From: Candidatus Woesearchaeota archaeon | GTDB taxonomy: Archaea; Nanobdellota; Nanobdellia; Woesearchaeales; GW2011-AR9 | Direction of reading: 5' to 3' | DNA length: 64,000 bases | Assembly (NCBI GenBank): GCA_945861715.1 | Contig: CAMAVK010000002.1 | Coordinates: forward strand, 74,440-138,439 | In this document: piece by piece, positions 1-64,000 of the stretch | Layout: each line of letters opens with the position of its first letter | How positions within the stretch are numbered: the stretch's first letter is position 1 | The notes under the pieces: model-generated | What the model was told of the DNA's origin: nothing | The model's input: only the letters and a program-made list of their open reading frames with translations | Databases searched by the model: none | Translations under genes and position numbers: made by a program

Positions 1-385
1 TATAATTGTTTTTGTTTGTTTTTACGGTTGCGCGCTCGTTTAGTACTGTTCTTGCGGCTTGTGCTGCTTGGTTAGCGGGAGCGGATACTCGTCCTACCTT
101 GACTTTGTTTCTACTTGCGGTTGCTAACCCAGCAATTGCTCCTGGGGGTTCTTCGGGTGAGAGAGCAGAGAGGGCCTTTAAGTCATCAGATGAAAGTGTT
201 TTTATTTGTTCTACTAATTCTTGTTCGCTTGCGTCGCTTTTGTTTGAAGCGTAAAATGCAATCAGGATAAGTAGGATTGCACCAATTATAATGAGAATTG
301 CTTTTGGGAAATGGCTTAGTTTCTTGCTATTTATCGGTTTTACTTTTTTATTGATATTTTTACTTTTTTGTGTTTTTTGTTTCAT
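1..385 (-). CDS. Membrane-anchored protein, C-terminally cut by window edge
   Basis: The minus strand is open from an ATG at 385 to the window edge, so at least 128 residues are encoded. The start is preceded by a GGGTGAT ribosome site 4 bases upstream. The first 30 residues are Lys/Asn-rich, then a single hydrophobic helix (about residues 34-50, rich in Ile/Leu) follows, then an acidic and Ala/Pro-rich stretch. This looks like a cytosolic basic tail, one membrane anchor and an extracellular stalk. Family not recognised. The plus-strand reading of the same bases has no supporting signal. Confidence 0.6.
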   Translation of the reverse strand, partial: MKQKTQKSKNINKKVKPINSKKLSHFPKAILIIIGAILLILIAFYASNKSDASEQELVEQIKTLSSDDLKALSALSPEEPPGAIAGLATASRNKVKVGRVSAPANQAAQAARTVLNERATVKTNKNNY

Positions 386-535
386 CAAATCACCCTTCTT
401 TTTTAAAGTTGAATCTCCATTATGGATTGAACTTTTGTGTTAGGGTTAGTTTCTTTGTTTTTTAATGTTATGTTTTGGAGAAATTTTCTTTTTTTCTATT
501 TGTGGTTGTTTTTTGGGAGATATTTCTAGAACAAT

Positions 536-548
536 AATCTTTATATGG
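536..548 (+). promoter_or_regulatory. TATA box for XPD-like helicase
   Basis: An AT-rich CTTTATATGG element lies about 28 bp before the ATG at 571. This is the usual archaeal TATA-to-start distance for a leaderless transcript, and no ribosome site is seen before that ATG. Confidence 0.55.
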
Positions 549-570
549 CGGGGAATTTCTGTTTTTTTAT

Positions 571-2454
571 ATGGGTGATACTTCTATTCCTACATTGTCT
601 TGTGCTCGAGATTTTTTCCCTTTTGAAACTATTCGTGGCCCACAAGAAGAAATGTTGCTTGATATGGAGAAGGTGTTTGGCGAGAAGAAAATATTGCTTG
701 CGCAAGCTCCTACCGGACTTGGGAAGACTGCTTGTGCGCTTGCAGGGGCGTTATGTGAAGCGCGTAAGAGTGGTAAGAAGGTTTTCTTTTTGACGAATCG
801 ACATACACAACATCGCATTGCTATTGAGACGTTGAAGCTCATTAAACAAAAAATTAATGCGGAAGTTGTTGTTGCTGATCTTGTGGGTAAACGTCATATG
901 TGTTTACAAAGTGTTGCTGATTTATTTGCAAGTGATTTCGGGGAGTATTGTAAGGTGGTGGTTGAGAAAGGTGAGTGTGCGTTTTATTCTAAATGTCGAT
1001 CGTCTAAGAAAGTTCTTACTGCGGAAGCAAAGATTGCGCTGCGTGAATTAATTGTGCGTAGTCCGTTGCATATTGAAGAGATGATGAATGTTAGTCGTGA
1101 ACATGAGATGTGTGGGTATGAACTCGGTGTTGAACTTAGTGCTAAAGCGGAAGTTATTGTGTGTGATTATAATTATATTTTTTCAGACCCAATACGAAAT
1201 GGTTTATTTTCTCGGATGGAGATTGCGCTCGAAGATGTTATTCTTATTGTTGATGAAGCGCATAATTTGCCCACGCGAGTTCAGGATATGCTTTCTAGTC
1301 AATTGACAACGTTCATGTTGAAGAATGCGATTATGGAAGCTAAGAAGTTTGGGTATGGTGGAGTTATTGAGTGGCTTTCGACAATCGTTCGCATAATGAC
1401 TGATTTGTCTATATTTGAAGGTCGTGAGAAGGAAAAGATTGTGACGCGCGATCAATTTATGCTGCTTGTGCAGAAAAATGTGGCGTTTGATACACTTGTT
1501 GATGAGTTGCTTCGTGCGGCAGATGAGATTCGAAAGAAACAGAAAAAAAGTGCGCTTGGTGGTATTGCGTCATTTTTGGAAGCATGGCAGGGTCCGGATG
1601 TCGGATATGTTCGTATTTTAGAGGAGAAGGAAACTCGATTTGGACCACTTGCTGTGTTGTCATATACTTGTCTTGATGCGAGTATTGCAACGCGTGGAAT
1701 TTTTGATAGGATTCATGCGGGGGTTTTGATGAGTGGAACGCTTACTCCTACTTTTATGTATAAAGATGTGCTTGGAATTTCGCGAGGTGTTGAGAAGGAG
1801 TATCTTTCTCCTTTTCCGCCGGAAAATAAATTGTCGATGGTCATTCCCGAAACTTCTACAAAGTATTCCGGACGTAGTGATGAGATGTTTGTAAAGATTG
1901 CTTTGAAGTGTTCTGAACTTGAGAGTTGTATCCCTGGTAATGTGGCGTTCTTTTTTCCATCTTATAATTTGAGAGATAAAGTACTTTCTCTTTTTGTTAG
2001 TTTTAAGAAAATTTTTGTTGAGAAGAGTGAGATGACTAAAGCTGATAAAGAAATTTTTATTGCTGAGTTTCGAAATGCATCACTTGAATCCGGAGGTGTG
2101 TTAATGGGGGTTGCGGGTGCTAATTTTGCTGAGGGAGTTGATTTTCCTGGTGATTTACTTAAGGCAGTTGTGGTTGTGGGGTTGCCATTGTCACGGCCTG
2201 ATTTGCATACGAAGGCGTTGATTGATTATTATCAGGGTAAATTTGGAAAAGGTTGGGAGTATGGTTATACTTATCCTGCGATGTCAAAGTGTGTTCAGAG
2301 TGCAGGTCGATGTATTCGTTTAGAGTCGGATCGGGGAGCAGTGATTTATTTAGATGAGCGATTTTCTTGGCCACAATATTATTCTTGTTTACCAAGGGAG
2401 GGTCTTCGAGTTGTACGAGATCCATTAAAATTGTTAAAAGAGTTTTTTATTTGA
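571..2454 (+). CDS. XPD/Rad3-type Fe-S DNA helicase
   Basis: 627-residue superfamily 2 helicase of the XPD/DinG group, expected to unwind DNA 5'-3' during repair or replication. Visible motifs: a Q-motif-like start (IRGPQ), Walker A APTGLGKT at about residues 46-53, DEAH box (IVDEAH) near 227, SGTLTP in the middle, and a C-terminal motif VI (QSAGRCIR). Four cysteines between motifs Ia and II (HMC, EYC, then GECAFYSKC at about 111-142) fit the 4Fe-4S cluster of XPD. Length matches archaeal XPD. It stands alone behind its own TATA box. A DinG-like repair role rather than classical XPD cannot be separated by eye. Confidence 0.9.
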   Translation: MGDTSIPTLSCARDFFPFETIRGPQEEMLLDMEKVFGEKKILLAQAPTGLGKTACALAGALCEARKSGKKVFFLTNRHTQHRIAIETLKLIKQKINAEVVVADLVGKRHMCLQSVADLFASDFGEYCKVVVEKGECAFYSKCRSSKKVLTAEAKIALRELIVRSPLHIEEMMNVSREHEMCGYELGVELSAKAEVIVCDYNYIFSDPIRNGLFSRMEIALEDVILIVDEAHNLPTRVQDMLSSQLTTFMLKNAIMEAKKFGYGGVIEWLSTIVRIMTDLSIFEGREKEKIVTRDQFMLLVQKNVAFDTLVDELLRAADEIRKKQKKSALGGIASFLEAWQGPDVGYVRILEEKETRFGPLAVLSYTCLDASIATRGIFDRIHAGVLMSGTLTPTFMYKDVLGISRGVEKEYLSPFPPENKLSMVIPETSTKYSGRSDEMFVKIALKCSELESCIPGNVAFFFPSYNLRDKVLSLFVSFKKIFVEKSEMTKADKEIFIAEFRNASLESGGVLMGVAGANFAEGVDFPGDLLKAVVVVGLPLSRPDLHTKALIDYYQGKFGKGWEYGYTYPAMSKCVQSAGRCIRLESDRGAVIYLDERFSWPQYYSCLPREGLRVVRDPLKLLKEFFI

Positions 2455-2588
2455 TTTTGGGTCGTTCGAGGTTAAATTCAGTTAGATTTACTTAATATTT
2501 TGTTTGTTATGCTTGATTTGAGCTCAAACTAATCTCGGTGAGGGGTGTTTTTGTAGGAATGTGTATACTAGTGTCAAGTATAGTAACA

Positions 2589-2597
2589 TTTATATAT
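2589..2597 (+). promoter_or_regulatory. TATA box upstream of candidate small RNA
   Basis: TTTATATAT preceded by AACA, identical in form to TATA boxes at about 33870 and 55724 in this window. No large gene starts within 200 bp downstream; the next sequence is the structured stretch at 2617-2695. Confidence 0.55.
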
Positions 2598-2616
2598 CTG
2601 ATGTGCCAATCTTGCT

Positions 2617-2697
2617 TAGGGAGAAAGAGGTCATAGATGTTTTGTGGCTCCGAGTTTGACCGTCCCTTACCCTCTCTTCAAAGGAGCCTTTTTTCTT
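2617..2697 (+). ncRNA. Candidate small structured RNA with intrinsic terminator
   Basis: Between a strong TATA box and a T-rich run lie about 80 bases able to fold. AGGGA (2618-2622) pairs with TCCCT (2663-2667), GGTCA (2629-2633) with TGACC (2657-2661), and GGCTCC (2646-2651) with GGAGCC (2683-2688). The last pair crosses the others, so an H-type pseudoknot or two alternative folds are possible. The GGAGCC arm is followed directly by TTTTTTC. An alternative is a 31-codon ORF starting at 2638 behind a GAGGT ribosome site. The class is not recognised. Confidence 0.45.
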
Positions 2698-2844
2698 TTT
2701 TTAATCGTGCGTTTTCTTCTCTGTCGTGTTAAACCAAAAACTTTATTAACGTTCATTGGCTTTGTCTTATTTGATTTGATTTCCTATTAAATAGAATTTA
2801 GTGTCTATGTATATTATTCAAATCATCAAAAGAGGTGTAATGTT

Positions 2845-3624
2845 ATGTTTTCATCTGAGCAGCCGCAAAAAAATCATCATATGAGGTTTTATATTGTGAT
2901 GGCAACGTTAGTGATAGGGGGAATTTTCTTCTTTTTGTTAATGAATAATAACGGTGGTAGTTTTACAAGTACTGTTGGTAAGGTGGTTGATGGTACTGTA
3001 TTATCTGATGGAACTGATTCTACTTCTGAAAATGGTGCGATAACCGACGCTGTTTCTCTTTTGAGTTCTACGAGTTCTGTTTCAAAGGATGCTCATCAAG
3101 TTTCAGTTAAATTAGATGTTGATCAAATTCCTGTATTTAGCCAAAAGGTTACTGTAAGTGATATTTCAGCTACATTTAAGGGAGTTGATAATCAGATATC
3201 AGTTAATAATGATCGCTTAGAGTTACATAACTTAAATTCAGTTGAACTCAAGATAAGTGGTTTTGATGGTCAAGTTTCTCTTGATGGTGCGGGTTTAGGA
3301 ATTGATGGAACCGCGCGACGCATAGAAGTGAATGGTGTTGTATTAGCATCAGCAAAAGATATTAAAGTAGCTTTTGGTAAAATTGCGTATGATTCGATGA
3401 CGTTGGATCAAATCGTGTTGTCTGATTTGAGTGTTGCAAGTGCGAATGGTCAAATTAATGCTGCGGATCGTTTAACTTACGCTTTACAAGGAGAAAGTGT
3501 TGGTCTCTATAATGTGGCTGGTAGTTTAACGGTTGATCATGCGACATCAGCAGGAACGCATTTTGAAGGAACTGCTCGAGGAATAGATTTGAATGGCGAT
3601 GCTTTGTCGCTACAAGTTCGGTAG
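2845..3624 (+). CDS. Membrane-anchored beta-rich protein, unknown function
   Basis: 259 residues with a short basic N-terminus, one transmembrane helix (about residues 14-32), then a 220-residue outside domain with alternating hydrophobic pattern and many Gly/Asp/Asn turns, suggesting stacked beta strands (phrases such as ISATFKGVDNQIS, LELHNLNSVELKISG). A GAGGTG ribosome site lies 7-12 bases before the ATG. It is monocistronic. Family not recognised; an AsmA-like or beta-solenoid fold is only a guess from the periodicity. Confidence 0.7.
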   Translation: MFSSEQPQKNHHMRFYIVMATLVIGGIFFFLLMNNNGGSFTSTVGKVVDGTVLSDGTDSTSENGAITDAVSLLSSTSSVSKDAHQVSVKLDVDQIPVFSQKVTVSDISATFKGVDNQISVNNDRLELHNLNSVELKISGFDGQVSLDGAGLGIDGTARRIEVNGVVLASAKDIKVAFGKIAYDSMTLDQIVLSDLSVASANGQINAADRLTYALQGESVGLYNVAGSLTVDHATSAGTHFEGTARGIDLNGDALSLQVR

Positions 3625-3726
3625 GTTTTTTTCTTTTTCTTCTCTTTGTATTATTATGTCTTAAAGTGTTATTTCTTATTAGAGTTAATTGAAAAAGAAA
3701 AAAAACGACCAATCCAAATATTGAAA

Positions 3727-4617
3727 TTAGAATTGAAAGTTCAATCTAAATGTAGGGATGATTCCTGAATTGTCTAGCCCTCGATGCCTTGTTTCATCTT
3801 TGCCTTTCTCTGCTTTTGGATTTGCATCTGGGTAAGTAGTTTTGAGGTTTACATCTACATTTCCATGCATTGCTGTTATTCCGAGTAATGCGTTTAGGTA
3901 GAATCTGTCCCATACAGGAATTTGGAGTCCAACGTTTGCGGTTGCACCATATGAGATTCCAGAACTATGAGCAGCTGAGTTCATATCCTGAAATGCACCA
4001 AGGTGGTTTAAAACGTCTGGCCAACTGAGAATTGCTTTTGTTGGATCGTCTACTGGTTTTTGATTTTCATCGTATCCATTTGCTTGTACGTGGAAACCAA
4101 AAGTTGAATCTGCGTTGATGTATGAAGCTGCGCCTCCTAGCTCTACAAATGCTCGTAGGTGTCCTTTTGGTGCATCAGTATAATAACGTGCTTTTAGTTC
4201 TGCTTGGCCGTATAGGTTGAGGTGCTGTGTCCAATATTGTTCTGTTGGGCCAAATTTTATTTGTTCTGTATTGGCGTCTACTGTTCGCTTTTCTTTTAAA
4301 TCGCCAAAGATGGCTGAGCTTGATGCACCTAGTTCAGTTACAAGGGAGAGTTGTGGTGTGATGCGATATTCTACTCCTAGGGTGAGAAGTGGAAGGTCAT
4401 GGCTGATATTGACAAAGTCGGTTGTTCCTGGCATGGATGCATCATAAATTGCTACTTCATCACGTGCGAATTTATCTAAGTCGCCACTTGGTGTTTGCAT
4501 GTATGATGCGCCTAGGGTGAATTTAAAGGTTTCATCCGTTTCAGCTGCTTTTGGGGCGGTTGGTAGTGTCGCAAGAAGGGTTGCTAGGCCGAGGCCGTGT
4601 TTAGTGTAATTACTCAT
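3727..4617 (-). CDS. Predicted outer-membrane-type beta-barrel protein
   Basis: 296 residues. The N-terminus resembles a signal peptide (LATLLATLPTAPKAAE, processing expected near AxA). The rest has alternating amphipathic strands with aromatic ends, for example FKFTLGASYM, LLTLGVEYRI, QLSLVTELGAS, GHLRAFVELGGAASY, FYLNALLGITAM, and ends in IPTFRLNFQF. A terminal Phe on a final amphipathic strand is the classic signature of bacterial outer membrane proteins recognised by BamA. No cysteines stand out. A TATA-like CTTTTTATACC lies about 27 bp upstream of the ATG. Such a protein is unexpected in an archaeon without a known outer membrane. Confidence 0.65.
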   Translation of the reverse strand: MSNYTKHGLGLATLLATLPTAPKAAETDETFKFTLGASYMQTPSGDLDKFARDEVAIYDASMPGTTDFVNISHDLPLLTLGVEYRITPQLSLVTELGASSSAIFGDLKEKRTVDANTEQIKFGPTEQYWTQHLNLYGQAELKARYYTDAPKGHLRAFVELGGAASYINADSTFGFHVQANGYDENQKPVDDPTKAILSWPDVLNHLGAFQDMNSAAHSSGISYGATANVGLQIPVWDRFYLNALLGITAMHGNVDVNLKTTYPDANPKAEKGKDETRHRGLDNSGIIPTFRLNFQF

Positions 4618-4793
4618 GAGTACTATATGCTGTGGGTTTGGTATAAAAAGATGTGTATACTGGAGGCCATAGTTTACGTGCTGTTCATTCTTTTTTTTAC
4701 TTCTATTGTTGTCTGTTCGATGACCGTCCGTTCTTACTCTGGAATAGTTATTCTTTAATAAGTTTTAAATACTTGTGCTGACGTTTTTTCTTT

Positions 4794-6788
4794 ATGGGTT
4801 GTTCACTCGAAGATATTCTGCAAAAAGGAGTTAGTTCTGGTATATTTACACATATAAGATCCATTTGTTCTGAACATCAAGATATTACCGTTAAGTATGC
4901 TTTAGCTATGTTGCATATTAACCCTGGGCGAGAAGTAGAAATTAATCACACTTTTAAAAAACGTTTTAAGATTGCAGCAGGTGAGTGGGAAGATGTCCTT
5001 TCTCGAGCTGATAATTGGCTAGATTACCGGGTTTATACCTTATTTTCATTTCATGCGCAACAGATTTTGGGGCTTGGTGAAGAGGAATTTCTGCGTGCTG
5101 CGACAAATGTTTGTTTTACAAATTATCAAGATAAACAACTTGCACTTGCTCGTTTGGTTCCCATAAAAGTTGTTTTGAATGGTATGTCTTCTCAATTTGA
5201 TAATTGGGCTAGGGTAACTGAAGTTAAAGTAGACCGGTATGATCGTATGAGGGATTATATTCGGATAACACGAAAAACTAAACCTGAATTTGCTGAATCT
5301 TTAATTCGATTAGTCGGTGAGGAAAATGCTGCTTGTTGTTTTCAACGCGATTGTAATTTTACTCAATATGCTTTTGCGACAACTTTTCAAGAATTGTACG
5401 CTCAGAAAGATTTGTTAGTGGAGCGAGTTTCACAAGAAGGTGTTGATGATCATAGTGAGTATCTTGTTAAACCATCTAAACCGTATCAATCAGGGGTGTT
5501 ACGTGTGGGTAGGCGTGTGTTAGATTCGGTGTTATGGATGTTTGCTCCTTGGTATAAAGGATTTTTGGCTCATCGGGAATTGGAGGATGCTCGAGTTCAA
5601 CTCGCGAATCGTGATAGTGATGTTCGTGAACGTACTGCAAACTTGAGTGAAGCTAATGCGCTGCTTGATAATTCGCGCATAGAGTTACAAGATAGACAGG
5701 ATCAGATCGTTGATTTGATGGCACGAATAAATGAGATGAAGGCACAAGGTGAACGTCATGGTATCTATAATTCGGTCCAATCCATTTTGGATCCAGAACG
5801 TGAGCGGATTCTTCGTTTTATTAGTGATAATCTTTTGAGCGTGTATACTATTTTATCTGCTTCAGAGCAGCTGGAGTTGGTCACACTTACGGAACCATTT
5901 GGAATTACTGAAACAATGCTTCGTAATCGCGATGAATTCGCAGTTTTACGGATGTTGCATGATATAGAGTTATCAAAATTACAGAGGAAATCACTCGAAG
6001 TAGATTTAAGTCCTGTTTTAACAGAGGATCCTTTTGAACTTCTTATGGGGGCTGGAGTTAATCCGTTTTCTAATGTTGTTTTTTTTGATTCAGCTTATGA
6101 ACGATTTCAATCTCTGAGAGAAAGCGTTAGTTCTCCTGTTCTACACCAGTATGATCCTTTTGCGCTTCTGTTTGTGCCAAGGGCTTTTGGGGTTCTTCAT
6201 GTATCGCTTAAAGATCATTTATCAAAGTTGGTTACCACTTCCTTTGAGGAGAAGGTATCCATTGAGGATGCTTTTGGTCATGCGTTTGAAGCAGCTTGTG
6301 TTGATAAGGGCGTGTCGTTACATGTTGAATATCATTGCGATTATAAAGCTCAACTGGTATCTAATGCTGAAATTGTAACTAATCTTCTACGGGATGTGAT
6401 TTATGATGCTATTGATTATGGAAAGGCTCGAAATATTAGATTTTATGTTACGCAAGATTTTTCTCAAATACCCCATTATCCAACTAAATCTTTTTTCCAT
6501 GCTCCTTCTTTTTATTTTTCCATTGAGAATGATGGGATTCCAATTGATTTGACTATTGCTCAAAAGTTGAATGGTGTGCTTGATGGCTCTTTGCAACTTA
6601 CTGATGATATTTCTAGTCGAAGTTTGAGTGAACGAAAGACGGATCGGGCAATTGGGACTCGTGGAAAGTTGAATTTCCAAAGACTTCATGGTGCTCATTA
6701 TTTTGTTGAGCCAATTGTAAATCAATTGGGTGAAGTAATTCGATATGCTACAAAATGGAGTGTTTATGTAGAGAAATTAAAGGCGTAA
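4794..6788 (+). CDS. Large coiled-coil protein with histidine-kinase-like ATPase end
   Basis: 664 residues, no signal peptide. Residues 1-230 are a mostly helical unknown domain. A coiled coil covers about 262-325 (repeated L/E/D/R heptads). The C-terminal 150 residues resemble a GHKL ATPase: an N-box-like NLLRDVIYDAIDYGKA near 530-546, a G1-like FSIENDGIPI near 574-583, and a late GTRGKLNF near 622. The canonical N-box Asn is Asp-substituted and the G2 box lacks its full glycine pattern, so ATP binding is uncertain. No HisKA phospho-acceptor motif is evident. A TTTTAAATAC element 25-30 bp upstream suggests leaderless expression. Confidence 0.6.
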   Translation: MGCSLEDILQKGVSSGIFTHIRSICSEHQDITVKYALAMLHINPGREVEINHTFKKRFKIAAGEWEDVLSRADNWLDYRVYTLFSFHAQQILGLGEEEFLRAATNVCFTNYQDKQLALARLVPIKVVLNGMSSQFDNWARVTEVKVDRYDRMRDYIRITRKTKPEFAESLIRLVGEENAACCFQRDCNFTQYAFATTFQELYAQKDLLVERVSQEGVDDHSEYLVKPSKPYQSGVLRVGRRVLDSVLWMFAPWYKGFLAHRELEDARVQLANRDSDVRERTANLSEANALLDNSRIELQDRQDQIVDLMARINEMKAQGERHGIYNSVQSILDPERERILRFISDNLLSVYTILSASEQLELVTLTEPFGITETMLRNRDEFAVLRMLHDIELSKLQRKSLEVDLSPVLTEDPFELLMGAGVNPFSNVVFFDSAYERFQSLRESVSSPVLHQYDPFALLFVPRAFGVLHVSLKDHLSKLVTTSFEEKVSIEDAFGHAFEAACVDKGVSLHVEYHCDYKAQLVSNAEIVTNLLRDVIYDAIDYGKARNIRFYVTQDFSQIPHYPTKSFFHAPSFYFSIENDGIPIDLTIAQKLNGVLDGSLQLTDDISSRSLSERKTDRAIGTRGKLNFQRLHGAHYFVEPIVNQLGEVIRYATKWSVYVEKLKA

Positions 6789-6833
6789 TTGCTTTTTTTT
6801 AATTAAAATAGAAAATAAAAAAATAAGGCTGGT

Positions 6834-7427
6834 TTAAACTTTTTTTGCAGCACGTTCTTTTAGACCTTTGATTAACAGATTAAAGTCCCCTTGACCTAAT
6901 CTAGAATTTGATAGCGCCGCTTTATATGTTGGATTTACATTAATGTCATGACTTACTATGAAGTTCGCGATGTCATTAATTGGAACTTCAGTACCTTTTT
7001 GCGAGTATCCAAAAAGTGTTTTTGAGTATTTTGCATTTCCATCAATTACATGCTGTTTGGCGTTGTCTGCAAAGCCACTTCGGAAACAAATGACACCACC
7101 TTGTGTAAAGTATTGTTCCATGATTACATCTTTTACAATTCCTGTTGCTGGTCTTGTGTCGCCCTGTCCTTTGTTTGCTTCCATATAAATATCTAAAATG
7201 GCGTCTAAACGTACTTCGCGGTTTGGTTTTAATTGCCAACTTCCTGCTTTGTTTTCAAAATCTTCGTCAAACCATTCGTTTAAGATGAATTGAGATTCAG
7301 ATAAACTTGATGCGATGTTGTAGGAGGCATTTTCTAAAAATGCGGTTGCGTTTTGAATTGCATTTTCGAGTGGTTGTTTGAATTCAAGTCGATCTTCAAT
7401 TGCTAAAATTCGTCGGTATAGGGTCAT
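6834..7427 (-). CDS. Conserved-looking soluble protein, unknown function
   Basis: 197 residues, no signal or membrane segment. The ATG is preceded by GTGAGGAACC, a good ribosome site. The N-terminal half is helical (RILAIEDRLEF, FLENASYNIASSL); the rest is mixed. No catalytic motif was recognised. It lies convergent with the coiled-coil/ATPase-like gene, their ends 45 bp apart, so the two need not be co-regulated. Confidence 0.65.
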   Translation of the reverse strand: MTLYRRILAIEDRLEFKQPLENAIQNATAFLENASYNIASSLSESQFILNEWFDEDFENKAGSWQLKPNREVRLDAILDIYMEANKGQGDTRPATGIVKDVIMEQYFTQGGVICFRSGFADNAKQHVIDGNAKYSKTLFGYSQKGTEVPINDIANFIVSHDINVNPTYKAALSNSRLGQGDFNLLIKGLKERAAKKV

Positions 7428-7719
7428 ATTGGTTCCTCACGTATTAGTTTTTTGATGAATTGTGATGTGTTTCTACATATATTTTTACATAATCTGATTC
7501 AGTTACTACTACCAGATAGTTTTTATTTAAATACCTATATATTCTGCAGTATACACATCGGGGTGATTTTACTATAATTAGCCTATTCTGAAAGGCCTAT
7601 TGGGGTAGATATACCAAAACCTTAATAAATGTGAAAATGGTTCTTTTCATTGATATTTAGGTTTTTTTATTGCTATAATCTGAGATCATGGTTAAATAAC
7701 TGCGAGAGGTGTATACTAG

Positions 7720-9267
7720 ATGCTGGGAATTTTATGTGCAATTACTCCGGTATCGGTTGGAGAGCGCTTTGAACGGTTTATTCTGGCTGATTCTGTACGT
7801 GCTAGACGATTTTTAACTCATGTCCATCCGGAATTTTTAGAACAAATGTCAGCTAAAAAAGCGTTGAACTCCTTTCATCAAGCAGTTGAACATACTCCGG
7901 GGTATGCATTATTTTTGAAGAAGAATAAGGTGGATTCTGCTCGGGTTACCAAAATTGTTGACTTTTTGCGGTTTGTTCCATATTCCGATAAAGAAAATTA
8001 TATTAAATCATATTCTTATGAATCTCGGTGTATTGGGGGGAAGTTGCCCAATCGTGGTAATATTGATGAGAGCGGTGGAACATCTGGAATTGCAACGAAT
8101 TGGATTCATGATTTAGGTGAAGAAACTGTACTTCTTAAGGCGGTAGAATTTGAGTTTGACTATGTGTTTGATGGTAAAAGAAAGGACTACGTGGTTATTT
8201 CTGCATGGTCAAGTGGACCGTGGGCGACAGGAGTTAAGTTTTGTGAGCTGATGGAACATGTTGCACTTGTGAAAAATACCAGTACTGATGCTAAGGATAT
8301 AATGAATACACTTCGCATGTTTGGTTCCAGTCGGAATTATTTGATTGGTGCTTATCCTCCTTTTATCAAAAATTTAATTGAAGAAAATTCTGATTTTCCG
8401 TGGAAAAAATATAATCTTGATTTAGTAACCGGTGGAGAGGGTGTTACGCTGGATTGGGTTTATTATATGAGGAGGAAGTTGAAACCGGGTGCGAAGATTG
8501 TGTCTTCGTATGGTGCGTCGGATGTTGATATTGGGGTTGGATTTGAGACGCCATTTTCTTTTTTCATTCGGGAACTGCTGAATTCGGATAGGAGTTTGTG
8601 CAGACAGATATTCGGACGAGAAGATGCTCCAATGGTATTTCAGTATAATCCACTTATGCATTACATTGAAAATGTATATGGCCCTGAGGGAAAGCCAGAA
8701 TTTGTTATTACACTTCTGGATACAAAAGCTGCGCTCAGTAAGATACGATATAATTTACATGATGAGGGAAGGCGGTTTAGTTATCTTGACTTGATTGAGG
8801 TTATCAGAATGTATTTTGGATCTCAATACGAGTCTTTTGTATCTCGCTATGGATATGATATTTTGCACTTGCCTTTTTTGTGTGTGTTTGGTCGAAGTGA
8901 TGGAACACTTAGTTTTGATGGAGCAAATGTATTTCCCCATCAAATTGAACATGGTATTATGAGAAATAAAGAATTGTCGGGTACTACGAGCCGGTTTAAA
9001 ATTGAGAAAAAATATGATTCTAAACATAATGTGGAGTTTCATATTCATGTTGAGATGAAAAAAGGTCATAAGGGAGGTGATATTCTTAAGAAGAAGTATC
9101 TGAAAGTTATTCTTGAAGAGTTGGTTGAAAATAATCCTGATTTTAAAGAGTCGGTTTCAAAGAATCCGTCTCTATCACCTCATATCAATTTATATTTATT
9201 TGAGCATCCGTTATTTCACCAAGATGATATTAAGGTTAAGAATATTTATGTTGTTAAAAATACTTAA
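7720..9267 (+). CDS. PaaK-like adenylate-forming enzyme
   Basis: 515-residue member of the AMP-dependent synthetase group, closest in layout to phenylacetate-CoA ligase-like proteins. These activate a carboxylic acid as acyl-AMP. Motifs: the phosphate-binding loop DESGGTSG at about 117-124, an aromatic-loop region SSYGASDVD near 263-271, and KIRYNLHDEGRR near 345 in the position of the RYRTGD hinge motif. A GAGAGGTG ribosome site sits 9 bases before the ATG. Substrate cannot be told from sequence. The convergent neighbour is an alpha/beta hydrolase. Confidence 0.75.
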   Translation: MLGILCAITPVSVGERFERFILADSVRARRFLTHVHPEFLEQMSAKKALNSFHQAVEHTPGYALFLKKNKVDSARVTKIVDFLRFVPYSDKENYIKSYSYESRCIGGKLPNRGNIDESGGTSGIATNWIHDLGEETVLLKAVEFEFDYVFDGKRKDYVVISAWSSGPWATGVKFCELMEHVALVKNTSTDAKDIMNTLRMFGSSRNYLIGAYPPFIKNLIEENSDFPWKKYNLDLVTGGEGVTLDWVYYMRRKLKPGAKIVSSYGASDVDIGVGFETPFSFFIRELLNSDRSLCRQIFGREDAPMVFQYNPLMHYIENVYGPEGKPEFVITLLDTKAALSKIRYNLHDEGRRFSYLDLIEVIRMYFGSQYESFVSRYGYDILHLPFLCVFGRSDGTLSFDGANVFPHQIEHGIMRNKELSGTTSRFKIEKKYDSKHNVEFHIHVEMKKGHKGGDILKKKYLKVILEELVENNPDFKESVSKNPSLSPHINLYLFEHPLFHQDDIKVKNIYVVKNT

Positions 9268-9318
9268 TTTGATTTTGTAATTTAGTTATTTTTTCTTGCT
9301 TATTTCTTGTTTTTTTGC

Positions 9319-10278
9319 TTAATTCGTTATCTTTTTTTTTCTATTCATATCTGTCAATTTTTTGAGTGGTTTACTTTTTGCCTTATTTTGTAAGTGTGCT
9401 TGTTGATGATTTTGTGTTTGAGGAGACATTATTTGCAATTTGTTCTCTACAAATCGATATAATATGTCGCATACTTCTTTTGGATGTTCGGAGGTGACTT
9501 TGTGGTGGTCATCTTTTACAATTCGAAATTCCGCGTTTTTGTTCAGGTTTTTGATATATTTTGAATATTCTAGTGGCACGGTGTGGTCATTATCTCCTGC
9601 AATTAATAGGGTAGGTATTTTTAGATTTTGAAGAGTCCAATCTACCTTTTTCTGGTTCTTATGAACAAATTTTTCAACATTGTCTAAGGTGTCCACAATT
9701 GCTTTTATAGGAGCAGAATGAAGGAGATATCTTAAAAAATTAAATTTTGTTTTGAGGTTTAGATTTGATAGGTCTATATCTATTAAATCCGGAAAATAGG
9801 TGGTTTTGATGTGAGTGTGTTCGGATATAAATCGTACTATGTGGGTGATATAAGGATTGTAATTGAGAATTCTGTCATGTTTAAATGGATAGTGTGCTGC
9901 ACTTTCTATCAGGATTAATGATTTTGGATAGGGGTTTTCATTTTGTACACAATAGGTTATGCCAATGGATCCGCCCAGACTATGTCCTATTAAGGCGAAG
10001 TTTTCAATATTGTGTGAATTGAGAAGTACTTTGATATCTTTTGTAAAATGGGGTAAGGAGTATCCTTTGAATTCTTTTGGGTATTCTGATTTTCCATGCC
10101 CTCTTAGGTCTTGGGTTAGAATAGGATATCCTTTCGATTTGAAAAATTCGATTTCCTTTTTCCATATGGTCCAATTCCCACCGACTCCATGTAAAAAAAA
10201 TAGTGTTAAGGGTTTTGTTCCTGGATGATGAATAGAATATAATCTCGTTCCATCAAACGAGCTTACATATTGTTCCAT
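9319..10278 (-). CDS. Alpha/beta hydrolase
   Basis: 319 residues. The fold and catalytic set are readable: oxyanion-hole HGVGGN near 30-35, nucleophile elbow GHSLGG near 98-103 (Ser nucleophile), an Asp in IAGDNDHTVP near 231, and a His in DDHHKVTSEHP near 258. No signal peptide, so cytosolic. The last 40 residues are a Lys/Gln/Asn-rich tail beyond the usual domain end. Substrate unknown; esterase or lipase-like activity is an inference. A TTATATACG element on the minus strand lies about 25-30 bp upstream. Confidence 0.85.
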   Translation of the reverse strand: MEQYVSSFDGTRLYSIHHPGTKPLTLFFLHGVGGNWTIWKKEIEFFKSKGYPILTQDLRGHGKSEYPKEFKGYSLPHFTKDIKVLLNSHNIENFALIGHSLGGSIGITYCVQNENPYPKSLILIESAAHYPFKHDRILNYNPYITHIVRFISEHTHIKTTYFPDLIDIDLSNLNLKTKFNFLRYLLHSAPIKAIVDTLDNVEKFVHKNQKKVDWTLQNLKIPTLLIAGDNDHTVPLEYSKYIKNLNKNAEFRIVKDDHHKVTSEHPKEVCDILYRFVENKLQIMSPQTQNHQQAHLQNKAKSKPLKKLTDMNRKKKITN

Positions 10279-10380
10279 GTAGTATAAGCTCTATTTTAAC
10301 GTATATAAATATGTTGATTTAGGGGGTTAAGGTGAAGTGGAGTTTTTTATTATTGTTTATAAAACGTAAACTGAAAAGAT

Positions 10381-11322
10381 TTACAAATGTGGTAGGTTCG
10401 AAAGTGTTTTGTTGATAATGTCATGAATTGGTAGGGTGTATAATAAAGGAGTTAAATTTGTTAGTGCTCCATAAAAATAGGCGCGAGCAAGTCTATTTTC
10501 GTCTTTTTTTATTTCTTTATAATACTGTTTTTCCTTATGTATAAGATGTATCACATCTTCGTGTGCAGTTATTGCTGGTTCTGTGGCTGCTATATCAAAT
10601 TGGAGTAGATGGGTGACATACGGAATTTGACTAAAGGGTAAAATTGCAGTTAGGGTGGGAATGTTTTTTCTTGCAGCGTAGAAACGACAGAATTTGGCAG
10701 TATATTCTGCCTTTTGTTGCTCTGAGGTGTAGGATGGGAACCATCGTGATTGGTTGTATTCCAATTCTGCGTACGGAAGTGTTGTAGACCATGCAAAAGG
10801 AGACATATTTAACATGGTACATAAGGAGGTGCTTTTTTGTGGTGGCGTAACGACTTTTTTTGTTTGCGTGTATACTTTCCGATAAATAATAGTACTTCCT
10901 TCCATGAATGCCTTGAAGCGGGCTGTATGATATTGAAAAGATTGTGATGCGATGGGAATCCCTTCTTTTATCCAAGGCTTTGCTTCTGGAGAGTATAGGA
11001 TGTGTCCATGGTGTGGTAATTCTTCAATTAAGGCGTTACGTAGTAGATTTGATTCTAAGGGGTTTGGTTCTGTTTCAGGTACTCCTAACAAAGTAAATAT
11101 CCTGGATTTTGTATGAACTTCAACTGATGGTATTTCTTTAGGCCAACGTTTTGTTTGTGCTTGTTCATATAATTTAGTTCTTTCTTCTTTCCAGTCTTTA
11201 CGTACTTGTTTAATGGTTCTTAGTTTGCAGTCACTGATGTAGTTTTTTTTATCGTATAGAAATGCGAGTTCCTCTAAACTTTTTGATTTTATTAAATCGT
11301 CAAAATGTAGGAGTGGGGTCAT
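10381..11322 (-). CDS. Hypothetical protein
   Basis: 313 residues, no signal peptide. N-terminus helical and charged (RTIKQVRKDWKEERTKLYEQ), middle rich in Pro/Ser/Thr with aromatic residues, C-terminus helical. No known motif recognised. It lies downstream of the Nop10 gene on the same strand with a 38 bp gap, so it may be transcribed with the translation cluster. Confidence 0.6.
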   Translation of the reverse strand: MTPLLHFDDLIKSKSLEELAFLYDKKNYISDCKLRTIKQVRKDWKEERTKLYEQAQTKRWPKEIPSVEVHTKSRIFTLLGVPETEPNPLESNLLRNALIEELPHHGHILYSPEAKPWIKEGIPIASQSFQYHTARFKAFMEGSTIIYRKVYTQTKKVVTPPQKSTSLCTMLNMSPFAWSTTLPYAELEYNQSRWFPSYTSEQQKAEYTAKFCRFYAARKNIPTLTAILPFSQIPYVTHLLQFDIAATEPAITAHEDVIHLIHKEKQYYKEIKKDENRLARAYFYGALTNLTPLLYTLPIHDIINKTLSNLPHL

Positions 11323-11360
11323 GCTGCTTTTATACCAATTAAATAATATTTTGAATTCAA

Positions 11361-11543
11361 TTATGTCTTTTGGTATAGGCCTTTTAGTCGACGTTCGTCT
11401 ATTTTAATTTCTGCTCTATATTTTGTGTATTTGTCGTCTGGTGCGTATTTTGGGGGTCGTGGTATAGAAGTTGATTTATTACATATTTTGCACTTTTGGT
11501 CCATGGTGTATTTTGTGCAATTTGTGCAATAGTAAAGTTCCAT
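11361..11543 (-). CDS. nop10: Nop10, H/ACA ribonucleoprotein protein
   Basis: 60 residues with the full Nop10 layout: an N-terminal zinc ribbon (YYCTNC then CKIC) and the conserved PPKYAPDDKYTKYR basic segment that docks on Cbf5. It serves in H/ACA RNA-guided pseudouridylation. It lies 29 bp downstream of aIF2alpha, the order seen in many archaea. Confidence 0.95.
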   Translation of the reverse strand: MELYYCTNCTKYTMDQKCKICNKSTSIPRPPKYAPDDKYTKYRAEIKIDERRLKGLYQKT

Positions 11544-11572
11544 ATTATGTAGAAATTCTGTTTTTGAATGAT

Positions 11573-12361
11573 TTATTGTTCTTCTTCAGCTTTTTCTCTT
11601 TCCACTTTTGCAGTGGAAATCTTATCGTTGAAATCTTCAGCTATTGCAACAACTTTTTGGTATTCCTTTTCGACGGCTTTGAAGTCAGCTCCTTCTAAAT
11701 TCACTTTATATCTTCCAGCTCCTAAGTAGGCCATCGTGATAATGGGTGAAATGGCTTGCACTTTAGCTAAGAGTGTTTTTATCTTATTTACTCCAGCGCT
11801 ATCATATGTTTGTAATATAATTTCAACAGAGAGAAATACTTTTTTTGGTTTGAATTTTTCAAGAATTGCTTGGGTGAGGTCTTTTGCTAAGTTTTTTTCA
11901 ATTCCTATTTTTTCAAGATCAGCTTCTTCTTCGGCTACTTCTTTGAAGCATAAGTACAAATGTGAGTATTCGAGGAATATTTTTTTTGATACTTCTTGGT
12001 ATAAATCATCTGATTTTCGTTTTAATTTTGTTGCGATGTTGGCAATAAGTTGCTCAGACTTTATTTCGTTTTTAATCTCGTCTAATTTGTCTCGACGCTG
12101 ATTAGAGTTTACGCGTCTAAGAGATAAATCAATGTGGCCTTTTTCTTTGTCTAGGCGAAGAATTTTACATACTATTTGTCGGTCTACTTCTACAAAGTCT
12201 CTTAAATTTCGAATACGTCCTGGGGAAATTTCTGAAATATGAATTAAGCCACCATTATTATATTCTAGAAGATCTACAAATACAGCGTTTGGAAGAATTT
12301 TAGTTACTTTACAGAGGACAATTTCATCTTGTTCTGGTAAGCCTTCGCGTTTGTAATACAT
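11573..12361 (-). CDS. eif2a: Translation initiation factor aIF2 subunit alpha
   Basis: 262 residues, the family length. An S1/OB domain occupies residues 1-85 (EIVLCKVTKILPNAVFVDLLEY, GLIHISEISPGRIRN, GHIDLSLRRV), then the helical middle domain and the C-terminal alpha/beta domain that binds the gamma subunit. It delivers initiator tRNA to the small subunit as part of aIF2. A TTTATAAATAGG TATA box lies about 25 bp before the ATG, so this gene has its own promoter inside the cluster. Confidence 0.95.
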   Translation of the reverse strand: MYYKREGLPEQDEIVLCKVTKILPNAVFVDLLEYNNGGLIHISEISPGRIRNLRDFVEVDRQIVCKILRLDKEKGHIDLSLRRVNSNQRRDKLDEIKNEIKSEQLIANIATKLKRKSDDLYQEVSKKIFLEYSHLYLCFKEVAEEEADLEKIGIEKNLAKDLTQAILEKFKPKKVFLSVEIILQTYDSAGVNKIKTLLAKVQAISPIITMAYLGAGRYKVNLEGADFKAVEKEYQKVVAIAEDFNDKISTAKVEREKAEEEQ

Positions 12362-12423
12362 TTTATTTTATGAGTATAGCCTATTTATAAAGGTTTGTTC
12401 AGTGTTTCTTGTTGTAGATTTTC

Positions 12424-12684
12424 TTATTTTTGGGTATGTTCCATTTTGATTAAGGTGTAATACCATACACAGCGGTTAGAAAGTAATACTACTGGTGATT
12501 TCCCTGGTGGTTCATTATATTTTGCTTGATACCCAATATAATTCACACCATTAATTCTTTCGGTAAACACTTTCGTTATTACTCCTTCACTTGTGCGATT
12601 TGGGCGGTTTGGAATATCGTAGTGTTCAATAACTTTTATGCAGTCGCCTACTTTAAGTTCGAGGGAGGATGGATTCTTTCTCAT
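12424..12684 (-). CDS. Small protein, unknown function
   Basis: 86 residues, strand-rich (VGDCIKVIEHYD, EGVITKVFTERINGVNYIGYQAKYN, PVVLLSNRCVWYY). The pattern suggests a small beta barrel. It sits between the ribosomal protein genes and aIF2alpha. Its place in the cluster hints at a translation-linked role but no family was recognised. Confidence 0.6.
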   Translation of the reverse strand: MRKNPSSLELKVGDCIKVIEHYDIPNRPNRTSEGVITKVFTERINGVNYIGYQAKYNEPPGKSPVVLLSNRCVWYYTLIKMEHTQK

Positions 12685-12800
12685 TCTAAAAAATACCTTT
12701 TAATGATATGATGTTTGTCTATAATTGTATGTTCTCTGTATTCTCCATACACAAATGAGGAAATTTTTCGTTGTTGGAATAATGCGATGAACCATTCTAA

Positions 12801-13187
12801 TTATGTTTGGTTTGTGGGGGTAACTGGAAGTATATCAATGATATGTCCTTGACCCCAGTCTCTTTCTTCTTCAACATATAGAGAAAGACGGCTCGTGGAT
12901 TTGGCAGTTTGAATAGTGTATTTTCCTTGATTTTGATGTCTAAATAGCATACCTTGTCGATCTAAGGGGATGTAATTTTGGAGATATTGATTTAGAACAT
13001 CGAGTTGTTCTGGGCATGCGTCTTGGATTGTTTGAAGCAGTGGGTCAAAGGTGATTGCGTTTTTGACTAATTTTGTTATTCTTGTTTCTGCAGTTGTTTT
13101 TGTTTCGGCATTATAGTATATTTTACCTTCTAATTTGTTTATACTGGGTGTTCCAAGAAACTGGAGTATTGGGTCTTGTGGAGGCAT
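12801..13187 (-). CDS. Small protein, unknown function
   Basis: 128 residues from an ATG at 13187; a GTG at 13208 in frame is the alternative start. The ATG is preferred because an A/T-rich TATA-like run lies about 35-40 bp upstream of it. Residues 20-60 contain KIYYNAETKTTAETRITKLV, the end contains GQGHIIDILPVTP. No motif recognised. It is the second unknown gene between S27e and aIF2alpha. Confidence 0.55.
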   Translation of the reverse strand: MPPQDPILQFLGTPSINKLEGKIYYNAETKTTAETRITKLVKNAITFDPLLQTIQDACPEQLDVLNQYLQNYIPLDRQGMLFRHQNQGKYTIQTAKSTSRLSLYVEEERDWGQGHIIDILPVTPTNQT

Positions 13188-13249
13188 GGTTATCCAAACA
13201 AGAATCACTCTAAATGCTGTTTAAAATAAAAAATAAAATGGGTTTAAAA

Positions 13250-13423
13250 TTACTCAAGAATTTCGAGTACGCGTGCAATTATTTTTGCTTTTCCACCCGT
13301 TGGTTTAGCAACTTCTTTGCTGCAGACTAGGCAGGTAATTGCAGTTGTTGCGTTTCCGAAGATGATTTGTTCGTTTTTGCATTTTGCACAACGAACTTTG
13401 ATGAATTTTGATTTTGGTTGCAT
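13250..13423 (-). CDS. rps27e: Ribosomal protein S27e
   Basis: 57 residues with the C4 zinc ribbon of S27e: RCAKCKNEQIIFGNATTAITCLVC, then the GGKAKI end. The ATG at 13423 is chosen over an upstream TTG because a GGAGA ribosome site lies 9 bases before it. Small-subunit protein that binds 16S rRNA. It follows L44e closely, the standard archaeal order. Confidence 0.93.
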   Translation of the reverse strand: MQPKSKFIKVRCAKCKNEQIIFGNATTAITCLVCSKEVAKPTGGKAKIIARVLEILE

Positions 13424-13458
13424 GATAATTTTCTCCAATGATGATATTTTGTGTAGGA

Positions 13459-13767
13459 TTATACAAATTCTACTTTTTTAAGCCGCATTCCTTTTGTTTG
13501 ACAAGAGGATTTTTTACATACCGCACAGGTGTATCGTAAGTCAGTTTTTTTGGTATTTTTTGCTCCCGTTCGTTTAAACTGGGTTACCGCTGGTTTTGAA
13601 TAACGACCTAGATTTCCATTTCCTCTTGCTCGTCCGCGAAGACGTGCTCGAATTTTAGATCCATGTGAAAGTGAACTGGCTGGTTTTTTCTTGTTTTGGG
13701 CAATCTTGTGTTCTGTGTGCTTTTTGCAAGTCTTGCATAATCGTTTGACGGTTTTTGGAATTTTCAT
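13459..13767 (-). CDS. rpl44e: Ribosomal protein L44e
   Basis: 102 residues, family length. Two zinc-binding pairs are visible (LCKTCKKHTEH near the start, YTCAVCKKSSC near the end) around a very basic loop (KIRARLRGRARGNGNLGRYSKP). Large-subunit protein near the E site. TATA box CTTTATAAATAAG lies about 35-45 bp upstream and a GTGATG ribosome-site-like stretch precedes the ATG. First gene of the translation cluster. Confidence 0.95.
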   Translation of the reverse strand: MKIPKTVKRLCKTCKKHTEHKIAQNKKKPASSLSHGSKIRARLRGRARGNGNLGRYSKPAVTQFKRTGAKNTKKTDLRYTCAVCKKSSCQTKGMRLKKVEFV

Positions 13768-13901
13768 AAGACATCACTTGATAGTCGAGTTGTGCGTGGC
13801 TTATTTATAAAGTTTTGGGTGAGTTAGACCTGTCTTCGGTTCATTCTTTTGTTCATAACGACTGTTTGTCATGGTCAAGAGTGTTTGTTTTTATGTGGGT
13901 T

Positions 13902-14249
13902 TTACATTAATGGAAGGAGTTTTGTTATTTTATCTATTTCTTCATCATTAGCAGGACCGATGGCGGCGCATGTTTTGGTTCCTGGTTCGACGACAGTTCG
14001 GCCTGCGTCAGTTATGAGCGAGACAATGAGGCCTTGTTCTTTTGCGGTTTGGAAGTACATAAGGAGTTCTTTTTCATCTTTTACTTTGAGTACTATTTTT
14101 GGCATTCCTTGTTTGCACCATGTTTTCACGTTACTGGCGTCAGATTTTAACACTGCATCAACAGCGGCATGAGCAGCTTGTGCAGCGAGTTTTCCTTTTG
14201 GTAACTGTAAATCTGATCTGGCAAGTATTACTTGTTTGTAGTTTTTCAT
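13902..14249 (-). CDS. pth2: Peptidyl-tRNA hydrolase, Pth2 type
   Basis: 115 residues, the full length of archaeal Pth2, which recycles peptidyl-tRNA. Signature segments: YKQVILARSDLQLPKGKLAAQ at the N-terminus, AAHAAVDAVL, and the C-terminal VVEPGTKTCAAIGPANDEEIDKIT. A TATAAATAGC box lies about 25-30 bp upstream of the ATG, so the mRNA is probably leaderless. Confidence 0.95.
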   Translation of the reverse strand: MKNYKQVILARSDLQLPKGKLAAQAAHAAVDAVLKSDASNVKTWCKQGMPKIVLKVKDEKELLMYFQTAKEQGLIVSLITDAGRTVVEPGTKTCAAIGPANDEEIDKITKLLPLM

Positions 14250-14361
14250 GACGGTAATTTTTCTTTTTAGCTATTTATACTTTTGTGTTTCGACGTGAAC
14301 TTAGTTGTTATTTTGGTGATATTTGTATACTAATTGCCTCTTTGGGGTACTTTTACAAGAA

Positions 14362-14371
14362 AAGTTTATAT
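14362..14371 (+). promoter_or_regulatory. TATA box for small zinc-ribbon gene
   Basis: GTTTATATAC lies about 35 bp before an AT-rich leader containing GGGGGTGA (14412-14419) and the AGGTGAT site used by the 41-residue ORF. Confidence 0.45.
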
Positions 14372-14463
14372 ACTCATTTTACTTTTATTTAAAAATATAG
14401 CTCTTATGGAAGGGGGTGAATGTGTATCTTAACCTCTTTCTAAAAAAAGCAGGTGATGATGAG

Positions 14464-14589
14464 ATGAAACAACACGTCTTTTTAGAAGTAACTAAATTTA
14501 AAATTCAACGATGCTGTAAATCATGCGGCAAGCGAATGGTCGTTGAAAATGCTAATCGGTTTTATTGCACTGATTGTCGAGGATATTAA
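14464..14589 (+). CDS. 41-residue zinc-ribbon protein
   Basis: A short ORF with start ATG at 14464 and stop TAA at 14587-14589. AGGTGAT ends 6 bases before the ATG, a near-perfect ribosome site. The protein holds CCKSCGKRM and then FYCTDCRGY, two CxxC pairs 15 residues apart that can bind one zinc ion. A GTG at 14422, behind GGGGGTGA, would add 14 residues. Function unknown; small ribbons of this kind often bind RNA or protein partners. Confidence 0.7.
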   Translation: MKQHVFLEVTKFKIQRCCKSCGKRMVVENANRFYCTDCRGY

Positions 14590-14660
14590 TTCTTTTTTTT
14601 CTGTTTTTTCTTGATGTTTGATTTAGATTAATATTTATGTTTATGAAATTTCGATGTTTC

Positions 14661-14729
14661 TCTAGGTAATAAATGTAATTTCATGATCTAGGTAGTAAAT
14701 GTAATTTCATGCTCTAGGTAGTAAATATG
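14661..14729. repeat. 26-bp tandem repeat, 2.7 copies
   Basis: Units starting at 14661, 14687 and 14713 each begin TCTAGGTA(A/G)TAAAT and continue GTAATTTCATG. The third copy is partial. The repeat lies in the gap between two genes that converge on it, so it is beyond both stop codons. Confidence 0.85.
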
Positions 14730-14813
14730 TTTTTGTGTGTTTTATAGTGCGTAAAATTTAGTAAAGTTTTGGGTTAAGTACTCAGAAAAAGTTAAACGCT
14801 CGAACTGTTTGTC

Positions 14814-15368
14814 TTAAATTGTAAATGTAAAGGTACCTAGTCGGTTGCTTTGAAGAGTGTAATATGCGTATCCGTTTTCTGTTTTCATTAATATTGGTTT
14901 TAACTTTTCTTCGTTGTTTTGTATTTTGAGTTGATTCGTTGTGATTCCTAATATTTTTAAGTCGGATTCTTTTATTTTTAAGTTTAAAACGACTCTTTTT
15001 ATGCTCGCGCGGTCTGGCGAACTTAGTATGAATGAGTTATAGATTCCATTCTTTTTTTGCGGTGCTGATTGTTCAATTAAGAAGTAGCTATTTTTCATTG
15101 GTGCACTGAGTTCTGCGGTAATTCCTTCTAATCCTTGAATGTTTTTTACTTCAATAAATGTAATAGTGCCTTCTTTTAAGTAATCAATATTCTGTTTGGC
15201 AATGGCTTGACCTGTTACAGTTGCTGAGGTGTTTACAATCCCGATGATGGTAATGAAGAGGAGAACAAATAATCCAATTACTATTGGTGTTGTACGGATT
15301 TTTTTTGGTAGAGGAATAGGATTATGTGCTTGAATTTTTTTGTGTTTACTACTTCTCTTTTTCACCAT
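14814..15368 (-). CDS. Membrane-anchored PGF-pre-PGF-like surface protein
   Basis: 184 residues. A basic N-terminus (KKRSSKHKKIQ) precedes a membrane helix at about 28-48, followed by SATVTGQAIA, a motif shared by other exported proteins in this window. The outer domain ends LKIKESDLKILGI..., MKTENGYAYYTLQSN, GTFTFTI, which parallels the PGF-pre-PGF domain of the protein at 55792 (FKVPVSWL..., LLRYHDGKW..., FSFFAI). Function likely structural at the cell surface. Confidence 0.65.
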   Translation of the reverse strand: MVKKRSSKHKKIQAHNPIPLPKKIRTTPIVIGLFVLLFITIIGIVNTSATVTGQAIAKQNIDYLKEGTITFIEVKNIQGLEGITAELSAPMKNSYFLIEQSAPQKKNGIYNSFILSSPDRASIKRVVLNLKIKESDLKILGITTNQLKIQNNEEKLKPILMKTENGYAYYTLQSNRLGTFTFTI

Positions 15369-15443
15369 GACTGGTATTATTTTTTTTGAGTTTATAAATC
15401 TAGCGAGAGGGTAAGTTATTTTTTTGTTCTGTTTGGCAAAAAC

Positions 15444-15452
15444 CTTATAAAG
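15444..15452 (+). promoter_or_regulatory. TATA box for tRNA-Phe
   Basis: CTTATAAAG about 30 bp before the first base of the tRNA, the standard archaeal distance. Confidence 0.6.
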
Positions 15453-15478
15453 AATGGGTCTTGAAAAAGGTCTTGATT

Positions 15479-15587
15479 GGGGTCATAGCTCAACTCGGGA
15501 GAGCACTACGCTGAAGTTTTTCATTATGTATTCAATATAATGATACCTGATACGTAGTTGTTCGGGGTTCAAATCCCCGTGACCCCA
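15479..15587 (+). tRNA. tRNA-Phe (GAA) with a 35-nt intron
   Basis: Acceptor arms GGGGTCA and TGACCCC, D stem GCTC/GAGC, anticodon stem CTACG/CGTAG, T arm CGGGG-TTCAAAT-CCCCG, discriminator A. The anticodon GAA is at 15513-15515. The loop is interrupted after G37 by an intron at 15517-15551, which itself holds a 7-bp hairpin (TCATTAT/ATAATGA). Position 37/38 is the usual archaeal intron site. No CCA is encoded. The 3' end overlaps the antisense SET-domain gene by 19 bp. Confidence 0.9.
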
Positions 15588-16120
15588 CGCTTATTTTCTT
15601 TCTTTGTTTTGACTTTTTGAGAAATTGGTTCTAAGGAGTTTAGGTCTTTGAATTTTTTTTGAAACTCTTGCGGTAAAAATTGAAAACTGCGGACGATTTT
15701 ACGACAATTTGTATTCGGGCACAAACATTCAAATTCAAATTTATTCATGTGGATAACGGTTGAATAATCAATTGTTATTTCTTCATTTGGTTTGAGGCTT
15801 TTGTATGCTACTATCTTGTTTGGAAGTTTAAATGCAGCGGATGGATTACATGAGTGGTTTAAAAACCAACCATAACTGTGTTTATTTGGCTCAAGCCATC
15901 TGTTCACTCCGAGTTGAATTGCTCGATGAGTAACTTGTTTCCATGGTACGATATTTTCACTAAATATGAATAATTCATCGTCTTTTGATATGGATGTCGT
16001 GGTATATACTCCAGAACCTGCACCGTATGGGGTTTGGTCGATTTTTAGTTTTTGGTTTGTATTTTGGAGATTTATTAGGGTGGTTCTTTTGATATTTTTC
16101 TTTGAGGGTGTTGTTGCCAT
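15569..16120 (-). CDS. SET-domain protein, putative lysine methyltransferase
   Basis: 183 residues. SET signatures in order: GAGSGVYTTTSISKDDELF near 35-53, the pseudoknot motif GWFLNHSCNPSAAF near 84-97, EEITIDYS near 112-119, and a post-SET-like CLCPNTNCRKI with cysteines for zinc. The NHSCNP and EITIDY motifs bind S-adenosylmethionine and form the active site. Start is 6 bp after the stop of the upstream T2SF gene, suggesting an operon. The last residues (GVTGI) are encoded by the complement of the tRNA-Phe 3' end. Substrate unknown; archaeal chromatin or translation proteins are possible. Confidence 0.85.
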   Translation of the reverse strand: MATTPSKKNIKRTTLINLQNTNQKLKIDQTPYGAGSGVYTTTSISKDDELFIFSENIVPWKQVTHRAIQLGVNRWLEPNKHSYGWFLNHSCNPSAAFKLPNKIVAYKSLKPNEEITIDYSTVIHMNKFEFECLCPNTNCRKIVRSFQFLPQEFQKKFKDLNSLEPISQKVKTKKENKRGVTGI

Positions 16121-16125
16121 TGTAT

Positions 16126-18309
16126 CTATATTTTTGTAATTATTTGTGAAGCGAATAAGTTGAATAGTATAATAACCGCACCAGCGATGAAACAGTATAG
16201 GAGTGTTCCTGAGATTACATTTTGGCCAAGAGCGTAGCGTTCGCCTGCTTTGTCTGGGCCGTTTTCTATGCCATTAGCTAATATGGTTAAAATAATTGCG
16301 AGTTGTACTACATAAATTCCCACTATTATTTGGAAATGATAGGTTGGGATCCCAATACCAAATATACTTAGTATTCCTGACATCCCACCACTACTTTCTG
16401 CCCCACCAGCAAGGCTGCCTAGCTGTGCATTTAATCTTGTGAGGATGAGTGAGATCATGGAGGTTATTCCTATTACAATTCCTGCAATAGCAGGAGTAAG
16501 GAACTTTACTTGTGATTTCATGGATGAAATTACTTCTTCCATAAGGTCTTTAAGTCGTTCTTCTACACGGTGAATTTCTTTGATGTATCTTGACATAGAT
16601 AGAAGTGCTTGGGCTGCAATATGAGGTCCCTTTTTAGATGATTCAATGAGGACTTTCATGGATGATTCTATAACTGATGATGGGTATGAACTTATTGCAC
16701 CCACTTTGGGGTCAAAGATGGATTCTTCTAGACCTAATCCAAGTTTTGTCATGTTCCGTTCGCACATAGCAAAGAACTCTCCGGATGTGGTTCCTTGCAT
16801 GGTTTTGGCAACTTTAGCAAAGGCGATTTCTGCGGGGAGACCGTCTGCTAGTCGGTTTCCCAGTTGAAATAGGGCTGTTGCGAATTCATCTTCTAATTTT
16901 TTTGTTTGTGTTCTTATTTCATTGATATTTTTGGAACTTAGGGAGTAGTATAAACCAATTGAGAGGCCTAAGCCTGCGATGAATATAACGGAGATTATTC
17001 CTGCTCCAATTCCAAATGGTCCGATGCGAGTTGCCATATCACATACATCTGAGCCGGTTGAGCTTGGAGGGCATACATATTCGAGCAATGAAAATTTTTC
17101 TCCGACGATATCAAAATCTGGAGCAATCGCATGAAGTACGATGGGTGAGAAACCAATTAAAAAAGAAGTAATTAGAATTCCAATTGAGATATAGAGTGGA
17201 TTTACGGTGATGAATATGTTTGACCCCAGAGGAATTCTAACTTTTGATGTGTCATTTCCGCTTAAGTTCATATCTTGAGAGCCATATCCTGCCGGTCGTT
17301 TTGAGAGAATTGTTCTTCCTAGATAGTATACCGATGCGGGGAGCACGATGTTGTATAATAAGGATATGTAAATGGCCATTACGAGCGGACTTGATCCATT
17401 TGACATGAAACTTACTACTAATGGAAGAATGACTAATCCTAATATTGGAAGAATGATGCCTAACATGTTAAGCATGGTCATGGGCGCTTTTAGCTCCCTG
17501 GCATAATGCAACATATTTTCATAGGTGCCATCTAGAATTACATCAAGTGATTTGTCTAACATTTGAAGTCGTCGATCTTCTGAGCCTTCAAAAAGTGAGG
17601 ATTCAATGAGATGAAATGCTTCTACGAAGTCTTTATTTGATTCTTCCCAGTTTTGAAGATACGCGTTTGCTGATTCTCTTATTGTTGGAAATGTTTGTGT
17701 TTCAACGTCCCATAGAATTTTTCGGAAGTCCAGAGATAGGGGTGGTTCGAGATGATCCGCTGCGAATTCAATTGCTCGCTCAAGGTTGGAGGTATGCCTC
17801 ATGTATGTGACGAGGTAGAATACGCTCTGAACCATTTGATTTGATGCTTTCATACGCCACGTATTTGCCATGAACTCGGGAATTTTTTGAATCATGGGAA
17901 TCATGATTAGACCCGCTATAAGACAGAAAAAGACAAGGGGCATCATGGGTGGGAGGCCAAGAAGCATGGGAAATGCAAATGCTAACAGTGAACCTACAGT
18001 CATAACGAGGATTCCAACGAGAATTGCTAATGAAAGAACACCTGCAGGGGTGCATGTTACATGACACGTGTCGAGATATTTTTGTGTTTTTTCAGCTTTT
18101 TTCTGATCTGGTTTAATATTGAGAATTTTTTCGGCAAGATTACACCATTTTTCAAATTTAGTGTATGATGAAGGGTATAGTTCTTCTTTGAATTCGGAGT
18201 ATTCTCGAGATGAAACTTTGGATGGTTGTGTAGTGCTATTTGTACCAAACTCTTTTTGTACTCTGTCTTTGTATTTGCGTAGAAGGTCGTCGTACCCTTT
18301 TTGTTCCAT
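16126..18309 (-). CDS. Double T2SF-domain membrane protein (TadC/ArlJ-like)
   Basis: 727 residues: a cytosolic N-terminus, then two copies of the type II secretion F domain, each with cytosolic helices and membrane segments (hydrophobic stretches near 83-150, 275-345, 365-400, 430-460, 610-650, 670-725). It would be the inner-membrane platform of a type IV pilus or archaellum-like machine, working with the ATPase at 23410. Archaeal platform proteins are often fused like this. An external insert holds cysteines (EYVCPPSSTGSDVCD). The SET gene follows immediately. Confidence 0.8.
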   Translation of the reverse strand: MEQKGYDDLLRKYKDRVQKEFGTNSTTQPSKVSSREYSEFKEELYPSSYTKFEKWCNLAEKILNIKPDQKKAEKTQKYLDTCHVTCTPAGVLSLAILVGILVMTVGSLLAFAFPMLLGLPPMMPLVFFCLIAGLIMIPMIQKIPEFMANTWRMKASNQMVQSVFYLVTYMRHTSNLERAIEFAADHLEPPLSLDFRKILWDVETQTFPTIRESANAYLQNWEESNKDFVEAFHLIESSLFEGSEDRRLQMLDKSLDVILDGTYENMLHYARELKAPMTMLNMLGIILPILGLVILPLVVSFMSNGSSPLVMAIYISLLYNIVLPASVYYLGRTILSKRPAGYGSQDMNLSGNDTSKVRIPLGSNIFITVNPLYISIGILITSFLIGFSPIVLHAIAPDFDIVGEKFSLLEYVCPPSSTGSDVCDMATRIGPFGIGAGIISVIFIAGLGLSIGLYYSLSSKNINEIRTQTKKLEDEFATALFQLGNRLADGLPAEIAFAKVAKTMQGTTSGEFFAMCERNMTKLGLGLEESIFDPKVGAISSYPSSVIESSMKVLIESSKKGPHIAAQALLSMSRYIKEIHRVEERLKDLMEEVISSMKSQVKFLTPAIAGIVIGITSMISLILTRLNAQLGSLAGGAESSGGMSGILSIFGIGIPTYHFQIIVGIYVVQLAIILTILANGIENGPDKAGERYALGQNVISGTLLYCFIAGAVIILFNLFASQIITKI

Positions 18310-18486
18310 CTATTCCTCTTTTTGATTCGGTTGGAAGTGTATTTTATGAGTTTAAAAAGGTAACTAGTGAGCTGGTGTGGGTTTGTGAGTTCACAAATAG
18401 TAATATGGTGTTGATTTTAATTAGATACTATTCTTGAGTAGTATTTTACAGATAATTTATAAATATCTTCCATTTTATGTATATTT

Positions 18487-19275
18487 ATGATAAGCCTCAT
18501 TAGACAATTATATTTTTCTGTCATTAAACCAAGAAGTTTGTATCTTTCGGATATTGATTCCCCCAGTCGTTTTGACAAACGTAGAGTTGTTGATGCTGAA
18601 AATGGAAAACATAAGGGTGTATCCTATAGGCTTGAAACTGTTGTTTGTGAAAGAGAGACTTCCCTATATATACCTAACCTGAACAGGCCATCTGTTGAAG
18701 ATATTGTTAAGAAGCAAGGTGTTGATGTTAATGCTGCAATGTCAGCAATACGGCCAAGACAAGAGGATGTTATGGGACAGTGGTTGGACCGTATATCTAA
18801 TGGGGGGGTTATAAATCATATTTTTACACGACCTTCTTATGGAAAATTTCAAAATACCTATTTGATTCTTACTGGATTATCTCAAGATGATTTAGAACAA
18901 GTTCGTCTTAACGAAGTTCTTACATCAAAAAATAGTTCGGTGTTGGATGGGTTAAATTATCCAAAATATACTGGAACTCCACTTGAAGTTTTTCTGTTTG
19001 GTTTGTCTGAAGCACGATTTCGAAAAACAGCTGGTGATACTGGTGCAGATAATTTGTATGGGAGTTCTTATCGTGTAGTTGATAGAAGAGCAGTTCCTGT
19101 TCTTACTGTTCGTGATATTGAGCATGGACATGAAGCTGCTCAAAATTGTATTGATTTTGCTTTGGAAGATGGTCGGGCAATTCTTCAAGATGAAATATGC
19201 TTGTTGAGACACGCTACGTTCTTGCGTAAAAGACTTAAGTTTGAATCATTGGATAGGAGTATTCCTCCACAATAG
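18487..19275 (+). CDS. Hypothetical protein
   Basis: 262 residues, soluble after a mildly hydrophobic start. No recognised motif. Contains two longer helical parts (DVNAAMSAIRPRQEDVMGQW; IEHGHEAAQNCIDFALEDGR). A TTTATAAATA box lies about 30 bp upstream, so transcription is likely from its own leaderless or near-leaderless promoter. Confidence 0.6.
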   Translation: MISLIRQLYFSVIKPRSLYLSDIDSPSRFDKRRVVDAENGKHKGVSYRLETVVCERETSLYIPNLNRPSVEDIVKKQGVDVNAAMSAIRPRQEDVMGQWLDRISNGGVINHIFTRPSYGKFQNTYLILTGLSQDDLEQVRLNEVLTSKNSSVLDGLNYPKYTGTPLEVFLFGLSEARFRKTAGDTGADNLYGSSYRVVDRRAVPVLTVRDIEHGHEAAQNCIDFALEDGRAILQDEICLLRHATFLRKRLKFESLDRSIPPQ

Positions 19276-19384
19276 CTAAAGTGAACTCCTAAACGGTTGG
19301 CGTGGTGATGTTGTTCAAAAATAATATTTAAACATTTATTTGGTTTCAGGTATGTTTTTATAGGCTGGTTTTCTCTTGAGTGGT

Positions 19385-20563
19385 ATGAAGCAGGTCAAGC
19401 GGGTTAATCAAGTTTATTTGGATTATGCTGCGGGTACTCCTATGCGTGAAGGGGTGCTTAAGGCGATGGCTCCTTATTTTTCAGATTGTTTTGGTAATAC
19501 AGGAAGTATTCATCAGATGGGTGATGATGCGCGAGTTGTGTTGGATAATGCACGTGAACAGGTGCGAGTTTCACTTGGAGCGGCTTGCTGTGATAAGATT
19601 ATTTTTACTGGGTCTGGTACCGAAAGTATAAATATCGCTTTGAGAGGTGTTGTACTAGATGCTTTTTTTAAGAACGGAATGAAGAAGGTTCATGTAATTT
19701 CTTCAATTATTGAACATAAAGCGGTTCTTGAGACACTTGCTGATTTGAAGGCAATGGGTTATTTGGATGTCACACTTGTTGGAGTTGATTCTTGTGGAAT
19801 GGTTAAGGTTCCTGAGGTTTTAGGTTTGATTCAAAAAAATACTGTTCTTGTTTCTCTTCATTATGTTCATAATGAGTTAGGAGTTGTTCAACGTGTTGGT
19901 TTGTTGGGTAAGGAGTTGAAGCGGCGTGGTGTATTGTTTCATGTGGATGCATGTCAAGCTTTTTGTTATTTTAGCTGTTCTGTGATTGATTTGTATTGTG
20001 ATTTGCTTACTCTCAATAGTTCTAAGGTGGGCGGACCAAAGGGTGTTGGGTTGCTGTATGCGCGAGAAGGGGTGGGTTTGAGATCTGTTATTACCGGGGG
20101 TTCTCAGGAATTTGGTCTTCGAGCTGGTACAGAGAATGTAGCGGGGATTGTTGGGTTTGTTCAGGCGTTACAGATTTCGAGTAGAAATCGAGTGAATGAG
20201 AACATAAGACTTAGGGGGTTGCAGAAGTATTTTTGGAAAGAAATTTCATCTCGGGTTTCTGATGTGAAGTGTAACTCTAATTTGAAAACGGGGTCTCCTC
20301 ATATTTTGTCTATTTCTATTCGGGGCGTTGAGGGGGAGCATGTTGTTCGTTATTTGAGTGAGAAAGGATTTTATGTATCCACAGGCAGTGCGTGTACTTC
20401 TTCTGAAGTTAAAGTCAGCTCGTCCGTTTTGGCATTAGGTGTTGACCCTTTGTATGCAGCTGGGACGGTTCGTTTTAGTTTAGGGTGGGGGACTCGGAAA
20501 TCTGATATTCGCTCTACGGTGAAAGCGTTGTGTTTTGTTATTAGTGCCTTAAAGAAAATTTAG
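19385..20563 (+). CDS. Cysteine desulfurase (IscS/NifS family)
   Basis: 392 residues. PLP-dependent enzyme that removes sulfur from cysteine for Fe-S clusters and tRNA thiolation. Motifs: YLDYAAGTPM at the start, GSGTESIN, SIIEHKAV (His stacking on PLP), VDACQAF, the PLP-lysine region LNSSKVGGPKGVG, and the persulfide-carrying loop TGSACTSS. The ATG at 19385 is preferred to a TTG nine bases earlier, and a TTTTTATAGG box lies about 25-30 bp upstream. No IscU or SufBC gene is nearby. Confidence 0.92.
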   Translation: MKQVKRVNQVYLDYAAGTPMREGVLKAMAPYFSDCFGNTGSIHQMGDDARVVLDNAREQVRVSLGAACCDKIIFTGSGTESINIALRGVVLDAFFKNGMKKVHVISSIIEHKAVLETLADLKAMGYLDVTLVGVDSCGMVKVPEVLGLIQKNTVLVSLHYVHNELGVVQRVGLLGKELKRRGVLFHVDACQAFCYFSCSVIDLYCDLLTLNSSKVGGPKGVGLLYAREGVGLRSVITGGSQEFGLRAGTENVAGIVGFVQALQISSRNRVNENIRLRGLQKYFWKEISSRVSDVKCNSNLKTGSPHILSISIRGVEGEHVVRYLSEKGFYVSTGSACTSSEVKVSSSVLALGVDPLYAAGTVRFSLGWGTRKSDIRSTVKALCFVISALKKI

Positions 20564-20658
20564 TTATGTTAAAAAATATTGATTAATGTTCTTGTTGCAG
20601 ATACCATTGGGAAAAATTGATCAGTGTTGTTTTTTGTTTTGTTGTTGATGCATTTAAT

Positions 20659-22071
20659 CTATTTAGGTTTGCTGTTATTTGAGTGTATTTCACTTATATC
20701 CCCTAGGTTTACTATTTCTAATTCTTCTTGTACTTTATCTTTTACGGTTTTGTAGCTTTGTTTTGATAATTTGTGAATCTTTTGTGTTTGCTCTTTTATA
20801 TGAGCTTGTACATCATTTAGGACAGCTTCTTTTGATTTATTTTTGTAGGAGCGATATCTGGCTGCTATTTCAGCACGTGTTATTTCTTTTTTTACTTGTT
20901 CAACTTGGTTTAAAATGTTTTTTGTTTCTATATGAAGTACGCGTTTTACTATTGATATCCAAATTGGGCTAAAGAGGAGTGTAAATGCAATTACAGACAC
21001 AATTAAATTATATTCTTCTGGGAGTAATATTGCACTGCTTACTCCCACTGCTCCAAGTAAGAAACTAAATTCTCCTATCTGGGATAGTAGGGATCCTGCG
21101 TAGATACTTTCTTTCCAAGACGTTTTTAGAAAACGAAGGATACACGCGTTTAAGGTGGTATTTATTATGAATACTGCTAGTACTAATCCCATTATTAGAA
21201 TGTAATTTTGTTGTACAAATTCTAAATTTATAATCGCACCAATATATACAAAGAATAATGCTGTAAACACTACTTTAAATGAGTGGAGGGTATCATGAGC
21301 CCACTGGGTTCCTTTAAATGATCCAATGATTATACCTGCAAAGAATGCACCCAACGCGGCGGATAGACCTATTTTCGAACTAATACTTGCTAAACCAAAG
21401 CATGCGACGAGTGATACAAATATTTGTAGTTCGTGATTGAGAAGCAATTTTTTTGGAAAAGGAATTTTTATTTTGTGCGTAAGGACGAGGTAGATGAATA
21501 TTGTTAAAAGAATGGACCCAATTATTGTTGTTATTATACTTGGCGAATTGGATACGTTGTTTACCCCTACAAATTTTACTGCAATCATCATAGGTATTAC
21601 TAGTAAGTCTTGAACTATCAAGATTGCAATCACATTTTGCCCGATTTTGCTTTTTAATTCACCTAAATCTTCTAAAATTTTAATGATTACTGCTGTACTA
21701 CTTAATGTAATGATGAATCCTATCAACATGCTTTTTTCCCAACTCCATCCTAAAAAAGTTCCCAGCGTGTGGACAGTTATGGTGCTTAATATGATTTGAA
21801 ATATTGGTCCTAAAATTGCAATTCTCCATCCCGCAATTATGGTTGGGAGACTTATTTCCATTCCTATGAAAAACATGAGTAGAATAATCCCAATTTCTCC
21901 TAGTATGTGTAGCTGACTTGTATCTTGAATTAAACTTGTTGCGGTAAGAATAATTCCTGTTAAAATAAATCCAATTACATAGGGTTGTTTCAATATACGC
22001 ATTACGATACTGAGTATAAGAATGAGTAGAGGGATGATTACGAATAGTGGGACGATTTGTTCGATACTCAT
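20659..22071 (-). CDS. CPA2-family cation/proton antiporter (KefB/NapA-like)
   Basis: 470 residues with about 12 membrane segments over the first 400, including FITLSSTAVIIKILEDLGEL and NVIAILIVQDLLVIPMM, typical of CPA2 antiporters (the VQDL region carries the ion-binding Asp). The last 75 residues are a charged, helical cytosolic tail, shorter than the RCK domains of Kef systems. The ATG at 22071 is chosen over a TTG because GAGGAAT lies just upstream. Expected to exchange Na+ or K+ for protons. Confidence 0.88.
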   Translation of the reverse strand: MSIEQIVPLFVIIPLLILILSIVMRILKQPYVIGFILTGIILTATSLIQDTSQLHILGEIGIILLMFFIGMEISLPTIIAGWRIAILGPIFQIILSTITVHTLGTFLGWSWEKSMLIGFIITLSSTAVIIKILEDLGELKSKIGQNVIAILIVQDLLVIPMMIAVKFVGVNNVSNSPSIITTIIGSILLTIFIYLVLTHKIKIPFPKKLLLNHELQIFVSLVACFGLASISSKIGLSAALGAFFAGIIIGSFKGTQWAHDTLHSFKVVFTALFFVYIGAIINLEFVQQNYILIMGLVLAVFIINTTLNACILRFLKTSWKESIYAGSLLSQIGEFSFLLGAVGVSSAILLPEEYNLIVSVIAFTLLFSPIWISIVKRVLHIETKNILNQVEQVKKEITRAEIAARYRSYKNKSKEAVLNDVQAHIKEQTQKIHKLSKQSYKTVKDKVQEELEIVNLGDISEIHSNNSKPK

Positions 22072-22221
22072 TTTATTCCTCTTCAACTCAAATTGAGCAT
22101 TTTAACTTAGTTTACTTTTCTGTCTGTTGTAGCTTTACTATGTGTTGTTGTATATTCTGCTTGTGAATTTTCCAGTTCATGCTTGACGGTTGATGTATAG
22201 TATGATCTGTATTGTAATCTC

Positions 22222-23259
22222 TTATTTGCTGTGGAGAGCGTTTTTTATTTCTTGCAATATGAAATTTAATGCATCATTTGCGTTTTCTTTTAGTACTGAG
22301 CAACCGCCAACATCTTTATGTCCACCACCGGATCCGTTGCCATATGTTTTTCCGGTTGTTTTACAGAGTTGTCCGATATCAATTGGTTGCTCTTTGAAGT
22401 AGAATACATTTTTTCCAATACCAATTCTTGAGGTTCCATCTTCATGGTCTCGCAAGTTGATGGAATATTTGGCATCTTTGAATTTGTAATACACATAGAA
22501 ACGGTCTACCACACCGCGTCGGATTGTTAATTTGCGGTCATCTTGGATTACACATGCTGCTTCTTTATTTTCTTCAAAAATGGTGTCCATGAGTGCACGC
22601 CATTCAGCCATATTTTGGAAATGGGCTATGGATAAAAATTTTATATATGGGTTATTATAATAGGAACTTAGAGTTGGTATTGGTCCTTGTGGCTCAGTTA
22701 GGAGATGTGTGAATAGGATATTATTGAGAACGGCATCTTTTGTTTGAAAGGTAGTGCTCAAGAATATTGTTTGTTGAAGAAGATTAGGATTGATAAAGTT
22801 GGGAGTGACAAAACATTCTTCGTACTCTTTAGGTGTATATGATGCTGTATCTGTTTTGTCCAGTATTTCTTTTAGTAGAAATACTTCTTTTGGTAGGCTA
22901 TAGTTTTGTTCTGTAAGATAGTCTATTAGTAAGCCAGTACAGCTTGCGTTGTCACGCCACATTTCGTGTTTTGCGATTTGTTGTGGTGTTATACTTGATG
23001 ATGTTGAGTTGTCTTTTCGTGGTTTACTGGTTGGGTGATGATCTGCCCAGAAGAAAACGGGTCTTTTTGGTCTTGGGAGATCAAGAACAAAGTCTGTTTC
23101 TTGTAATTCAAACTGGTCTAATTCAATTTCGGTTGGATTTACTGGTACAATTACTATATTTGTGGTGTCAATTTTGAGAAATGGTAGTAGATATTGTTTT
23201 GCGATGAATGCACTATGGAATCCGTCGAGGCAATGTTGATGCGTTATTATTCTTGTCAT
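22222..23259 (-). CDS. DHH-family phosphoesterase
   Basis: 345 residues. N-terminal DHH domain with THQHCLDGFHSA in the motif I position (the usual DxDG is replaced by HCLDG), VLDLPRP for motif II, and WADHHPT for motif III. C-terminal DHHA1 domain ends with the RNA-binding-type GNGSGGGHKDVGG. Members cleave short oligonucleotides, cyclic dinucleotides or polyphosphate with Mn2+. Which substrate applies is not visible. A TATA-like TTTTTATAACC lies about 25-30 bp upstream. Confidence 0.85.
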   Translation of the reverse strand: MTRIITHQHCLDGFHSAFIAKQYLLPFLKIDTTNIVIVPVNPTEIELDQFELQETDFVLDLPRPKRPVFFWADHHPTSKPRKDNSTSSSITPQQIAKHEMWRDNASCTGLLIDYLTEQNYSLPKEVFLLKEILDKTDTASYTPKEYEECFVTPNFINPNLLQQTIFLSTTFQTKDAVLNNILFTHLLTEPQGPIPTLSSYYNNPYIKFLSIAHFQNMAEWRALMDTIFEENKEAACVIQDDRKLTIRRGVVDRFYVYYKFKDAKYSINLRDHEDGTSRIGIGKNVFYFKEQPIDIGQLCKTTGKTYGNGSGGGHKDVGGCSVLKENANDALNFILQEIKNALHSK

Positions 23260-23409
23260 GATGATATTTAATTAAGGGGGTTATAAAAAGGTATTTGTTT
23301 GTTTACAGTTTAAATTTTTTCAATAGAAATGGCATTGTTTTTAGTTTGTTTAAGTTTTATTTTATTGATAGTTTTGGTTTTTGCCTTGTATGATTTTCAG
23401 ATATATGGG

Positions 23410-25758
23410 TTATTGTCTGAAGTCGATGGTATTCTTTTTTGCTTCTTTTTTGAGGAATTCTTTGTATTCAAAAAATATTTTTGCGCGGTCAAATTTTCCT
23501 GTTTGGGATTTTGATTTGTCTTGAATAAGATGGAACTTATCATTGGCCATGATTACAAATTCTGCTTCGAGAAGTCTTGGGTTTTTGGTTTGCAGAAATA
23601 TATCTACTATTGCTTGTTTGCAGTCTGCACGGAGAAGAATGTTCTCCCATACTGAGTTCCAATCTCCTGAAAACTCTTTGATTTTTCCGGCAATACGTTT
23701 TAGCATGTCGGAGTTTCCGTTTATTAGGTCGTCTGTTACTTCGAGTTGGTCTGTTTTAGGATTATATACCATTAAATCTACGAAAGCACCTTCTTTTAGT
23801 GGGTCGTCTTCCCATTCTTTGCGGACTTCAGTAATTCTGAGGATGCGTTTGTATTTTTTGAGTCCTGAGATGACGGGGTTTGCAATGACAATGATATCAA
23901 TTGCTTTAAATGAGGTTTTTGGTACGCCAATATCGTTTACGACTCGGTCGTATACACCGTAGGGTGAGTCAGCGTGAATGGTTCCTGCTACAACGTTAGC
24001 TGCTGCTCCTACACGCATGGCTTCAAAGAGGGCGATTGCTTCTTTACTTCTAACTTCACCAACGAAGATACATGAATCGCCGAGACGGAGGGTAGATCTG
24101 ATTCCGATGCTCGGGTCTACTTCTGAGCCTGGGCTTGAGAGTGCTGAGGCAACTTTGAGAGATTCCATGTTGTACCCTAATTTTCGTAGCGATTCTTGAG
24201 GTAGTTCAAAGGTATCTTCAATGGTGATGATTCTGATTTGTCTCATTATTTCTACTAGTACGGAACCGAGTAGAGAGCTTTTTCCACTAGATCTTGTTCC
24301 TGCAATTAAAATGGATACGTTTCCATCAATTAGGAAGGACAGAAGCCCTGCTGAGAGTGCATTCATCATGGCTACTTTTGGTTGAAGATACAGGGGAAAT
24401 GTCCAAGGAAAGTCACGATGTCGTCTAAATGAGAAAGCAAGACCACTTGGTGAAAGTGGAGCGGTTATTGCGGATACTCTTGATGAGAAGCCTGTTACTT
24501 TTAATTCTGTGTCGAGAATTGGGTTGGCTTCATCTAGCGGTCTGCCAGAGAGGAGGCGTAGTTTTGTTGCCCAACTGTCTACTTCTACTCTTGTTGGGAA
24601 AATATTTGTGTAGCAATCCCCGTAGTCTTGGTGGACGATGAAGATTGGAATTTCTCCGTTAGGTGAGTTTATGTTTACATCTTGTACTTTGTTGTCTGAA
24701 AGTAGAAGTTCAATTAATCCAAAACCGACGGTGTATCTTAAGAGTGCTTGAGCGAGTTGGTCTATTTCATCTGCGCTGAGACTGAGGTTTTTTTGTGTAG
24801 CGAGATCGGTTAGGAGGTCTCGGCCGATGTTGAAAAATACTTCTCTCATACGTTCTGGGTCTACAAATTCTTCTCGACTGGGTTTGTGTTCAGACATAAT
24901 TCTTTTTGCGTCGTCGAGAAGCTCGTATATTTCTTCATTGTAGGTAAACTCAGGGGGGGTGAGATGATACATTTTTTTAACAGAATTATCAAACGAGAAT
25001 ACATTTACTTGGCAGATATCTTGACCTGATTGAAATTGGTATGATTCTTCTAAATTTCCGTCGGGGTAATCGGTGATTAATTTGGTGTACATAAAATCCG
25101 GTCTGGTGGTGGGATGAAATATTTGCCCATATATTTCTCGTTTTCCGGGGCTGAATTCGTGTAGTAGGGGTAACGCGAGTTGAATAATTGAGAGTTGCTC
25201 TATTAAGGTTAGGGTGTTTGCTAGTACTTCAGTGAATTTTGTTTGAGAGGTGTGTTGCTCTTGATTTGTTGTTAAGTTTAATTTTCCTTTTTCACGTCTT
25301 TCTAAACGTTTTAGTTCAACATACGCCCAGAGGGGATCGTCTTTGAGTCTTGTGCTAATAATTTTTTGAAATTCTGCGTAGGCGCTTCGAATGAATCGTT
25401 CATGTGTTGGATCTGTCACAAGTTGTTGATAACTAAATCGGTCGTCGCGGTTTAGGCGTTTATGAAGCATGGCTATTTGAATAAGCATTTGTGTTTGAGA
25501 AAAGTCGTATTCATATTCTCGCAATTGATTAAGAGTTATTAGGGTGATGCCGGAATTTTGGATGAGAATATCCAGTATTTTACTCATAGTTAGGCTAGAA
25601 TATTCTATAGACGGTGGATAATTGCATTTATCCATGTGAACGCGGAGAATTTTATTATCTCCTTCGTGATACGTTTCGTACTCGAAGCAATTTTTTGTGT
25701 AATCTACCATCTCTTTATTTTTGTGTTTTTTGCGTTTTATTTTTGATTCGACGAACAT
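23410..25758 (-). CDS. Type II/IV secretion (Tad/VirB11-like) ATPase
   Basis: 782 residues. The C-terminal half is the secretion ATPase: Walker A GTRSSGKSS near residue 487, IITIEDTFELP (Asp box), SCIFVGEVRSKEA (Walker B), and GTIHADSPYGVYDRV (His box). A long N-terminal region of about 300 residues is unique. It should power assembly of a pilus or archaellum-like filament with the T2SF platform at 16126. Start ATG at 25758; an internal Met 16 residues later is possible. Upstream on the same strand lie LemA, zinc-ribbon and TPM genes. Confidence 0.9.
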   Translation of the reverse strand: MFVESKIKRKKHKNKEMVDYTKNCFEYETYHEGDNKILRVHMDKCNYPPSIEYSSLTMSKILDILIQNSGITLITLNQLREYEYDFSQTQMLIQIAMLHKRLNRDDRFSYQQLVTDPTHERFIRSAYAEFQKIISTRLKDDPLWAYVELKRLERREKGKLNLTTNQEQHTSQTKFTEVLANTLTLIEQLSIIQLALPLLHEFSPGKREIYGQIFHPTTRPDFMYTKLITDYPDGNLEESYQFQSGQDICQVNVFSFDNSVKKMYHLTPPEFTYNEEIYELLDDAKRIMSEHKPSREEFVDPERMREVFFNIGRDLLTDLATQKNLSLSADEIDQLAQALLRYTVGFGLIELLLSDNKVQDVNINSPNGEIPIFIVHQDYGDCYTNIFPTRVEVDSWATKLRLLSGRPLDEANPILDTELKVTGFSSRVSAITAPLSPSGLAFSFRRHRDFPWTFPLYLQPKVAMMNALSAGLLSFLIDGNVSILIAGTRSSGKSSLLGSVLVEIMRQIRIITIEDTFELPQESLRKLGYNMESLKVASALSSPGSEVDPSIGIRSTLRLGDSCIFVGEVRSKEAIALFEAMRVGAAANVVAGTIHADSPYGVYDRVVNDIGVPKTSFKAIDIIVIANPVISGLKKYKRILRITEVRKEWEDDPLKEGAFVDLMVYNPKTDQLEVTDDLINGNSDMLKRIAGKIKEFSGDWNSVWENILLRADCKQAIVDIFLQTKNPRLLEAEFVIMANDKFHLIQDKSKSQTGKFDRAKIFFEYKEFLKKEAKKNTIDFRQ

Positions 25759-25797
25759 GAATCATTCACTACTTGCTGTAGTTGGAATTTTTACTTT

Positions 25798-26370
25798 TTA
25801 TTGCATTATTTCTGCTATTTGTGGTACATTTTGAGCAGTGGGTGACGCGCTGAAACTAACTTTCTCTACGAGGCCCATCTGCGAGGCTATGAGTGATGAG
25901 GGAATGGTTCTTACCTTTATGTTGTATTCTTTTATAGCAGTGTTGTAGATGTCTCGTTCAGTTTTAATTCTGTTTTCAGTTCCTGCGAGTTCGTCTTGAA
26001 GAGAGAGAAAATTTTCAGATGCTTTTAATTCAGGATAGTTTTCAGCGACTACTAGTAGACGTGAGATTGCGTTGTCTAGGCTAGAGCCTGCATTATCTAT
26101 TTCTTGGGGTGTTTTAGCTGAACCAATGGATGCGCGGGCTTGTGTCACTTTGATTAAAATGTCGGATTCGTAATTTGCATATTTTTGTACGGTAGTTGCG
26201 AGATTGGGAATTAGATCTGCACGCCTTTGATAAGCGGTTTGGACATTTGCCCATTTTTCATTGACATTTTCATCGGATTTTATGAGGCCGTTGTAGGTGG
26301 CGGTGTACCAAATAAAGAGGATAAGTAAGATGGCTACTATTGCAATTGTTATTTTGGTTATTGTTTTCAT
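25798..26370 (-). CDS. lemA: LemA-family membrane protein
   Basis: 190 residues. One N-terminal membrane helix (about 8-24) then a helical bundle with the family signatures YNGLIKSDENVNEKWANVQTAYQRRADLIPNL (seen in parts), KVTQARASIG, and a LVVAENYPELKASENFLSLQDEL region. The family is of unknown role and is commonly found next to TPM-domain proteins, as here. It probably shares a transcript with the genes upstream. Confidence 0.92.
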   Translation of the reverse strand: MKTITKITIAIVAILLILFIWYTATYNGLIKSDENVNEKWANVQTAYQRRADLIPNLATTVQKYANYESDILIKVTQARASIGSAKTPQEIDNAGSSLDNAISRLLVVAENYPELKASENFLSLQDELAGTENRIKTERDIYNTAIKEYNIKVRTIPSSLIASQMGLVEKVSFSASPTAQNVPQIAEIMQ

Positions 26371-26426
26371 TTTTTATGTCTCTGTTATTGCTACTTGTTA
26401 TTAATATGATTTTTGTCTTGTTGGTA

Positions 26427-26612
26427 TTATTTACTGTTTGGTTGCTTGTTAGGTGCTCTTTGGTTGTTATTTATTTCTAGTAATCTTGGTATTTCACCGT
26501 GGTCCAACCACATGCCACCGCAACTGGGACATACATCTATGGTGATTTCTTCTCTTTTTATTTGTTTCATTTCTATTTGGCATCGTGGGCATTTTAATGT
26601 TGTGTCTTTCAT
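26427..26612 (-). CDS. Small TFIIB-type zinc-ribbon protein
   Basis: 61 residues. KCPRCQIEM and VCPSCGGMWLDHGEI form a zinc ribbon of the zf-TFIIB type found in many short bacterial and archaeal proteins; the GGMWLDxGE ending is diagnostic. Tail is Asn/Gln-rich. Lies between LemA and TPM genes. Confidence 0.85.
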   Translation of the reverse strand: MKDTTLKCPRCQIEMKQIKREEITIDVCPSCGGMWLDHGEIPRLLEINNNQRAPNKQPNSK

Positions 26613-26675
26613 GGTTTTTTCCTTTCGTTTTTTGATGTGTTATTTTTGGTTACATTTGTGGAGGTTTTGTTTATA

Positions 26676-27551
26676 TTAAAAGCGTCCTGTTGAACCGCCG
26701 CCACCAAAACTTCCACCACCACTAAATCCTCCACCACTTCCCCCGCCTCCGAAATTTCCACCGAAACCTCCACCGCCTAGTCCTCCTCTGCCATTTCCAC
26801 CACTAAATAGGGTGGCTGCTGCTATTGCTGCATTTACATATTGGTTGTTTGAGTATTGCGAACCCTTCTTTTTTGGAATGATAGATGCGATAACCATGAA
26901 GATGATCCAGATGAATCCAATCCATAGTATGTAGGTTGCTAGGTGTTTTGAGGGTGAAGCTAGTATGTCCTCTGTTGAAGTTAATTCTTGTGCATTTGGT
27001 TCTTGGTTTGTTGGGTTTATTACTTGGTCTATGGCGTTAATTGTTTTGCTTAAGCCATCATAATACTGGTCATTTGCGAAGTCTGGCTCTAAGGATGTTC
27101 GTCCAATTCGTCCTATTTTTGCGTCGTTGAAAATTGATTCTAAACCCCGCCCTACTTCAAATCGGTAGAGTCCGTCTTCGAGGCTGATGAGGAGGAGAAG
27201 GCCGTTGTTTTTGTCTGTATTGCCGAGATGGCCTTGTGCTAGGGTGAGTGATACTTGATTTATGTCTGAACCGTTTAGTGAGGGGATAGTAACGAGTGAA
27301 AATTGAATGTTTTCTTTTGCGTTTAGTTCTTGGATTTGGGTTGTGAGGAGATCTATTTCTTCTGTGCTTAGGAGATGAGCGTAATCGTTTATTTCGTTTG
27401 TTATAAGGTATTCAGCTTTGACTTGTGGTATGGTGATGAATAGGGTGATGGTAGTTAGAATTAATAATAGCAATAGGTTTTTTTGGTTTTTGGATTTATT
27501 TGGGTACTTGATTCTTTGGTACATGTGCTTATTTTGATTGCTGATATTCAT
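26676..27551 (-). CDS. TPM-domain membrane protein (YgcG-like)
   Basis: 291 residues. N-terminal signal or anchor (LLLLLILTTITLFI), TPM domain at about 48-165 (NDYAHLLSTEEIDLLTTQIQ, LVTIPSL, NNGLLLLISLEDGLYRFEVG), a second membrane segment near 200-222, then a Gly-rich tail (GGGG and GGGSF repeats). This is the YgcG arrangement, partner of LemA. Glycine-rich tails of this family are exposed and low complexity. Function uncertain; membrane or surface quality control is one idea. Confidence 0.88.
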   Translation of the reverse strand: MNISNQNKHMYQRIKYPNKSKNQKNLLLLLILTTITLFITIPQVKAEYLITNEINDYAHLLSTEEIDLLTTQIQELNAKENIQFSLVTIPSLNGSDINQVSLTLAQGHLGNTDKNNGLLLLISLEDGLYRFEVGRGLESIFNDAKIGRIGRTSLEPDFANDQYYDGLSKTINAIDQVINPTNQEPNAQELTSTEDILASPSKHLATYILWIGFIWIIFMVIASIIPKKKGSQYSNNQYVNAAIAAATLFSGGNGRGGLGGGGFGGNFGGGGSGGGFSGGGSFGGGGSTGRF

Positions 27552-27624
27552 GGGTGGATGGTCATTGTTTCTCTTTATTAGTACTCACATAACTTTATTA
27601 GGGTTGCTGCCGTGTTTTACTCTT

Positions 27625-28098
27625 ATGGGACCCGTTCAACCTGGTGCGATGCAAGTAGATCAAGGTGCTTTTGATCCTTCAAAAATGTATGTGTGGGTAA
27701 AAGGGCTTGAAGGTAAAATTAATTCTCTTGTGCGAGAGGTTGATTTAGTCAAAAATGATCTTATCCGAAAAAATTCTTCGCTTGGAAAAGAGGTGAAGGC
27801 ACTTAATGATGAGGTGCTTGAGTTGAAGAGGCAGCAGAATCAGTTTGCACAAAAAATGGATCTTATTATTAAGGAGCTCAAGCAAACGGCAGGAAATGAG
27901 GAAGTGCAAGTAATAAAGAAATATGTTGAGTTGTGGAACCCTTTATCTTTTGTAACACAACGGGATTTAGAGCGAACTGTTGATGCTCGGGTTGTTGTTT
28001 GCGCTGATACTATTAAGAAAAATGCTCTTTTTTCTCCTGGTGTTGGTAGTGGTGGTGTCGTATCACAAAGTAATGGGGGTGGAAGCAGTGCCAAGTAA
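27625..28098 (+). CDS. Coiled-coil protein near pilus genes
   Basis: 157 residues from the ATG at 27625. An earlier in-frame ATG at 27538 would add a hydrophobic helix but overlaps the divergent TPM gene start, and ACTTTATTAGG about 30 bp before 27625 supports the later start. Residues 25-90 form a coiled coil (GLEGKINSLVREVDLVKNDL, VKALNDEVLELKRQQNQF). The C-terminus is Gly/Ser-rich. It overlaps the next gene by 26 bp, so the two are co-translated. Confidence 0.65.
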   Translation: MGPVQPGAMQVDQGAFDPSKMYVWVKGLEGKINSLVREVDLVKNDLIRKNSSLGKEVKALNDEVLELKRQQNQFAQKMDLIIKELKQTAGNEEVQVIKKYVELWNPLSFVTQRDLERTVDARVVVCADTIKKNALFSPGVGSGGVVSQSNGGGSSAK

Positions 28099-28708
28099 TG
28101 TTCCTTTAGAAGAGGTTAAGAAGTTACGCTCTCTTGGTCTTACCGACACTCTTATAGTGGATGAGCTTGGAAAAAAAGGGTTTAATTCTACGCAGGTTAC
28201 GGTTGCTTTGGCTCAACTTGAGGAAGGTGGGGCGAGTGGTCCAAGGGGTGCTCAGGGTGCTCCTGTTGGTGGTAATAATAATTCACAATCATTTGATTCG
28301 TTTCCTGCGCCGCCGAGTGCGGTAATGCGAGGGGCGGGTAGTGGCGGAGGTATTAGTATGGTAGGCGGTCAGGATGCAATGTATTCACGGTTTGAAGAGA
28401 TAGCAGAAAATATTATTGATGCGAAATGGGATGAACTTATTTCAGAAGTGAAGAAAATTGTTGAGTGGAAACAGCAAGTAGAAGAACGGTTACAACGCGC
28501 AGAAGGTGATCTTGCACATCTAAAGGATGATTTTAAGACACTTCATCAAGGGGTCTTAGGTAAACTTGATGAGTATGATGGACGTATGCGAGATGTTGGT
28601 ACAGATTTGAAAGCAGTTGGGAAAGTGTTTAAGGATGTTATTCCACAGTTTGTTGAGAATGTTAAAGAGTTGAATGCTATTTCAAAGGATATGAAGGGGA
28701 AGCAGTAG
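28073..28708 (+). CDS. Coiled-coil protein with UBA-like N-terminal segment
   Basis: 211 residues from ATG 28073; a GTG at 28088, behind GGGGGTGG, is the alternative. Residues 8-45 (VKKLRSLGLTDTLIVDELGK, FNSTQVTVALAQL) look like a short three-helix module, similar to the tail of the protein at 53125. A Gly-rich linker follows. The C-terminal 105 residues are a long coiled coil (FEEIAENIIDAKWDELISEV, QVEERLQRAEGDLAHLKDD). The layout is reminiscent of ArlC/D/E-type cytosolic scaffold proteins of archaella, which is only an inference. Confidence 0.6.
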   Translation: MGVEAVPSNVPLEEVKKLRSLGLTDTLIVDELGKKGFNSTQVTVALAQLEEGGASGPRGAQGAPVGGNNNSQSFDSFPAPPSAVMRGAGSGGGISMVGGQDAMYSRFEEIAENIIDAKWDELISEVKKIVEWKQQVEERLQRAEGDLAHLKDDFKTLHQGVLGKLDEYDGRMRDVGTDLKAVGKVFKDVIPQFVENVKELNAISKDMKGKQ

Positions 28709-28757
28709 TTTTTTTCTTAATACTCATTTAAAGGTTGAGTTATTTTTTTGTGATTTT

Positions 28758-29501
28758 TTATCCACTTCCGCCGTCAACTTTGATGGTTGTTCCTGTTATA
28801 AAACTTGCATCGTCTGAAGCTAGGAATAAGACTACTCTGGCAATTTCATTTGGTTCTCCAAATCTTTTCATGTGAATTTGATCTGTTTCTTCTTTGATTA
28901 CTTCTTTTGGAAGGTCTTTGTTCATATCTGTATTAATCCAGCCTGGAGCAATGCTATTGACTTGGATGTTCCATGGGGCAAGTTCTTTTGCAAGATTTCT
29001 CGTTAGTATGATTGCACCTGCTTTTGCTGCATCATAATCTGGAGTACTGGTGCTGAATGTATCGAGCCCATTGGTTGAGGTGATGTTGATGATTTTGCCT
29101 GCATTTTGTTTTTTCATTTCTATGCTTGCATATTTTGAGCAAAGAAATATGCTGATGAGGTTTACCCCAAGAATCTTGTGCCACTCTTCTGCGTTTCTCT
29201 CAAAAAATGGTTTGTCGTATACTAACCCCGCATTATTCACTAGGATATTGATTGTACCAAATTCTTTTTTTGCTTTTTGAAACATGGATTGGACTTCTTT
29301 TTCATTTGAGACGTCTGCTTGGATTGCGATAGCTTGTTGGCTAATGTTTTTTATTTCTTTGACTACTTCTTCCGCTTCTTTTTTGGATTTAGAATAGTTG
29401 ATTATTACTTTTGCTCCTTCTTTTGCGAATTCTATTGCAGTTGCTCTTCCTATTCCTCTGCTGGAACCTGTTATAAGAACTACTTTATTTTCGAATCTCA
29501 T
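28758..29501 (-). CDS. Short-chain dehydrogenase/reductase (FabG-like)
   Basis: 247 residues from the ATG at 29501; a GTG at 29516 directly after the stop of the upstream gene is the alternative. Rossmann motif TGSSRGIGRA, NNAG at 87-90, catalytic Ser in NITST, and YDAAKAG giving the YxxxK pair. The end GTTIKVDGG is standard. NAD(P)H-dependent reductase; closest to 3-oxoacyl-ACP reductases or glucose dehydrogenase-like SDRs. Immediately follows a membrane-protein gene, an odd partner suggesting a shared transcript only. Confidence 0.9.
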   Translation of the reverse strand: MRFENKVVLITGSSRGIGRATAIEFAKEGAKVIINYSKSKKEAEEVVKEIKNISQQAIAIQADVSNEKEVQSMFQKAKKEFGTINILVNNAGLVYDKPFFERNAEEWHKILGVNLISIFLCSKYASIEMKKQNAGKIINITSTNGLDTFSTSTPDYDAAKAGAIILTRNLAKELAPWNIQVNSIAPGWINTDMNKDLPKEVIKEETDQIHMKRFGEPNEIARVVLFLASDDASFITGTTIKVDGGSG

Positions 29502-29516
29502 CTTTGTCGTTGTCAC

Positions 29517-30140
29517 TTATCCGGTTAATAAAGCTATTGCAAAGATGGCAATTCCGAAGAGAACAATCATAGCCAATACTTTTGGATGGAATAATGTTGC
29601 GTAGATGTTGTTGTTGAAGTTGGTATCTTCAGTCACCGTCTGGCCGTTGACATTGGAGTTGCTATAATTTTGATTAGAATTTGTATAGGTTGCTCCTTGG
29701 TACGTATTGATGTTGCCGTTTGAGTTACTATTTACTCCTTGGCTTTGATCAAGTAATGATTGTCCTAACACATTGCCAAAGCCAGCCACTATTATTACTA
29801 GTCCAATACCAATGATTGTCCAATAGAGACTTTTATCTTGCATGGCGGATTTAATTGTTGCTGCATCAGCTCCAAACATTTGAAATATTAAGAGCATTAA
29901 GAGGAAGAAAATAATTGCTACTACAAACCAAGGAATGATGTAATTAATTACTGCTACGGCGGTACTTGAGAGCATGAACATGGTCGCCATGGCAAAGGCA
30001 ATGATTGCGTTGATTAGTTTTGCATCGTTGCCAATTGCTTTGGTTTTTTCGAGTATTGCCCAAGTAACTGCAAATACAAAAAGCCAGGCGTATACTATAT
30101 CGAATGATCTGATTAGCCCGATATCGAGTATAGTTGCCAT
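29517..30140 (-). CDS. Membrane protein, paralog family member 1
   Basis: 207 residues, about five membrane helices. The first helix carries VYAWLFVFAVTWAILEKTKAIG, which matches the sibling proteins at 30226 and 31147 (LPFLLVF, FAILEKT, ILG). An Asn/Ser/Gln-rich loop at about 125-175 lies between helices 4 and 5. Start ATG at 30140. It ends immediately before the SDR gene. Role unknown; the nearness to pilus ATPase genes suggests a part of an envelope machine. Confidence 0.7.
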   Translation of the reverse strand: MATILDIGLIRSFDIVYAWLFVFAVTWAILEKTKAIGNDAKLINAIIAFAMATMFMLSSTAVAVINYIIPWFVVAIIFFLLMLLIFQMFGADAATIKSAMQDKSLYWTIIGIGLVIIVAGFGNVLGQSLLDQSQGVNSNSNGNINTYQGATYTNSNQNYSNSNVNGQTVTEDTNFNNNIYATLFHPKVLAMIVLFGIAIFAIALLTG

Positions 30141-30225
30141 GGTTGTTGTTTTTTTGATTTGTTTTTTTATTGATCTTGTGCTGATTTTGTTTGGTTTATT
30201 TATTGCAACGGTTTAGGAAAAGAAT

Positions 30226-30807
30226 TTATTTCTTTTCTACCATTGTTTTGAGTTCTTTCCAAATGTTTCCGAATGCTCCTGTTGTGTTCGCTGCTTTAGG
30301 TTCACTGGTTATGAAGTATACTATTGCTCCGAATACGACAAGGACAATCATTAATTGTGTTGTATCTGGTGTCCACCAACTAAAGGCATCCCACGGACCG
30401 CTCCAAATTTTTAATGATGCGCCAAATATGTAAAAGACAAAGCCGATTGCAAGTAGGGCGATTATTGGGGCGGCTGCAGAGGTGAATGAAGTTCCAAAGA
30501 TTCCAAGTAAGAGGAGTAACATAACGGATGCAATTGCTACAAGCGAGATACTTGGTAGAGATTCATTCATAACTGCTACCGGGTCGTAACCTAATGGGTA
30601 TAATCCCATCACGTGAGGGACTACAAAGCTCATCGCGAGTACTAATGCTACTACTGCGTGATATTTTTTACCAGCGCTATCCTTTCCGAGAATTTGCGAT
30701 TTTTGAAGTACGGCAAAACTGATTACATACACTAATAAAAATGGAAGCAAAAAGTCGAGTACTCCGTATTGTTGGAAAATGTAAGTTAAATCGTTGAAGC
30801 CAGCCAT
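30226..30807 (-). CDS. Membrane protein, paralog family member 2
   Basis: 193 residues, about five membrane helices. N-terminal YGVLDFLLPFLLVYVISFAV then LQKSQILGKD aligns with the paralogs on either side. The C-terminus is a short Lys-rich cytosolic tail (KELKTMVEKK). An intergenic inverted-repeat element lies just upstream. Function unknown. Confidence 0.7.
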   Translation of the reverse strand: MAGFNDLTYIFQQYGVLDFLLPFLLVYVISFAVLQKSQILGKDSAGKKYHAVVALVLAMSFVVPHVMGLYPLGYDPVAVMNESLPSISLVAIASVMLLLLLGIFGTSFTSAAAPIIALLAIGFVFYIFGASLKIWSGPWDAFSWWTPDTTQLMIVLVVFGAIVYFITSEPKAANTTGAFGNIWKELKTMVEKK

Positions 30808-30835
30808 GATATATCCCTCTTTTTTTGATCTATAG

Positions 30836-30993
30836 TGAAATTCCCAATTATTCGCACTCCAGTCATCGAGTCACTTCGCGTTGCTCCGTTCGTGTCTTGC
30901 TTAGCAGCAAGCTTCGTTCGGGTCTGCTCTCACTGTCGTTCGGGACGTTCCTGTAGGGACGTTACCGGAGGGCAAGTTTTGTTGGGAATTTCA
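30836..30993. repeat. Inverted-repeat-bounded GC-rich element (MITE-like or repeat)
   Basis: A perfect 12-bp inverted repeat, TGAAATTCCCAA (30836-30847) and TTGGGAATTTCA (30982-30993), bounds 134 bp of unusually GC-rich sequence packed with CGTTCG/GGGACG words and small hairpins (CTTGCTTAGCAGCAAG). Base composition differs from the AT-rich surroundings. The 64-codon frame across it looks accidental. It may be a small mobile element or a dispersed intergenic repeat; it lies between two genes transcribed leftwards. Confidence 0.65.
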
Positions 30994-31100
30994 AACATAA
31001 CACCTTTCATTTTTTGTTCGATTTCTTAGGAAAGGCGTTATATGTTACTTGAATTTTTGCTTTATTTACTTTTGCAGTGAATACGGTATTATTTCATATT

Positions 31101-31120
31101 TGTATCATTTTTTTGATACA
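31101..31120. repeat. Hairpin TGTATCA/TGATACA
   Basis: A perfect 7-bp inverted repeat with a T6 loop in the gap between the second and third paralogous membrane-protein genes, 27 bp past the stop codon of the third. It may be a transcript end or a binding site. Confidence 0.4.
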
Positions 31121-31146
31121 TTTCTTTGTGTGGTTATTTTGTCTCT

Positions 31147-31710
31147 TTATTTACTTAACGATACGGGTTTTTCTTTGCTTGGTTCTTTGATGATGAAGTA
31201 GATGAATCCTATCAAAATAGCAAAGAAGAATATTGACGCGGCAGAATCAGCATTCCAATAGCTGATTAACCAGGAAATGTAGGTAAGCCATCCCATGGCG
31301 TTAAGGAAAATAAGTACTAATCCAATAAATGATAGGATAACAAAAATTTTTGTAAAGGTTGGATGGTCTCTTGTGAAATTGAATTCTCCTTCTTTGTAGA
31401 ATACTCCTACCATCATGAGGAAACAGACAGATAGAACGATTATAAGACTCACGTTGGCCATAACTTGACTAATAATTGATACTATTTGAACGGAGGCTAT
31501 CACAAAGAAGGCAATTGATAAGGCAACTATAGTGTTAAGATTCTTTTTTGGTAAAATTACTTTGTTTATTTCTTCGGTGCCTAGAATTCTGGTTTTTTCA
31601 AGTATAGCAAAAATGAGGGTAAAGACGAGTAAAAATGGTAGTATAATATCATATACTCCGAGGGCCGCCATAAAATCTATTACACCACGAAATGCACTTG
31701 GTTCAACCAT
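31147..31710 (-). CDS. Membrane protein, paralog family member 3
   Basis: 187 residues, about five membrane helices. N-terminal VYDIILPFLLVFTLIFAILE then KTRILG is the best copy of the family signature. A loop (YKEGEFNFTRDHPTF) separates helices 3 and 4. The end is a basic tail (KEPSKEKPVSLSK). It is first in the direction of transcription of the three paralogs. Confidence 0.7.
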   Translation of the reverse strand: MVEPSAFRGVIDFMAALGVYDIILPFLLVFTLIFAILEKTRILGTEEINKVILPKKNLNTIVALSIAFFVIASVQIVSIISQVMANVSLIIVLSVCFLMMVGVFYKEGEFNFTRDHPTFTKIFVILSFIGLVLIFLNAMGWLTYISWLISYWNADSAASIFFFAILIGFIYFIIKEPSKEKPVSLSK

Positions 31711-32176
31711 CTATTTACCTCTATACCTGAGAGGAATATAAATTTTGAGACTATTTAAATGTTTCTTTGAAGTGTATATTCCTGTGGGGGTATTTTATAG
31801 AAGATAATAAGGGTGGATATGTTGAGTAGGAAAATCAGTTTGGTGAGAGTTTGTTTGTTGGATCTTTGTTATCTGCTAAGGTGTTCCTGATGGGTGTTAT
31901 TGTTGCTGGTGGTAATTGATTCAATTTGTAAGGTTATCTTTTGGTTTACTTTTGGTTTACTTTTGGTTATCTGTCTATCTTAGACTAGAGTTTTGGCTAA
32001 TCATGTTGACGACAGTTTTAAATATTAGTTGGGGCATGTTTAGTAGGTAACATTATATTTGTTTTACTCGAGAATTAGTATTACAAATTTATTAATCCTC
32101 ATTGGGAATGCTTTGTTGGTTAGAGTTTCGGTTTAAGGGGATAATTCAAGTTGTTGTTATAAAAGGGGTGGAATAC
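31711..32176. other. Intergenic gap between divergent genes
   Basis: No gene seen. It holds an 11-bp tandem repeat, CTTTTGGTTTA, in about three copies at 31938-31969, two AT-rich stretches that could be TATA boxes (about 32020 and 32070), and just before the next gene TTGTTATAAAAG and the GGGGTG ribosome site. Confidence 0.5.
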
Positions 32177-33592
32177 GTGCGCAATCGAATTTTTTTGGTC
32201 TTAGTCATTTTCTTACTTACTGCTGCTATGGGAATTGCGGCTGTTGAGTCTACCGTTATTGAGAATAAAATTTCTTTTGGTAAGGAAGCGACTTATAAAT
32301 TTATGATTAAGAATACAGCAACCACCACACAACAATATACGGTCTTTTCTCTTCAATCAGGTCAGGGGTGGAACGTGGCACCGGTTCCTTTAACTGATCG
32401 TGTTTTTAGTGTGGCTGCAGGTCAGACTAAGACTATTATTGTTTCTGCACGTCCTATACGTGAGTTACCTGTCGGAATTTATTATTTGCCTGTTTCAGTT
32501 GATGGAGATTTGGGTGATAGTTATTCTGAGTCACTCAAAGTGTATTTAGGAAAGACTGCGCTTGAGACGTATTCACCAAGTATTGCTGCTACTATTAATG
32601 TTAATGATCACATGACTCCTGGGGTAGCACAAAGTGTTACTTTGTTTTTAGAAAATAAAAATCGGTTAGATCTTGGTGGTTTAACAGTTAAAATGTCTGG
32701 TGATCTTGATGTTTTTAACCATGAGGTTACTATTGATTTACCATCTCTTTCTCGTAAGACGGTGGAGTTTACTGTGCAGCCAGATCGGTTTGCGCAACCG
32801 AAGGAATATGTATTGAAATTTGATTTTATTAAAGATGGTAAGATTGCAAAAACTATGGATCAAAAAGTTACTATCGAAACAGTTGCATCTCCATTTGCGG
32901 TTGTTGCTTCGTCTGAAACGGTGTGGGGTAGGAAGTTAGGTGTCTTGTCTCTCACTAATAATGGTAATGTTCGTAATGAACAACAAGTGTTGTATCCTGT
33001 TTCTTGGTTTGGTTCACTTTTGGTTGAGGGTGGTACTCCTGTTGTTGTGGCCGCCGATGGTTCTCGAAATATGGCGTTTACGTTATCTTTGTCTCCAGGT
33101 GAGTCGGCTGAAGTGTCTTATGTACTTAATTATCGGTGGGCCATGTATGGTTTGATTTTCCTTGTGCTACTTGTTGGTTTTATTTGGTTTATTCAGTCTC
33201 CATTGCGGATGAAAAAAAGGGCGGTTACAACTCAAACCGATGAAGATGGTGCTCTTGCTGAATTAAAAGTAACTATTGAAGTTGAAAATAAGACGGACAA
33301 ACCGGTTCGTCATATTACTATTACGGATACTGTTCCAGGCATTGTATCGGTTGAGAAAATTTCAGAGATGGGCACACTACGTCCGCTTGAGATTCGTCAT
33401 CAAGGTGGTAAAACAAAGATTGTGTGGCTCATTGCTGAACTTGATGCTCGAGAAGATCGTTTGATTACCTATAAGGTTCGCTCAAAGTTGAATATTTTGG
33501 GTGCCTTAGGTCTTCCACGTGCACAGGCAGAATTTAAACAAGGTAAGGGGATGCGTCGTAAGGCATATTCAAATTCGTTTACGATACGGTAG
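32177..33592 (+). CDS. Exported protein with CARDB/NEW3-like and DUF11-like domains
   Basis: 471 residues from the GTG at 32177, preceded by GGGGTG six bases upstream. Signal peptide (IFLVLVIFLLTAAMGIAA) then Ig-like beta domains (residues 20-335), with phrases typical of such folds (IKNTATTTQQYTVFSL, LPVGIYYLPVSV). A membrane helix lies near 337-357, followed by a basic stop (RMKKR). The last 110 residues (KVTIEVENKTDKPVRHITI, DTVPGIVSVEKI) look like a DUF11-type beta domain, which by topology would sit in the cytosol unless the signal peptide is uncleaved. Confidence 0.72.
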   Translation: MRNRIFLVLVIFLLTAAMGIAAVESTVIENKISFGKEATYKFMIKNTATTTQQYTVFSLQSGQGWNVAPVPLTDRVFSVAAGQTKTIIVSARPIRELPVGIYYLPVSVDGDLGDSYSESLKVYLGKTALETYSPSIAATINVNDHMTPGVAQSVTLFLENKNRLDLGGLTVKMSGDLDVFNHEVTIDLPSLSRKTVEFTVQPDRFAQPKEYVLKFDFIKDGKIAKTMDQKVTIETVASPFAVVASSETVWGRKLGVLSLTNNGNVRNEQQVLYPVSWFGSLLVEGGTPVVVAADGSRNMAFTLSLSPGESAEVSYVLNYRWAMYGLIFLVLLVGFIWFIQSPLRMKKRAVTTQTDEDGALAELKVTIEVENKTDKPVRHITITDTVPGIVSVEKISEMGTLRPLEIRHQGGKTKIVWLIAELDAREDRLITYKVRSKLNILGALGLPRAQAEFKQGKGMRRKAYSNSFTIR

Positions 33593-33599
33593 GGGACTT

Positions 33600-33701
33600 G
33601 TACGGTTTATACTGAAAGACCGAAATAATCGTACTAAATTGTTCCGTCTTTCAAATAATACTGTGCGGCTATAATTATGAAAATATAGGACGCACAGTAT
33701 A
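33600..33701. ncRNA. Two successive hairpins, candidate structured RNA or terminators
   Basis: TGAAAGAC (33613-33620) pairs with GTCTTTCA (33646-33653). A second, very strong hairpin has ATACTGTGCG (33658-33667) with CGCACAGTAT (33691-33700) and an inner CTATA/TATAG. A further GTACG/CGTAC pair (33600-33604/33630-33634) can compete with the first. They lie just after the stop of the exported protein, so a 3' UTR or processing element is also possible. Confidence 0.45.
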
Positions 33702-33867
33702 CAACCTTGTTTTCTTATTGTTTTTATCTTTTTTTATTCGTGATATTATATAAATGGTTGTTTGATTGTGGTTCTGCGGGGTATATGTTTCATTATGTGG
33801 GTGGTGAGGAGTTAGCGTCGTAGTGGGCTTGTTGTTGCTCTTCGAATTAGACTATTGGATGATAAAA

Positions 33868-33880
33868 ACATTTATATATC
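33868..33880 (+). promoter_or_regulatory. TATA box for sepF
   Basis: AACATTTATATATC lies about 65-75 bp before the sepF start. Transcription would begin near 33900 and leave a leader of about 45 bases with a GAGGGTG ribosome site. Confidence 0.6.
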
Positions 33881-33942
33881 AGCGACAATTCAATTTTCTA
33901 AAAAAGAAACGTCCACAAATATGACGAAGAGAGGGTGTGAAA

Positions 33943-34347
33943 ATGAAAGATTTTTTCTTACAATTAAAAGAGAAGTTAATTGGTCCTGGTGATAATGCTG
34001 AGCCTGAGACTCCAGAAGATTTTGTTGAAGTTGCATCATCAACACAAGGTAAAGAAGAAAAAGCACGAGTTATTGTTCGACCTTTTGTGATGGAAGATTT
34101 TGAAGATATTAAAGAAGTTCTTGATGTTTTACGAGAAGGTAATACTATTGCCCTGGTTAATATTAAACCTTTAAAGGATAAGGATCTTGTTGAGCTTAAG
34201 AGAGCTATTTCAAAGCTTCGAAAGACTTGCGAAGCAATTGATGGTGATATTGCAGGATTTGGGGAGGATTATGTTGTAGCTGTTCCTTATTTTGCGCGAA
34301 TTCATCGAAGTGGTGGAGCATCTAAACCAGCTCCGTCTGATCAATAA
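33943..34347 (+). CDS. sepF: SepF-like cell division protein
   Basis: 134 residues from the ATG at 33943, behind GAGGGTG. The first 14 residues form an amphipathic helix (MKDFFLQLKEKLIG) suited to membrane binding. After a linker, the SepF domain spans about 44-122 (ARVIVRPFVMEDFEDIKEVL, NTIALVNIKPL, CEAIDGDIAGFGEDYVVAVP). Archaeal SepF anchors FtsZ to the membrane at the division site. No ftsZ is in the window. Confidence 0.88.
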   Translation: MKDFFLQLKEKLIGPGDNAEPETPEDFVEVASSTQGKEEKARVIVRPFVMEDFEDIKEVLDVLREGNTIALVNIKPLKDKDLVELKRAISKLRKTCEAIDGDIAGFGEDYVVAVPYFARIHRSGGASKPAPSDQ

Positions 34348-34820
34348 ATTTTTTATTTTTTCTTCTTTTTTAGTGTTTTTTCTTTCGGTGTGTTTGACTT
34401 TTTTGTTTGAGATGTGAGTTAATGGTTGTTTATATGTGAGTTTGGTTGTTTTAATCTTCTTGTTTGCTAGTGATCTGTGTATATTTTTTGGTCGTGTTTT
34501 GTTCGGAGTTTTGCATGATTGGATGAAGTAATTAGACGGGGGTATGATGGCCTGGAATGGGTTGTAGGACAAGTGTGGGGGTTGAATAAAAATGGTTATT
34601 GTATGATGGTGGTTATTGTATGAGGGTGGTCATCGTATGGGGGTGGTTGTTAATTATGATTTGAAGAGAATTAATTTGGTGGTAGGGATTAAAGAGAGTA
34701 AAAGAGTATTGTTGTCATCCTCATAAAGAAAAGAGAATGGATGTAATCTATAAGTTAATCTATAAGTTATGTTTCTTTCTCTATTTGGTACGAGTTTTTT
34801 ATGTGTGTTTATGGATTTGT
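34348..34820. other. Gene-free gap with tandem repeat
   Basis: No convincing gene. The frame on the minus strand across 34210-34572 overlaps sepF and has no start signal. The main structure is the 17-bp tandem repeat at 34593-34652. Confidence 0.5.
34593..34652. repeat. 17-bp tandem repeat, 3.5 copies
   Basis: Units TGGTTATTGTATGATGG start at 34593, 34610, 34627 and 34644, with drift (TCATCGTATGGGGG in the third). It lies downstream of both flanking genes, which converge here. Confidence 0.85.
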
Positions 34821-35585
34821 CTATTCGAGGAGTGTGAGACCATACATAAGCCCAATTCCTACTAGCAGCGCAATGAAGTGCATGACTGATTCTTTTATTC
34901 TGGCGTCTTTTTGGAGCTCTGGGATGAGGTTTGAACCGGCAATATAGAGAAATCCGCCGGCCGCAAATGGAAGAATACTTTTTGTAAAGAGTTCTGAGTT
35001 CCCCCCAAAATATAATCCTACTCCTGCACCAATGATTGCAATAGCACCTGAGAGAAAGTTGAAGAGTAATGCCTTCTTTTTACTAAAACCTGAATATAGT
35101 AATACTCCAAAATCGGCTATTTCTTGAGGTATTTCGTGAACTACTACTGCAATGGTTGTGGCGATGCCTAGTGGGATGTTTATAATATATGCACTTGCGA
35201 TTACTACGCCATCTAGAAAGTTGTGAAGACCGTCACCTACCAAATTTAATGGGGCCATGGCTGAGTGTTCATGGTTGTGTTTGTCCTTGCTAAATTGGTG
35301 AGAGTGACAATGGTGATAATGGATTATTTTTTCTAGGACAAAAAATACGACTACTCCACTTAAAACTAAAAATGATATTCTCGTTGTGAGGCCGCTGTCT
35401 CCAACTGCTTCTGGAAGAAGATGTAGAAATGCTCCCCCAAAAAGTGTTCCTGCTGATAGACTAACTAATATTAATAGCATTTTTTTAGAAAGATCTTTTT
35501 TGATTAGAAGTGTTAATGCACCTACAAAAGAAATACAGGAGACGATGAAAACACTGGCTATGGTGTACATAATTATTTGGTTCAT
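34821..35585 (-). CDS. ZIP-family metal transporter
   Basis: 254 residues with eight membrane helices. His-rich loop HYHHCHSHQF...NHEHSAM at about 90-110 between helices 3 and 4, helix 4 GDGLHNFLDGVVIASAY and helix 5 VVVHEIPQEIADFGVLLY carry the metal-site residues of the family (HNF.DG; HEIPQE). It imports Zn2+ or Fe2+ into the cytosol. Divergent from a Fur-family regulator with a shared upstream region; the minus-strand TATA box is 25 bp from the ATG. Confidence 0.93.
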   Translation of the reverse strand: MNQIIMYTIASVFIVSCISFVGALTLLIKKDLSKKMLLILVSLSAGTLFGGAFLHLLPEAVGDSGLTTRISFLVLSGVVVFFVLEKIIHYHHCHSHQFSKDKHNHEHSAMAPLNLVGDGLHNFLDGVVIASAYIINIPLGIATTIAVVVHEIPQEIADFGVLLYSGFSKKKALLFNFLSGAIAIIGAGVGLYFGGNSELFTKSILPFAAGGFLYIAGSNLIPELQKDARIKESVMHFIALLVGIGLMYGLTLLE

Positions 35586-35601
35586 AGATTGATTGTTTAC
35601 T

Positions 35602-35641
35602 TATGGTTTTATATACTTTACTGATTTTCATTCTCATTAAG
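35602..35641. promoter_or_regulatory. Shared divergent promoter with Fur-box-like sequence
   Basis: TTTTATATACTTTA at about 35605-35618 serves as a TATA box on both strands. Next to it, GATTTTCATTCTCATTA (35622-35638) resembles the GATAATGATAATCATTATC Fur consensus, in the right place to control the ZIP gene and its regulator. Confidence 0.45.
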
Positions 35642-35661
35642 TAGTTTAATTGGTTTATATT

Positions 35662-36048
35662 ATGGCAATTTCACGTGAAACGCGGCAAAAGGATATTTTA
35701 TGCGCACAAGTTAGCTTGATGCATACCTTTTTTAGTGCACAGGAATTATTTGATAAAGTTTTTTTGTTGGATTCTGGGGTGGGCAAGGCTACCGTATATC
35801 GTTTTTTACAGAGGACTCGTGATGCGGGGAGTATTCATTCCTTTGAGTGTGGGGGGGTTACAGTTTATTCATTGACAGCTAGGATGCATTGTCATTTTGT
35901 GTGTGAGACATGTGGTGATCAGGAACATTTTTTGCTATCTGATCTTCCTTTTTTAACTCGTGAGATGCAGAAGAGAGCATGTCATATACAAGTGAGTGTT
36001 GATGGGGTTTGTAAGAAGTGTGCGTCTAATCGTATTACTTCCGTTTGA
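35662..36048 (+). CDS. Fur-family metal regulator (Zur/Fur-like)
   Basis: 128 residues from the ATG at 35662. Winged helix with recognition helix GKATVYRFLQRTRDAGSI, then the dimer and metal domain with HCHFVCETCGDQEHF and the second structural-zinc pair VCKKCAS. Paired with a divergent ZIP transporter, it likely represses uptake when metal is plentiful. Zn is favoured from the ZIP partner, but Fe cannot be excluded. Confidence 0.88.
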   Translation: MAISRETRQKDILCAQVSLMHTFFSAQELFDKVFLLDSGVGKATVYRFLQRTRDAGSIHSFECGGVTVYSLTARMHCHFVCETCGDQEHFLLSDLPFLTREMQKRACHIQVSVDGVCKKCASNRITSV

Positions 36049-36158
36049 GGTAAGTTTAAGTCTTTGAAATTGTTTTTATGATATTCTTTTTTGGAAATTC
36101 TTCTTTTGAATATGCTGGTTACAAACTATTATAAACCTATTTCTGTTTACTGTGAGGT

Positions 36159-37853
36159 ATGTATGTTGGGGATGATAAGGTTGCAGTTGAACTTCAAGGT
36201 TTGATTCAGGGTGAGGTGTGTAGTTCGGCTGATATCTTGAAAAAATGTAGCAGTGATGCGAGTGCGTTTCGAGTTATGCCACGTCTTGTTGTGTTTCCCT
36301 CTAGTGTTGATGATATTTCTTTGGTTGTAAAATATGTTGCACAGCAGAAGAAAAAAGATAGTTCTTTGTCACTTACGGTTCGATCGGCTGGGACTGATAT
36401 GACAGGTGGTCCGCTTAATGAGTCTATTATTCTTGATGTTTCTAAACATATTAATCGGTTGCGTAAACTTGGGAAAGATTATGCTATTGTTGAGCCCGGT
36501 TTGTTTTATAGAGATTTAGAGAAGGCTACTCTTCACAAGAATTTGATTTATCCTAGTTATCCTGCTTCGAAGATGTTATGTAGTGTGGGCGGAATTGTGT
36601 CCAACAATTCTGGAGGGGAATTAAGTTTACGTTATGGTCAAACATGTAAATGGGTGCGTGGATTAAAAGTAATTTTACATGATGGGAAGGAGTATTCTTT
36701 TTCTAAAATTTCGGTTGCAGAGGTTCAGAGGAAGTGTTTGCAAAAAGATTTTGAAGGAGACATTTATCGAAAAATGTTTGCGTTGTTACGTAAACATGAT
36801 GTTTTGATTAAGAAGTCTAAACCACATACGAGTAAGAATTCGACAGGGTACTTGTTGTGGGATATTTATGATGCTGAAGCGGGTACGTTTGATTTGGCGC
36901 AGGTGTTTGTTGGCGCTCAAGGTACTTTGGGTATTGTTACAGAGGAGAAATTGGGGTTGATTTCTGTTGAACCTCATTCGATGATGTATGTTATTTATTT
37001 ACGAGATTTGGATGTTTTAGGTGAAATTGTTGACTTGGTTCTTACTACTGGCCCAACTAGTTTTGAATCGTATGATGATAAAACATTGCATTTGGCGATT
37101 AAATATGCTGGCGAAATTGGGCGTATGATCAGCAAGGAAGAAAATATATTTAAGTTTGCGTGGCATATGTTGCCTGATTTTTGGCGAATTATTTCTATGC
37201 GTCAAATCCCTAAGTTGGTGTTGATGGTTGAATTCACCGGCCTTACGTTAGCTGAGGTTAAAGCTAAAATTTGTGTTGTTGATTCTTTGATGCGTCCGTT
37301 TGTGTTGAATAATGGAGTTAAAGTGTATACTACGAAAACAAAGGTTGATGCGAAACGTTATTGGACGATTCGTCGCCAAAGTTTTAATTTGTTACGAAAA
37401 AAGATTCAGGGTAAACAAACGGTTCCATTTATTGATGATATTATTGTTCCTCCTGCTTGTTTGAAGCAGTTTCTTCCGGAGTTAGATGCGGTTTTGAAGG
37501 AATATCCTTCCTTAATTTATACGATTGCCGGACATATGGGGGATGGTAATTTTCATATTATTCCGTTGATGGATATGGAGGATGCTGCGCAGAGACGAAT
37601 CATTCCCACACTTTGCGAGAAGGTGTATTCTCTTGTGTTGAAATATGGTGGGTCTCTTAGTGCGGAGCATAATGAAGGACTGATACGTGGACCATATATG
37701 CAGAAGATGTATGGGAAGGAGATGTTTGGTCTTTTTTGTGAGGTTAAAAATATTTTTGATCCTGATACTATTTTCAATCCTCATAAGAAAACGGACGCTA
37801 ATTTGAAATATTCGCTTGCACATATTAAAAAAGATAATGTGCACGATGTTTGA
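36159..37853 (+). CDS. FAD-linked oxidase, GlcD/D-lactate dehydrogenase family
   Basis: 564 residues. FAD-binding PCMH domain (PRLVVFPSSVDDISLVVKYV, VRSAGTDMTGGPLNESIILD, SVGGIVSNNSGGELSLRYG, FVGAQGTLGIVTE) followed by the FAD-oxidase C domain with AGHMGDGNFH and the SAEHNEG motif. Such enzymes oxidise D-lactate, glycolate or D-2-hydroxy acids and pass electrons to an acceptor. No Fe-S domain is fused. A TATTATAAACC box lies about 25-30 bp upstream. Confidence 0.88.
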   Translation: MYVGDDKVAVELQGLIQGEVCSSADILKKCSSDASAFRVMPRLVVFPSSVDDISLVVKYVAQQKKKDSSLSLTVRSAGTDMTGGPLNESIILDVSKHINRLRKLGKDYAIVEPGLFYRDLEKATLHKNLIYPSYPASKMLCSVGGIVSNNSGGELSLRYGQTCKWVRGLKVILHDGKEYSFSKISVAEVQRKCLQKDFEGDIYRKMFALLRKHDVLIKKSKPHTSKNSTGYLLWDIYDAEAGTFDLAQVFVGAQGTLGIVTEEKLGLISVEPHSMMYVIYLRDLDVLGEIVDLVLTTGPTSFESYDDKTLHLAIKYAGEIGRMISKEENIFKFAWHMLPDFWRIISMRQIPKLVLMVEFTGLTLAEVKAKICVVDSLMRPFVLNNGVKVYTTKTKVDAKRYWTIRRQSFNLLRKKIQGKQTVPFIDDIIVPPACLKQFLPELDAVLKEYPSLIYTIAGHMGDGNFHIIPLMDMEDAAQRRIIPTLCEKVYSLVLKYGGSLSAEHNEGLIRGPYMQKMYGKEMFGLFCEVKNIFDPDTIFNPHKKTDANLKYSLAHIKKDNVHDV

Positions 37854-37886
37854 TTAATTTAAATACTGTGTGATGTTTGATTAATT
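37845..37886. repeat. Direct repeat across the stop codon, 27-bp period
   Basis: GATGTTTGATTAATT occurs at 37845-37859 and again at 37872-37886, a short duplication that includes the end of the GlcD-like gene. Confidence 0.7.
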
Positions 37887-37940
37887 AAGATAATTAGGGA
37901 GGCTAATCTTATTATCTCTTGTTATTTTATTTTTCATTGT

Positions 37941-38810
37941 TCAATTTGAATAGTTAATCTTTGAGAATGTGTGGTCTTTGTTTACATCGATGATGCAGTT
38001 TGGTTTAATTTTATCGTAGCATACATAAGTTAGGGGTAGGAAGACATCAACGAAATGGTTGATTTGTTGTGTTGTCATACTGCCGCTACTGTTTGTTGAT
38101 TTTTTAAGTTGTTGTTCGGCTTGATTACGCCATATTTTGTGCATCTGGGGATTTGGTGGTTTGAGCATGATCATGTAGTTTAGTTTTTTCCAAATGGGTT
38201 GGTATTCTTTTATTTGTTGGATGAGAATGTTTTGACTTTTTCCAGTGGGGTCTAGTTTCTTTAGGTTGAAGTTATATTTTTTACATGTGGCTTGTAAGAC
38301 TTTTTTGGTAATATTGGGAATTGCTACACACCATCCTTCAAAGAGAATTATGTCTTGTGGGCTGCGTACGTTGATTATTTTTTTAATTTGATCACCTTGT
38401 CCGTTATGGAGTGATTTGTCAAATATGGGGATAGCAAATGGTTGCTTTTTTTGTATTCTGTCTAGTACTTTTGTTAATGTTTTTAGATTGTGTGTTCCAG
38501 GCATGCCGCGTGGAATTTGATAAAATGCATTTGCTGCGTGTTTTTTCCGGAATATTTCTCGGTCTTTGGATGTGGTGTAAAAATCATCTATGGAGAAATG
38601 ATGTGTTTTGTATCCTTTTGTGGTTAATATTTGTTCGAGTTCGGTGGTCATAGTACTTTTGCCGGTGCCTTGACCTCCTTGGATACCTATGATGAGTGTC
38701 TTTTTTGGATTTTTTTGTTTTTGTTGAATGAGGATGTTTGAGAGTGGCTCTAGAACGAGATTTTTTTCTTTTTGGGTGATTGGACTTTGTAGATGTTGTG
38801 TGGTTTTCAC
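37941..38810 (-). CDS. D-glycerate 3-kinase-like P-loop kinase
   Basis: 289 residues. Walker A GIQGGQGTGKST near 43-54, SIDDFYTT, RGMPGTHN, the Walker B-type IILFEGWCVAI, and a C-terminal FVDVFLPLTYVCY. This set matches the plant/fungal/cyanobacterial-type glycerate kinase (GLYK). It phosphorylates D-glycerate to 3-phosphoglycerate. It sits convergent with a GlcD-like oxidase, a possible metabolic link through glycolate/glycerate. Confidence 0.85.
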   Translation of the reverse strand: MKTTQHLQSPITQKEKNLVLEPLSNILIQQKQKNPKKTLIIGIQGGQGTGKSTMTTELEQILTTKGYKTHHFSIDDFYTTSKDREIFRKKHAANAFYQIPRGMPGTHNLKTLTKVLDRIQKKQPFAIPIFDKSLHNGQGDQIKKIINVRSPQDIILFEGWCVAIPNITKKVLQATCKKYNFNLKKLDPTGKSQNILIQQIKEYQPIWKKLNYMIMLKPPNPQMHKIWRNQAEQQLKKSTNSSGSMTTQQINHFVDVFLPLTYVCYDKIKPNCIIDVNKDHTFSKINYSN

Positions 38811-38829
38811 AATTGGGATTGTTTTTTTG

Positions 38830-38847
38830 GTTTAATATATCTTTTTA
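38830..38847 (+). promoter_or_regulatory. Possible TATA region for structured RNA
   Basis: TTTAATATATCTTTTTA lies about 30-45 bp before the closing stem of the structured element at 38880. An alternative TATA box for the opposite strand is ATTTAAATAAC at about 39061-39072. Confidence 0.4.
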
Positions 38848-38879
38848 TGTGGGTGTGGTCATTATTTTAGAAGAATGAA

Positions 38880-39049
38880 CGCCACGGGCCGGACTTTCTC
38901 AAGTCAAAACCGGTCTGCTTAACTTGCTTTGAACCGGCGATCCCAGAGGGACAGGATAAATGCGGTATTGTAGGAGATCTGATGGACAATAGCCCATAGC
39001 AATCCTGCGCAATACCAGATTATGCGACCGTGGCGCTGTAGGCTTTTTT
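38880..39049. ncRNA. GC-rich structured RNA of unknown class
   Basis: A GC-rich island in AT-rich surroundings, closed by a perfect 8-bp stem CGCCACGG (38880-38887) with CCGTGGCG (39028-39035). Inner helices: GACTT/AAGTC with CCG/CGG (38889-38913), CCGGT/ACCGG (38910-38914/38933-38937), TCCC/GGGA (38941-38951), GGTATTG/CAATACC (38964-38970/39010-39016) with AGGA/TCCT and ATGG/CCAT inside. A T6 run follows on the plus strand. Strand is not settled. It does not match RNase P, SRP or 5S RNA by eye. Confidence 0.6.
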
Positions 39050-39172
39050 CAGGGGGATGTTATTTAAATGTTTCTTTTGTGTTGTGGTGTTTTTAGGTGG
39101 TTGTTCATGGGAGTTTTTCCGGTATTTTTATATAGCTAGATTTTCTTCTTTATTTGTATTAGGGGTATAGTT

Positions 39173-41437
39173 GTGAGAAAAAATCATATCAAAAATAAGA
39201 GGCTTCATGGACAAAAGATATGGGCATTTAGTTTGCTCTCTGTTTTGATTGTTGTTGGTTTTGGTGCTCTATTTCACTATTCAAGTTCCTTTTCTTCTCT
39301 ATCACTTACCGGGCAGGTTACCGCTGATTCCCCATTTCTTTCTAATGCTCCTTTGGTACCAGTAACAGGCGTGGCTAGTGCTTATTCTCGCGGTTTTATT
39401 TCAAATACTGTTCCTTATGTATATTATGTTGGTTCACGAAGACAAGCGATATGTACTTGTCCAAAAAATGTGTGTCCTGCGTTTGCTTCGTGCGGAGTTG
39501 CTCTTGCGTCTGCTCCAGCTCTTATTGCGCAGATTACATCAAATGATGCAAAGTGTTTTGCGGTTACTCAAAAAGCAGGAGTCACATATGGCTCGGCTCC
39601 TACTATTACCATCGGTATTTGCCCTGTTGCGAGTAAAGCTGCAAGTCCACCTCCACCTTCTGCATGTTCATCTATAACGCATGGTACGCTTTGCTCTGGA
39701 GATGATATTGGTACTGTTCCTGCTACTGATTTTTCGTTGCCTGTTCTTAGTTGTACTAATCAACGAAAGTGTGAGTTTACTTGTGGTGCTGGTTATGTTC
39801 CGGTTGGAAAACAATGTATTGCTGTACCTGCAGCCGGCGTATGTGTTGATTCGGATTCGGGCGTTAATGGTGCGGTTCAAGGCTACGGTGTTACTTCAGG
39901 ATTGGTTAAAGTTGATTCGTGTTTTAGTGCGACTAGTATGCGTGAAGTAACTTGTTCTAATAACCAAATTAGTACCTCGAATAGTTTTACGTGTTCGGCT
40001 CAACAGGGTTGTGTTAACGGGATGTGTTCTGCTCGCACTAATTTGTATAATACTGTTCTTGCTGCTCCTGGCCCTTTTGCTCGTTCAGTGTGTGAAAAAC
40101 GATTGGCTGAGTTAGGTTTGTATCCGTCGGATTCCGTTCGAGCTGCGTCATGCCTGGGTACACATGTGGGCGTTCCACTCTTTATGGCAAATACTGGTCG
40201 AGTGTATACTGTTGATACTATTGGTCTTAGTCTTCCTGGTGGGTCCATTGCTGTTCCTACGGGTACACTCAAAGCTATTGGTAATTTTTGTCCAGTGTAT
40301 CGAAGTTCGCATGCTGCTGAATTTGTAACTGACACTGTTGGAGCTAATTCGTTTTATTACCCCACTTCTGCTGTGGCGCTTAAGGGTTGCCTTGGGTCTC
40401 TTGATCCAACTCTTCTTATTTCTTATGATGGTACATCATTAGTTCTTGCGACAAGTAACTCCATGTTTGATATTTTTTCCAATGTTGCCCTTTATCCAAC
40501 GTACGCAGTGCACGTTGCAGATGTTGATGTAGATAGGATTGCTGATGGTGTTGATAATTGTGTAAATATTGCTAATCCTACTCAAACTGATACCGACCGT
40601 GATGGTAAGGGAGATTTATGTGATAATTGTGTTTCCGTTTCGAATGTAGGCCAACTTGATTCTGATTCTGATCTAGTTGGAAATGCTTGTGACAATTGTG
40701 CTGATCTTGCTAATCGTGATCAGTTAGATTCTGATCGTGATAAAATTGGTGATGTGTGTGAAGTTGTTGCTCCTGCTCGCACGCTGCCTTCTTATTGGGA
40801 TTTGAATAATGATAATTTAGTAGATACGAGAGCTGATAGTGTTGGTCCTCCTGCTGTTACTAATTTAGATTCTGCCTGTGCTATGGCAGCGTTTAATTAC
40901 TTACCCCTTCGTCAATTTCAACCGGTCAAGGCTGCATGTGGTAATTCGCTTGTTGGATCTCGGAAAATTGATTTTGATTGTAATGGTCGCGTTAGTTTGA
41001 ATGAGATGCTCGAAACAATTGCAGTTATTACTCAAGGACAACCTATCTCTGGTGATCTTAATACTGATACTATCCCAGATTGTACTCTTTTGAATACTGA
41101 TTCTGACGGTATTGCGTTTGTTGATGACAATTGTCCTACAGTTTCAAATGTTGATCAAGCAGATGCTGATTCTGATGGAGTTGGGAACGTTTGCGATGCT
41201 GATTATGTATCTCCTGCTGCAGCTGCTCCTACTGGTGGGGCGGGGGCGGGTACTGGTGCTGGTCAGGCACTTGCTCGTCAGGTATTACCTTATGACTTAA
41301 ATGGAGATGGATGTGTAAATAGATCCGATGTTGATGTATTATTTGCAGAGTTTAGTTCTAATCGCAATTCCCGTGCTGTTGCACATAGGTTAACCTTAAT
41401 AGCTCGCCATATGGGTGAGGGATGTGTGGTGGGTTAA
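39173..41437 (+). CDS. Membrane-anchored surface protein: TSP3 repeats and dockerin-like end
   Basis: 754 residues, GTG start with AGGGGT upstream. One membrane helix (about 18-36) then SLTGQVTADS. A Cys-rich region follows, including a C-GDD-G module (LCSGDDIGTV..., KCEFTCGAGYVPVGKQC). Thrombospondin type 3 calcium repeats at about 450-530 and 640-675 (DSDSDLVGNACDNC, DADSDGVGNVCD). An EF-hand-like DFDCNGRVSLNEM near 602. The end, DLNGDGCVNRSDVDVLFAEF, is a dockerin-like calcium loop and helix. First gene of the 15-kb surface cluster; its stop is one base from the next start. Confidence 0.75.
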   Translation: MRKNHIKNKRLHGQKIWAFSLLSVLIVVGFGALFHYSSSFSSLSLTGQVTADSPFLSNAPLVPVTGVASAYSRGFISNTVPYVYYVGSRRQAICTCPKNVCPAFASCGVALASAPALIAQITSNDAKCFAVTQKAGVTYGSAPTITIGICPVASKAASPPPPSACSSITHGTLCSGDDIGTVPATDFSLPVLSCTNQRKCEFTCGAGYVPVGKQCIAVPAAGVCVDSDSGVNGAVQGYGVTSGLVKVDSCFSATSMREVTCSNNQISTSNSFTCSAQQGCVNGMCSARTNLYNTVLAAPGPFARSVCEKRLAELGLYPSDSVRAASCLGTHVGVPLFMANTGRVYTVDTIGLSLPGGSIAVPTGTLKAIGNFCPVYRSSHAAEFVTDTVGANSFYYPTSAVALKGCLGSLDPTLLISYDGTSLVLATSNSMFDIFSNVALYPTYAVHVADVDVDRIADGVDNCVNIANPTQTDTDRDGKGDLCDNCVSVSNVGQLDSDSDLVGNACDNCADLANRDQLDSDRDKIGDVCEVVAPARTLPSYWDLNNDNLVDTRADSVGPPAVTNLDSACAMAAFNYLPLRQFQPVKAACGNSLVGSRKIDFDCNGRVSLNEMLETIAVITQGQPISGDLNTDTIPDCTLLNTDSDGIAFVDDNCPTVSNVDQADADSDGVGNVCDADYVSPAAAAPTGGAGAGTGAGQALARQVLPYDLNGDGCVNRSDVDVLFAEFSSNRNSRAVAHRLTLIARHMGEGCVVG

Positions 41438-41438
41438 G

Positions 41439-43028
41439 ATGATATCTTCACGTGGGCTTTCAAAGGTTGTACTCATTGGTGTTATGGCTATTTTACTCGT
41501 GGGTGTTCTGGTATTTGTTATGTATAATAAAAGTGCTGTTGGGCAAGCTGTAGCTGTTAACACTGTTAACATTAATACTGTTCATGCGGGTGATGTAGGG
41601 CTTAGTGGTCCAGTTGTTGAGGGTTCAGAGAGCGCTTCAGTTGAAGTAGGACAAGAGTACTTTCTTCGTTTGTTTGCGAATCCCTCCGCTGATTTACATT
41701 CCTATGTTTTCACACTACGCTTTCCAGGGCAGTTTGCGTTTTCTGATACGCCTTATTCTTTCTCTACTCTAAATCCTGATTTTAGTATTCATCAGTCGGT
41801 TGTAAGTGGTGCTGATTATACTGAACTCATAGTAATGGTTAACTCGAATACTGGTGGGGTGATTGATGGCGGGCAGGCACTTTCACTTGGAAGAATATTT
41901 ATGAGGGCAGTTTCTGAAGGAAGTACTAATCCTACTTTTTCGTTTAGTGCACTTGATGAGTCTGGAGCTATCATTCTTGGTGAGGATGACCATGTTTTTG
42001 TTACACCTATCCGTGCAGTTCTTCCCGCTGCGCCTCCTGGTTCTGAGGTGGATCCAATTATTGTTGATACTTGTGATGATAATGGGGTGGCTGTTCCAGT
42101 TATAACTCAGCGGTGTGGTGCTCAGGGTGTGGTTGAGTATTGTGCGCAGAATCTTGGTGAGTCTGCACAATGGTCAGTTGATCCTGATATGCAATGTGGT
42201 GCGGGTACACATTGTGCTGGTGCTGGGATGTGTACTGCTGATGTTGCTGCTTCCCCCGCTGTTGCTGTTGTTGGGGGTGTCTGTGTAGTTGGAGACAGTG
42301 CGTCGGGTTTAGTTTGTGAGAATAGTGTATGGAAGATTGCGAGCGGATGGGATTGTGGATTGCATAGATCTGATTGTGTTTCTGGTACGGCTTGCTCTGC
42401 TGATGGGATTTGTCGAGTACCGGTAGTAGCTGTTGATATGTGTACTGTGGGTGATACTCGTTGTGCAGGTCTGAGTGCTCAAGAAGAATGTGTTCGCGGT
42501 GCTGATGGTATACTTGCGTGGGGCAATATGCAGGGGTGTACCACTCTTATTAGTGGTCAGTTGGGTCGGTCAGTTTCGCACGCGTTTTGTCCGTATGGAG
42601 TTCCGGGTGCATCGCAACACTGTATTGCAGATGAAAACCGTAATGGTATAGAGGATGGACCCAACGATCCTGTTGAAGTTGAAGCTGCTGCGCCTCCTGC
42701 TCCTGAGGTTCCTGCAGTTGAGGAAGTTCCTGCAGTAGTTTGTGTGCTTGGCGATTATAACTCGGATGGACGTGTGTCGATTCAAGACTTTCGTGGATTT
42801 CGGTCCCATGTGTTGTCGTGGAATGATTTGAGTTCGAACTTGGATTGTGGTTCTGCAGGTCAACAATCCTGTTCCGTTCGTGGTCAGTTCCAATGTGATT
42901 CCGGATTAGGGTTTGGTGCTGCCGTGTCGGCATGTAATCCTGGGTGTGTCGTTGGTGACTTTGATTCCAACGGTCGGGTTTCGATTCAGGATTTTAGAGG
43001 ATTTAGAAACGCGGTATTGCGTAGGTAG
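41439..43028 (+). CDS. Scaffoldin-like protein: N-terminal cohesin, C-terminal dockerin-like module
   Basis: 529 residues from the ATG at 41439. Membrane helix (about 12-32), then KSAVGQAVAVN. A cohesin-like beta domain spans about 50-185 (SVEVGQEYFLRLFANPSADL, YVFTLRFPGQFAF, LSLGRIFMRAVSEGST). Cys-rich segments follow. The last 95 residues are a dockerin-like module: GDYNSDGRVSIQDFRGFRSH, a 45-residue insert with cysteines, then GDFDSNGRVSIQDFRGFRNA. Having both partners in one chain would let it polymerise or bridge. Tightly linked to genes on both sides. Confidence 0.78.
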   Translation: MISSRGLSKVVLIGVMAILLVGVLVFVMYNKSAVGQAVAVNTVNINTVHAGDVGLSGPVVEGSESASVEVGQEYFLRLFANPSADLHSYVFTLRFPGQFAFSDTPYSFSTLNPDFSIHQSVVSGADYTELIVMVNSNTGGVIDGGQALSLGRIFMRAVSEGSTNPTFSFSALDESGAIILGEDDHVFVTPIRAVLPAAPPGSEVDPIIVDTCDDNGVAVPVITQRCGAQGVVEYCAQNLGESAQWSVDPDMQCGAGTHCAGAGMCTADVAASPAVAVVGGVCVVGDSASGLVCENSVWKIASGWDCGLHRSDCVSGTACSADGICRVPVVAVDMCTVGDTRCAGLSAQEECVRGADGILAWGNMQGCTTLISGQLGRSVSHAFCPYGVPGASQHCIADENRNGIEDGPNDPVEVEAAAPPAPEVPAVEEVPAVVCVLGDYNSDGRVSIQDFRGFRSHVLSWNDLSSNLDCGSAGQQSCSVRGQFQCDSGLGFGAAVSACNPGCVVGDFDSNGRVSIQDFRGFRNAVLRR

Positions 43029-43034
43029 GGAAGA

Positions 43035-43925
43035 ATGAATTCTACTACTTTTGTTTTTCTTATTTTTGTGCTTCTTTCAACGTTTGTTATTGCCCCACAA
43101 CAACCTGGTGCTGGAGAAGTTCCTGTCGTTACTTGTGTTGGAACTCCACTCCCTGGTACTACACCTTGTTGGTCTGGGACTGGTGTTGTAGCTCCTGGTA
43201 CTCCTATCAGGTATATCACTGCTGGTAATGCTGTTTGTGGCGATTCATTCGAATGTAAGTATGCTTGTCCTTTGGGCCAAGTGGCTGCTCTTGATGGCTC
43301 TGGTTGTCCTACACCGATTAGTTTTGATTTAACTCCGGGAGCTTCTCAGCTTTTCCGTTGGAATAGCCAGTTGGATTACAAACTGACTCTTACTCCGGAA
43401 GGTTTGAATTCGGATGTAGCCAATGTAGATATTTTGGAGCGGACTGCTGATGGTGCTTATCACTCGGTTCGCCGGCTGCGCTTGCTATGGGGTGAGCCTC
43501 TTACAGTGGATATTTCTGTTGCAAGGGTGGGTCCAGAGATTTATGTAACATATGATACTGACGCTGGTGGTGTTTATTTTTTCAAATTACAAAGTGTTGA
43601 CAATTCTCCATTAATTTTGCAGGCTAACGCGGGTGATTGTCTTCGAGGCGATTATAATGTTGATGGTCGTGTTTCAATTCAAGACTTTCGTGGATTTCGA
43701 TCGCATGTATTGTCGTGGTCAACTTTGAGTGAGGATGCAACTTGTGGTGGAGAAGGGCAACAAAGTTGTGCTGTGCGTGGTCAGTTCCAATGTGATTCCG
43801 GGTTAGGGTTTGGTGCTGCCGCGTTAGTTTGTGCTGCGAGTTGCAATATTGGTGACTTTGATTCTAATGGTCGCGTTTCTATTCGGGATTTTAGAGGATT
43901 TCGTAATGCGGTTCTGGGAAGATAA
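43035..43925 (+). CDS. Secreted dockerin-module protein
   Basis: 296 residues, starting 7 bp after the previous stop. Signal peptide (FVFLIFVLLSTFVIA). A short Cys-rich module (GDSFECKYACPLGQVAALDG) is followed by a beta domain of about 100 residues (LFRWNSQLDYKLTLTPEG) and the C-terminal dockerin-like module: GDYNVDGRVSIQDFRGFRSH and GDFDSNGRVSIRDFRGFRNA, with the same six-Cys insert as its neighbours. No membrane anchor, so it probably attaches via a cohesin. Confidence 0.78.
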   Translation: MNSTTFVFLIFVLLSTFVIAPQQPGAGEVPVVTCVGTPLPGTTPCWSGTGVVAPGTPIRYITAGNAVCGDSFECKYACPLGQVAALDGSGCPTPISFDLTPGASQLFRWNSQLDYKLTLTPEGLNSDVANVDILERTADGAYHSVRRLRLLWGEPLTVDISVARVGPEIYVTYDTDAGGVYFFKLQSVDNSPLILQANAGDCLRGDYNVDGRVSIQDFRGFRSHVLSWSTLSEDATCGGEGQQSCAVRGQFQCDSGLGFGAAALVCAASCNIGDFDSNGRVSIRDFRGFRNAVLGR

Positions 43926-44022
43926 CATTTTTTCCCCTATGCTTTAGATATCTGTCACATTTTCAGTTGAGAGTGTGTTTATCGCTTCAATGTTGTTTTG
44001 AATGTAGATTCGTCGAAGACTT

Positions 44023-44032
44023 TTTAAATTCC
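44023..44032 (+). promoter_or_regulatory. TATA box for the 881-residue surface protein
   Basis: CTTTTTAAAT lies 20-27 bp before the ATG at 44050 and no ribosome site precedes that ATG, fitting a leaderless start of a second transcript in the cluster. Confidence 0.5.
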
Positions 44033-44049
44033 AGTTTTATTGTTATTAT

Positions 44050-46695
44050 ATGCGCTCTGGATGGTTGATGTTTATACTAGTACTTGTTTTAGTGTTAGTC
44101 CCCATGGTTGAGGCCATTGAGTTTTCTGGATGTAATTCGTATTTTTCAAGTGCTACCTGCATATCTCACTCTGAGTGTTTTTGGAGGTATGGTAATTTAG
44201 GGGTAGGTAGTTGTCTTACGAAGGCTGGAACTCCAGCGTCAATTTCGGTTTCTTGTCCGAGTGTGGTGTCTGTTAATCAAACGTTTGAATGCACTTTATC
44301 AGGTGAGAATGTTAGGTTGAATAATGCGGAGATTGCTATTTTTGCTAATCCATTAGAAATACATGGGACTCCTTCAATCTCAAGCATGCAGTGGTATTCT
44401 GCGCAAAATCCTTTTTACACCCTACTCTCTGATAGGCTTTCGATAGTTTCTCTTGCGGATTATCAACCAGTACTTAATGATAGGATCGCTTCTCCCTATT
44501 TTGGTCCAATTATGAGATTTAAGATAGCATTGTCTCGTAATGTTAATAGGATTTCTGTTTCTGTTACGGGGTCTGACCTTCAACTTGATACTTCAAGTGG
44601 TCCTATTACGGTTCAACAAGGTTCTATTCCAATCACTTTTCCTTGCTATAATTCGTGGAATCGACCAGTATCTTTGGCGCAAGTTTCTACTCTTAATCCT
44701 ATTTATTGTTCTGTTGTTTTTACAAATGATTATTTTGGCAAGAATTTACGGATGTCATTTGGGATTTCTTCAGCTGGGTTGGCTCCGAGTTATATCAACC
44801 CCGATACATCGGCCGATTTTGTCCATTATTACACCACTGGTAAACCAGGGGTTGATATTAATGATAATTTGGTAATTACCAATTTAGATGTTCCTTTTGG
44901 TCAACCAATAACCATCACTTCTTCTGATAGAATACCAAAAGGGGCAGTTTTATCTATGGGGATGTTGTATACTCGTACAGGTTCTATTACTCCAACTCTT
45001 AGTACTTTATCTAGTTCTGGTCCTCCATTCCGTCTAACAGGGTCTCCAATTATGGTAAATTATTTTCTGGGTGGAGGGTGTCAACCGAGAGGGAGAGAGT
45101 TAGTACTGGAAGGAGCACATCCAGGTCAAGTTGTGTGTGGATTAATGAATGGTCAGCAGGGATGGATTTCAAAGATAGGTTCATACTGTGTAGATAATAA
45201 TAATTGTGGTGATACTGGACGTTGCCAACAAGGTGTGTGTAAAGTTGCGTCTGGTAGCTCTTGTGTACGAGATTTGGATTGTATGTCGGGTGATGCTTGT
45301 GAGTCAAATAGCTGTTCGTTTGTTAGACTAAATGCTCCTTGTACCGTTGCCGGTAAAACGGTTATTACCCCGATTTTCGGAACTTTGAAATGTGTATTGC
45401 GTGAGGGTAATCTGAGATGGCTCGGGGTACTTTCAACGGGGTGTGATGGGGATGCGTCTTGTGATACGGGTTTATTTTGTTCCAATTCTCGGTGTGCACC
45501 TGTTGCGGTTGGTGCTCCTTGCGTGACTCTTGGTGCTTTTCAGGGAAGAATTCCTTCATATGATGTAGCTACTTCGTTTATCTGTTCAACTGTTCCTGGC
45601 TCCTCTCCTTTACGTGAGGAAGTGCGGTTGAAAAGTAATAGTCCTTGCAGATTAGATTCTGAGTGTGTGTATGGTGATGTGTGCGATGGGGGACGGTGTC
45701 GCTTTGTATCCCCTGGGCGTGATTGTTTCATTGAAGGTCGTGAGCTTTTTCAAAGTGGTCGATTATATCGATGTGTTCTGGAAGAAGATGGTCTGAGTTG
45801 GAAGTCTGTTCCTGGTAATGTTTGTGCTGCTGATGGTGATTGTGATTCAGATGTGTCTCTTTTTTGTAGTGTAGGGAGGTGTGCAGTTATGGATTCGGGG
45901 TTACCTTGCTTTGCAGCTGGTACGCGTTTTGTAGAAGGTAGTTCCGACCCTTATCGTTGTATTTCTATTGATGGAACTAATGCGGCGGGATCTTATCGTT
46001 TATCAGTTACTAATGGTGGGGCGTGTGATGCACATTCGGAGTGTATGTCTGGTCAGTGTAATGGTGGGTTCTGTTCTCGGTTTGAAATTTTTCATACTTG
46101 TTATCAATTGCATTCAACATGGACTCAAGATAGTCGCACTCTTGTTTGCGAGCAGACTTCACAGTTAATCCCAGCGTTTATTTGGAAGGTCCCCGAGGGA
46201 GGAAGGTGTCAGGGTGATGATGGGCTATCGTATCCCAATCGCTGTGCAGCTGAAAATTCGCGTTGTGTGGATGGTCGATGTCTTGCTGAAGGTGAGTTAT
46301 GCTCTGTTCTTAACTCTCAAATTAATGGTGATGTAAATTCTCTTGTGTGTAAAATAGTTGGGGATCATTTAGAATGGGTCTTAGAGGGTGTGGTGGTACA
46401 GGGTGAATGTCTCTTGGGTGATTATACTGGTGATGGTCGTGTGTCGATTCAAGACTTTCGTGGATTTCGGTCGCATGTGTTGTCATGGAGTGATCTTAGT
46501 TCTAATGTTGACTGCGGAGCTGGGGGTCAGCAATCGTGTGCGGTACGTGGTCAGTTCCAATGTGATTCTGGTTTAGGGTTTGGCGGGGCTGTGTCACAAT
46601 GTGGCGCTCATTGTAATATTGGGGATTTTGATTCTAATGGTCGGGTTTCAATTCAGGACTTTCGTGGGTTTAGAAACGCGGTTCTTGTTCGATAA
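44050..46695 (+). CDS. Large Cys-rich surface protein with dockerin-like end
   Basis: 881 residues. Signal peptide (LMFILVLVLVLVPMVEA). Residues 60-330 hold two cohesin-like beta stretches (SVNQTFECTLSGENV..., VLSMGMLYTRTG). Residues 330-780 hold at least six Cys-rich repeats of the form DSECVYGDVCDGGRCRFV, resembling EGF-like or colipase-like knots. The last 95 residues are the shared dockerin-like module (GDYTGDGRVSIQDFRGFRSH ... GDFDSNGRVSIQDFRGFRNA). It could present Cys-rich binding knots on a cohesin scaffold. Confidence 0.75.
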   Translation: MRSGWLMFILVLVLVLVPMVEAIEFSGCNSYFSSATCISHSECFWRYGNLGVGSCLTKAGTPASISVSCPSVVSVNQTFECTLSGENVRLNNAEIAIFANPLEIHGTPSISSMQWYSAQNPFYTLLSDRLSIVSLADYQPVLNDRIASPYFGPIMRFKIALSRNVNRISVSVTGSDLQLDTSSGPITVQQGSIPITFPCYNSWNRPVSLAQVSTLNPIYCSVVFTNDYFGKNLRMSFGISSAGLAPSYINPDTSADFVHYYTTGKPGVDINDNLVITNLDVPFGQPITITSSDRIPKGAVLSMGMLYTRTGSITPTLSTLSSSGPPFRLTGSPIMVNYFLGGGCQPRGRELVLEGAHPGQVVCGLMNGQQGWISKIGSYCVDNNNCGDTGRCQQGVCKVASGSSCVRDLDCMSGDACESNSCSFVRLNAPCTVAGKTVITPIFGTLKCVLREGNLRWLGVLSTGCDGDASCDTGLFCSNSRCAPVAVGAPCVTLGAFQGRIPSYDVATSFICSTVPGSSPLREEVRLKSNSPCRLDSECVYGDVCDGGRCRFVSPGRDCFIEGRELFQSGRLYRCVLEEDGLSWKSVPGNVCAADGDCDSDVSLFCSVGRCAVMDSGLPCFAAGTRFVEGSSDPYRCISIDGTNAAGSYRLSVTNGGACDAHSECMSGQCNGGFCSRFEIFHTCYQLHSTWTQDSRTLVCEQTSQLIPAFIWKVPEGGRCQGDDGLSYPNRCAAENSRCVDGRCLAEGELCSVLNSQINGDVNSLVCKIVGDHLEWVLEGVVVQGECLLGDYTGDGRVSIQDFRGFRSHVLSWSDLSSNVDCGAGGQQSCAVRGQFQCDSGLGFGGAVSQCGAHCNIGDFDSNGRVSIQDFRGFRNAVLVR

Positions 46696-46775
46696 TACTA
46701 TTTTTGATATTACGAAAGGTTTATATTTACTAATTGAATACATTAATCAAGTTTTACTACTACGAGGGATGATGG

Positions 46776-47558
46776 ATGGCTAAGTTTTACTCACTGTTAA
46801 TACTATTTTTACTAATGCTTGGTTCTGTGGTTTTGGCAGATGCAACGTTTACACTTAGTCCGAATCCAGCGACGGCAAGTGTAGGTGATACGGTGACTGT
46901 TACACTGGCCTTTGATGCTGGTGGCGCAGTTAATCCTTTTAGTACTGCATATGTTTTAACTTCGCAGCAGCTTACTTTTGATGATCCGGCTGGGCCGCAA
47001 TGCGGGTTAGAAGATAACTCCGACTCTCATATTTTAAATTGTGATTATATGGAGGCCTTCGCTCCAAATTCTTTTGTGATTACTGCTCGGGTTGTTTCAG
47101 TACCTATAACTATCAATCTCGAGCAAGCCTATGTAGATCTTTATAATCCTAATAATGATGATGAGTCTATTTCGGTGAATGTGGCGCCTGTTCCTCCGTT
47201 AATTATTCCTGCTGCTAATGCTGCTGCTGGTGGTGGTGTACCTGCTGCTTGTCAAGAATCTTGGGCATGCTCCGACTTCTCAAATTGTGCAAATGGGCAA
47301 GAAACACGAACTTGCGAAGATACTAATCATTGTGGGACTCAAGTATCTCAGCCTGTACCTTCGCGTGCCTGTGTGGATGGTCCATCTTGTCATGAGGGAA
47401 CTCATAATGAAGGTGGTAGTTGTGTTGCTGATGTTGCTCCTCTCTCTCAAGAAGATTTGCTTGCACAATTAGAAACTGTTCTTGGTGGATCTGGGTTGAA
47501 TAGATTACAGCAAATCTCACATATCGCCCGATTATTAATGCAGGGTGGTGTACAATGA
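46776..47558 (+). CDS. Secreted cohesin-like plus TSP1-like protein
   Basis: 260 residues. Signal peptide (LLILFLLMLGSVVLA), then a cohesin-like or related beta domain (TLSPNPATASVGDTVTVTLA, about 20-140), then a thrombospondin type 1-like segment, SWACSDFSNCANGQETRTC, ending CGTQVSQPVPSRAC. A short helical tail follows (LNRLQQISHIARLLMQ), like the tails of the 754- and 1179-residue proteins. Its stop overlaps the next start (ATGA), so the genes are translationally coupled. Confidence 0.72.
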   Translation: MAKFYSLLILFLLMLGSVVLADATFTLSPNPATASVGDTVTVTLAFDAGGAVNPFSTAYVLTSQQLTFDDPAGPQCGLEDNSDSHILNCDYMEAFAPNSFVITARVVSVPITINLEQAYVDLYNPNNDDESISVNVAPVPPLIIPAANAAAGGGVPAACQESWACSDFSNCANGQETRTCEDTNHCGTQVSQPVPSRACVDGPSCHEGTHNEGGSCVADVAPLSQEDLLAQLETVLGGSGLNRLQQISHIARLLMQGGVQ

Positions 47559-50500
47559 AGTTTCGTGCATTTTCTTTTTGTGTACTCCTTTTAGCTCTTA
47601 GTCTGGGTTCTTTGGCTGCGACTACTGTATTTTTTCAGCCTTCCACACTATCTCTAGCTCAAGGTGAAGTAAAAGAAGTAACGGTTATAATAAATTCTGA
47701 TCTACCACTCAACAGCATACAAATTGCTGGTACATATGATCCAGCTAAGGTGTCTGTTGTTGCAACAAAATTGCCTTTGGTGGGTGCAAATGGTGTGGCA
47801 TGGCCCGTTGCTACTATAGGGGCTCCCGTATTTGCTCCGCCTAGCAATCGCTTTGCTTATAATGCTGTTCTTAATCCAGATGTTCCTGCGCAATACCTTG
47901 CTCCTGGTCAGACGCGTCTTTTTACCTTGCGGTTTACTGGTATTGCTGCTGGTGTTAGTACAGTTTCTATGGCTTCAGCATTTTATAGGACGGGGGCAGT
48001 TAACCCTATTGCTATTGCTGTTTTACCCACTGTTTCTGTAACCGGTCCAGTTGCTCGTTTTAATCCTTTTCCTGGAACTCCATTTGATAATGCTCCTGTC
48101 ACTCCTCGTGCAGCAGGGACAGTAGATCAGGAAAATTGTGAGTTTCGATCATCTGCGGGTATAATCTCTGCTGGTTTCAACAGCGATAGGGATAATATTA
48201 TGCGTGATTCTCAAGATCCTGATTGTTTGAATCAAGCATGCGATGTTGCTGCTCCAACTAAAAAATGGACGTGGTCTTATTATTTAGGTGATACGGCTCG
48301 TACTGCTCCTCCTTCGGCTTTAGGTACTGGTTGTTGTGCTCCAAATCAATGTGCTCTTGCAGGTCAATGTATGAACCCAGGTTCTATTGATGAATCTAGC
48401 GGTCATTCAATGGTATGTTTGGGTCATGATAATGCGGTTTTGAGTTCGGCGACTGTTGTTGCGGTAGCGGGTGCGGTTGCTCCAATTGATTCTAATCCGT
48501 CGGTTAATTCATGGCTAGTATGTACTCCTGGTAGTCGATCTGTTACGGTAGGTGGTATCGTGTATACCTGTGCAAATGGTCATTGGACTTCACCTGCGTG
48601 TAGAGCTCCAGATCCTGCTGCCTTTGCTCATTCTAGTTTCTGTGCTGGTGATGATGTAGGCGTGGTTGGTGCGCCTCTTGCGCCTGCTCTTGTTGGGTAT
48701 GATATTTCAATGAATAGAGGTATGTGTACTGCTGAGCGAAAGTGTGAGTATGCCTGTCAACAAGGATATCGGTTAGGAACAAATGCGAATGGTGCGCCTG
48801 CGTGTGTTTTAGATGTTCCATGTACTCCTACGCAAAATCCAGGTACAAATCCTAAACAATGTAAGGTAGGTAGTCCTACTGTTCTTCAGTATTGTGCAAA
48901 TGTAAATAATTTAGTGCAGTGGGTTGATTCACCTTGTAGTGCAGGACAGACATGTCATGCTGCTGATGCGCAACATACACTTGCGTATTGTACTTTAGAT
49001 GTTGATGCTGATGGTGTTGATGATTCAATTGATAATTGTCGTATGATTGCTAATCCCAATCAAGCTAACGCGCGTTTAGGTACACCTCAAAATAATGGGT
49101 ATGGTGATGCTTGTCAAGCAAATGCTGCTTGTACTATGGTTAATGGTGCTGCTTCTGGTTTTGTTTGGAGTTATGATTCTAGAGAGAATCCTGGTATAAA
49201 TCCTTTAATTGGATGTTGTGCTGCTGGATCTTGTGCAGATCGAAGAGGACTGTGTTTTACTTTTAATCCTGGAAACCCACAAACAATCAATGGATTTTGT
49301 AAGCCAGGTGGCAATTGGGAAATCTGTGACATTAATACTCATGGACTTGTGAGTTCAACTAATCCTGACTATAGATGTTTAAGTAAGCAAATTGCTGTTC
49401 CTGGACAAATTGTCCCTGCGGTTCCTGACCCTGTTTGGGTAAGATGTATGCCTAGTAATTTCATCTCTTTTGCGGGATCAAAGTTGGCGACTCCTGGTAA
49501 TGCAGCTTTTGTTGGTGATACTGAAGCTGGTGGGGTTGTTTGTGATGCTAATGGAGATTGGCACCCGTCACCATGTACAGGTATTATTCCTAACTCTAAG
49601 GTATGTACTGGTGATGATGTAGGTGTTGTTGATCAAACTCCTAAACTACTTGTTGCATCGTGTGATGCTCTTCCTCAAGCAAAGTGTCAATATGTGTGCT
49701 TGCGAGGATATATGAAGTCTGGTGGTAGTTGTGTTCCTGACTTAGATAATGATGCTATTGCTGACCCGGTTGATAACTGTCCTTCGGTTTATAACCCTGA
49801 TCAAAATGCTGCAAGTTGTGTTGAAGGCAATGCTTGTATTTCGAAAATTGATGTTGATAAATATCTAAATGTTCCTTCTGTTGCTCTTCCTATTCCTCCG
49901 AATTCGGCTGCTGTTTGGACTTATACCAATTCCCGAGATAATGTTGCTTCCAAAGTAGTTGCTTGTTGTAATGGTTACTTCAATCCTAATCCAGTATCCA
50001 ATGATTGTGCACTTCCTAATGGATATTGTATGAGAGAAAATGAAGTTTCTCGAGAGAAGTTATGCGGCGATAACCATATTATGGAAGTTTGTGATGCGCA
50101 GCATGATGGTGTAATCTCAAAATCTAATCCTCTTGTGCGCTGTAAATTTACGAAGCAAGTTGATGCTTGTCGAGCAGGTGAACGTCTAGCAGGAGATATG
50201 TGTATAAATGATATTACCAGGACAGCTCATGCTGCTGATTTCTGGGTTCCACAATGGCAAGTTTGTAATGAAGCAAATGTAGCGGATTATAATGATGGAT
50301 CATCATGTCAAGCGAGTGGTGCATGGCAGAGAGAAGAGTGTACTCTTGCGAAAGATGGCCAGGTTGGTTTAATGGATCATACCCTTCGGTGTAAGCATGA
50401 CTGGATGGGTAGTCCTGCATGGATTCAATGTAATACTGCAAATCTACAAATTTTCAATACTTTGAAGGATCAATACAATATTAATATTCGTAACCTTGTT

Positions 50501-51094
50501 CCTTCTCAAGGTTTTAATGATGGAAGTAGTTGTTCAGCAGCAGGTGATTGGATTTTGGAGCCATGTGGCCCCTCTAATCATGCTGATGTTCATACATTGA
50601 ACCGCAAATTGCGTTGCCGAGCAGGTTTCGCACCTGAGGGACAAGTTGTGGCGCACCCAGTTTGGGTCCAATGTAATACTGCGAATTTAGTATTATTCAA
50701 TGATAATCCTTCATGTGATGCTAGTGGATTTTGGCAAAGTGCAGAAATTGAGGCTAATCATGATTGTAATTTGGATCGTACTTGTACACCTGGTGATCCA
50801 TGTTCACTAGATTCTGATTGTGCTGATGGTGCGTGTTCTAATGGAATTTGTGAACCAATTCAGGATGCAGATAATGATGGTGTTCCTGATGTTTTTGATC
50901 AATGTCCGGATACTTCTCCAGATGAAATTAATATTGTAAATGGGGTTGGCTGTGTTGCGGGGGATAGCGAGGGTACAGTTGATGATTTTATAGAACTTGT
51001 TCGCGCGATACTCAATGATGATTCAAATGATCATAAAATACAATCCATTGCAGAATTATTTAGGACTCATTTGGATGTCCTTGCAGTTAATTAA
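47555..51094 (+). CDS. Giant cohesin-domain surface protein with Cys-rich repeats
   Basis: 1179 residues. Signal peptide (FCVLLLALSLGSLA), then a clear cohesin domain at about 20-170 (FFQPSTLSLAQGEVKEVTVI, IQIAGTYDPAKVSVV, LAPGQTRLFTLRFTG). Three roughly 250-residue Cys-rich repeats follow, each with a W-x-Y stretch, paired cysteines (GCCAPNQC, GCCAAGSC, ACCNGYF) and two with the C-GDDVGVV module. TSP3 repeats lie at about 490, 735 and 1110. The end (TVDDFIELVRAILND ... IAELFRTHLD) resembles the dockerin-like tail of the first cluster gene. No enzyme domain is seen. Confidence 0.76.
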   Translation: MKFRAFSFCVLLLALSLGSLAATTVFFQPSTLSLAQGEVKEVTVIINSDLPLNSIQIAGTYDPAKVSVVATKLPLVGANGVAWPVATIGAPVFAPPSNRFAYNAVLNPDVPAQYLAPGQTRLFTLRFTGIAAGVSTVSMASAFYRTGAVNPIAIAVLPTVSVTGPVARFNPFPGTPFDNAPVTPRAAGTVDQENCEFRSSAGIISAGFNSDRDNIMRDSQDPDCLNQACDVAAPTKKWTWSYYLGDTARTAPPSALGTGCCAPNQCALAGQCMNPGSIDESSGHSMVCLGHDNAVLSSATVVAVAGAVAPIDSNPSVNSWLVCTPGSRSVTVGGIVYTCANGHWTSPACRAPDPAAFAHSSFCAGDDVGVVGAPLAPALVGYDISMNRGMCTAERKCEYACQQGYRLGTNANGAPACVLDVPCTPTQNPGTNPKQCKVGSPTVLQYCANVNNLVQWVDSPCSAGQTCHAADAQHTLAYCTLDVDADGVDDSIDNCRMIANPNQANARLGTPQNNGYGDACQANAACTMVNGAASGFVWSYDSRENPGINPLIGCCAAGSCADRRGLCFTFNPGNPQTINGFCKPGGNWEICDINTHGLVSSTNPDYRCLSKQIAVPGQIVPAVPDPVWVRCMPSNFISFAGSKLATPGNAAFVGDTEAGGVVCDANGDWHPSPCTGIIPNSKVCTGDDVGVVDQTPKLLVASCDALPQAKCQYVCLRGYMKSGGSCVPDLDNDAIADPVDNCPSVYNPDQNAASCVEGNACISKIDVDKYLNVPSVALPIPPNSAAVWTYTNSRDNVASKVVACCNGYFNPNPVSNDCALPNGYCMRENEVSREKLCGDNHIMEVCDAQHDGVISKSNPLVRCKFTKQVDACRAGERLAGDMCINDITRTAHAADFWVPQWQVCNEANVADYNDGSSCQASGAWQREECTLAKDGQVGLMDHTLRCKHDWMGSPAWIQCNTANLQIFNTLKDQYNINIRNLVPSQGFNDGSSCSAAGDWILEPCGPSNHADVHTLNRKLRCRAGFAPEGQVVAHPVWVQCNTANLVLFNDNPSCDASGFWQSAEIEANHDCNLDRTCTPGDPCSLDSDCADGACSNGICEPIQDADNDGVPDVFDQCPDTSPDEINIVNGVGCVAGDSEGTVDDFIELVRAILNDDSNDHKIQSIAELFRTHLDVLAVN

Positions 51095-51107
51095 CTAGGT
51101 GATACTT

Positions 51108-53123
51108 ATGGCTTCAATGCAACAAAAACAATCTGTGCAATCAAAACCGGTTGCGAGACCAGCTGCTAAGCAAGTTGGTAGTATAAACAATAACGTGGGT
51201 GCGTCTGCTAGCGCTACACCTGCTGTTCCTTCAGCGAGCAGTCCATTAAAGTTTGTGGTTATTGCGGTTGTTGCTATTGTTGCAATAGCGTTGTTGCTCT
51301 TCTTTGTGAATAAAGGTACAGGTCATGCGATTAACTTTGGTGATGATGCTGGGATTGCGGCAAATATGGGTGGTGTATTTCTAGCTGATGGCAGTACCAT
51401 TCCGGTTGATAATGGGGCAGCTGATCTCTTATTACCGTTGAAAATTAATTTTGAGTCTCGTTCCGTTGCAGTGCAAGTTAATTATCACATTGAAGCATCT
51501 GAAGGTGCAATTTTTGAGTGTGATTTTGCATTACGTTCTGATTTGCAGGAGAGTGGACTTGTGGTGTTGAATGATCAATTCTGCTCTTTAGGTCAAGATA
51601 GTCATGTTGAAATTGCATTTTTATGTGCTGATGCAGAGTGCAGTAATGCCTTTTCTGGTGTTGAAGAAATTGGTCAGTTGCGGTTAACACCTGATGCCGA
51701 TAATACTGAACCTATTTCAGTTACTTTTGATAGTATTTCGTATGTTGATTTTGAAGATGTTGAAGATAGGATTGTTGATGTTGCTGTTCAAAATGCTGCG
51801 CTTAATTATGCTGGTGAGCCACCTGCTTGTCCTCCGACTGATTGTGCGTCTGAAGGTCAGAGTGCGTGTCAAGGTAATTCGGCATGGGGTACTTGTTCAG
51901 TGAATGTAAACACAGGTTGTTTAGAAGTTTCAAATGTTCCTGATGAGAATAGGTGTGGTCTAACTCGACATTGTGAGGTCGGAGCTTGCGTTGATAATCC
52001 ACCGTTTGTTTGTGTTGCTGCAGAGGGATGTATTGTTGAAGCTCAGTGTACTTTAGGTGGATTTTACTGGTATGCTGATGTGAATGGTGTTGAGACATGT
52101 CATGCTGAAGATGCTCCTCAATGTGATAATACCATTGATGCTGATAGTGATGGTGTTGGAGATGCTTGTGACAACTGTCCTGCTCTTGGTAATGGTAATC
52201 AGATTGATCTTGATGCTGACAGTATCGGTGACTCTTGTGATAATGATAAAGATGGCGATACTATTCCTAACAGTGATGAAATTGCAGGATGTGATATTGA
52301 TAATAGTCCAGAATGTGGTTCAGATAATACGGATTTTGATAGTGATGGGGTCTTAAATGATGTTGATAACTGTCCAAATCTAACGAATGCAAATCAAGCG
52401 GACTCGGATGCTGATAGAGTCGGCGATGCATGTGACGGTGAAGCGGGACCAAATAGTGATTTTGATGTTGATGGTGTTATTGATACTGGTGATAATTGTC
52501 CTCGTGTTGCAAATGCGGATCAAGCGGATCTGGATGCTGATGGTGTAGGAGATAACTGTGACAATTGCCGCAGTAATTCGAATGCTGATCAGGTGAATGC
52601 TGATAGTGATGCACTCGGTGATGCTTGTGATGTTTGTTCTCAAGATGACCAGAATGATCGCGATGCCGACGGTATTTGTGGTAATGTAGATAATTGTCCT
52701 GCAACTTCTAATCCTCTTCAAGAAGATGTAGATGCCGATGGTATTGGGGAAGCTTGTAATGGTATTCCTCGAGTAGTTGATAATGAGGTTGTCCAATCAA
52801 TGGACGGTCTGAAGGTTAAGGTTGTAGAGGGTGGAAAACAAGGAAGTGTGTTTACTACTTTAGTTATTGCTTTGGAACCTATTGACACCCCTTTTACGGT
52901 TTATACTACCTTACTTGATGCAGATGGAGTTACAATCGTGTTTGAGAGTCGAACTATTCAATCATTGGAACCAGGAAATTCATTTAGGGTACATACTGAT
53001 GGGGGTGTCCTTGAAGTTGTTAAAAAAGAAGTCATTGTTAATGATAATCTTGACCCTGCAACATCTCTTGTCCATCTTAACGGTAAGTTTTCAGTGAGTT
53101 ATGGTAATGTGGGGGTAAATTAG
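51108..53123 (+). CDS. Membrane-anchored protein with cohesin-like domain and TSP3 array
   Basis: 671 residues from the ATG at 51108, behind AGGTGAT; a GTG at 51099 overlaps that site and is rejected. A 45-residue Gln/Lys/Ala-rich cytosolic start, membrane helix (about 47-70) and the motif GTGHAINFG. A cohesin-like beta domain covers about 100-235 (RSVAVQVNYHIEASEG ... IGQLRLTPD). A long run of TSP3 calcium repeats spans about 340-560 (DADSDGVGDACDNCPA type). A last beta domain follows. It is a good candidate for the cell anchor of the complex. Confidence 0.75.
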   Translation: MASMQQKQSVQSKPVARPAAKQVGSINNNVGASASATPAVPSASSPLKFVVIAVVAIVAIALLLFFVNKGTGHAINFGDDAGIAANMGGVFLADGSTIPVDNGAADLLLPLKINFESRSVAVQVNYHIEASEGAIFECDFALRSDLQESGLVVLNDQFCSLGQDSHVEIAFLCADAECSNAFSGVEEIGQLRLTPDADNTEPISVTFDSISYVDFEDVEDRIVDVAVQNAALNYAGEPPACPPTDCASEGQSACQGNSAWGTCSVNVNTGCLEVSNVPDENRCGLTRHCEVGACVDNPPFVCVAAEGCIVEAQCTLGGFYWYADVNGVETCHAEDAPQCDNTIDADSDGVGDACDNCPALGNGNQIDLDADSIGDSCDNDKDGDTIPNSDEIAGCDIDNSPECGSDNTDFDSDGVLNDVDNCPNLTNANQADSDADRVGDACDGEAGPNSDFDVDGVIDTGDNCPRVANADQADLDADGVGDNCDNCRSNSNADQVNADSDALGDACDVCSQDDQNDRDADGICGNVDNCPATSNPLQEDVDADGIGEACNGIPRVVDNEVVQSMDGLKVKVVEGGKQGSVFTTLVIALEPIDTPFTVYTTLLDADGVTIVFESRTIQSLEPGNSFRVHTDGGVLEVVKKEVIVNDNLDPATSLVHLNGKFSVSYGNVGVN

Positions 53124-53124
53124 G

Positions 53125-54258
53125 ATGAGACGACTCATTCTTGCGATTTTCATTTTTGCTTTTTTTTCTTTTAGCGTTGCCGCAGTTGATGTTTCGCTTT
53201 CCGCAACTGAATTAGCGCGAGGACAGGTTTTGGTTTCTACTGTTACAAGTTGTGCTAATATTGCTACGTTGCAACTTAAGAATCCAGACGGACAATTAGT
53301 ATATGTTGATCAAGGAAATGCTGATTGGGAGTCTCGGTATAACACTAATTCCAATGGAGCACGGGGTAAATATTCTTTGAAAGTGCTTTGTCAGGATACA
53401 ACTTCTACAGAGAAATTCTTTTGTGTAGAAGCTCCTGGTTGTACTGATGTTGCTATTAATAATGTACCACCTCCTCCTCCAGCTGATGATGGTAATGCTA
53501 ATGCTGGGTCACCAAGTGGGAATAGTGGTGGAGGAGGACGACGTTGTAACCCAAAATGGCAATGTGATAATTATTGGACGCAATGTGATGTTACTTTACA
53601 ACAAAGTCGAAATTGTTTTGATACCACCAAATGTGCACCGCAGAAATTAGAGAATCGAACTTGTGCGCCATGTCAAGAGTCATGGGCTTGTTCAGCTTGG
53701 AGTCCATGTGAGGGTGGCATGGAGGGTCGAACTTGTTTAGATGATAAGGATTGTGGCACCGCAACGTACAAACCAGTTGAGGAGCGGCCATGTGGCGCTG
53801 ATATCGGTGGATATGAACCTGATCGATATACTTCGCAAGTTCCTCCACCGTCCGCTGCTGCACCAAGCCGACTGCAATATCCTGCAGTGCAAAAAGTGGT
53901 TGCACCTGTAGCTAGTGTATCGTTTTGGGATGAGTGGGGCTTTTTGATCCTTGCTTTGCTTGCGTTGTTGTTGCTTGTGGGTATTATTTTATATCTACTT
54001 CATATGAAGAACAATAAACATGCAGCATATAATTCGGATGAGTTGAAGATTTGGATGCTTAAAGAAAAAGAAGCTGGTTCGTCTGAAGGTGATATTCGTC
54101 AGATTTTAATGGAACAAACAGGTTGGACCAAAGAAGATGTGGATTTGGCGTTTGAAGAGTTGGCCAAATCTCAAACTCCTGCTGGGGTTGTACCTCCGTC
54201 GGTTGCATCTGTTGCTCCTGTGGAGCCGGTTAAGTCTGTTGAGAAAGGGAAGAAGTAG
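53125..54258 (+). CDS. Membrane protein with two TSP1-like domains and cytosolic helical tail
   Basis: 377 residues, starting 1 bp after the previous stop. Signal peptide (LILAIFIFAFFSFSVAA), beta domain (20-120), Pro/Gly linker, then two TSP1-like units (KWQCDNYWTQCDVTLQQSRNC and SWACSAWSPCEGGMEGRTC). A membrane helix lies near 273-293. The cytosolic end holds a three-helix module, EGDIRQILMEQTGWTKEDVD, like that of the protein at 28073. It can link the outer complex to the cell interior. The 3' end is duplicated at 55461. Confidence 0.75.
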   Translation: MRRLILAIFIFAFFSFSVAAVDVSLSATELARGQVLVSTVTSCANIATLQLKNPDGQLVYVDQGNADWESRYNTNSNGARGKYSLKVLCQDTTSTEKFFCVEAPGCTDVAINNVPPPPPADDGNANAGSPSGNSGGGGRRCNPKWQCDNYWTQCDVTLQQSRNCFDTTKCAPQKLENRTCAPCQESWACSAWSPCEGGMEGRTCLDDKDCGTATYKPVEERPCGADIGGYEPDRYTSQVPPPSAAAPSRLQYPAVQKVVAPVASVSFWDEWGFLILALLALLLLVGIILYLLHMKNNKHAAYNSDELKIWMLKEKEAGSSEGDIRQILMEQTGWTKEDVDLAFEELAKSQTPAGVVPPSVASVAPVEPVKSVEKGKK

Positions 54259-54271
54259 TTTTTTTGTTTTT

Positions 54272-54808
54272 TTACAATAATTTTTTCATTTCAAATACAA
54301 ATTCTTTTGCTCGTTCTATGGAAGTTATTGCTTTAGAACGTTTTGCTTGATTATCCATATTATATTGGAATCTTGATCGTTTTTCTCGTTCTTGATCTAA
54401 TGATGAGATCAATTCATCTGCACGTTGTGAGGTTAACTCTAATGCGTCATTTTTTGCGGATTCATATTCTTCTAACAAACTTGCTTTTAATTTGTTTCGT
54501 GCAAGTACTATAATTGCATCCGCTGTGATTTTGTGGCTAATTTTATCACCCACTTTATAACCTAATTTTAGTAAAATTGCGTTAGATATGTAGTACATGG
54601 AGTAATAGGAGGTCACAATTATCCATAGTGATGGTTGATAATTTACATTTTCTAAAGTAAGGATTTTTTGAGCGGTTTGTAATGAGAGTTCTGCATTTTC
54701 AATATACATTTCTATTGCAGTTTGATTTGTTTGCTTCTTTAGCATACCCTCTAGTAAATAGGTACGTACGTTTGATTCCGCTTCTTTAATTCGTTTTTCG
54801 TCAAGCAT
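54272..54808 (-). CDS. HEPN-domain protein (toxin-like)
   Basis: 178 residues, all helical. HEPN-type pattern: SYYSMYYISNAILLKLGYKV, KISHKIT, and a late helix EREKRSRFQYNMD. The RX4-6H ribonuclease motif of active HEPN toxins is not apparent because no His follows that Arg, so it may be a variant or inactive toxin. It overlaps the upstream MNT gene by 8 bp, the order of a type VII MntA/HepT-like toxin-antitoxin pair. Confidence 0.72.
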   Translation of the reverse strand: MLDEKRIKEAESNVRTYLLEGMLKKQTNQTAIEMYIENAELSLQTAQKILTLENVNYQPSLWIIVTSYYSMYYISNAILLKLGYKVGDKISHKITADAIIVLARNKLKASLLEEYESAKNDALELTSQRADELISSLDQEREKRSRFQYNMDNQAKRSKAITSIERAKEFVFEMKKLL

Positions 54809-55376
54809 TTTTCAAGTGGTAATATGTCTCAATTCCATATAAAATAATATTATTGTTGAGTACTTCTTGTATGATATTGGATTTTTTTGAGTCTTTCATT
54901 CGAATAAATTCTTCTTCAGTGACTATCACTGGGTGTATTTTGAGGGGTATTATTGATATGATACTTGTAATTTTGCTTTCAAATAGGGGGTCATTTGAAA
55001 TGAATAAAATATCAATATCTGAGGTTCTCGTTTGAGTTCCTTTGACATATGAACCGAATAACACCATTACAAATAAGCTCGTTTTAATTTTAGTGGTTAT
55101 CTCTTTGTACATTTGGGTGATATTTTTGATTTTAAGAATGTTTTCTCTTTGTTCATATTCTGCTTCAATTATTTCGATGGTAATATTCTTCTCATTCATG
55201 CTACAAAGAGTGCTTTTCCCTATTTTTTTGGTGTATAAAATGTTTTTTTCGATGAGTTTTTGTGTTGCGATATAGGTTATTTTATAGTCTGATCTAATTC
55301 TTTTACTTAATTCTCGGATTGTTCTTGGTTCCTTGTTTTGAATAAATTCCTTAAGTATTTTTATCTCTGTTTTCAT
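54801..55376 (-). CDS. MNT-family nucleotidyltransferase with HTH (antitoxin-like)
   Basis: 191 residues. N-terminal winged helix (TIRELSKRIRSDYKITYIAT) about 18-60, then a minimal nucleotidyltransferase core FGSYVKGTQTRTSDIDILF, a perfect GSx10DxD motif. MNT antitoxins AMPylate or bind HEPN toxins. The fused DNA-binding domain suggests autoregulation, and a palindrome sits just before the start. Partner HEPN gene follows with overlap. Confidence 0.82.
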   Translation of the reverse strand: MKTEIKILKEFIQNKEPRTIRELSKRIRSDYKITYIATQKLIEKNILYTKKIGKSTLCSMNEKNITIEIIEAEYEQRENILKIKNITQMYKEITTKIKTSLFVMVLFGSYVKGTQTRTSDIDILFISNDPLFESKITSIISIIPLKIHPVIVTEEEFIRMKDSKKSNIIQEVLNNNIILYGIETYYHLKNA

Positions 55377-55379
55377 TAT

Positions 55380-55412
55380 GTACTTAAGTACTTAATATTA
55401 TGTATATAAATC
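55380..55412 (-). promoter_or_regulatory. Promoter and palindromic operator of the MNT/HEPN pair
   Basis: A perfect 12-bp palindrome GTACTTAAGTAC (55380-55391) lies between the minus-strand TATA box GATTTATATACA (55401-55412) and the MNT start at 55376. A bound winged-helix protein would block transcription there. Confidence 0.55.
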
Positions 55413-55460
55413 TTCCTTTTTGTTTTGGTGTTTTAATTTGATTTAGTAGGGGAATGAGGG

Positions 55461-55552
55461 GGCCAAGGATGAATGTGGATTTGGCGTTTGAAGAGTTGGC
55501 CAGATCTTAAACTCCTGCTGGAGTTGGGCCGGTTGAGAAAGGGAAGAAGTAA
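55461..55552 (+). pseudogene. Duplicated 3' fragment of the TSP1-like protein gene
   Basis: This stretch matches the 3' end of the gene at 53125 (copy A about 54125-54258): it keeps GTGGATTTGGCGTTTGAAGA, the following GAGTTGGCC and GAGAAAGGGAAGAAGTA ends, but has a stop (TAA after AGATCT) and has lost about 40 bp. Together the two copies flank the MNT/HEPN module. Confidence 0.85.
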
Positions 55553-55723
55553 TTTTTTAACTTAGCTATTTTTTTTGATGGCTAGTATTGTTGGTAACGA
55601 TGTCGTTTTTACATTGGTATTTCTTCTTTATGATCAATAAAAAAAGATTGATTTCCATTTAGTATTAATTGCGTTTAACAGAGGTTTTGAGGTGGTTAGA
55701 GCTTTCTTTCAAAAAAGTAACAT

Positions 55724-55787
55724 TTATATATCTATAATATAGAACATGGTTCTAGAATAATGATTATTAGTAAAAATTAGAGGTGAT
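55724..55787 (+). promoter_or_regulatory. Promoter, inverted repeats and ribosome site before the PGF-pre-PGF gene
   Basis: TATA box TTTATATAT at about 55724-55732. AGAACATGGTTCT (55741-55753, a 5-bp inverted repeat) and AATAATGATTATT (55757-55769) lie around the expected start site. AGAGGTGAT (55779-55787) is a perfect ribosome site before the GTG at 55792. Confidence 0.5.
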
Positions 55788-55791
55788 TAAT

Positions 55792-57549
55792 GTGAAGAAT
55801 AAATGTTTTATGTTTTTGTTATTGTCTGTGTTAACGGCGGCATTAGTGTTTGCAGCTATTGATTTGTTTCCTTCTTCAAAGGTAAGTTTGATTAGTCCAA
55901 ATAGCACATTTAAGAACATTTCAGGATTAATAACTTTAAATGCGACGATGAACGACTCAAGGTCGAATATTACCAACGTGACGTTTAGATTTATACAAAC
56001 AAACGCTAGCCTCTATAATGCTACCATTTTTAGCGATGCTAATAACGATACTATTTTTGACAATACCTCATTTAATAGTTCACTTGTGCCTGATGGGTTG
56101 TATAATATATCACTTATTGCGTACAATGCAACGAATAATGATACCGGTGCTTTTTTGCTTAATTCAACCATTATGGGAGTAATAGTAGATAATACAGCTC
56201 CAAACGTGACGATGAATACAACATCATTTAACACGACAAATACTATCCCCAATTTTACAATGTTCATGAAGGATACTATTGCTCTCACATCAAACTGTGC
56301 TTTGTTATTTAATGGCGTATCTTATAATACTACCAATATCACCAGTGGTACATCAAATGTTATCAAAGTGAATGCATCTGGATTATCTGATGGAAGTTAT
56401 TCAGTTATTGCGAGTTGTACTGATTGGGCGGGTAATAATGGTAATAGTACAGGCAATACTTCGATAATTAACCTCTCGGTTGATAATGCTGCACCACGTA
56501 TTACCTCAGCTAGTGTTGGTTCACTCACTACTACTGCTGGTACTTTGACTGTTGTTGCTGATGATGCTGTTACTGGAGTTAGTTTATGTAACGTAACTGG
56601 TCCAGTTAGTCCAACATCTTTAACACGATCGGGAAGTACAACTACCTATACTCTTGGTTTAGCTAGTTTGAATGAAGGAATTACCTATAGTGCAAATGTA
56701 AGTTGTAGCGATTTCAATGGATTTACCAATTCGACTATAGTAAGCTTTACTACAGCTGTTACTGCTGCTTCTAGCTCATCATCATCATCAAGTGGTGGAA
56801 GTGGTGGATCATCAAGTAGTGCTGTGACTTCAGGAGTTACAGGTCAATTCCAAAAGCAATTTTGGGCAACTGCTGCTGCTGGTGAGAAAAATACTTTAGT
56901 GGTTTCAAAAGGCGATATTGGTGTAACTGAAGTTGCTTTTGAGTTGTCTGTGATGACGTATGGAGTATCTATGCAAGTAAAGAAGGTTGAATCCGCACCT
57001 GCAGATGCACCTAAGATTACATCGAAAGTCTTTCAACTCGTTGAAATTACCCAAGTTAATGTTGCAAAGTCATTAAGTGGAACAGCTGGTATTACCTTTA
57101 AGGTTCCAGTTAGTTGGCTTACCACTAATAATGTGGATGCATCAAATGTGGCATTACTTCGATACCATGATGGTAAGTGGGTAGCACTTCCAACTGTTGT
57201 AGGTGAAAAATCTGGTGACTTTGTGTCTTTCACAGCTCAAACACCTGGATTTAGCTTCTTTGCAATTAGTGGGACCCCTGGTGCTGCATCAACACCAGCT
57301 CCAGTTGCTCCTGTTGCATCAACACCAGCTCCAGTTGCTCCTGTTGCATCAGCACCTGCTCCTGCTGCGCCAGTTGCATCCGCTCCGGCTGCTGAAGTTA
57401 CATCTACACCTGTGACAAGTGATGATAGTTCCAATGGGTTCCCAATGTGGGCTATTGTTATCCTTGTAATTCTTGGTGTGGTTGTGATTGTTGTTATTGT
57501 TAAAACAATTCGAGCTAAGCCTGTACAGAAATCGTGGAATAAGAAGTAA
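55792..57549 (+). CDS. Surface protein with PGF-pre-PGF domain and C-terminal anchor
   Basis: 585 residues from the GTG at 55792. Signal peptide (MFLLLSVLTAALVFAA), Asn/Thr-rich Ig-like domains with many N-x-S/T sites (25-325), a Ser/Gly linker, then a PGF-pre-PGF-type domain at about 345-500 (VAFELSVMTYGVSMQV, ITFKVPVSWL, LLRYHDGKWVALPTVVG, QTPGFSFFAI). A Pro/Ala/Val repeat linker (STPAPVAPVA) and a membrane helix near 550-573 end it. Resembles methanogen and Woesearchaeota surface proteins with heavy glycosylation potential. Confidence 0.82.
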   Translation: MKNKCFMFLLLSVLTAALVFAAIDLFPSSKVSLISPNSTFKNISGLITLNATMNDSRSNITNVTFRFIQTNASLYNATIFSDANNDTIFDNTSFNSSLVPDGLYNISLIAYNATNNDTGAFLLNSTIMGVIVDNTAPNVTMNTTSFNTTNTIPNFTMFMKDTIALTSNCALLFNGVSYNTTNITSGTSNVIKVNASGLSDGSYSVIASCTDWAGNNGNSTGNTSIINLSVDNAAPRITSASVGSLTTTAGTLTVVADDAVTGVSLCNVTGPVSPTSLTRSGSTTTYTLGLASLNEGITYSANVSCSDFNGFTNSTIVSFTTAVTAASSSSSSSSGGSGGSSSSAVTSGVTGQFQKQFWATAAAGEKNTLVVSKGDIGVTEVAFELSVMTYGVSMQVKKVESAPADAPKITSKVFQLVEITQVNVAKSLSGTAGITFKVPVSWLTTNNVDASNVALLRYHDGKWVALPTVVGEKSGDFVSFTAQTPGFSFFAISGTPGAASTPAPVAPVASTPAPVAPVASAPAPAAPVASAPAAEVTSTPVTSDDSSNGFPMWAIVILVILGVVVIVVIVKTIRAKPVQKSWNKK

Positions 57550-57680
57550 ATTTTTTCTTTTTTTCTTTTTTAATATTTTTTATATTGGTTTTTTATTGAA
57601 TGAGATTGTTTCTTGAATTTGAGCTCATTTTTTGGTTTTTGTAATTATTTTTTTTGTCTATCTATTCTGCTGCATCGCAA

Positions 57681-57690
57681 ACTATAAATA
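57681..57690 (+). promoter_or_regulatory. TATA box for double zinc-ribbon gene
   Basis: ACTATAAATA lies 25-34 bp before the ATG at 57715, with no ribosome site between, fitting a leaderless mRNA. Confidence 0.55.
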
Positions 57691-57714
57691 TAACTTCATT
57701 CTTCTTTTTTCTAT

Positions 57715-58125
57715 ATGGCAGCTGGTCCGATTGGTGTTGGTGTGAAGGCGACGTGTCGCGCGTGCGGCGGTTCCGCTATGGCTGATTCTTTCAAATTGCA
57801 TTATATCATGAAGATGATGGTTTGTCCTCCTTGTTTTTCTGGTAAGACACAAAAAGAAAAAGAACAAAAAGATGTTCAAAAGGCGGCTGAGCCCCTTCGT
57901 CCCGCTGGGTGGGATAAGGAAGATGATTATCTTGAGAAGGCAGCTCGGATGAAAAAAGATAGTGCTCAACCTCAATTTGCTCGTATTGCAGGAACAGATT
58001 TTGTTAAACATACTTGTATGTCTTGTAAATATCAGTTCAAATATGATCCTCAAGCAAAAGTTCCTCGGTCATGTCCGTATTGTAATTATCCAGTTCCGGT
58101 GATGAAGGCGTCGTATTTGGTATAG
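57715..58125 (+). CDS. Protein with two zinc ribbons
   Basis: 136 residues. First ribbon ATCRACGGSAM with VCPPCFSG (about 13-42), second TCMSCKYQFKYD with RSCPYCNYPV (about 101-128). The middle is a Lys/Glu-rich helix. Cytosolic. Family not recognised; the layout suggests nucleic-acid or protein binding. Confidence 0.75.
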   Translation: MAAGPIGVGVKATCRACGGSAMADSFKLHYIMKMMVCPPCFSGKTQKEKEQKDVQKAAEPLRPAGWDKEDDYLEKAARMKKDSAQPQFARIAGTDFVKHTCMSCKYQFKYDPQAKVPRSCPYCNYPVPVMKASYLV

Positions 58126-58243
58126 GTTTCATAATTTCTTGGATTTCTTTTTCCTTTGGTGATTTTTATTAGGTAGAGATTTAGTTTTTGTCAGATTGTT
58201 TTTCTCGAAAGGTATAAAAGGCTATATTGTTGGTGTTGTTCTT

Positions 58244-58657
58244 GTGAAAACAGCAACATCTTCTTTGTCGGACAAGGATAGTTTTGCGGTGCATCTCTTG
58301 TTTTGGTTGCATTTGCCTGTTGTGATTTTGTATTTCGGGTTGCTTTTTGTTCCTCTTTCTGCGTGGCCTGAGAAAGTGGTATTTCATTTTTGGGTGTTTG
58401 TGATAATTGTCGGGGCAGAAGTTTTATGGGGATTGTATATGCGACGGAATAGTCGCAAGATGGATATTGTATGCCCTCTTACTTCGTGGATGCAATTTCT
58501 TCGTGGCTATCGATTATCTGATGTGCGTAATTATGGTCACTCGTATATTGCTGAGTTGCTTGGTGTTTTTGGTTTTCGAGTTCGATATAGTGTGGTGAAT
58601 TACTTTATGATGGGGGCGGGCGCGATAATTTTAATAGAATATTTGGTATTTGCTTAA
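58244..58657 (+). CDS. Small multi-pass membrane protein
   Basis: 137 residues from the GTG at 58244, which lies 25-30 bp after the TATA box GGTATAAAAGG (58211-58221). The longer frame from 58196 would start inside that promoter and is rejected. Three or four hydrophobic segments (LLFWLHLPVVILYFGLLF, VVFHFWVFVIIVGAEVLWGL, YFMMGAGAIILIEYLVFA). No family recognised. Confidence 0.6.
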   Translation: MKTATSSLSDKDSFAVHLLFWLHLPVVILYFGLLFVPLSAWPEKVVFHFWVFVIIVGAEVLWGLYMRRNSRKMDIVCPLTSWMQFLRGYRLSDVRNYGHSYIAELLGVFGFRVRYSVVNYFMMGAGAIILIEYLVFA

Positions 58658-58784
58658 ATGATTTAATTTCGATGTTTTTTCAGAAAAATAGGCTTTATTG
58701 TGTGTTTGAGTATCGTGTATTTGCTCAAGGTGGTATTTGTTTTTTGAAAATTCGGTGGTTTGTTTTTTGATAGTTGAGTAGTTC

Positions 58785-59795
58785 TTATTTTTGAATATGA
58801 ATAAATTGGTTTAGAATAGGAAGATATACCCATTGATCATTGTCTTCAAAGTTGGCAATGATCATTGGCATTTCAATTGTTGCATAGGCTTGGATAACCA
58901 TCTCGCCAATAAGGTCCCTTTTTGTAATTTCAGTTTGTTCTTTGTCAAATTCCTTTTTGATACTTTCTCTTATTGTTTTGTTTTTTTCTACTAATTCTTG
59001 GTGTTTTTTCTTTAATTCTCTAATTTTGTCGTCGCAATTTCTTCTCGTGTCAAAGTTTGAAGCGCGTACAGATTTTTCTTTGAGTTCTTCTATTTTGTTA
59101 ATGATTGCGTCTTCTTTTTGTTGAAGTTCGGTGTATTTATCAATGCTATTATCTTGGGTAATTGAAGCGAGTTCTGTCACTTTTTCTTGATGTTGTTCTT
59201 CGATAACGTCCAGTTCTTTCTTACAAGAGGTGGGGATGTTGAGTATGATTTCATTTATTTGAGTTTGGCAGTTGATTGTATCTTTTCCTTGTATTGTGTG
59301 GTCTAGGTCAATGTTTTTTGCGCATGTGGTGATGTTTGTTTGGAGGAGGTTTGACTTTTGGATGTGGAGGATGGGGATGAGTGTTGTTTTTGCACCATTG
59401 CTTCCAATGACGGTGAGCTCGGTGAAGAGATATTGCGCAGTGGTAGAAACAACTTCCAGATGATATTTGATCCCTTTTTTGGGCAGTTCTAAGAGTTTTT
59501 CGTTAGCATCGAGAAGTTGATGTTTCGTTTTAGGGAATATGAGAGAGGTAACTGTTGTTCTGGTTATGTAATTTGCCGTTAGTGTGTGAAGGATGGAGCT
59601 GGTAGCGTCGATGAGATGGATTTTTTTAGATTTTGGGAGATTTTGATCAAATGTGATGTTGAGTTCTTTTTCACCAAACCATTTTTGATGTGCGGCGTTG
59701 AGAGTGATTGTGTATATTCTGTTCTTTTGAGAGTATTTCAACTTATGTTCGGTACAATAGGTGAGTACAAATTGTTCTATTTTTTCGCTATCCAT
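58785..59795 (-). CDS. Coiled-coil protein linked to SNF2 helicase
   Basis: 336 residues. N-terminal 165 residues are strand-rich, then CQTQINEIILNIPTSCKKEL and a long coiled coil at about 195-300 (YTELQQKEDAIINKIEELKE, KIRELKKKHQELVEKNKTIR). C-terminus compact. It follows the SNF2 gene on the same strand after 48 bp, so they are likely co-transcribed and may act together. Function unknown. Confidence 0.65.
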   Translation of the reverse strand: MDSEKIEQFVLTYCTEHKLKYSQKNRIYTITLNAAHQKWFGEKELNITFDQNLPKSKKIHLIDATSSILHTLTANYITRTTVTSLIFPKTKHQLLDANEKLLELPKKGIKYHLEVVSTTAQYLFTELTVIGSNGAKTTLIPILHIQKSNLLQTNITTCAKNIDLDHTIQGKDTINCQTQINEIILNIPTSCKKELDVIEEQHQEKVTELASITQDNSIDKYTELQQKEDAIINKIEELKEKSVRASNFDTRRNCDDKIRELKKKHQELVEKNKTIRESIKKEFDKEQTEITKRDLIGEMVIQAYATIEMPMIIANFEDNDQWVYLPILNQFIHIQK

Positions 59796-59843
59796 ATTGG
59801 TTTACATCCGTGGTGTTAATTGGTGATGATTATTTTTTTATTT

Positions 59844-61622
59844 TTACTTTTTAGGTGCATTGAGTTGCATGCTGTCAAAGAGTTCGAAGTCAAGTTGTTT
59901 TGTTTGTTCAGCTTCTTGTTTTGCTTGTGTGAGGTCTTGTTCTATTTCGTCCTTTTGTTCTAAGGCGTTTTCAAATATGGCATATTCAATACTTTGTTTG
60001 CCTTTGAGGTGGCTTAAAATTAAATCCATTTCCCCAATTGAGACTTGGAATAAATTTATTTTTTCGTATAGACGGTTTAAGATGTAGCCTTCAATAGTGT
60101 CCTTGATGGCTAGGTTGTGGATGATAACGTCATGTTCTTGACCAATTCGGTGTACTCGACCAATGCGTTGTTCGATACGCATGGGATTCCAGGGGAGGTC
60201 GTAGTTGATTAAGATATGAGCAAATTGGAGATTTCGACCTTCGGAGCCTGCATCGGTACAAATTAGGATTTGTTTTGATGTTTTGAAATCCAATATTGCT
60301 TTTTCTTTTTCTTCTGGTGTCATACTTCCATTGAAGACGATCGTTGAGAAACCTTGTAATTTGAGTTCCATCTCAAGCATTTTTTGAGTATGTAGGAAGG
60401 TTGTGAAGATTATTATTTTGTCTTTTTCTTTTTTTATTAGTTTGAGAAGGTATTCTTTTTTGCTGTCTTTGCTGATTTTCTTGGCTTGGTAGAGGAGGGC
60501 GTCACAAAGGGTTATTTTCTTTTTGTCTTCTAGAGTTTGCTGGTAGCGTTTAATTGCTTCTATTCCAGTTGAGATGCTGCTTGTGAGTTGCCTGGTGAGC
60601 ATGATGAGTGCGAAAGTGAGGAGTCCTTTTTGACGATATACTATGGCCATGTTTTTTAGGTCTTCTTCTGATACGTTTTCTATGTCTTCTACTTCTTGAC
60701 CTTGTTCTTTCTTTTTGACTTGGTTGTATTCTGTTTTGATGAATGAGATTGCATCTTGATAGAAATCTGATTCTTCTTTTGTGTAGTCTAATAGGTGCGT
60801 TTTTACGTCTCGTTTGGCGAAATTCAGCCCGGTATTTTTTCGCATATTTCGAATCATGACTTTTGATAATTTTTCTTGGAGAATTTCTTTATTATTTATT
60901 TTGAGTCCTTCTTTATCAGCTAGGAATTCTGATGTGAATTTTGCTTTTGTTCCCATCAGCCCCGGATGAAGAAGATCAAGGAGGGCCCATAATTCGAATA
61001 TATTATTTTGCAAAGGAGTGGCCGTGAGCATGAGGCAACGATCTTTGTGGATGGATTTGACGAGTTGGTAATTTTGGGTTTGGCTATTTTTTAGCTTGTG
61101 TGCTTCGTCGATCACTAGCAGGTCCCAGTCTCTTGTCTCGATGATTGCTTTGTATCGCTCGGTTTTTGCAGTATCAATAGAGATGATGATTTTATCATAA
61201 GTGGTAATGTCATCAGGATTTGAAGCGACAATGAAGTGTTCGTCAAACTTAGAGCGGAGTTCTTCTTGCCATTGGTATTTGAGTGTTGCGGGGGTCAAAA
61301 TGAGGACACTTTTTGCCATACCTCTTGTGAGATATTCTTTGATGATGATTGCGGTTTCAATGGTTTTACCTAAACCTACTTCGTCCGCAAGTAAGGCGCG
61401 GTGGGAGAAGTTGTTTAATACATGAAGGGCAGTTTGAACTTGATGAGGTAAAATTTGGATGTTTTTTTCGTATAATGGTTGCGCTAAAAGAGAAGTTATT
61501 TTTTCTGATTTGGATAGTTCTTTTGCAAGAATTGCTAAGATAAATTGTTCTTTTGTTGCTTGATTTTTTGGAGGTATAATTTGCTCTAAAAATGCACTTT
61601 TTTGTAACTCAATTTTAATCAT
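59844..61622 (-). CDS. SNF2-family (RapA/Snf2-like) helicase/translocase
   Basis: 592 residues from ATG 61622. Walker A DEVGLGKTIETA near 76-87, LILTPATLKYQWQEEL, DEAHKLKN (motif II), TATPLQNN (III), then the second RecA lobe with IFTTFLHTQ, LICTDAGSEGRNLQ, and GRVHRIGQEHDV (VI). Snf2-type proteins translocate along duplex DNA without strand separation. The last 70 residues are charged and helical. The downstream coiled-coil gene may be its partner. No nuclease, methylase or phospholipase gene is adjacent, so a known defence system cannot be called. Confidence 0.9.
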   Translation of the reverse strand: MIKIELQKSAFLEQIIPPKNQATKEQFILAILAKELSKSEKITSLLAQPLYEKNIQILPHQVQTALHVLNNFSHRALLADEVGLGKTIETAIIIKEYLTRGMAKSVLILTPATLKYQWQEELRSKFDEHFIVASNPDDITTYDKIIISIDTAKTERYKAIIETRDWDLLVIDEAHKLKNSQTQNYQLVKSIHKDRCLMLTATPLQNNIFELWALLDLLHPGLMGTKAKFTSEFLADKEGLKINNKEILQEKLSKVMIRNMRKNTGLNFAKRDVKTHLLDYTKEESDFYQDAISFIKTEYNQVKKKEQGQEVEDIENVSEEDLKNMAIVYRQKGLLTFALIMLTRQLTSSISTGIEAIKRYQQTLEDKKKITLCDALLYQAKKISKDSKKEYLLKLIKKEKDKIIIFTTFLHTQKMLEMELKLQGFSTIVFNGSMTPEEKEKAILDFKTSKQILICTDAGSEGRNLQFAHILINYDLPWNPMRIEQRIGRVHRIGQEHDVIIHNLAIKDTIEGYILNRLYEKINLFQVSIGEMDLILSHLKGKQSIEYAIFENALEQKDEIEQDLTQAKQEAEQTKQLDFELFDSMQLNAPKK

Positions 61623-61878
61623 GTAATTCACTCGCTTTGATTTTGGTAATTGTTTTTATTTTGTTTATTATAAGGGTGTTTTTTATGATTGTAAGAGTCA
61701 AGATGTTCGATTTTGATTGGTGTTTTAGAACAGTTGAACAATTAGCTAAAAATAGATACTTAAGGTTATATATTGGTTTTAGATTTATAAATGTATGTGG
61801 ATTATTTTTTGAAGCATGTTCAAGAGTTTCTGAAACTTTATAAATAGGTACTATATTAGAATTTCGAGGTATTTTATT

Positions 61879-62184
61879 ATGGTTCATGAATATAGAGGAA
61901 AGTCACACGATGAAGTGTTGGGTCAATATTTGGCTGCTCAAATTACTGGAAAACCAACTGAAATGTATCAAATTACACTTAATGGAGTTGCGGGAGAGAG
62001 ATTATCTCGTTATGAAGATGCGTTTAAATCTGCTCTTAGTGCTGCTAAAGTAGAGGTATACATCCCTGGTGTTCAATCTCTTGAGGTATTACTTGTTGTT
62101 GATAATACTCAAAGAACACCGGGACAGGCATCAGGTGCCGCTCCTAAGGTTGCTCGAGGGCGAGAGTTGTCCGATAAATTTTAA
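61879..62184 (+). CDS. Small soluble protein, unknown function
   Basis: 101 residues. Starts HEYRGKSHDEVLGQYLAAQI and ends with a Gly/Ala-rich region and ARGRELSDKF. TATA box CTTTATAAATAGG lies about 35 bp upstream. The N-terminal pattern suggests an RNA- or protein-binding alpha/beta fold, but no family was recognised. Confidence 0.6.
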   Translation: MVHEYRGKSHDEVLGQYLAAQITGKPTEMYQITLNGVAGERLSRYEDAFKSALSAAKVEVYIPGVQSLEVLLVVDNTQRTPGQASGAAPKVARGRELSDKF

Positions 62185-62246
62185 TTTTTTTTTTTTGATT
62201 ATGTTTTTTTCTGGTGTGGATGTGTTAATTATCGGTATTACACTAT

Positions 62247-63827
62247 ATGGCTACGTTTCCACAAGAATTACATGATTTAGTTGCGCTTCACTTAAATCGA
62301 GATCGCGCCGTAGATCCTTCTTTTTATTTGCGTGCAAAGGGTGATACCTTAGTTCGACATTTATATCAAAAAATGGAAGGGGTAGGTTATGGATTTCAAG
62401 ATAATTTGATCACTGGACAGTATGCATTATATGCACCTGAAATGAGGGCGTTGAATGTAAGTGGTTATAATTGTACCACTGTTGTTCCTACCATGTATGT
62501 TTATGCGCAGCAACTGGGGCTTAATCCGCAAATAGTGCAGTTTTTCAATTTTAAAGATTTACGTTCCTATGATGACCCAGAGAGGGAAGATTTGAGTTCG
62601 TCACATTTTTCTCTTATTTTGTCTAAGGATACTAAACGTTATTTATTTGATCCTTTTTATCATGTTGCTGCTCCTATTCTTGAAGAGAGTTCTCATTCGT
62701 TCAGGTTAGGCAAGACAAACTCTACCTCTAAGGTACTGCGGACATTTGAAGAAAAGGTTGAGTATAGTGAAGATGACTTTGCGTCGATGATGTTTCGTTT
62801 TAAAGAGGAGGGGACATCTTTAGATATGCTAATTTGTGGTCAACGATTGTTTAGGAAATGGGAAGTTCATGCGTCTCCTGTATCGGGGATGGTATATTTC
62901 AAGGAACCAAATGAAGTTTGCTTTCGCTTTGAGATACCACAGATGGGTATACGGTCAAAAGTTGTTATGATGCGCCAGATTTATGATCTTGAAAAATCTG
63001 CTTGGAATACTTCTGTTGAGTTGTATCTTGCAAGAGATTGTAATTGGGATTCCATGGTTGATCCTATTTTAGTAGGGGCGTTTACTCCAAAGGAGATGAA
63101 GAATCTGCGTCGTTCTTTTTCTAAAATGGGTAAAGTAGAGCGTTTTCCACGTTATAGTCAGTCTTTTGAAGAACATCCAGATGTGGCTTCTTGTGTGTTG
63201 CGTGATGCAACTTTTAGTTTGTCTAAGCTAGGTAAAGATCAGCTAGAGTTATTGCTTCCTTTGCTTCGAATGAGATATGGATATGAAGAGTGTAATCCAT
63301 TAATGGAATACTTGTACCCACTTGAAAAGCGGGCATCATTTTATGTTGATGCCAAAGCGCGTGAGACGTCTATTTTGCGAGATGGGCTTGAGGTAGGCAG
63401 AAAAATGAATTTGCATGATGCGTCTTTGTTGTTACTTGATTCAACAGAACGTCGTAGATTGAGATCAAAGTTATTGCGACTTAAATCCGAGCAGGATATT
63501 GTATCTAAGGAAGTAGACTCATATGTATTGTACAAAGGTAAGAATTTGTTGTATCATCGCACGATGGATAAAGTATTATTTGCTCAGGAACATGCTCAAG
63601 ACGTGAACAATCTTGTTCTTGATGAGAAAAAACTTGCAATGGCTTATGGCGCAACAGTTGCTGATTTTATTCCGTACATTCATTCTTTGCGGGATTATTT
63701 GTCCTTTAGCGCATATAGAGAAATGTTTGAGAGAAAAATTATTACTCGGGCGTTAGTGGGTGGATTTAAAGGTTTACTTGAAAGCAAGGATGGTATTTCG
63801 GTTCTAGGAGGAACAATTTTTAAATAG
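62247..63827 (+). CDS. Putative transglutaminase-like (papain-fold) protein
   Basis: 526 residues, cytosolic. A Cys-His-Asp triad of the transglutaminase-like superfamily is suggested by Cys76 (SGYNCTTVVPTMYVYAQQLG), His120 (DLSSSHFSLIL) and Asp135 (RYLFDPFYHV). Spacing and the G-x-C...H...DP order fit. The following 390 residues are helical and unknown; residues 330-526 contain several amphipathic helices. Could be a protease, amidase or non-catalytic scaffold. It precedes the tRNA-Arg gene. Confidence 0.55.
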   Translation: MATFPQELHDLVALHLNRDRAVDPSFYLRAKGDTLVRHLYQKMEGVGYGFQDNLITGQYALYAPEMRALNVSGYNCTTVVPTMYVYAQQLGLNPQIVQFFNFKDLRSYDDPEREDLSSSHFSLILSKDTKRYLFDPFYHVAAPILEESSHSFRLGKTNSTSKVLRTFEEKVEYSEDDFASMMFRFKEEGTSLDMLICGQRLFRKWEVHASPVSGMVYFKEPNEVCFRFEIPQMGIRSKVVMMRQIYDLEKSAWNTSVELYLARDCNWDSMVDPILVGAFTPKEMKNLRRSFSKMGKVERFPRYSQSFEEHPDVASCVLRDATFSLSKLGKDQLELLLPLLRMRYGYEECNPLMEYLYPLEKRASFYVDAKARETSILRDGLEVGRKMNLHDASLLLLDSTERRRLRSKLLRLKSEQDIVSKEVDSYVLYKGKNLLYHRTMDKVLFAQEHAQDVNNLVLDEKKLAMAYGATVADFIPYIHSLRDYLSFSAYREMFERKIITRALVGGFKGLLESKDGISVLGGTIFK

Positions 63828-63848
63828 GTCCCTTTTTGATAATTTAGT

Positions 63849-63979
63849 GCCCTCGTAGTCTAGCCTGGATAGAACATGAGCTTGCGGTATTTTCATGTAA
63901 ATAGCTTAGAACCGGAGTTCGAATCTATTGCGGCTTGCCGAAATGGCGAGAACGTGTAGTGATCTTCTCCGCGAGGGCG
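63849..63979 (+). tRNA. tRNA-Arg (GCG) with two introns
   Basis: Acceptor GCCCTCG/CGAGGGC, D stem GTCT/GAAC with a C12-A23 mismatch, anticodon stem TGAGC/GCTTA, T arm CGGAG with TTCGAAT and CTCCG. The anticodon GCG is at 63884-63886. A 15-nt intron (63888-63902) follows G37. The T arm is split by 42 nt (63925-63966), which hold a CTTGCC/GGCGAG hairpin. With both removed, the remainder is a normal 74-base tRNA with discriminator G. A T8 run follows as terminator. Exact splice borders of the second intron are uncertain by a base or two. Confidence 0.8.
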
Positions 63980-63980
63980 C

Positions 63981-63993
63981 TTTTTTTTCTTTC
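63981..63993 (+). terminator. T-rich terminator after tRNA-Arg
   Basis: TTTTTTTTCTTTC follows the tRNA 3' end directly, a typical archaeal Pol termination run. Confidence 0.6.
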
Positions 63994-64000
63994 AGTTTAG

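What the first reader, a model, noticed from the sequence alone, without database searches (positions are those of the whole stretch)
39173..54258. 15-kb cohesin-dockerin surface-protein cluster without visible enzymes
Seen: eight co-directional exported proteins. Cohesin-like beta domains occur in those at 41439, 47555, 46776 and 51108; dockerin-like calcium modules end those at 39173, 41439, 43035 and 44050. Two proteins are anchored by an N-terminal helix and one by a C-terminal helix. TSP3, TSP1-like and Cys-rich modules fill the rest. Established: cohesin-dockerin pairs assemble cellulosomes in clostridia, and isolated domains are known in archaea. Inference: here one chain (41439) has both partners and can act as an adaptor, so the cluster would build a calcium- and disulfide-stabilised surface complex, perhaps for attachment to a host cell or a polymer. 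No glycoside hydrolase is visible, so this differs from a cellulosome.
Basis: partly seen in the sequence, partly recalled or inferred. Interest (0 to 1): 0.88.

Follow-up and report, generated by a model that had tools for sequence, protein, structure and literature searches.

The report
Woesearchaeal cohesin-dockerin surface complex locus
A family of tiny uncultured archaea (Woesearchaeota) carries, in a recurring gene order, a fast-changing set of surface proteins that appears to be built with the same plug-and-socket parts bacteria use for cellulose-digesting machines, but with binding modules in place of enzymes, so it may be a cell-surface attachment device.

Summary
The window comes from a 1.3-Mb Candidatus Woesearchaeota-type genome.

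Cohesin: one β-domain, in the protein at 51099, is a cohesin by fold (AlphaFold pLDDT 74.5; the top 19 PDB matches are all cohesins) and by homology. The proposed cohesins at 41439, 46776 and 47555 show no detectable homology, and a fold prediction for 41439 failed; they stay open.

Dockerins: the C-terminal modules of 41439, 43035 and 44050 are 75-81% identical, held by purifying selection (dN/dS 0.12-0.23), have two calcium loops, and match PDB dockerins weakly. They differ from classical dockerins by a ~40-residue four-cysteine insert. 39173 has only partial modules.

Comparative genomics: the cohesin occurs in 27 of 49 family genomes and 0 of 304 others in the order. 37 of 40 copies lie beside a conserved C-anchored TSP1-like protein (53125 type). 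The order dockerin carriers, hairpin-tailed proteins, N-anchored cohesin, 53125-type recurs; the last two are fused in six loci. Relatives carry lectin-like, LRR, Ig and β-helix modules, and no catalytic glycoside hydrolase among the families listed.

Best reading: a species-specific, enzyme-free cohesin-dockerin surface assembly, probably for attachment. Binding and function are untested.

The parts
39173..41437 (+). P1: N-anchored Cys-rich protein, TSP3 repeats, two separate dockerin-type calcium loops (near residues 600 and 707)
41439..43028 (+). P2: N-anchored; unverified beta domain (residues ~40-200), Cys-rich middle, C-terminal dockerin-like module
42735..43025 (+). dockerin-like module of P2 (two calcium loops with a 4-Cys insert between them)
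43035..43925 (+). P3: exported, small beta region, C-terminal dockerin-like module
43632..43922 (+). dockerin-like module of P3
44050..46695 (+). P4: exported, 56 Cys, two beta regions, C-terminal dockerin-like module
46402..46692 (+). dockerin-like module of P4
46776..47558 (+). P5: exported beta domain (not shown to be a cohesin), TSP1-like module, C-terminal helical hairpin
47430..47549 (+). C-terminal hairpin of P5 (LLxxLxxVL...LQQISHIARLL)
47555..51094 (+). P6: 1179-aa exported Cys-rich protein, N-terminal beta domain (related to L014_9221), TSP3, C-terminal hairpin
50972..51091 (+). C-terminal hairpin of P6
51099..53123 (+). P7: N-anchored cohesin protein with six TSP3 stretches and a C-terminal Ig-like domain
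51333..51815 (+). cohesin domain of P7 (residues 79-239)
   Evidence: AF2 pLDDT 74.5, pTM 0.71; top 19 PDB matches are cohesins; 25-member family with Pfam Cohesin up to 3.4e-8
52131..52763 (+). TSP3 calcium repeats of P7
53125..54258 (+). P8: signal peptide, N-terminal domain conserved in relatives, two TSP1-like modules, C-terminal TM helix, conserved cytoplasmic tail; marker gene of the system
33937..34347 (+). SepF homologue; the same gene lies at or upstream of the cluster in several relatives (neighbourhood marker, not part of the complex)

Best explanation
The locus encodes an enzyme-free cohesin-dockerin cell-surface assembly. P7 is held in the membrane by an N-terminal helix and presents one cohesin next to the membrane. 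P8 is held by a C-terminal helix and works together with P7 as the anchoring core (the two are one polypeptide in some relatives). P2, P3 and P4, which end in near-identical dockerin-like modules, dock in a calcium-dependent way on the cohesin of P7, so that one socket can display interchangeable Cys-rich, extended binding proteins. P5 and P6 belong to the complex through a different C-terminal helical hairpin. The displayed parts turn over quickly between species, as expected for a structure that contacts another cell or a surface polymer. Shown: the cohesin fold of P7, the dockerin sequence signature of P2-P4, purifying selection on the modules, the conserved gene order and P7-P8 fusion. Inferred: binding, calcium dependence, stoichiometry, co-assembly with P5/P6, and the attachment role.
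For: Cohesin fold of P7, and homologues of P7 matched by Pfam Cohesin. The dockerin profile A1 against the PDB returns six matches, five of them type I dockerins (E 0.057-1.4). Modules of P2-P4: dS about 0.8-1.2, dN/dS 0.12-0.23; 42-60% of 4-fold sites differ. The cohesin domain is in 27/49 family genomes and 0/304 others; 37 of 40 copies lie near a P8-type gene. P8 is in 37/49 family genomes at E<1e-20 and 2 of 304 others. Recurrent order dockerin -> hairpin -> cohesin -> P8, and cohesin-P8 fusions in L021, L055, L056, L061, L062, L065. Domain census of 83 cluster proteins: DUF4215, MopE, TSP3, Laminin_G_3, beta-helix, LRR, Ig/cadherin, FG-GAP and no catalytic GH among the 25 families listed.
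Against: The dockerin fold was not verified in 3D (one search failed), and Pfam dockerin scores of P2-P4 are below cut-off. Only one cohesin is verified in the genome, so a larger multi-socket assembly is unproven. No interaction data and no co-folding of pairs. Attachment is inferred from module types and divergence; no host is known. Several clusters surveyed have no recognised dockerin motif, because it diverged, because contigs are truncated, or because other docking modules are used.
Confidence: 0.55

Rival explanations
1. The C-terminal modules are not docking tags for cohesins but calcium- and disulfide-stabilised caps or sorting/anchoring signals, and the P7 domain is a cohesin-fold adhesion domain used for other ligands.
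For: The module has a 4-Cys insert not typical of classical dockerins, Pfam scores are below cut-off, and other near-identical C-terminal cassettes without calcium loops recur in relatives (for example in L064), as sorting tags would.
Against: Cohesin and dockerin-type modules occur in the same gene clusters and on the same chains; the best PDB matches for the two domains are cohesins and type I dockerins.
Confidence: 0.2
2. The proteins build a structural envelope layer (S-layer-like lattice) rather than an attachment device.
For: High Cys and calcium-module content; several N-anchored proteins with the same juxtamembrane motif; neighbourhood of the cell-division gene sepF.
Against: Sequence turns over very fast (P7 cohesin 11-21% identical; SepF 67-78% and S6e 50-57%), and cluster proteins carry lectin-like, LRR and beta-helix modules in different species, unlike a conserved lattice protein.
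Confidence: 0.2
3. A cellulosome-like enzyme scaffold whose dockerin-bearing enzymes are encoded elsewhere.
For: Cohesin and dockerin modules are the defining parts of cellulosomes.
Against: Whole-genome searches find no dockerin module outside this locus and no multi-cohesin scaffoldin; no catalytic GH appears among the families listed for 83 relatives' cluster proteins.
Confidence: 0.04

Closest known systems
Non-cellulosomal cohesin/dockerin modules of archaea (Archaeoglobus fulgidus, cohesin PDB 2xdh)
   Same: cohesin fold (2xdh is match 10 for P7); archaeal; no cellulose link
   Different: here the modules form a dedicated multi-gene surface locus with a conserved order and a conserved C-anchored partner
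ANME cohesin/dockerin surface proteins (PMC9012536)
   Same: archaeal, surface-linked, species-variable architectures, proposed cell-cell role
   Different: ANME have proteins with up to 5 cohesins and dockerin-tagged ABC substrate-binding proteins or S-layer domains; here single cohesins, TSP-type anchors and no transporter parts seen
Clostridial cellulosome (type I cohesin-dockerin)
   Same: fold of the cohesin; calcium-loop signature of the dockerin
   Different: no enzyme, no multi-cohesin chain; dockerin-like module carries a ~40-residue 4-Cys insert
Omnitrophota giant proteins with dockerin domains (PMC10066038)
   Same: small host-dependent lineage; dockerin and Laminin_G_3 modules proposed as adhesins
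   Different: bacterial, single giant ORFs; no cohesin-dockerin gene cluster described in the passages read

Membership tests
Cohesin (PF00963) | cohesin-type beta-sandwich fold | tested here: met
   P7 only: model, top 19 PDB matches are cohesins (best E 9e-6; TM-score normalised by query up to 0.63)
Cohesin (PF00963) | profile score over the family cut-off | tested here: not met
   no window protein reaches it; homologues in three related genomes do, and 4 of 25 members of the P7 family match at E<1
Cohesin (PF00963) | beta domains of P2, P5, P6 are cohesins | tested here: inconclusive
   profile scores at background; P2 model pLDDT 36.5
Cohesin (PF00963) | binds a dockerin | not testable with these tools
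   no complex prediction or experiment available
Dockerin type I (PF00404) | duplicated F-hand calcium loop plus helix | tested here: met
   by sequence only: two GDxxxxGRVSI[QR]DF units per module in P2, P3, P4 (P4's first loop has T at position 3)
Dockerin type I (PF00404) | ~60-residue compact module | tested here: not met
   about 95 residues, with a 4-Cys insert between the two units
Dockerin type I (PF00404) | profile score over the family cut-off | tested here: not met
   P2, P3, P4 score 16.2, 17.7, 10.8 bits against 22.9; a cluster protein of relative L021 exceeds it at 30.7 bits
Dockerin type I (PF00404) | dockerin fold | tested here: inconclusive
   AF2 job on P2 too uncertain; sequence profile hits PDB dockerins weakly
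Cellulosome | scaffoldin with several cohesins | tested here: not met
   one cohesin detectable in the genome
Cellulosome | dockerin-tagged glycoside hydrolases | tested here: not met
   no dockerin outside the locus; no catalytic GH among families listed in relatives' clusters

The most novel reading that the evidence does not exclude
A dedicated, family-wide surface organelle of Woesearchaeota in which a P7-P8 membrane core uses species-private cohesin-dockerin pairs (a new disulfide-stabilised dockerin variant) and a second, calcium-free C-terminal docking hairpin to display exchangeable recognition proteins, setting which host cell or surface each species binds.
Probability: 0.3. Interest if true: 0.82.

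Novelty: new variant of a known kind. Interest (0 to 1): 0.66.

Why it matters
How DPANN archaea attach to partners is largely unknown at the molecular level. A conserved, recognisable locus (P8 marker, N-anchored cohesin, dockerin carriers) gives a testable candidate in a whole family. It also extends cohesin-dockerin assembly from cellulose machines and scattered archaeal examples to a stereotyped, enzyme-free surface locus, with a new dockerin architecture and species-private pairs that could serve as orthogonal binding reagents.

Tried and rejected
(1) Relatives of the long protein 47555 by DNA patterns in named genomes: none; its N-terminal domain in 288 genomes: essentially one real relative, in G015. 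(2) Profile-profile comparison of the P7 cohesin family with the beta domains of P2-P6: no better than reversed or shuffled controls; unfiltered hmmsearch likewise. (3) AlphaFold on P2 with an 8-row alignment: pLDDT 36.5, so no fold search was run on it. (4) P7 family profile against PDB sequences: no cohesin match by sequence alone; only the fold search showed it. (5) Recent duplication or gene conversion as the reason for near-identical modules: rejected, synonymous sites are far diverged. (6) Cellulosome-type enzyme scaffold: rejected. (8) Literature: no paper in the held library was found that describes cohesin-dockerin proteins in Woesearchaeota; most subscription papers are not held, so this is weak evidence of absence.

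Full report
OBSERVATION. The eight ORFs at 39173-54258 exist, lie on one strand and mostly abut or overlap by a few bases. I call them P1 (39173), P2 (41439), P3 (43035), P4 (44050), P5 (46776), P6 (47555), P7 (51099) and P8 (53125). All begin with a hydrophobic helix and have 10 to 71 cysteines; P1, P2 and P7 look N-anchored, P3-P6 and P8 look like they have cleavable signal peptides, and P8 has a second helix near its C-terminus (hydropathy only). The window is G000:C2:74440-138439 of a 1.3-Mb, 98% complete genome. Named relatives found through P8 are mostly Candidatus Woesearchaeota MAGs, which is how I place the organism.

DOCKERIN SIDE. P2, P3 and P4 end in a ~95-residue module; over 97 codons 73-79 residues are identical pairwise, and it occurs three times in the genome and nowhere else. 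It has two calcium loops of dockerin type followed by helix-like stretches, separated by ~40 residues with four cysteines. At DNA level the copies are 74-76% identical and 42-60% of 4-fold sites at identical residues differ; dS is about 0.8-1.2 and dN/dS 0.12-0.23. So this is old duplication under protein-level constraint, as expected if the copies share one partner. Pfam Dockerin_1 scores are below cut-off. A profile of the three modules against all PDB sequences returns six matches at E up to 10, five of them type I dockerins. P1 has only isolated calcium loops. The fold itself was not verified.

COHESIN SIDE. The P7 domain (residues 79-239) belongs to a family of about 25 domains that sit right after the N-terminal helix of cluster proteins in related genomes. 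Four of 25 members match Pfam Cohesin, best E 3.4e-8. AlphaFold2 on this alignment gave pLDDT 74.5 and pTM 0.71; the top 19 Foldseek matches in the PDB are cohesins, including the non-cellulosomal cohesin of Archaeoglobus fulgidus. The top match is chain A of 5nrk, a cohesin-dockerin complex, and the dockerin chain of the same entry is among the matches of the P2-P4 module profile. P7 is the only member of this cohesin family in the genome. The beta domains of P2, P4, P5 and P6 do not score above reversed or shuffled controls, and the one structure job spent on P2 failed.

COMPARATIVE EVIDENCE. Clusters with the same make-up were first seen in G015 and G021. A profile of P8 (two TSP1-like modules, C-terminal helix, conserved cytoplasmic tail) finds P8 at E<1e-20 in 37 of 49 genomes of the window's family and in 2 of 304 other genomes of the order (counted). 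The P7 cohesin is found in 27 of 49 and 0 of 304; 37 of its 40 copies lie on the same contig within about 10 kb of a P8 match (my count). Reading the DNA around P8 shows a stereotyped order: dockerin carriers, then signal-peptide proteins with a C-terminal helical hairpin, then an N-anchored cohesin protein, then P8. The window follows it. In 15 of 22 unfused cases the gene directly upstream of P8 carries the P7 cohesin and/or the P7 C-terminal Ig-like domain, and in six further loci the two are fused into one protein (my count, with a rough ORF caller). In 159 control ORFs from the same contig there was no cohesin and two stray motif matches.

SECOND C-TERMINAL MODULE. P5, P6 and about 14 relatives' proteins end in a ~35-residue predicted hairpin, [LI]xxIxxxL...LQKhSxIAxxL. 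Twelve of 16 lie inside the P8 clusters as I delimited them. P1's C-terminus looks intermediate between a calcium loop and this hairpin, which suggests, but does not show, that the hairpin is a dockerin that lost its calcium sites.

WHAT THE CLUSTERS DISPLAY. Among 83 cluster proteins of relatives the commonest Pfam families are DUF4215, MopE metal-binding, TSP3, Laminin_G_3 and beta-helix, with LRR, Ig/cadherin and FG-GAP in single proteins and pentaxin in two. Two glycoside-hydrolase-associated accessory domains and a sialidase N-terminal domain appear once each, but no catalytic hydrolase is among the 25 of 30 families listed. In the window's own genome no dockerin module lies outside the locus. 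Divergence is high: the P7 cohesin is 11-21% identical to its relatives, while SepF is 67-78% and S6e 50-57%.

MECHANISM. Shown: one cohesin fold, three constrained dockerin-like modules, conserved order and fusion, absence of dockerin-tagged enzymes. Inferred: the modules dock on the P7 cohesin in a calcium-dependent way, so P2, P3 and P4 are interchangeable passengers of one membrane socket; P8 stabilises or signals from that socket through its cytoplasmic tail; P5/P6 join through the hairpin; the whole attaches the cell to a partner or polymer. Attachment is the least certain step.

PRIOR KNOWLEDGE. Non-cellulosomal cohesins and dockerins in archaea are known, with verified binding in some (as summarised in PMC9012536, which also describes ANME proteins with up to five cohesins). 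Omnitrophota have a dockerin-bearing giant protein proposed as an adhesin (PMC10066038). I found no description in Woesearchaeota in the library searched. Hence: a new variant of a known kind, not a new category.

Noticed in passing
window P2 and P7 N-termini; L021, L052, L056-L061 and others: A juxtamembrane motif G[QKRH]A (often FVGKAI or AGQA) follows the N-terminal helix in 39 of 57 N-anchored cluster proteins against 4 of 42 signal-peptide-type ones, and in 13 of 130 other exported proteins. It may be a processing or sorting site; if it is cleaved, the 'anchored' proteins would be released.
   Followed up: partly
window 33937-34347; L014, L021, L064, L071, L095, L103, L108: A sepF homologue lies in or near the upstream side of the cluster in several relatives; ribosomal protein S6e and a ~114-aa OB-fold membrane protein lie downstream in many. 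In the window genome S6e lies more than 20 kb downstream of the cluster.
   Followed up: partly
window 55783-57549: The next gene downstream on the + strand encodes a PGF-pre-PGF domain protein (NCBIfam TIGR04213, 75.6 bits against cut-off 28) with a C-terminal helix.
   Followed up: no
L064:6851-13174: Three proteins share another C-terminal cassette (CVDTxxLLxxISQWRN...LLTSIQKWRTQExC type) without calcium loops: a species-specific tag that may replace the dockerin.
   Followed up: no
L091, L094: Dockerin-type repeats in small lipoprotein-like proteins on contigs without a P8 match in two relatives.
   Followed up: no

What the first reader, a model, noticed from the sequence alone, without database searches (positions are those of the whole stretch)
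42739..46692. Three near-identical dockerin-like ends with a six-cysteine insert
The C-terminal 95 residues of the genes ending at 43028, 43925 and 46695 each consist of GDY-x-DGRVSIQDFRGFRSH, a 45-residue insert, and GDFDSNGRVSI(Q/R)DFRGFRNA. Each has six cysteines in the same places, so three disulfides are possible. Typical dockerins have a short linker between their two loops. Nucleotide identity is high, suggesting recent duplication or gene conversion. This would be a new disulfide-locked dockerin variant and implies that the three proteins compete for the same partner.
Basis: partly seen in the sequence, partly recalled or inferred. Interest (0 to 1): 0.72.

Follow-up and report, generated by a model that had tools for sequence, protein, structure and literature searches.

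The report
Docking plug with cysteine-rich insert
Three neighbouring surface proteins of an uncultured archaeon end in the same small module, which looks like a calcium-dependent docking plug (dockerin) with a cysteine-rich piece built into its middle; it probably plugs proteins into a surface complex encoded by the same gene cluster, a lineage-specific variant of a known kind.

Summary
In detail: three adjacent genes end in a 95-residue module with two calcium-loop/helix repeats, six cysteines at identical places, and 68 residues from loop to loop; two-loop dockerins in related operons have 30-39. Fed nine related sequences, AlphaFold gives a low-confidence dockerin-like arrangement: 28 of 31 Foldseek matches are dockerins. 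The 'insert' is the cysteine tail of a repeating unit (half-dockerin + CGxxxQxxC...C...C) that recurs singly, in tandem or with a degenerate loop in 6 of 48 examined genomes of the same family and was not recognised beyond it. The copies are not recent: DNA identity 74-76%, dS 0.8-1.3, no conversion tract. The genes lie in an operon kept in relatives, where Pfam cohesins sit beside the same membrane-anchor gene; the window's gene at that position is related to them. Best reading: a dockerin-type plug stabilised by a disulfide-rich insert, docking three proteins onto a cohesin-like partner. Partner, disulfides and calcium binding are untested; as a whole it misses Pfam's dockerin cut-off. New variant of a known kind.

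The parts
39173..41437 (+). Operon gene 1: N-terminal hydrophobic segment, thrombospondin-3 repeats, one C-terminal half-dockerin-like loop (DLNGDGCVNRSDVDVLFAEF) without the cysteine tail
41415..43028 (+). Operon gene 2 (537 aa): N-terminal membrane segment, beta-rich region resembling a cohesin by eye, module copy 1 at the C-terminus
   Evidence: the beta-region was not recognised by any profile on its own
42741..43025 (+). Module copy 1 (95 aa): loop 1 + helix (residues 1-26), cysteine-rich stretch (27-69), loop 2 + helix (70-95)
43035..43925 (+). Operon gene 3 (296 aa): signal-peptide-like N-terminus, module copy 2 at the C-terminus
43638..43922 (+). Module copy 2
44050..46695 (+). Operon gene 4 (881 aa, 56 Cys): signal-peptide-like N-terminus, module copy 3 at the C-terminus
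46408..46692 (+). Module copy 3
46776..47558 (+). Operon gene 5: secreted, beta-rich N-terminal region, CxESWxC motif domain, helical C-terminus
   Evidence: (second match in G000)
47555..51094 (+). Operon gene 6: secreted, cohesin-like N-terminal region by eye (weak match to a gene of G015, E 3.6e-4), thrombospondin-3 repeats, degenerate loop/helix C-terminus
51099..53123 (+). Operon gene 7: N-terminal membrane segment + cohesin-like domain (about residues 75-245) + thrombospondin-3 repeats; best candidate docking partner
53125..54258 (+). Operon gene 8 (anchor gene): Cys/Trp-rich repeats, C-terminal membrane helix and a cytosolic tail; conserved marker of the operon in the family

Best explanation
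The three modules are dockerin-type plugs. Two nearly symmetric calcium-binding loop-helix repeats pack against each other as in type I dockerins, and a disulfide-rich segment of about 45 residues (CG-x3/4-Q-x2-C-x7-C-x12-C-x3-C in the window) loops out between helix 1 and loop 2. Shown: the sequence pattern, strong conservation of both repeats and the cysteines (dN/dS about 0.12-0.22), recurrence of the half-dockerin + cysteine-tail unit in five relatives, and a low-confidence predicted dockerin arrangement. Inferred: the plugs hold the C-termini of three secreted or membrane-anchored proteins in a cohesin-like domain of the same operon (first candidate the membrane-anchored gene 51099-53123), building a surface complex; because the helices are nearly identical in all three, they would use the same partner. 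The cysteine segment most likely stabilises the fold outside the cell or adds a contact surface.
For: The unit profile's best solved-structure matches are cellulosomal dockerins (2vn5 E 4.5e-6, 2mte, 2vn6, 1daq), ahead of other EF-hands, over the loop + helix only. The 9-row AlphaFold model has symmetric helices 14-25 and 82-93; 28 of 31 Foldseek matches are dockerins, and the best alignment is 2vn5_B, Z 6.8, 1.6 A over 55 of its 56 residues, skipping the insert. An engineered 16-residue insert between dockerin helices 1 and 2 left cohesin-dockerin rupture behaviour unchanged (PMC4728124, section 10 read). Operon: Pfam cohesins lie next to the anchor gene in G011 and G039; the window's gene at that position matches 5 genes of relatives (E 3.7e-10 to 8.8e-5), which a profile of cohesin-hit relatives also finds (E 2.5e-15 to 1e-8); profile-profile comparison with five over-cut-off cohesins sharing no rows gives 98.2%. 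Related operons carry two-loop dockerins; PF00404 passes its cut-off in 3 of 17 relatives' genomes searched. Purifying selection.
Against: No window protein passes the Dockerin_1 cut-off (16.2, 17.7, 10.8 bits against 22.9) and no Cohesin match exists in the genome. The A12 profile of the 51099 family finds no solved structure at E <= 1. The model is poor (pLDDT 51.6, pTM 0.44; residues 29-69 under 50), no Foldseek E-value is below 0.067, and Z under 8 may mean only a common arrangement; with the three window rows alone the model was meaningless (pLDDT 34). Nothing shows that the cysteines are oxidised, and several relatives carry only one half-dockerin, sometimes with a degenerate loop, so the unit may not work as a classical two-repeat dockerin everywhere.
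Confidence: 0.6

Rival explanations
1. The module is a calcium- and disulfide-stabilised C-terminal cap or sorting tag, not a docking plug: the half-dockerin + cysteine-tail unit folds by itself and marks or protects the protein end, with no cohesin partner.
For: In G021, G038, G019, G002 and G036 the unit occurs singly, in tandem or with a degenerate loop, so two-fold dockerin symmetry is not required; no cohesin is recognised by Pfam in this genome.
Against: The two helices are nearly identical within each protein and between proteins, as expected if they face a partner; related operons and genomes encode recognisable cohesins and dockerins.
Confidence: 0.25
2. The cysteines serve intermolecular cross-links: the modules join neighbouring surface proteins covalently, and the loops only keep the ends in register.
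For: All eight operon proteins are cysteine-rich, 3.8-6.4%.
Against: The number of cysteines per window module is even and the cysteine pattern is kept among relatives down to about 22-30% identity, which fits internal pairs better.
Confidence: 0.08
3. Recent duplication or gene conversion explains the likeness, without special selection.
For: Three adjacent genes; longest identical DNA runs 23-35 bases.
Against: dS 0.83-1.27 with dN 0.14-0.18; no run of identical synonymous codons beyond chance (p 0.81, 0.09, 0.44).
Confidence: 0.07

Closest known systems
Type I dockerin (Pfam PF00404; e.g. 2vn5, 2mte, 1daq)
   Same: Two DxNxDGxV-type loops, each followed by a helix; internal near-symmetry; C-terminal position in secreted proteins; predicted packing of the two repeats
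   Different: 68 residues between loop starts instead of 30-39; cysteine-rich segment inserted; below the Pfam cut-off
Non-cellulosomal archaeal cohesin/dockerin systems (ANME archaea, PMC9012536, passages read; Archaeoglobus fulgidus as cited there)
   Same: Archaeal surface proteins with dockerins and cohesins and no link to cellulose
   Different: DPANN host, cysteine-tailed unit, compact operon with an anchor gene; no such module is described in the passages seen
NagJ cohesin-like module (2jh2, 2o4e, 2ozn)
   Same: Best solved-structure matches of the profile of operon beta-domains A11 (E 3.6e-5)
   Different: A11 includes relatives that pass Pfam Cohesin; without those rows (A12) nothing is found at E <= 1

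Membership tests
Dockerin (type I, PF00404) | Two calcium-loop + helix (F-hand) repeats with internal symmetry | tested here: met
   16-19 of 26 residues identical between repeats; loop ligand pattern by inspection (Thr at loop position 3 in copy 3)
Dockerin (type I, PF00404) | Short linker between repeats | tested here: not met
   68 residues loop to loop, against 30-39 in two-loop dockerins of related loci
Dockerin (type I, PF00404) | Score over Pfam's cut-off | tested here: not met
   16.2, 17.7 and 10.8 bits against 22.9; no match in the whole genome at E <= 0.01
Dockerin (type I, PF00404) | Dockerin fold | tested here: inconclusive
   Low-confidence model whose matches are nearly all dockerins, best Z 6.8
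Dockerin (type I, PF00404) | Binds a cohesin; calcium-dependent | not testable with these tools
   Needs protein
Cohesin (PF00963), for gene 51099-53123 | Score over Pfam's cut-off | tested here: not met
   No match in the own genome at E <= 10
Cohesin (PF00963), for gene 51099-53123 | Homology to recognised cohesins | tested here: met
   hhalign of A12 against five over-cut-off cohesins, 98.2%, P 4.3e-14; but no solved structure at E <= 1 and no match to the nine-row profile

The most novel reading that the evidence does not exclude
One family of Woesearchaeota-type DPANN archaea has evolved its own docking unit, half-dockerin plus disulfide knot, which is shuffled among the proteins of an operon-encoded cohesin/dockerin surface complex that these small archaea use to build their envelope or hold on to hosts; calcium and redox state together would control its assembly.
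Probability: 0.3. Interest if true: 0.7.

Novelty: new variant of a known kind. Interest (0 to 1): 0.5.

Why it matters
How DPANN archaea build their surface and attach to hosts is largely open. A short operon in which cohesin-like domains, dockerin-like plugs and a membrane anchor sit together gives pairs that can be expressed and tested for binding at once, and the insert offers a possible natural example of a dockerin stabilised by disulfides, of use where cohesin-dockerin pairs serve as molecular glue.

Tried and rejected
Viral scan: one hit (L010), a chance match inside a MutS-like gene. Genome-contig scan with the module: 46 pattern matches, no relative; it used two exact 8-residue peptides, so it only excludes close relatives. 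megablast of 41415-46692 against phages: none. tblastn of the module: plasmids none, phages one chance match at E 0.4; tblastn of the anchor protein against plasmids: none. First AlphaFold run, 3 rows, pLDDT 34, discarded. Cysteine tail against solved structures and Pfam: chance level only. VIA-align lists only Foldseek's own candidates, so the absence of other folds there means nothing. Tree of the anchor gene (43 rows): unresolved around G000, G021 and G038, with G019 elsewhere, so one origin of the unit cannot be shown. Promoter/terminator scan at the level of shuffles. Dropped rows: hits of A4 outside the family, most of which cover only the loop, G320 in a 34-residue frame, G040 (a plain loop without the tail), and L108 when building the cohesin profile. 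Literature: no paper on Woesearchaeota dockerins or cohesins was found, nor one on disulfide-bearing archaeal dockerins in the listings; the library holds open-licence papers only, and the 2009 review of non-cellulosomal modules was not held. Papers read: passages of PMC9012536 and PMC10066038, passages and section 10 of PMC4728124; the rest were seen as search listings.
Full report
WHAT IS THERE. The window belongs to a 1.3-Mb genome in 8 contigs (98% complete). Contigs with the same operon in relatives belong to records titled Candidatus Woesearchaeota (L057, L058) and 'archaeon' (L056), so this is a Woesearchaeota-type DPANN archaeon; the placement is inferred. Eight same-strand genes at 39173-54258 are almost contiguous (gaps -23, 6, 124, 80, -4, 4, 1 bases) and all have N-terminal hydrophobic segments and 3.8-6.4% cysteine. 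Three of them end in the module, at 42741-43025, 43638-43922 and 46408-46692.

THE MODULE. Residues 1-26: a cysteine, then loop and helix C-x2-GDYxxDGRVSIQDFRGFRSHVLS. Residues 27-69: the segment with C36, C44, C52, C65 and C69. Residues 70-95: the second loop and helix, GDFDSNGRVSI(Q/R)DFRGFRNAVL. The repeats are 16-19 of 26 identical within a protein. The six cysteines coincide in all three copies. Only these three copies exist in the genome.

AGE. Copies are 74-76% identical in DNA and 77-83% in protein, dS 0.83-1.27, dN 0.14-0.18. A permutation test on codons that encode the same residue finds no run of identical codons longer than chance (p 0.81, 0.09, 0.44). The copies are old and under purifying selection, and upstream sequence is unrelated: the module appears to move between genes as a unit.

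RELATIVES. A 3-row profile found weak hits in two relatives (3 of 96 genomes including the own); one of them, G040, has a plain loop without the tail. In G021 an 853-residue protein ends in two tandem units of loop + helix + CGGxxQxTCxxxxxxxCD...C, and two neighbours end in diverged units. A profile of window and G021 units, with no rows from other genomes, then found G038 (E 1.7e-18 and 2.8e-5), G019 (2.0e-4) and G002 (5.2e-4) among 19 of 352 genomes with a match at E <= 0.01, the others mostly covering the loop alone. The tail in G036 was seen in a gene brought in by the cohesin search; the tail profile that scores it includes that row. With the 13-row profile A10, 6 of the 48 family genomes I can account for have units: G000 3, G002 3, G019 1, G021 4, G036 2, G038 2; these profile hits include the profile's own rows, and the 49th member, G048, is not visible. 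Among 336 genomes of the order only one further match came up, in a 34-residue frame. A 371-genome sample of the phylum gave G000, G038 and G019 only. The tail therefore follows a half-dockerin-like helix wherever seen; its first three cysteines (CG, C, C) are near-invariant, while the cysteines that precede the loops occur before both loops or neither among the few two-loop cases (window and G019 both; G021 tandem neither; by inspection). Whether the fourth tail cysteine of relatives corresponds to C65 or C69 is ambiguous in the alignments.

WHAT IT RESEMBLES. Against all solved-structure sequences a 7-unit profile finds dockerins first (2vn5 E 4.5e-6), only over loop and helix. As whole proteins the three genes stay under Pfam's Dockerin_1 cut-off. 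Two-loop dockerins in the related operon loci have 30-39 residues between loop starts; the window has 68 and G021 64 (one further pair in that output, at 94, includes a false first match). AlphaFold with three rows failed (pLDDT 34); with nine rows (pLDDT 51.6, pTM 0.44) it gives two symmetric helices and an unresolved segment 29-69. Of 31 Foldseek matches at E <= 10, ranks 1-28 are dockerins, best E 0.067; VIA-align's best is 2vn5_B, Z 6.8, 1.6 A over 55 residues. This supports the geometry but is no proof. An artificial 16-residue insert between helices 1 and 2 of a clostridial dockerin left its rupture behaviour with cohesin unchanged (PMC4728124, section 10), so the site tolerates insertion.

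THE OPERON. The last gene (53125-54258) has a match to its C-terminal profile in 206 of 352 genomes of the order at E <= 1e-6, many of them over a short shared Cys/Trp motif only; full-length matches are concentrated in the own family. I fetched 40 regions around such genes. In G011 and G039 the gene directly before the anchor gene passes Pfam's Cohesin cut-off (positions). Over the cut-off: 7 of 96 genomes. The window's gene at that position, 51099-53123, is not recognised by Pfam, and the nine-row cohesin profile does not list it, but it matches five genes of relatives which that profile finds, and its family profile aligns with five over-cut-off cohesins at 98.2%. The same family profile finds no solved structure at E <= 1. 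Of 17 operon beta-domains scanned, one matched Pfam Cohesin, at E 0.047. At E <= 1e-3 the cohesin profile finds genes in 22 of the 46 sequences scanned (45 loci and the window, one locus present twice), four of which supplied rows. G002 shows the plan plainly: membrane-anchored beta-domain proteins ending in the cysteine tail alternate with secreted ones, two of which end in two-loop dockerins. In G022 and G026 two neighbouring genes also share near-identical dockerin-like ends, while in G001, G002 and G015 they differ.

MECHANISM. Most likely the three ends are plugs for one cohesin-like socket of the operon. The helix residues that in known dockerins touch cohesin (positions 10, 11, 17, 18 of each repeat; recalled, from no call) are the same in all three copies, apart from Q/R at position 11 of repeat 2. 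The cysteine segment would stabilise the plug or add contacts. Binding, calcium and disulfides are inferred.

VERDICT. The module works like a dockerin on present evidence, but it is not filed under PF00404, since linker length and Pfam score were tested and not met. New variant of a known kind, specific as far as seen to one archaeal family.

Noticed in passing
window 39173-54258; L011, L051, L059-L098: A conserved operon of cysteine-rich surface proteins ending in a membrane-anchor gene occurs widely in this archaeal family, often with cohesin-like and dockerin-like ends
   Followed up: partly
L089 1-10539 (G002): Membrane-anchored beta-domain proteins with the cysteine tail alternate with secreted proteins, two of them ending in ordinary two-loop dockerins
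   Followed up: partly
L055 and L059 (G022, G026): Neighbouring genes share near-identical dockerin-like ends specific to that genome, as in the window but without the cysteine tail
   Followed up: partly
window 51099-53123, 47555-51094, 39173-41437: Thrombospondin type 3 repeats (calcium-binding) in three operon proteins
   Followed up: no
window 54272-55376 (-): Nucleotidyltransferase-domain gene next to a small unassigned gene; resembles a minimal nucleotidyltransferase/HEPN pair (recalled, not tested)
   Followed up: no
window 55783-57549: Another secreted or membrane protein with Ig-like repeats (weak Big_13) just beyond the operon
   Followed up: no
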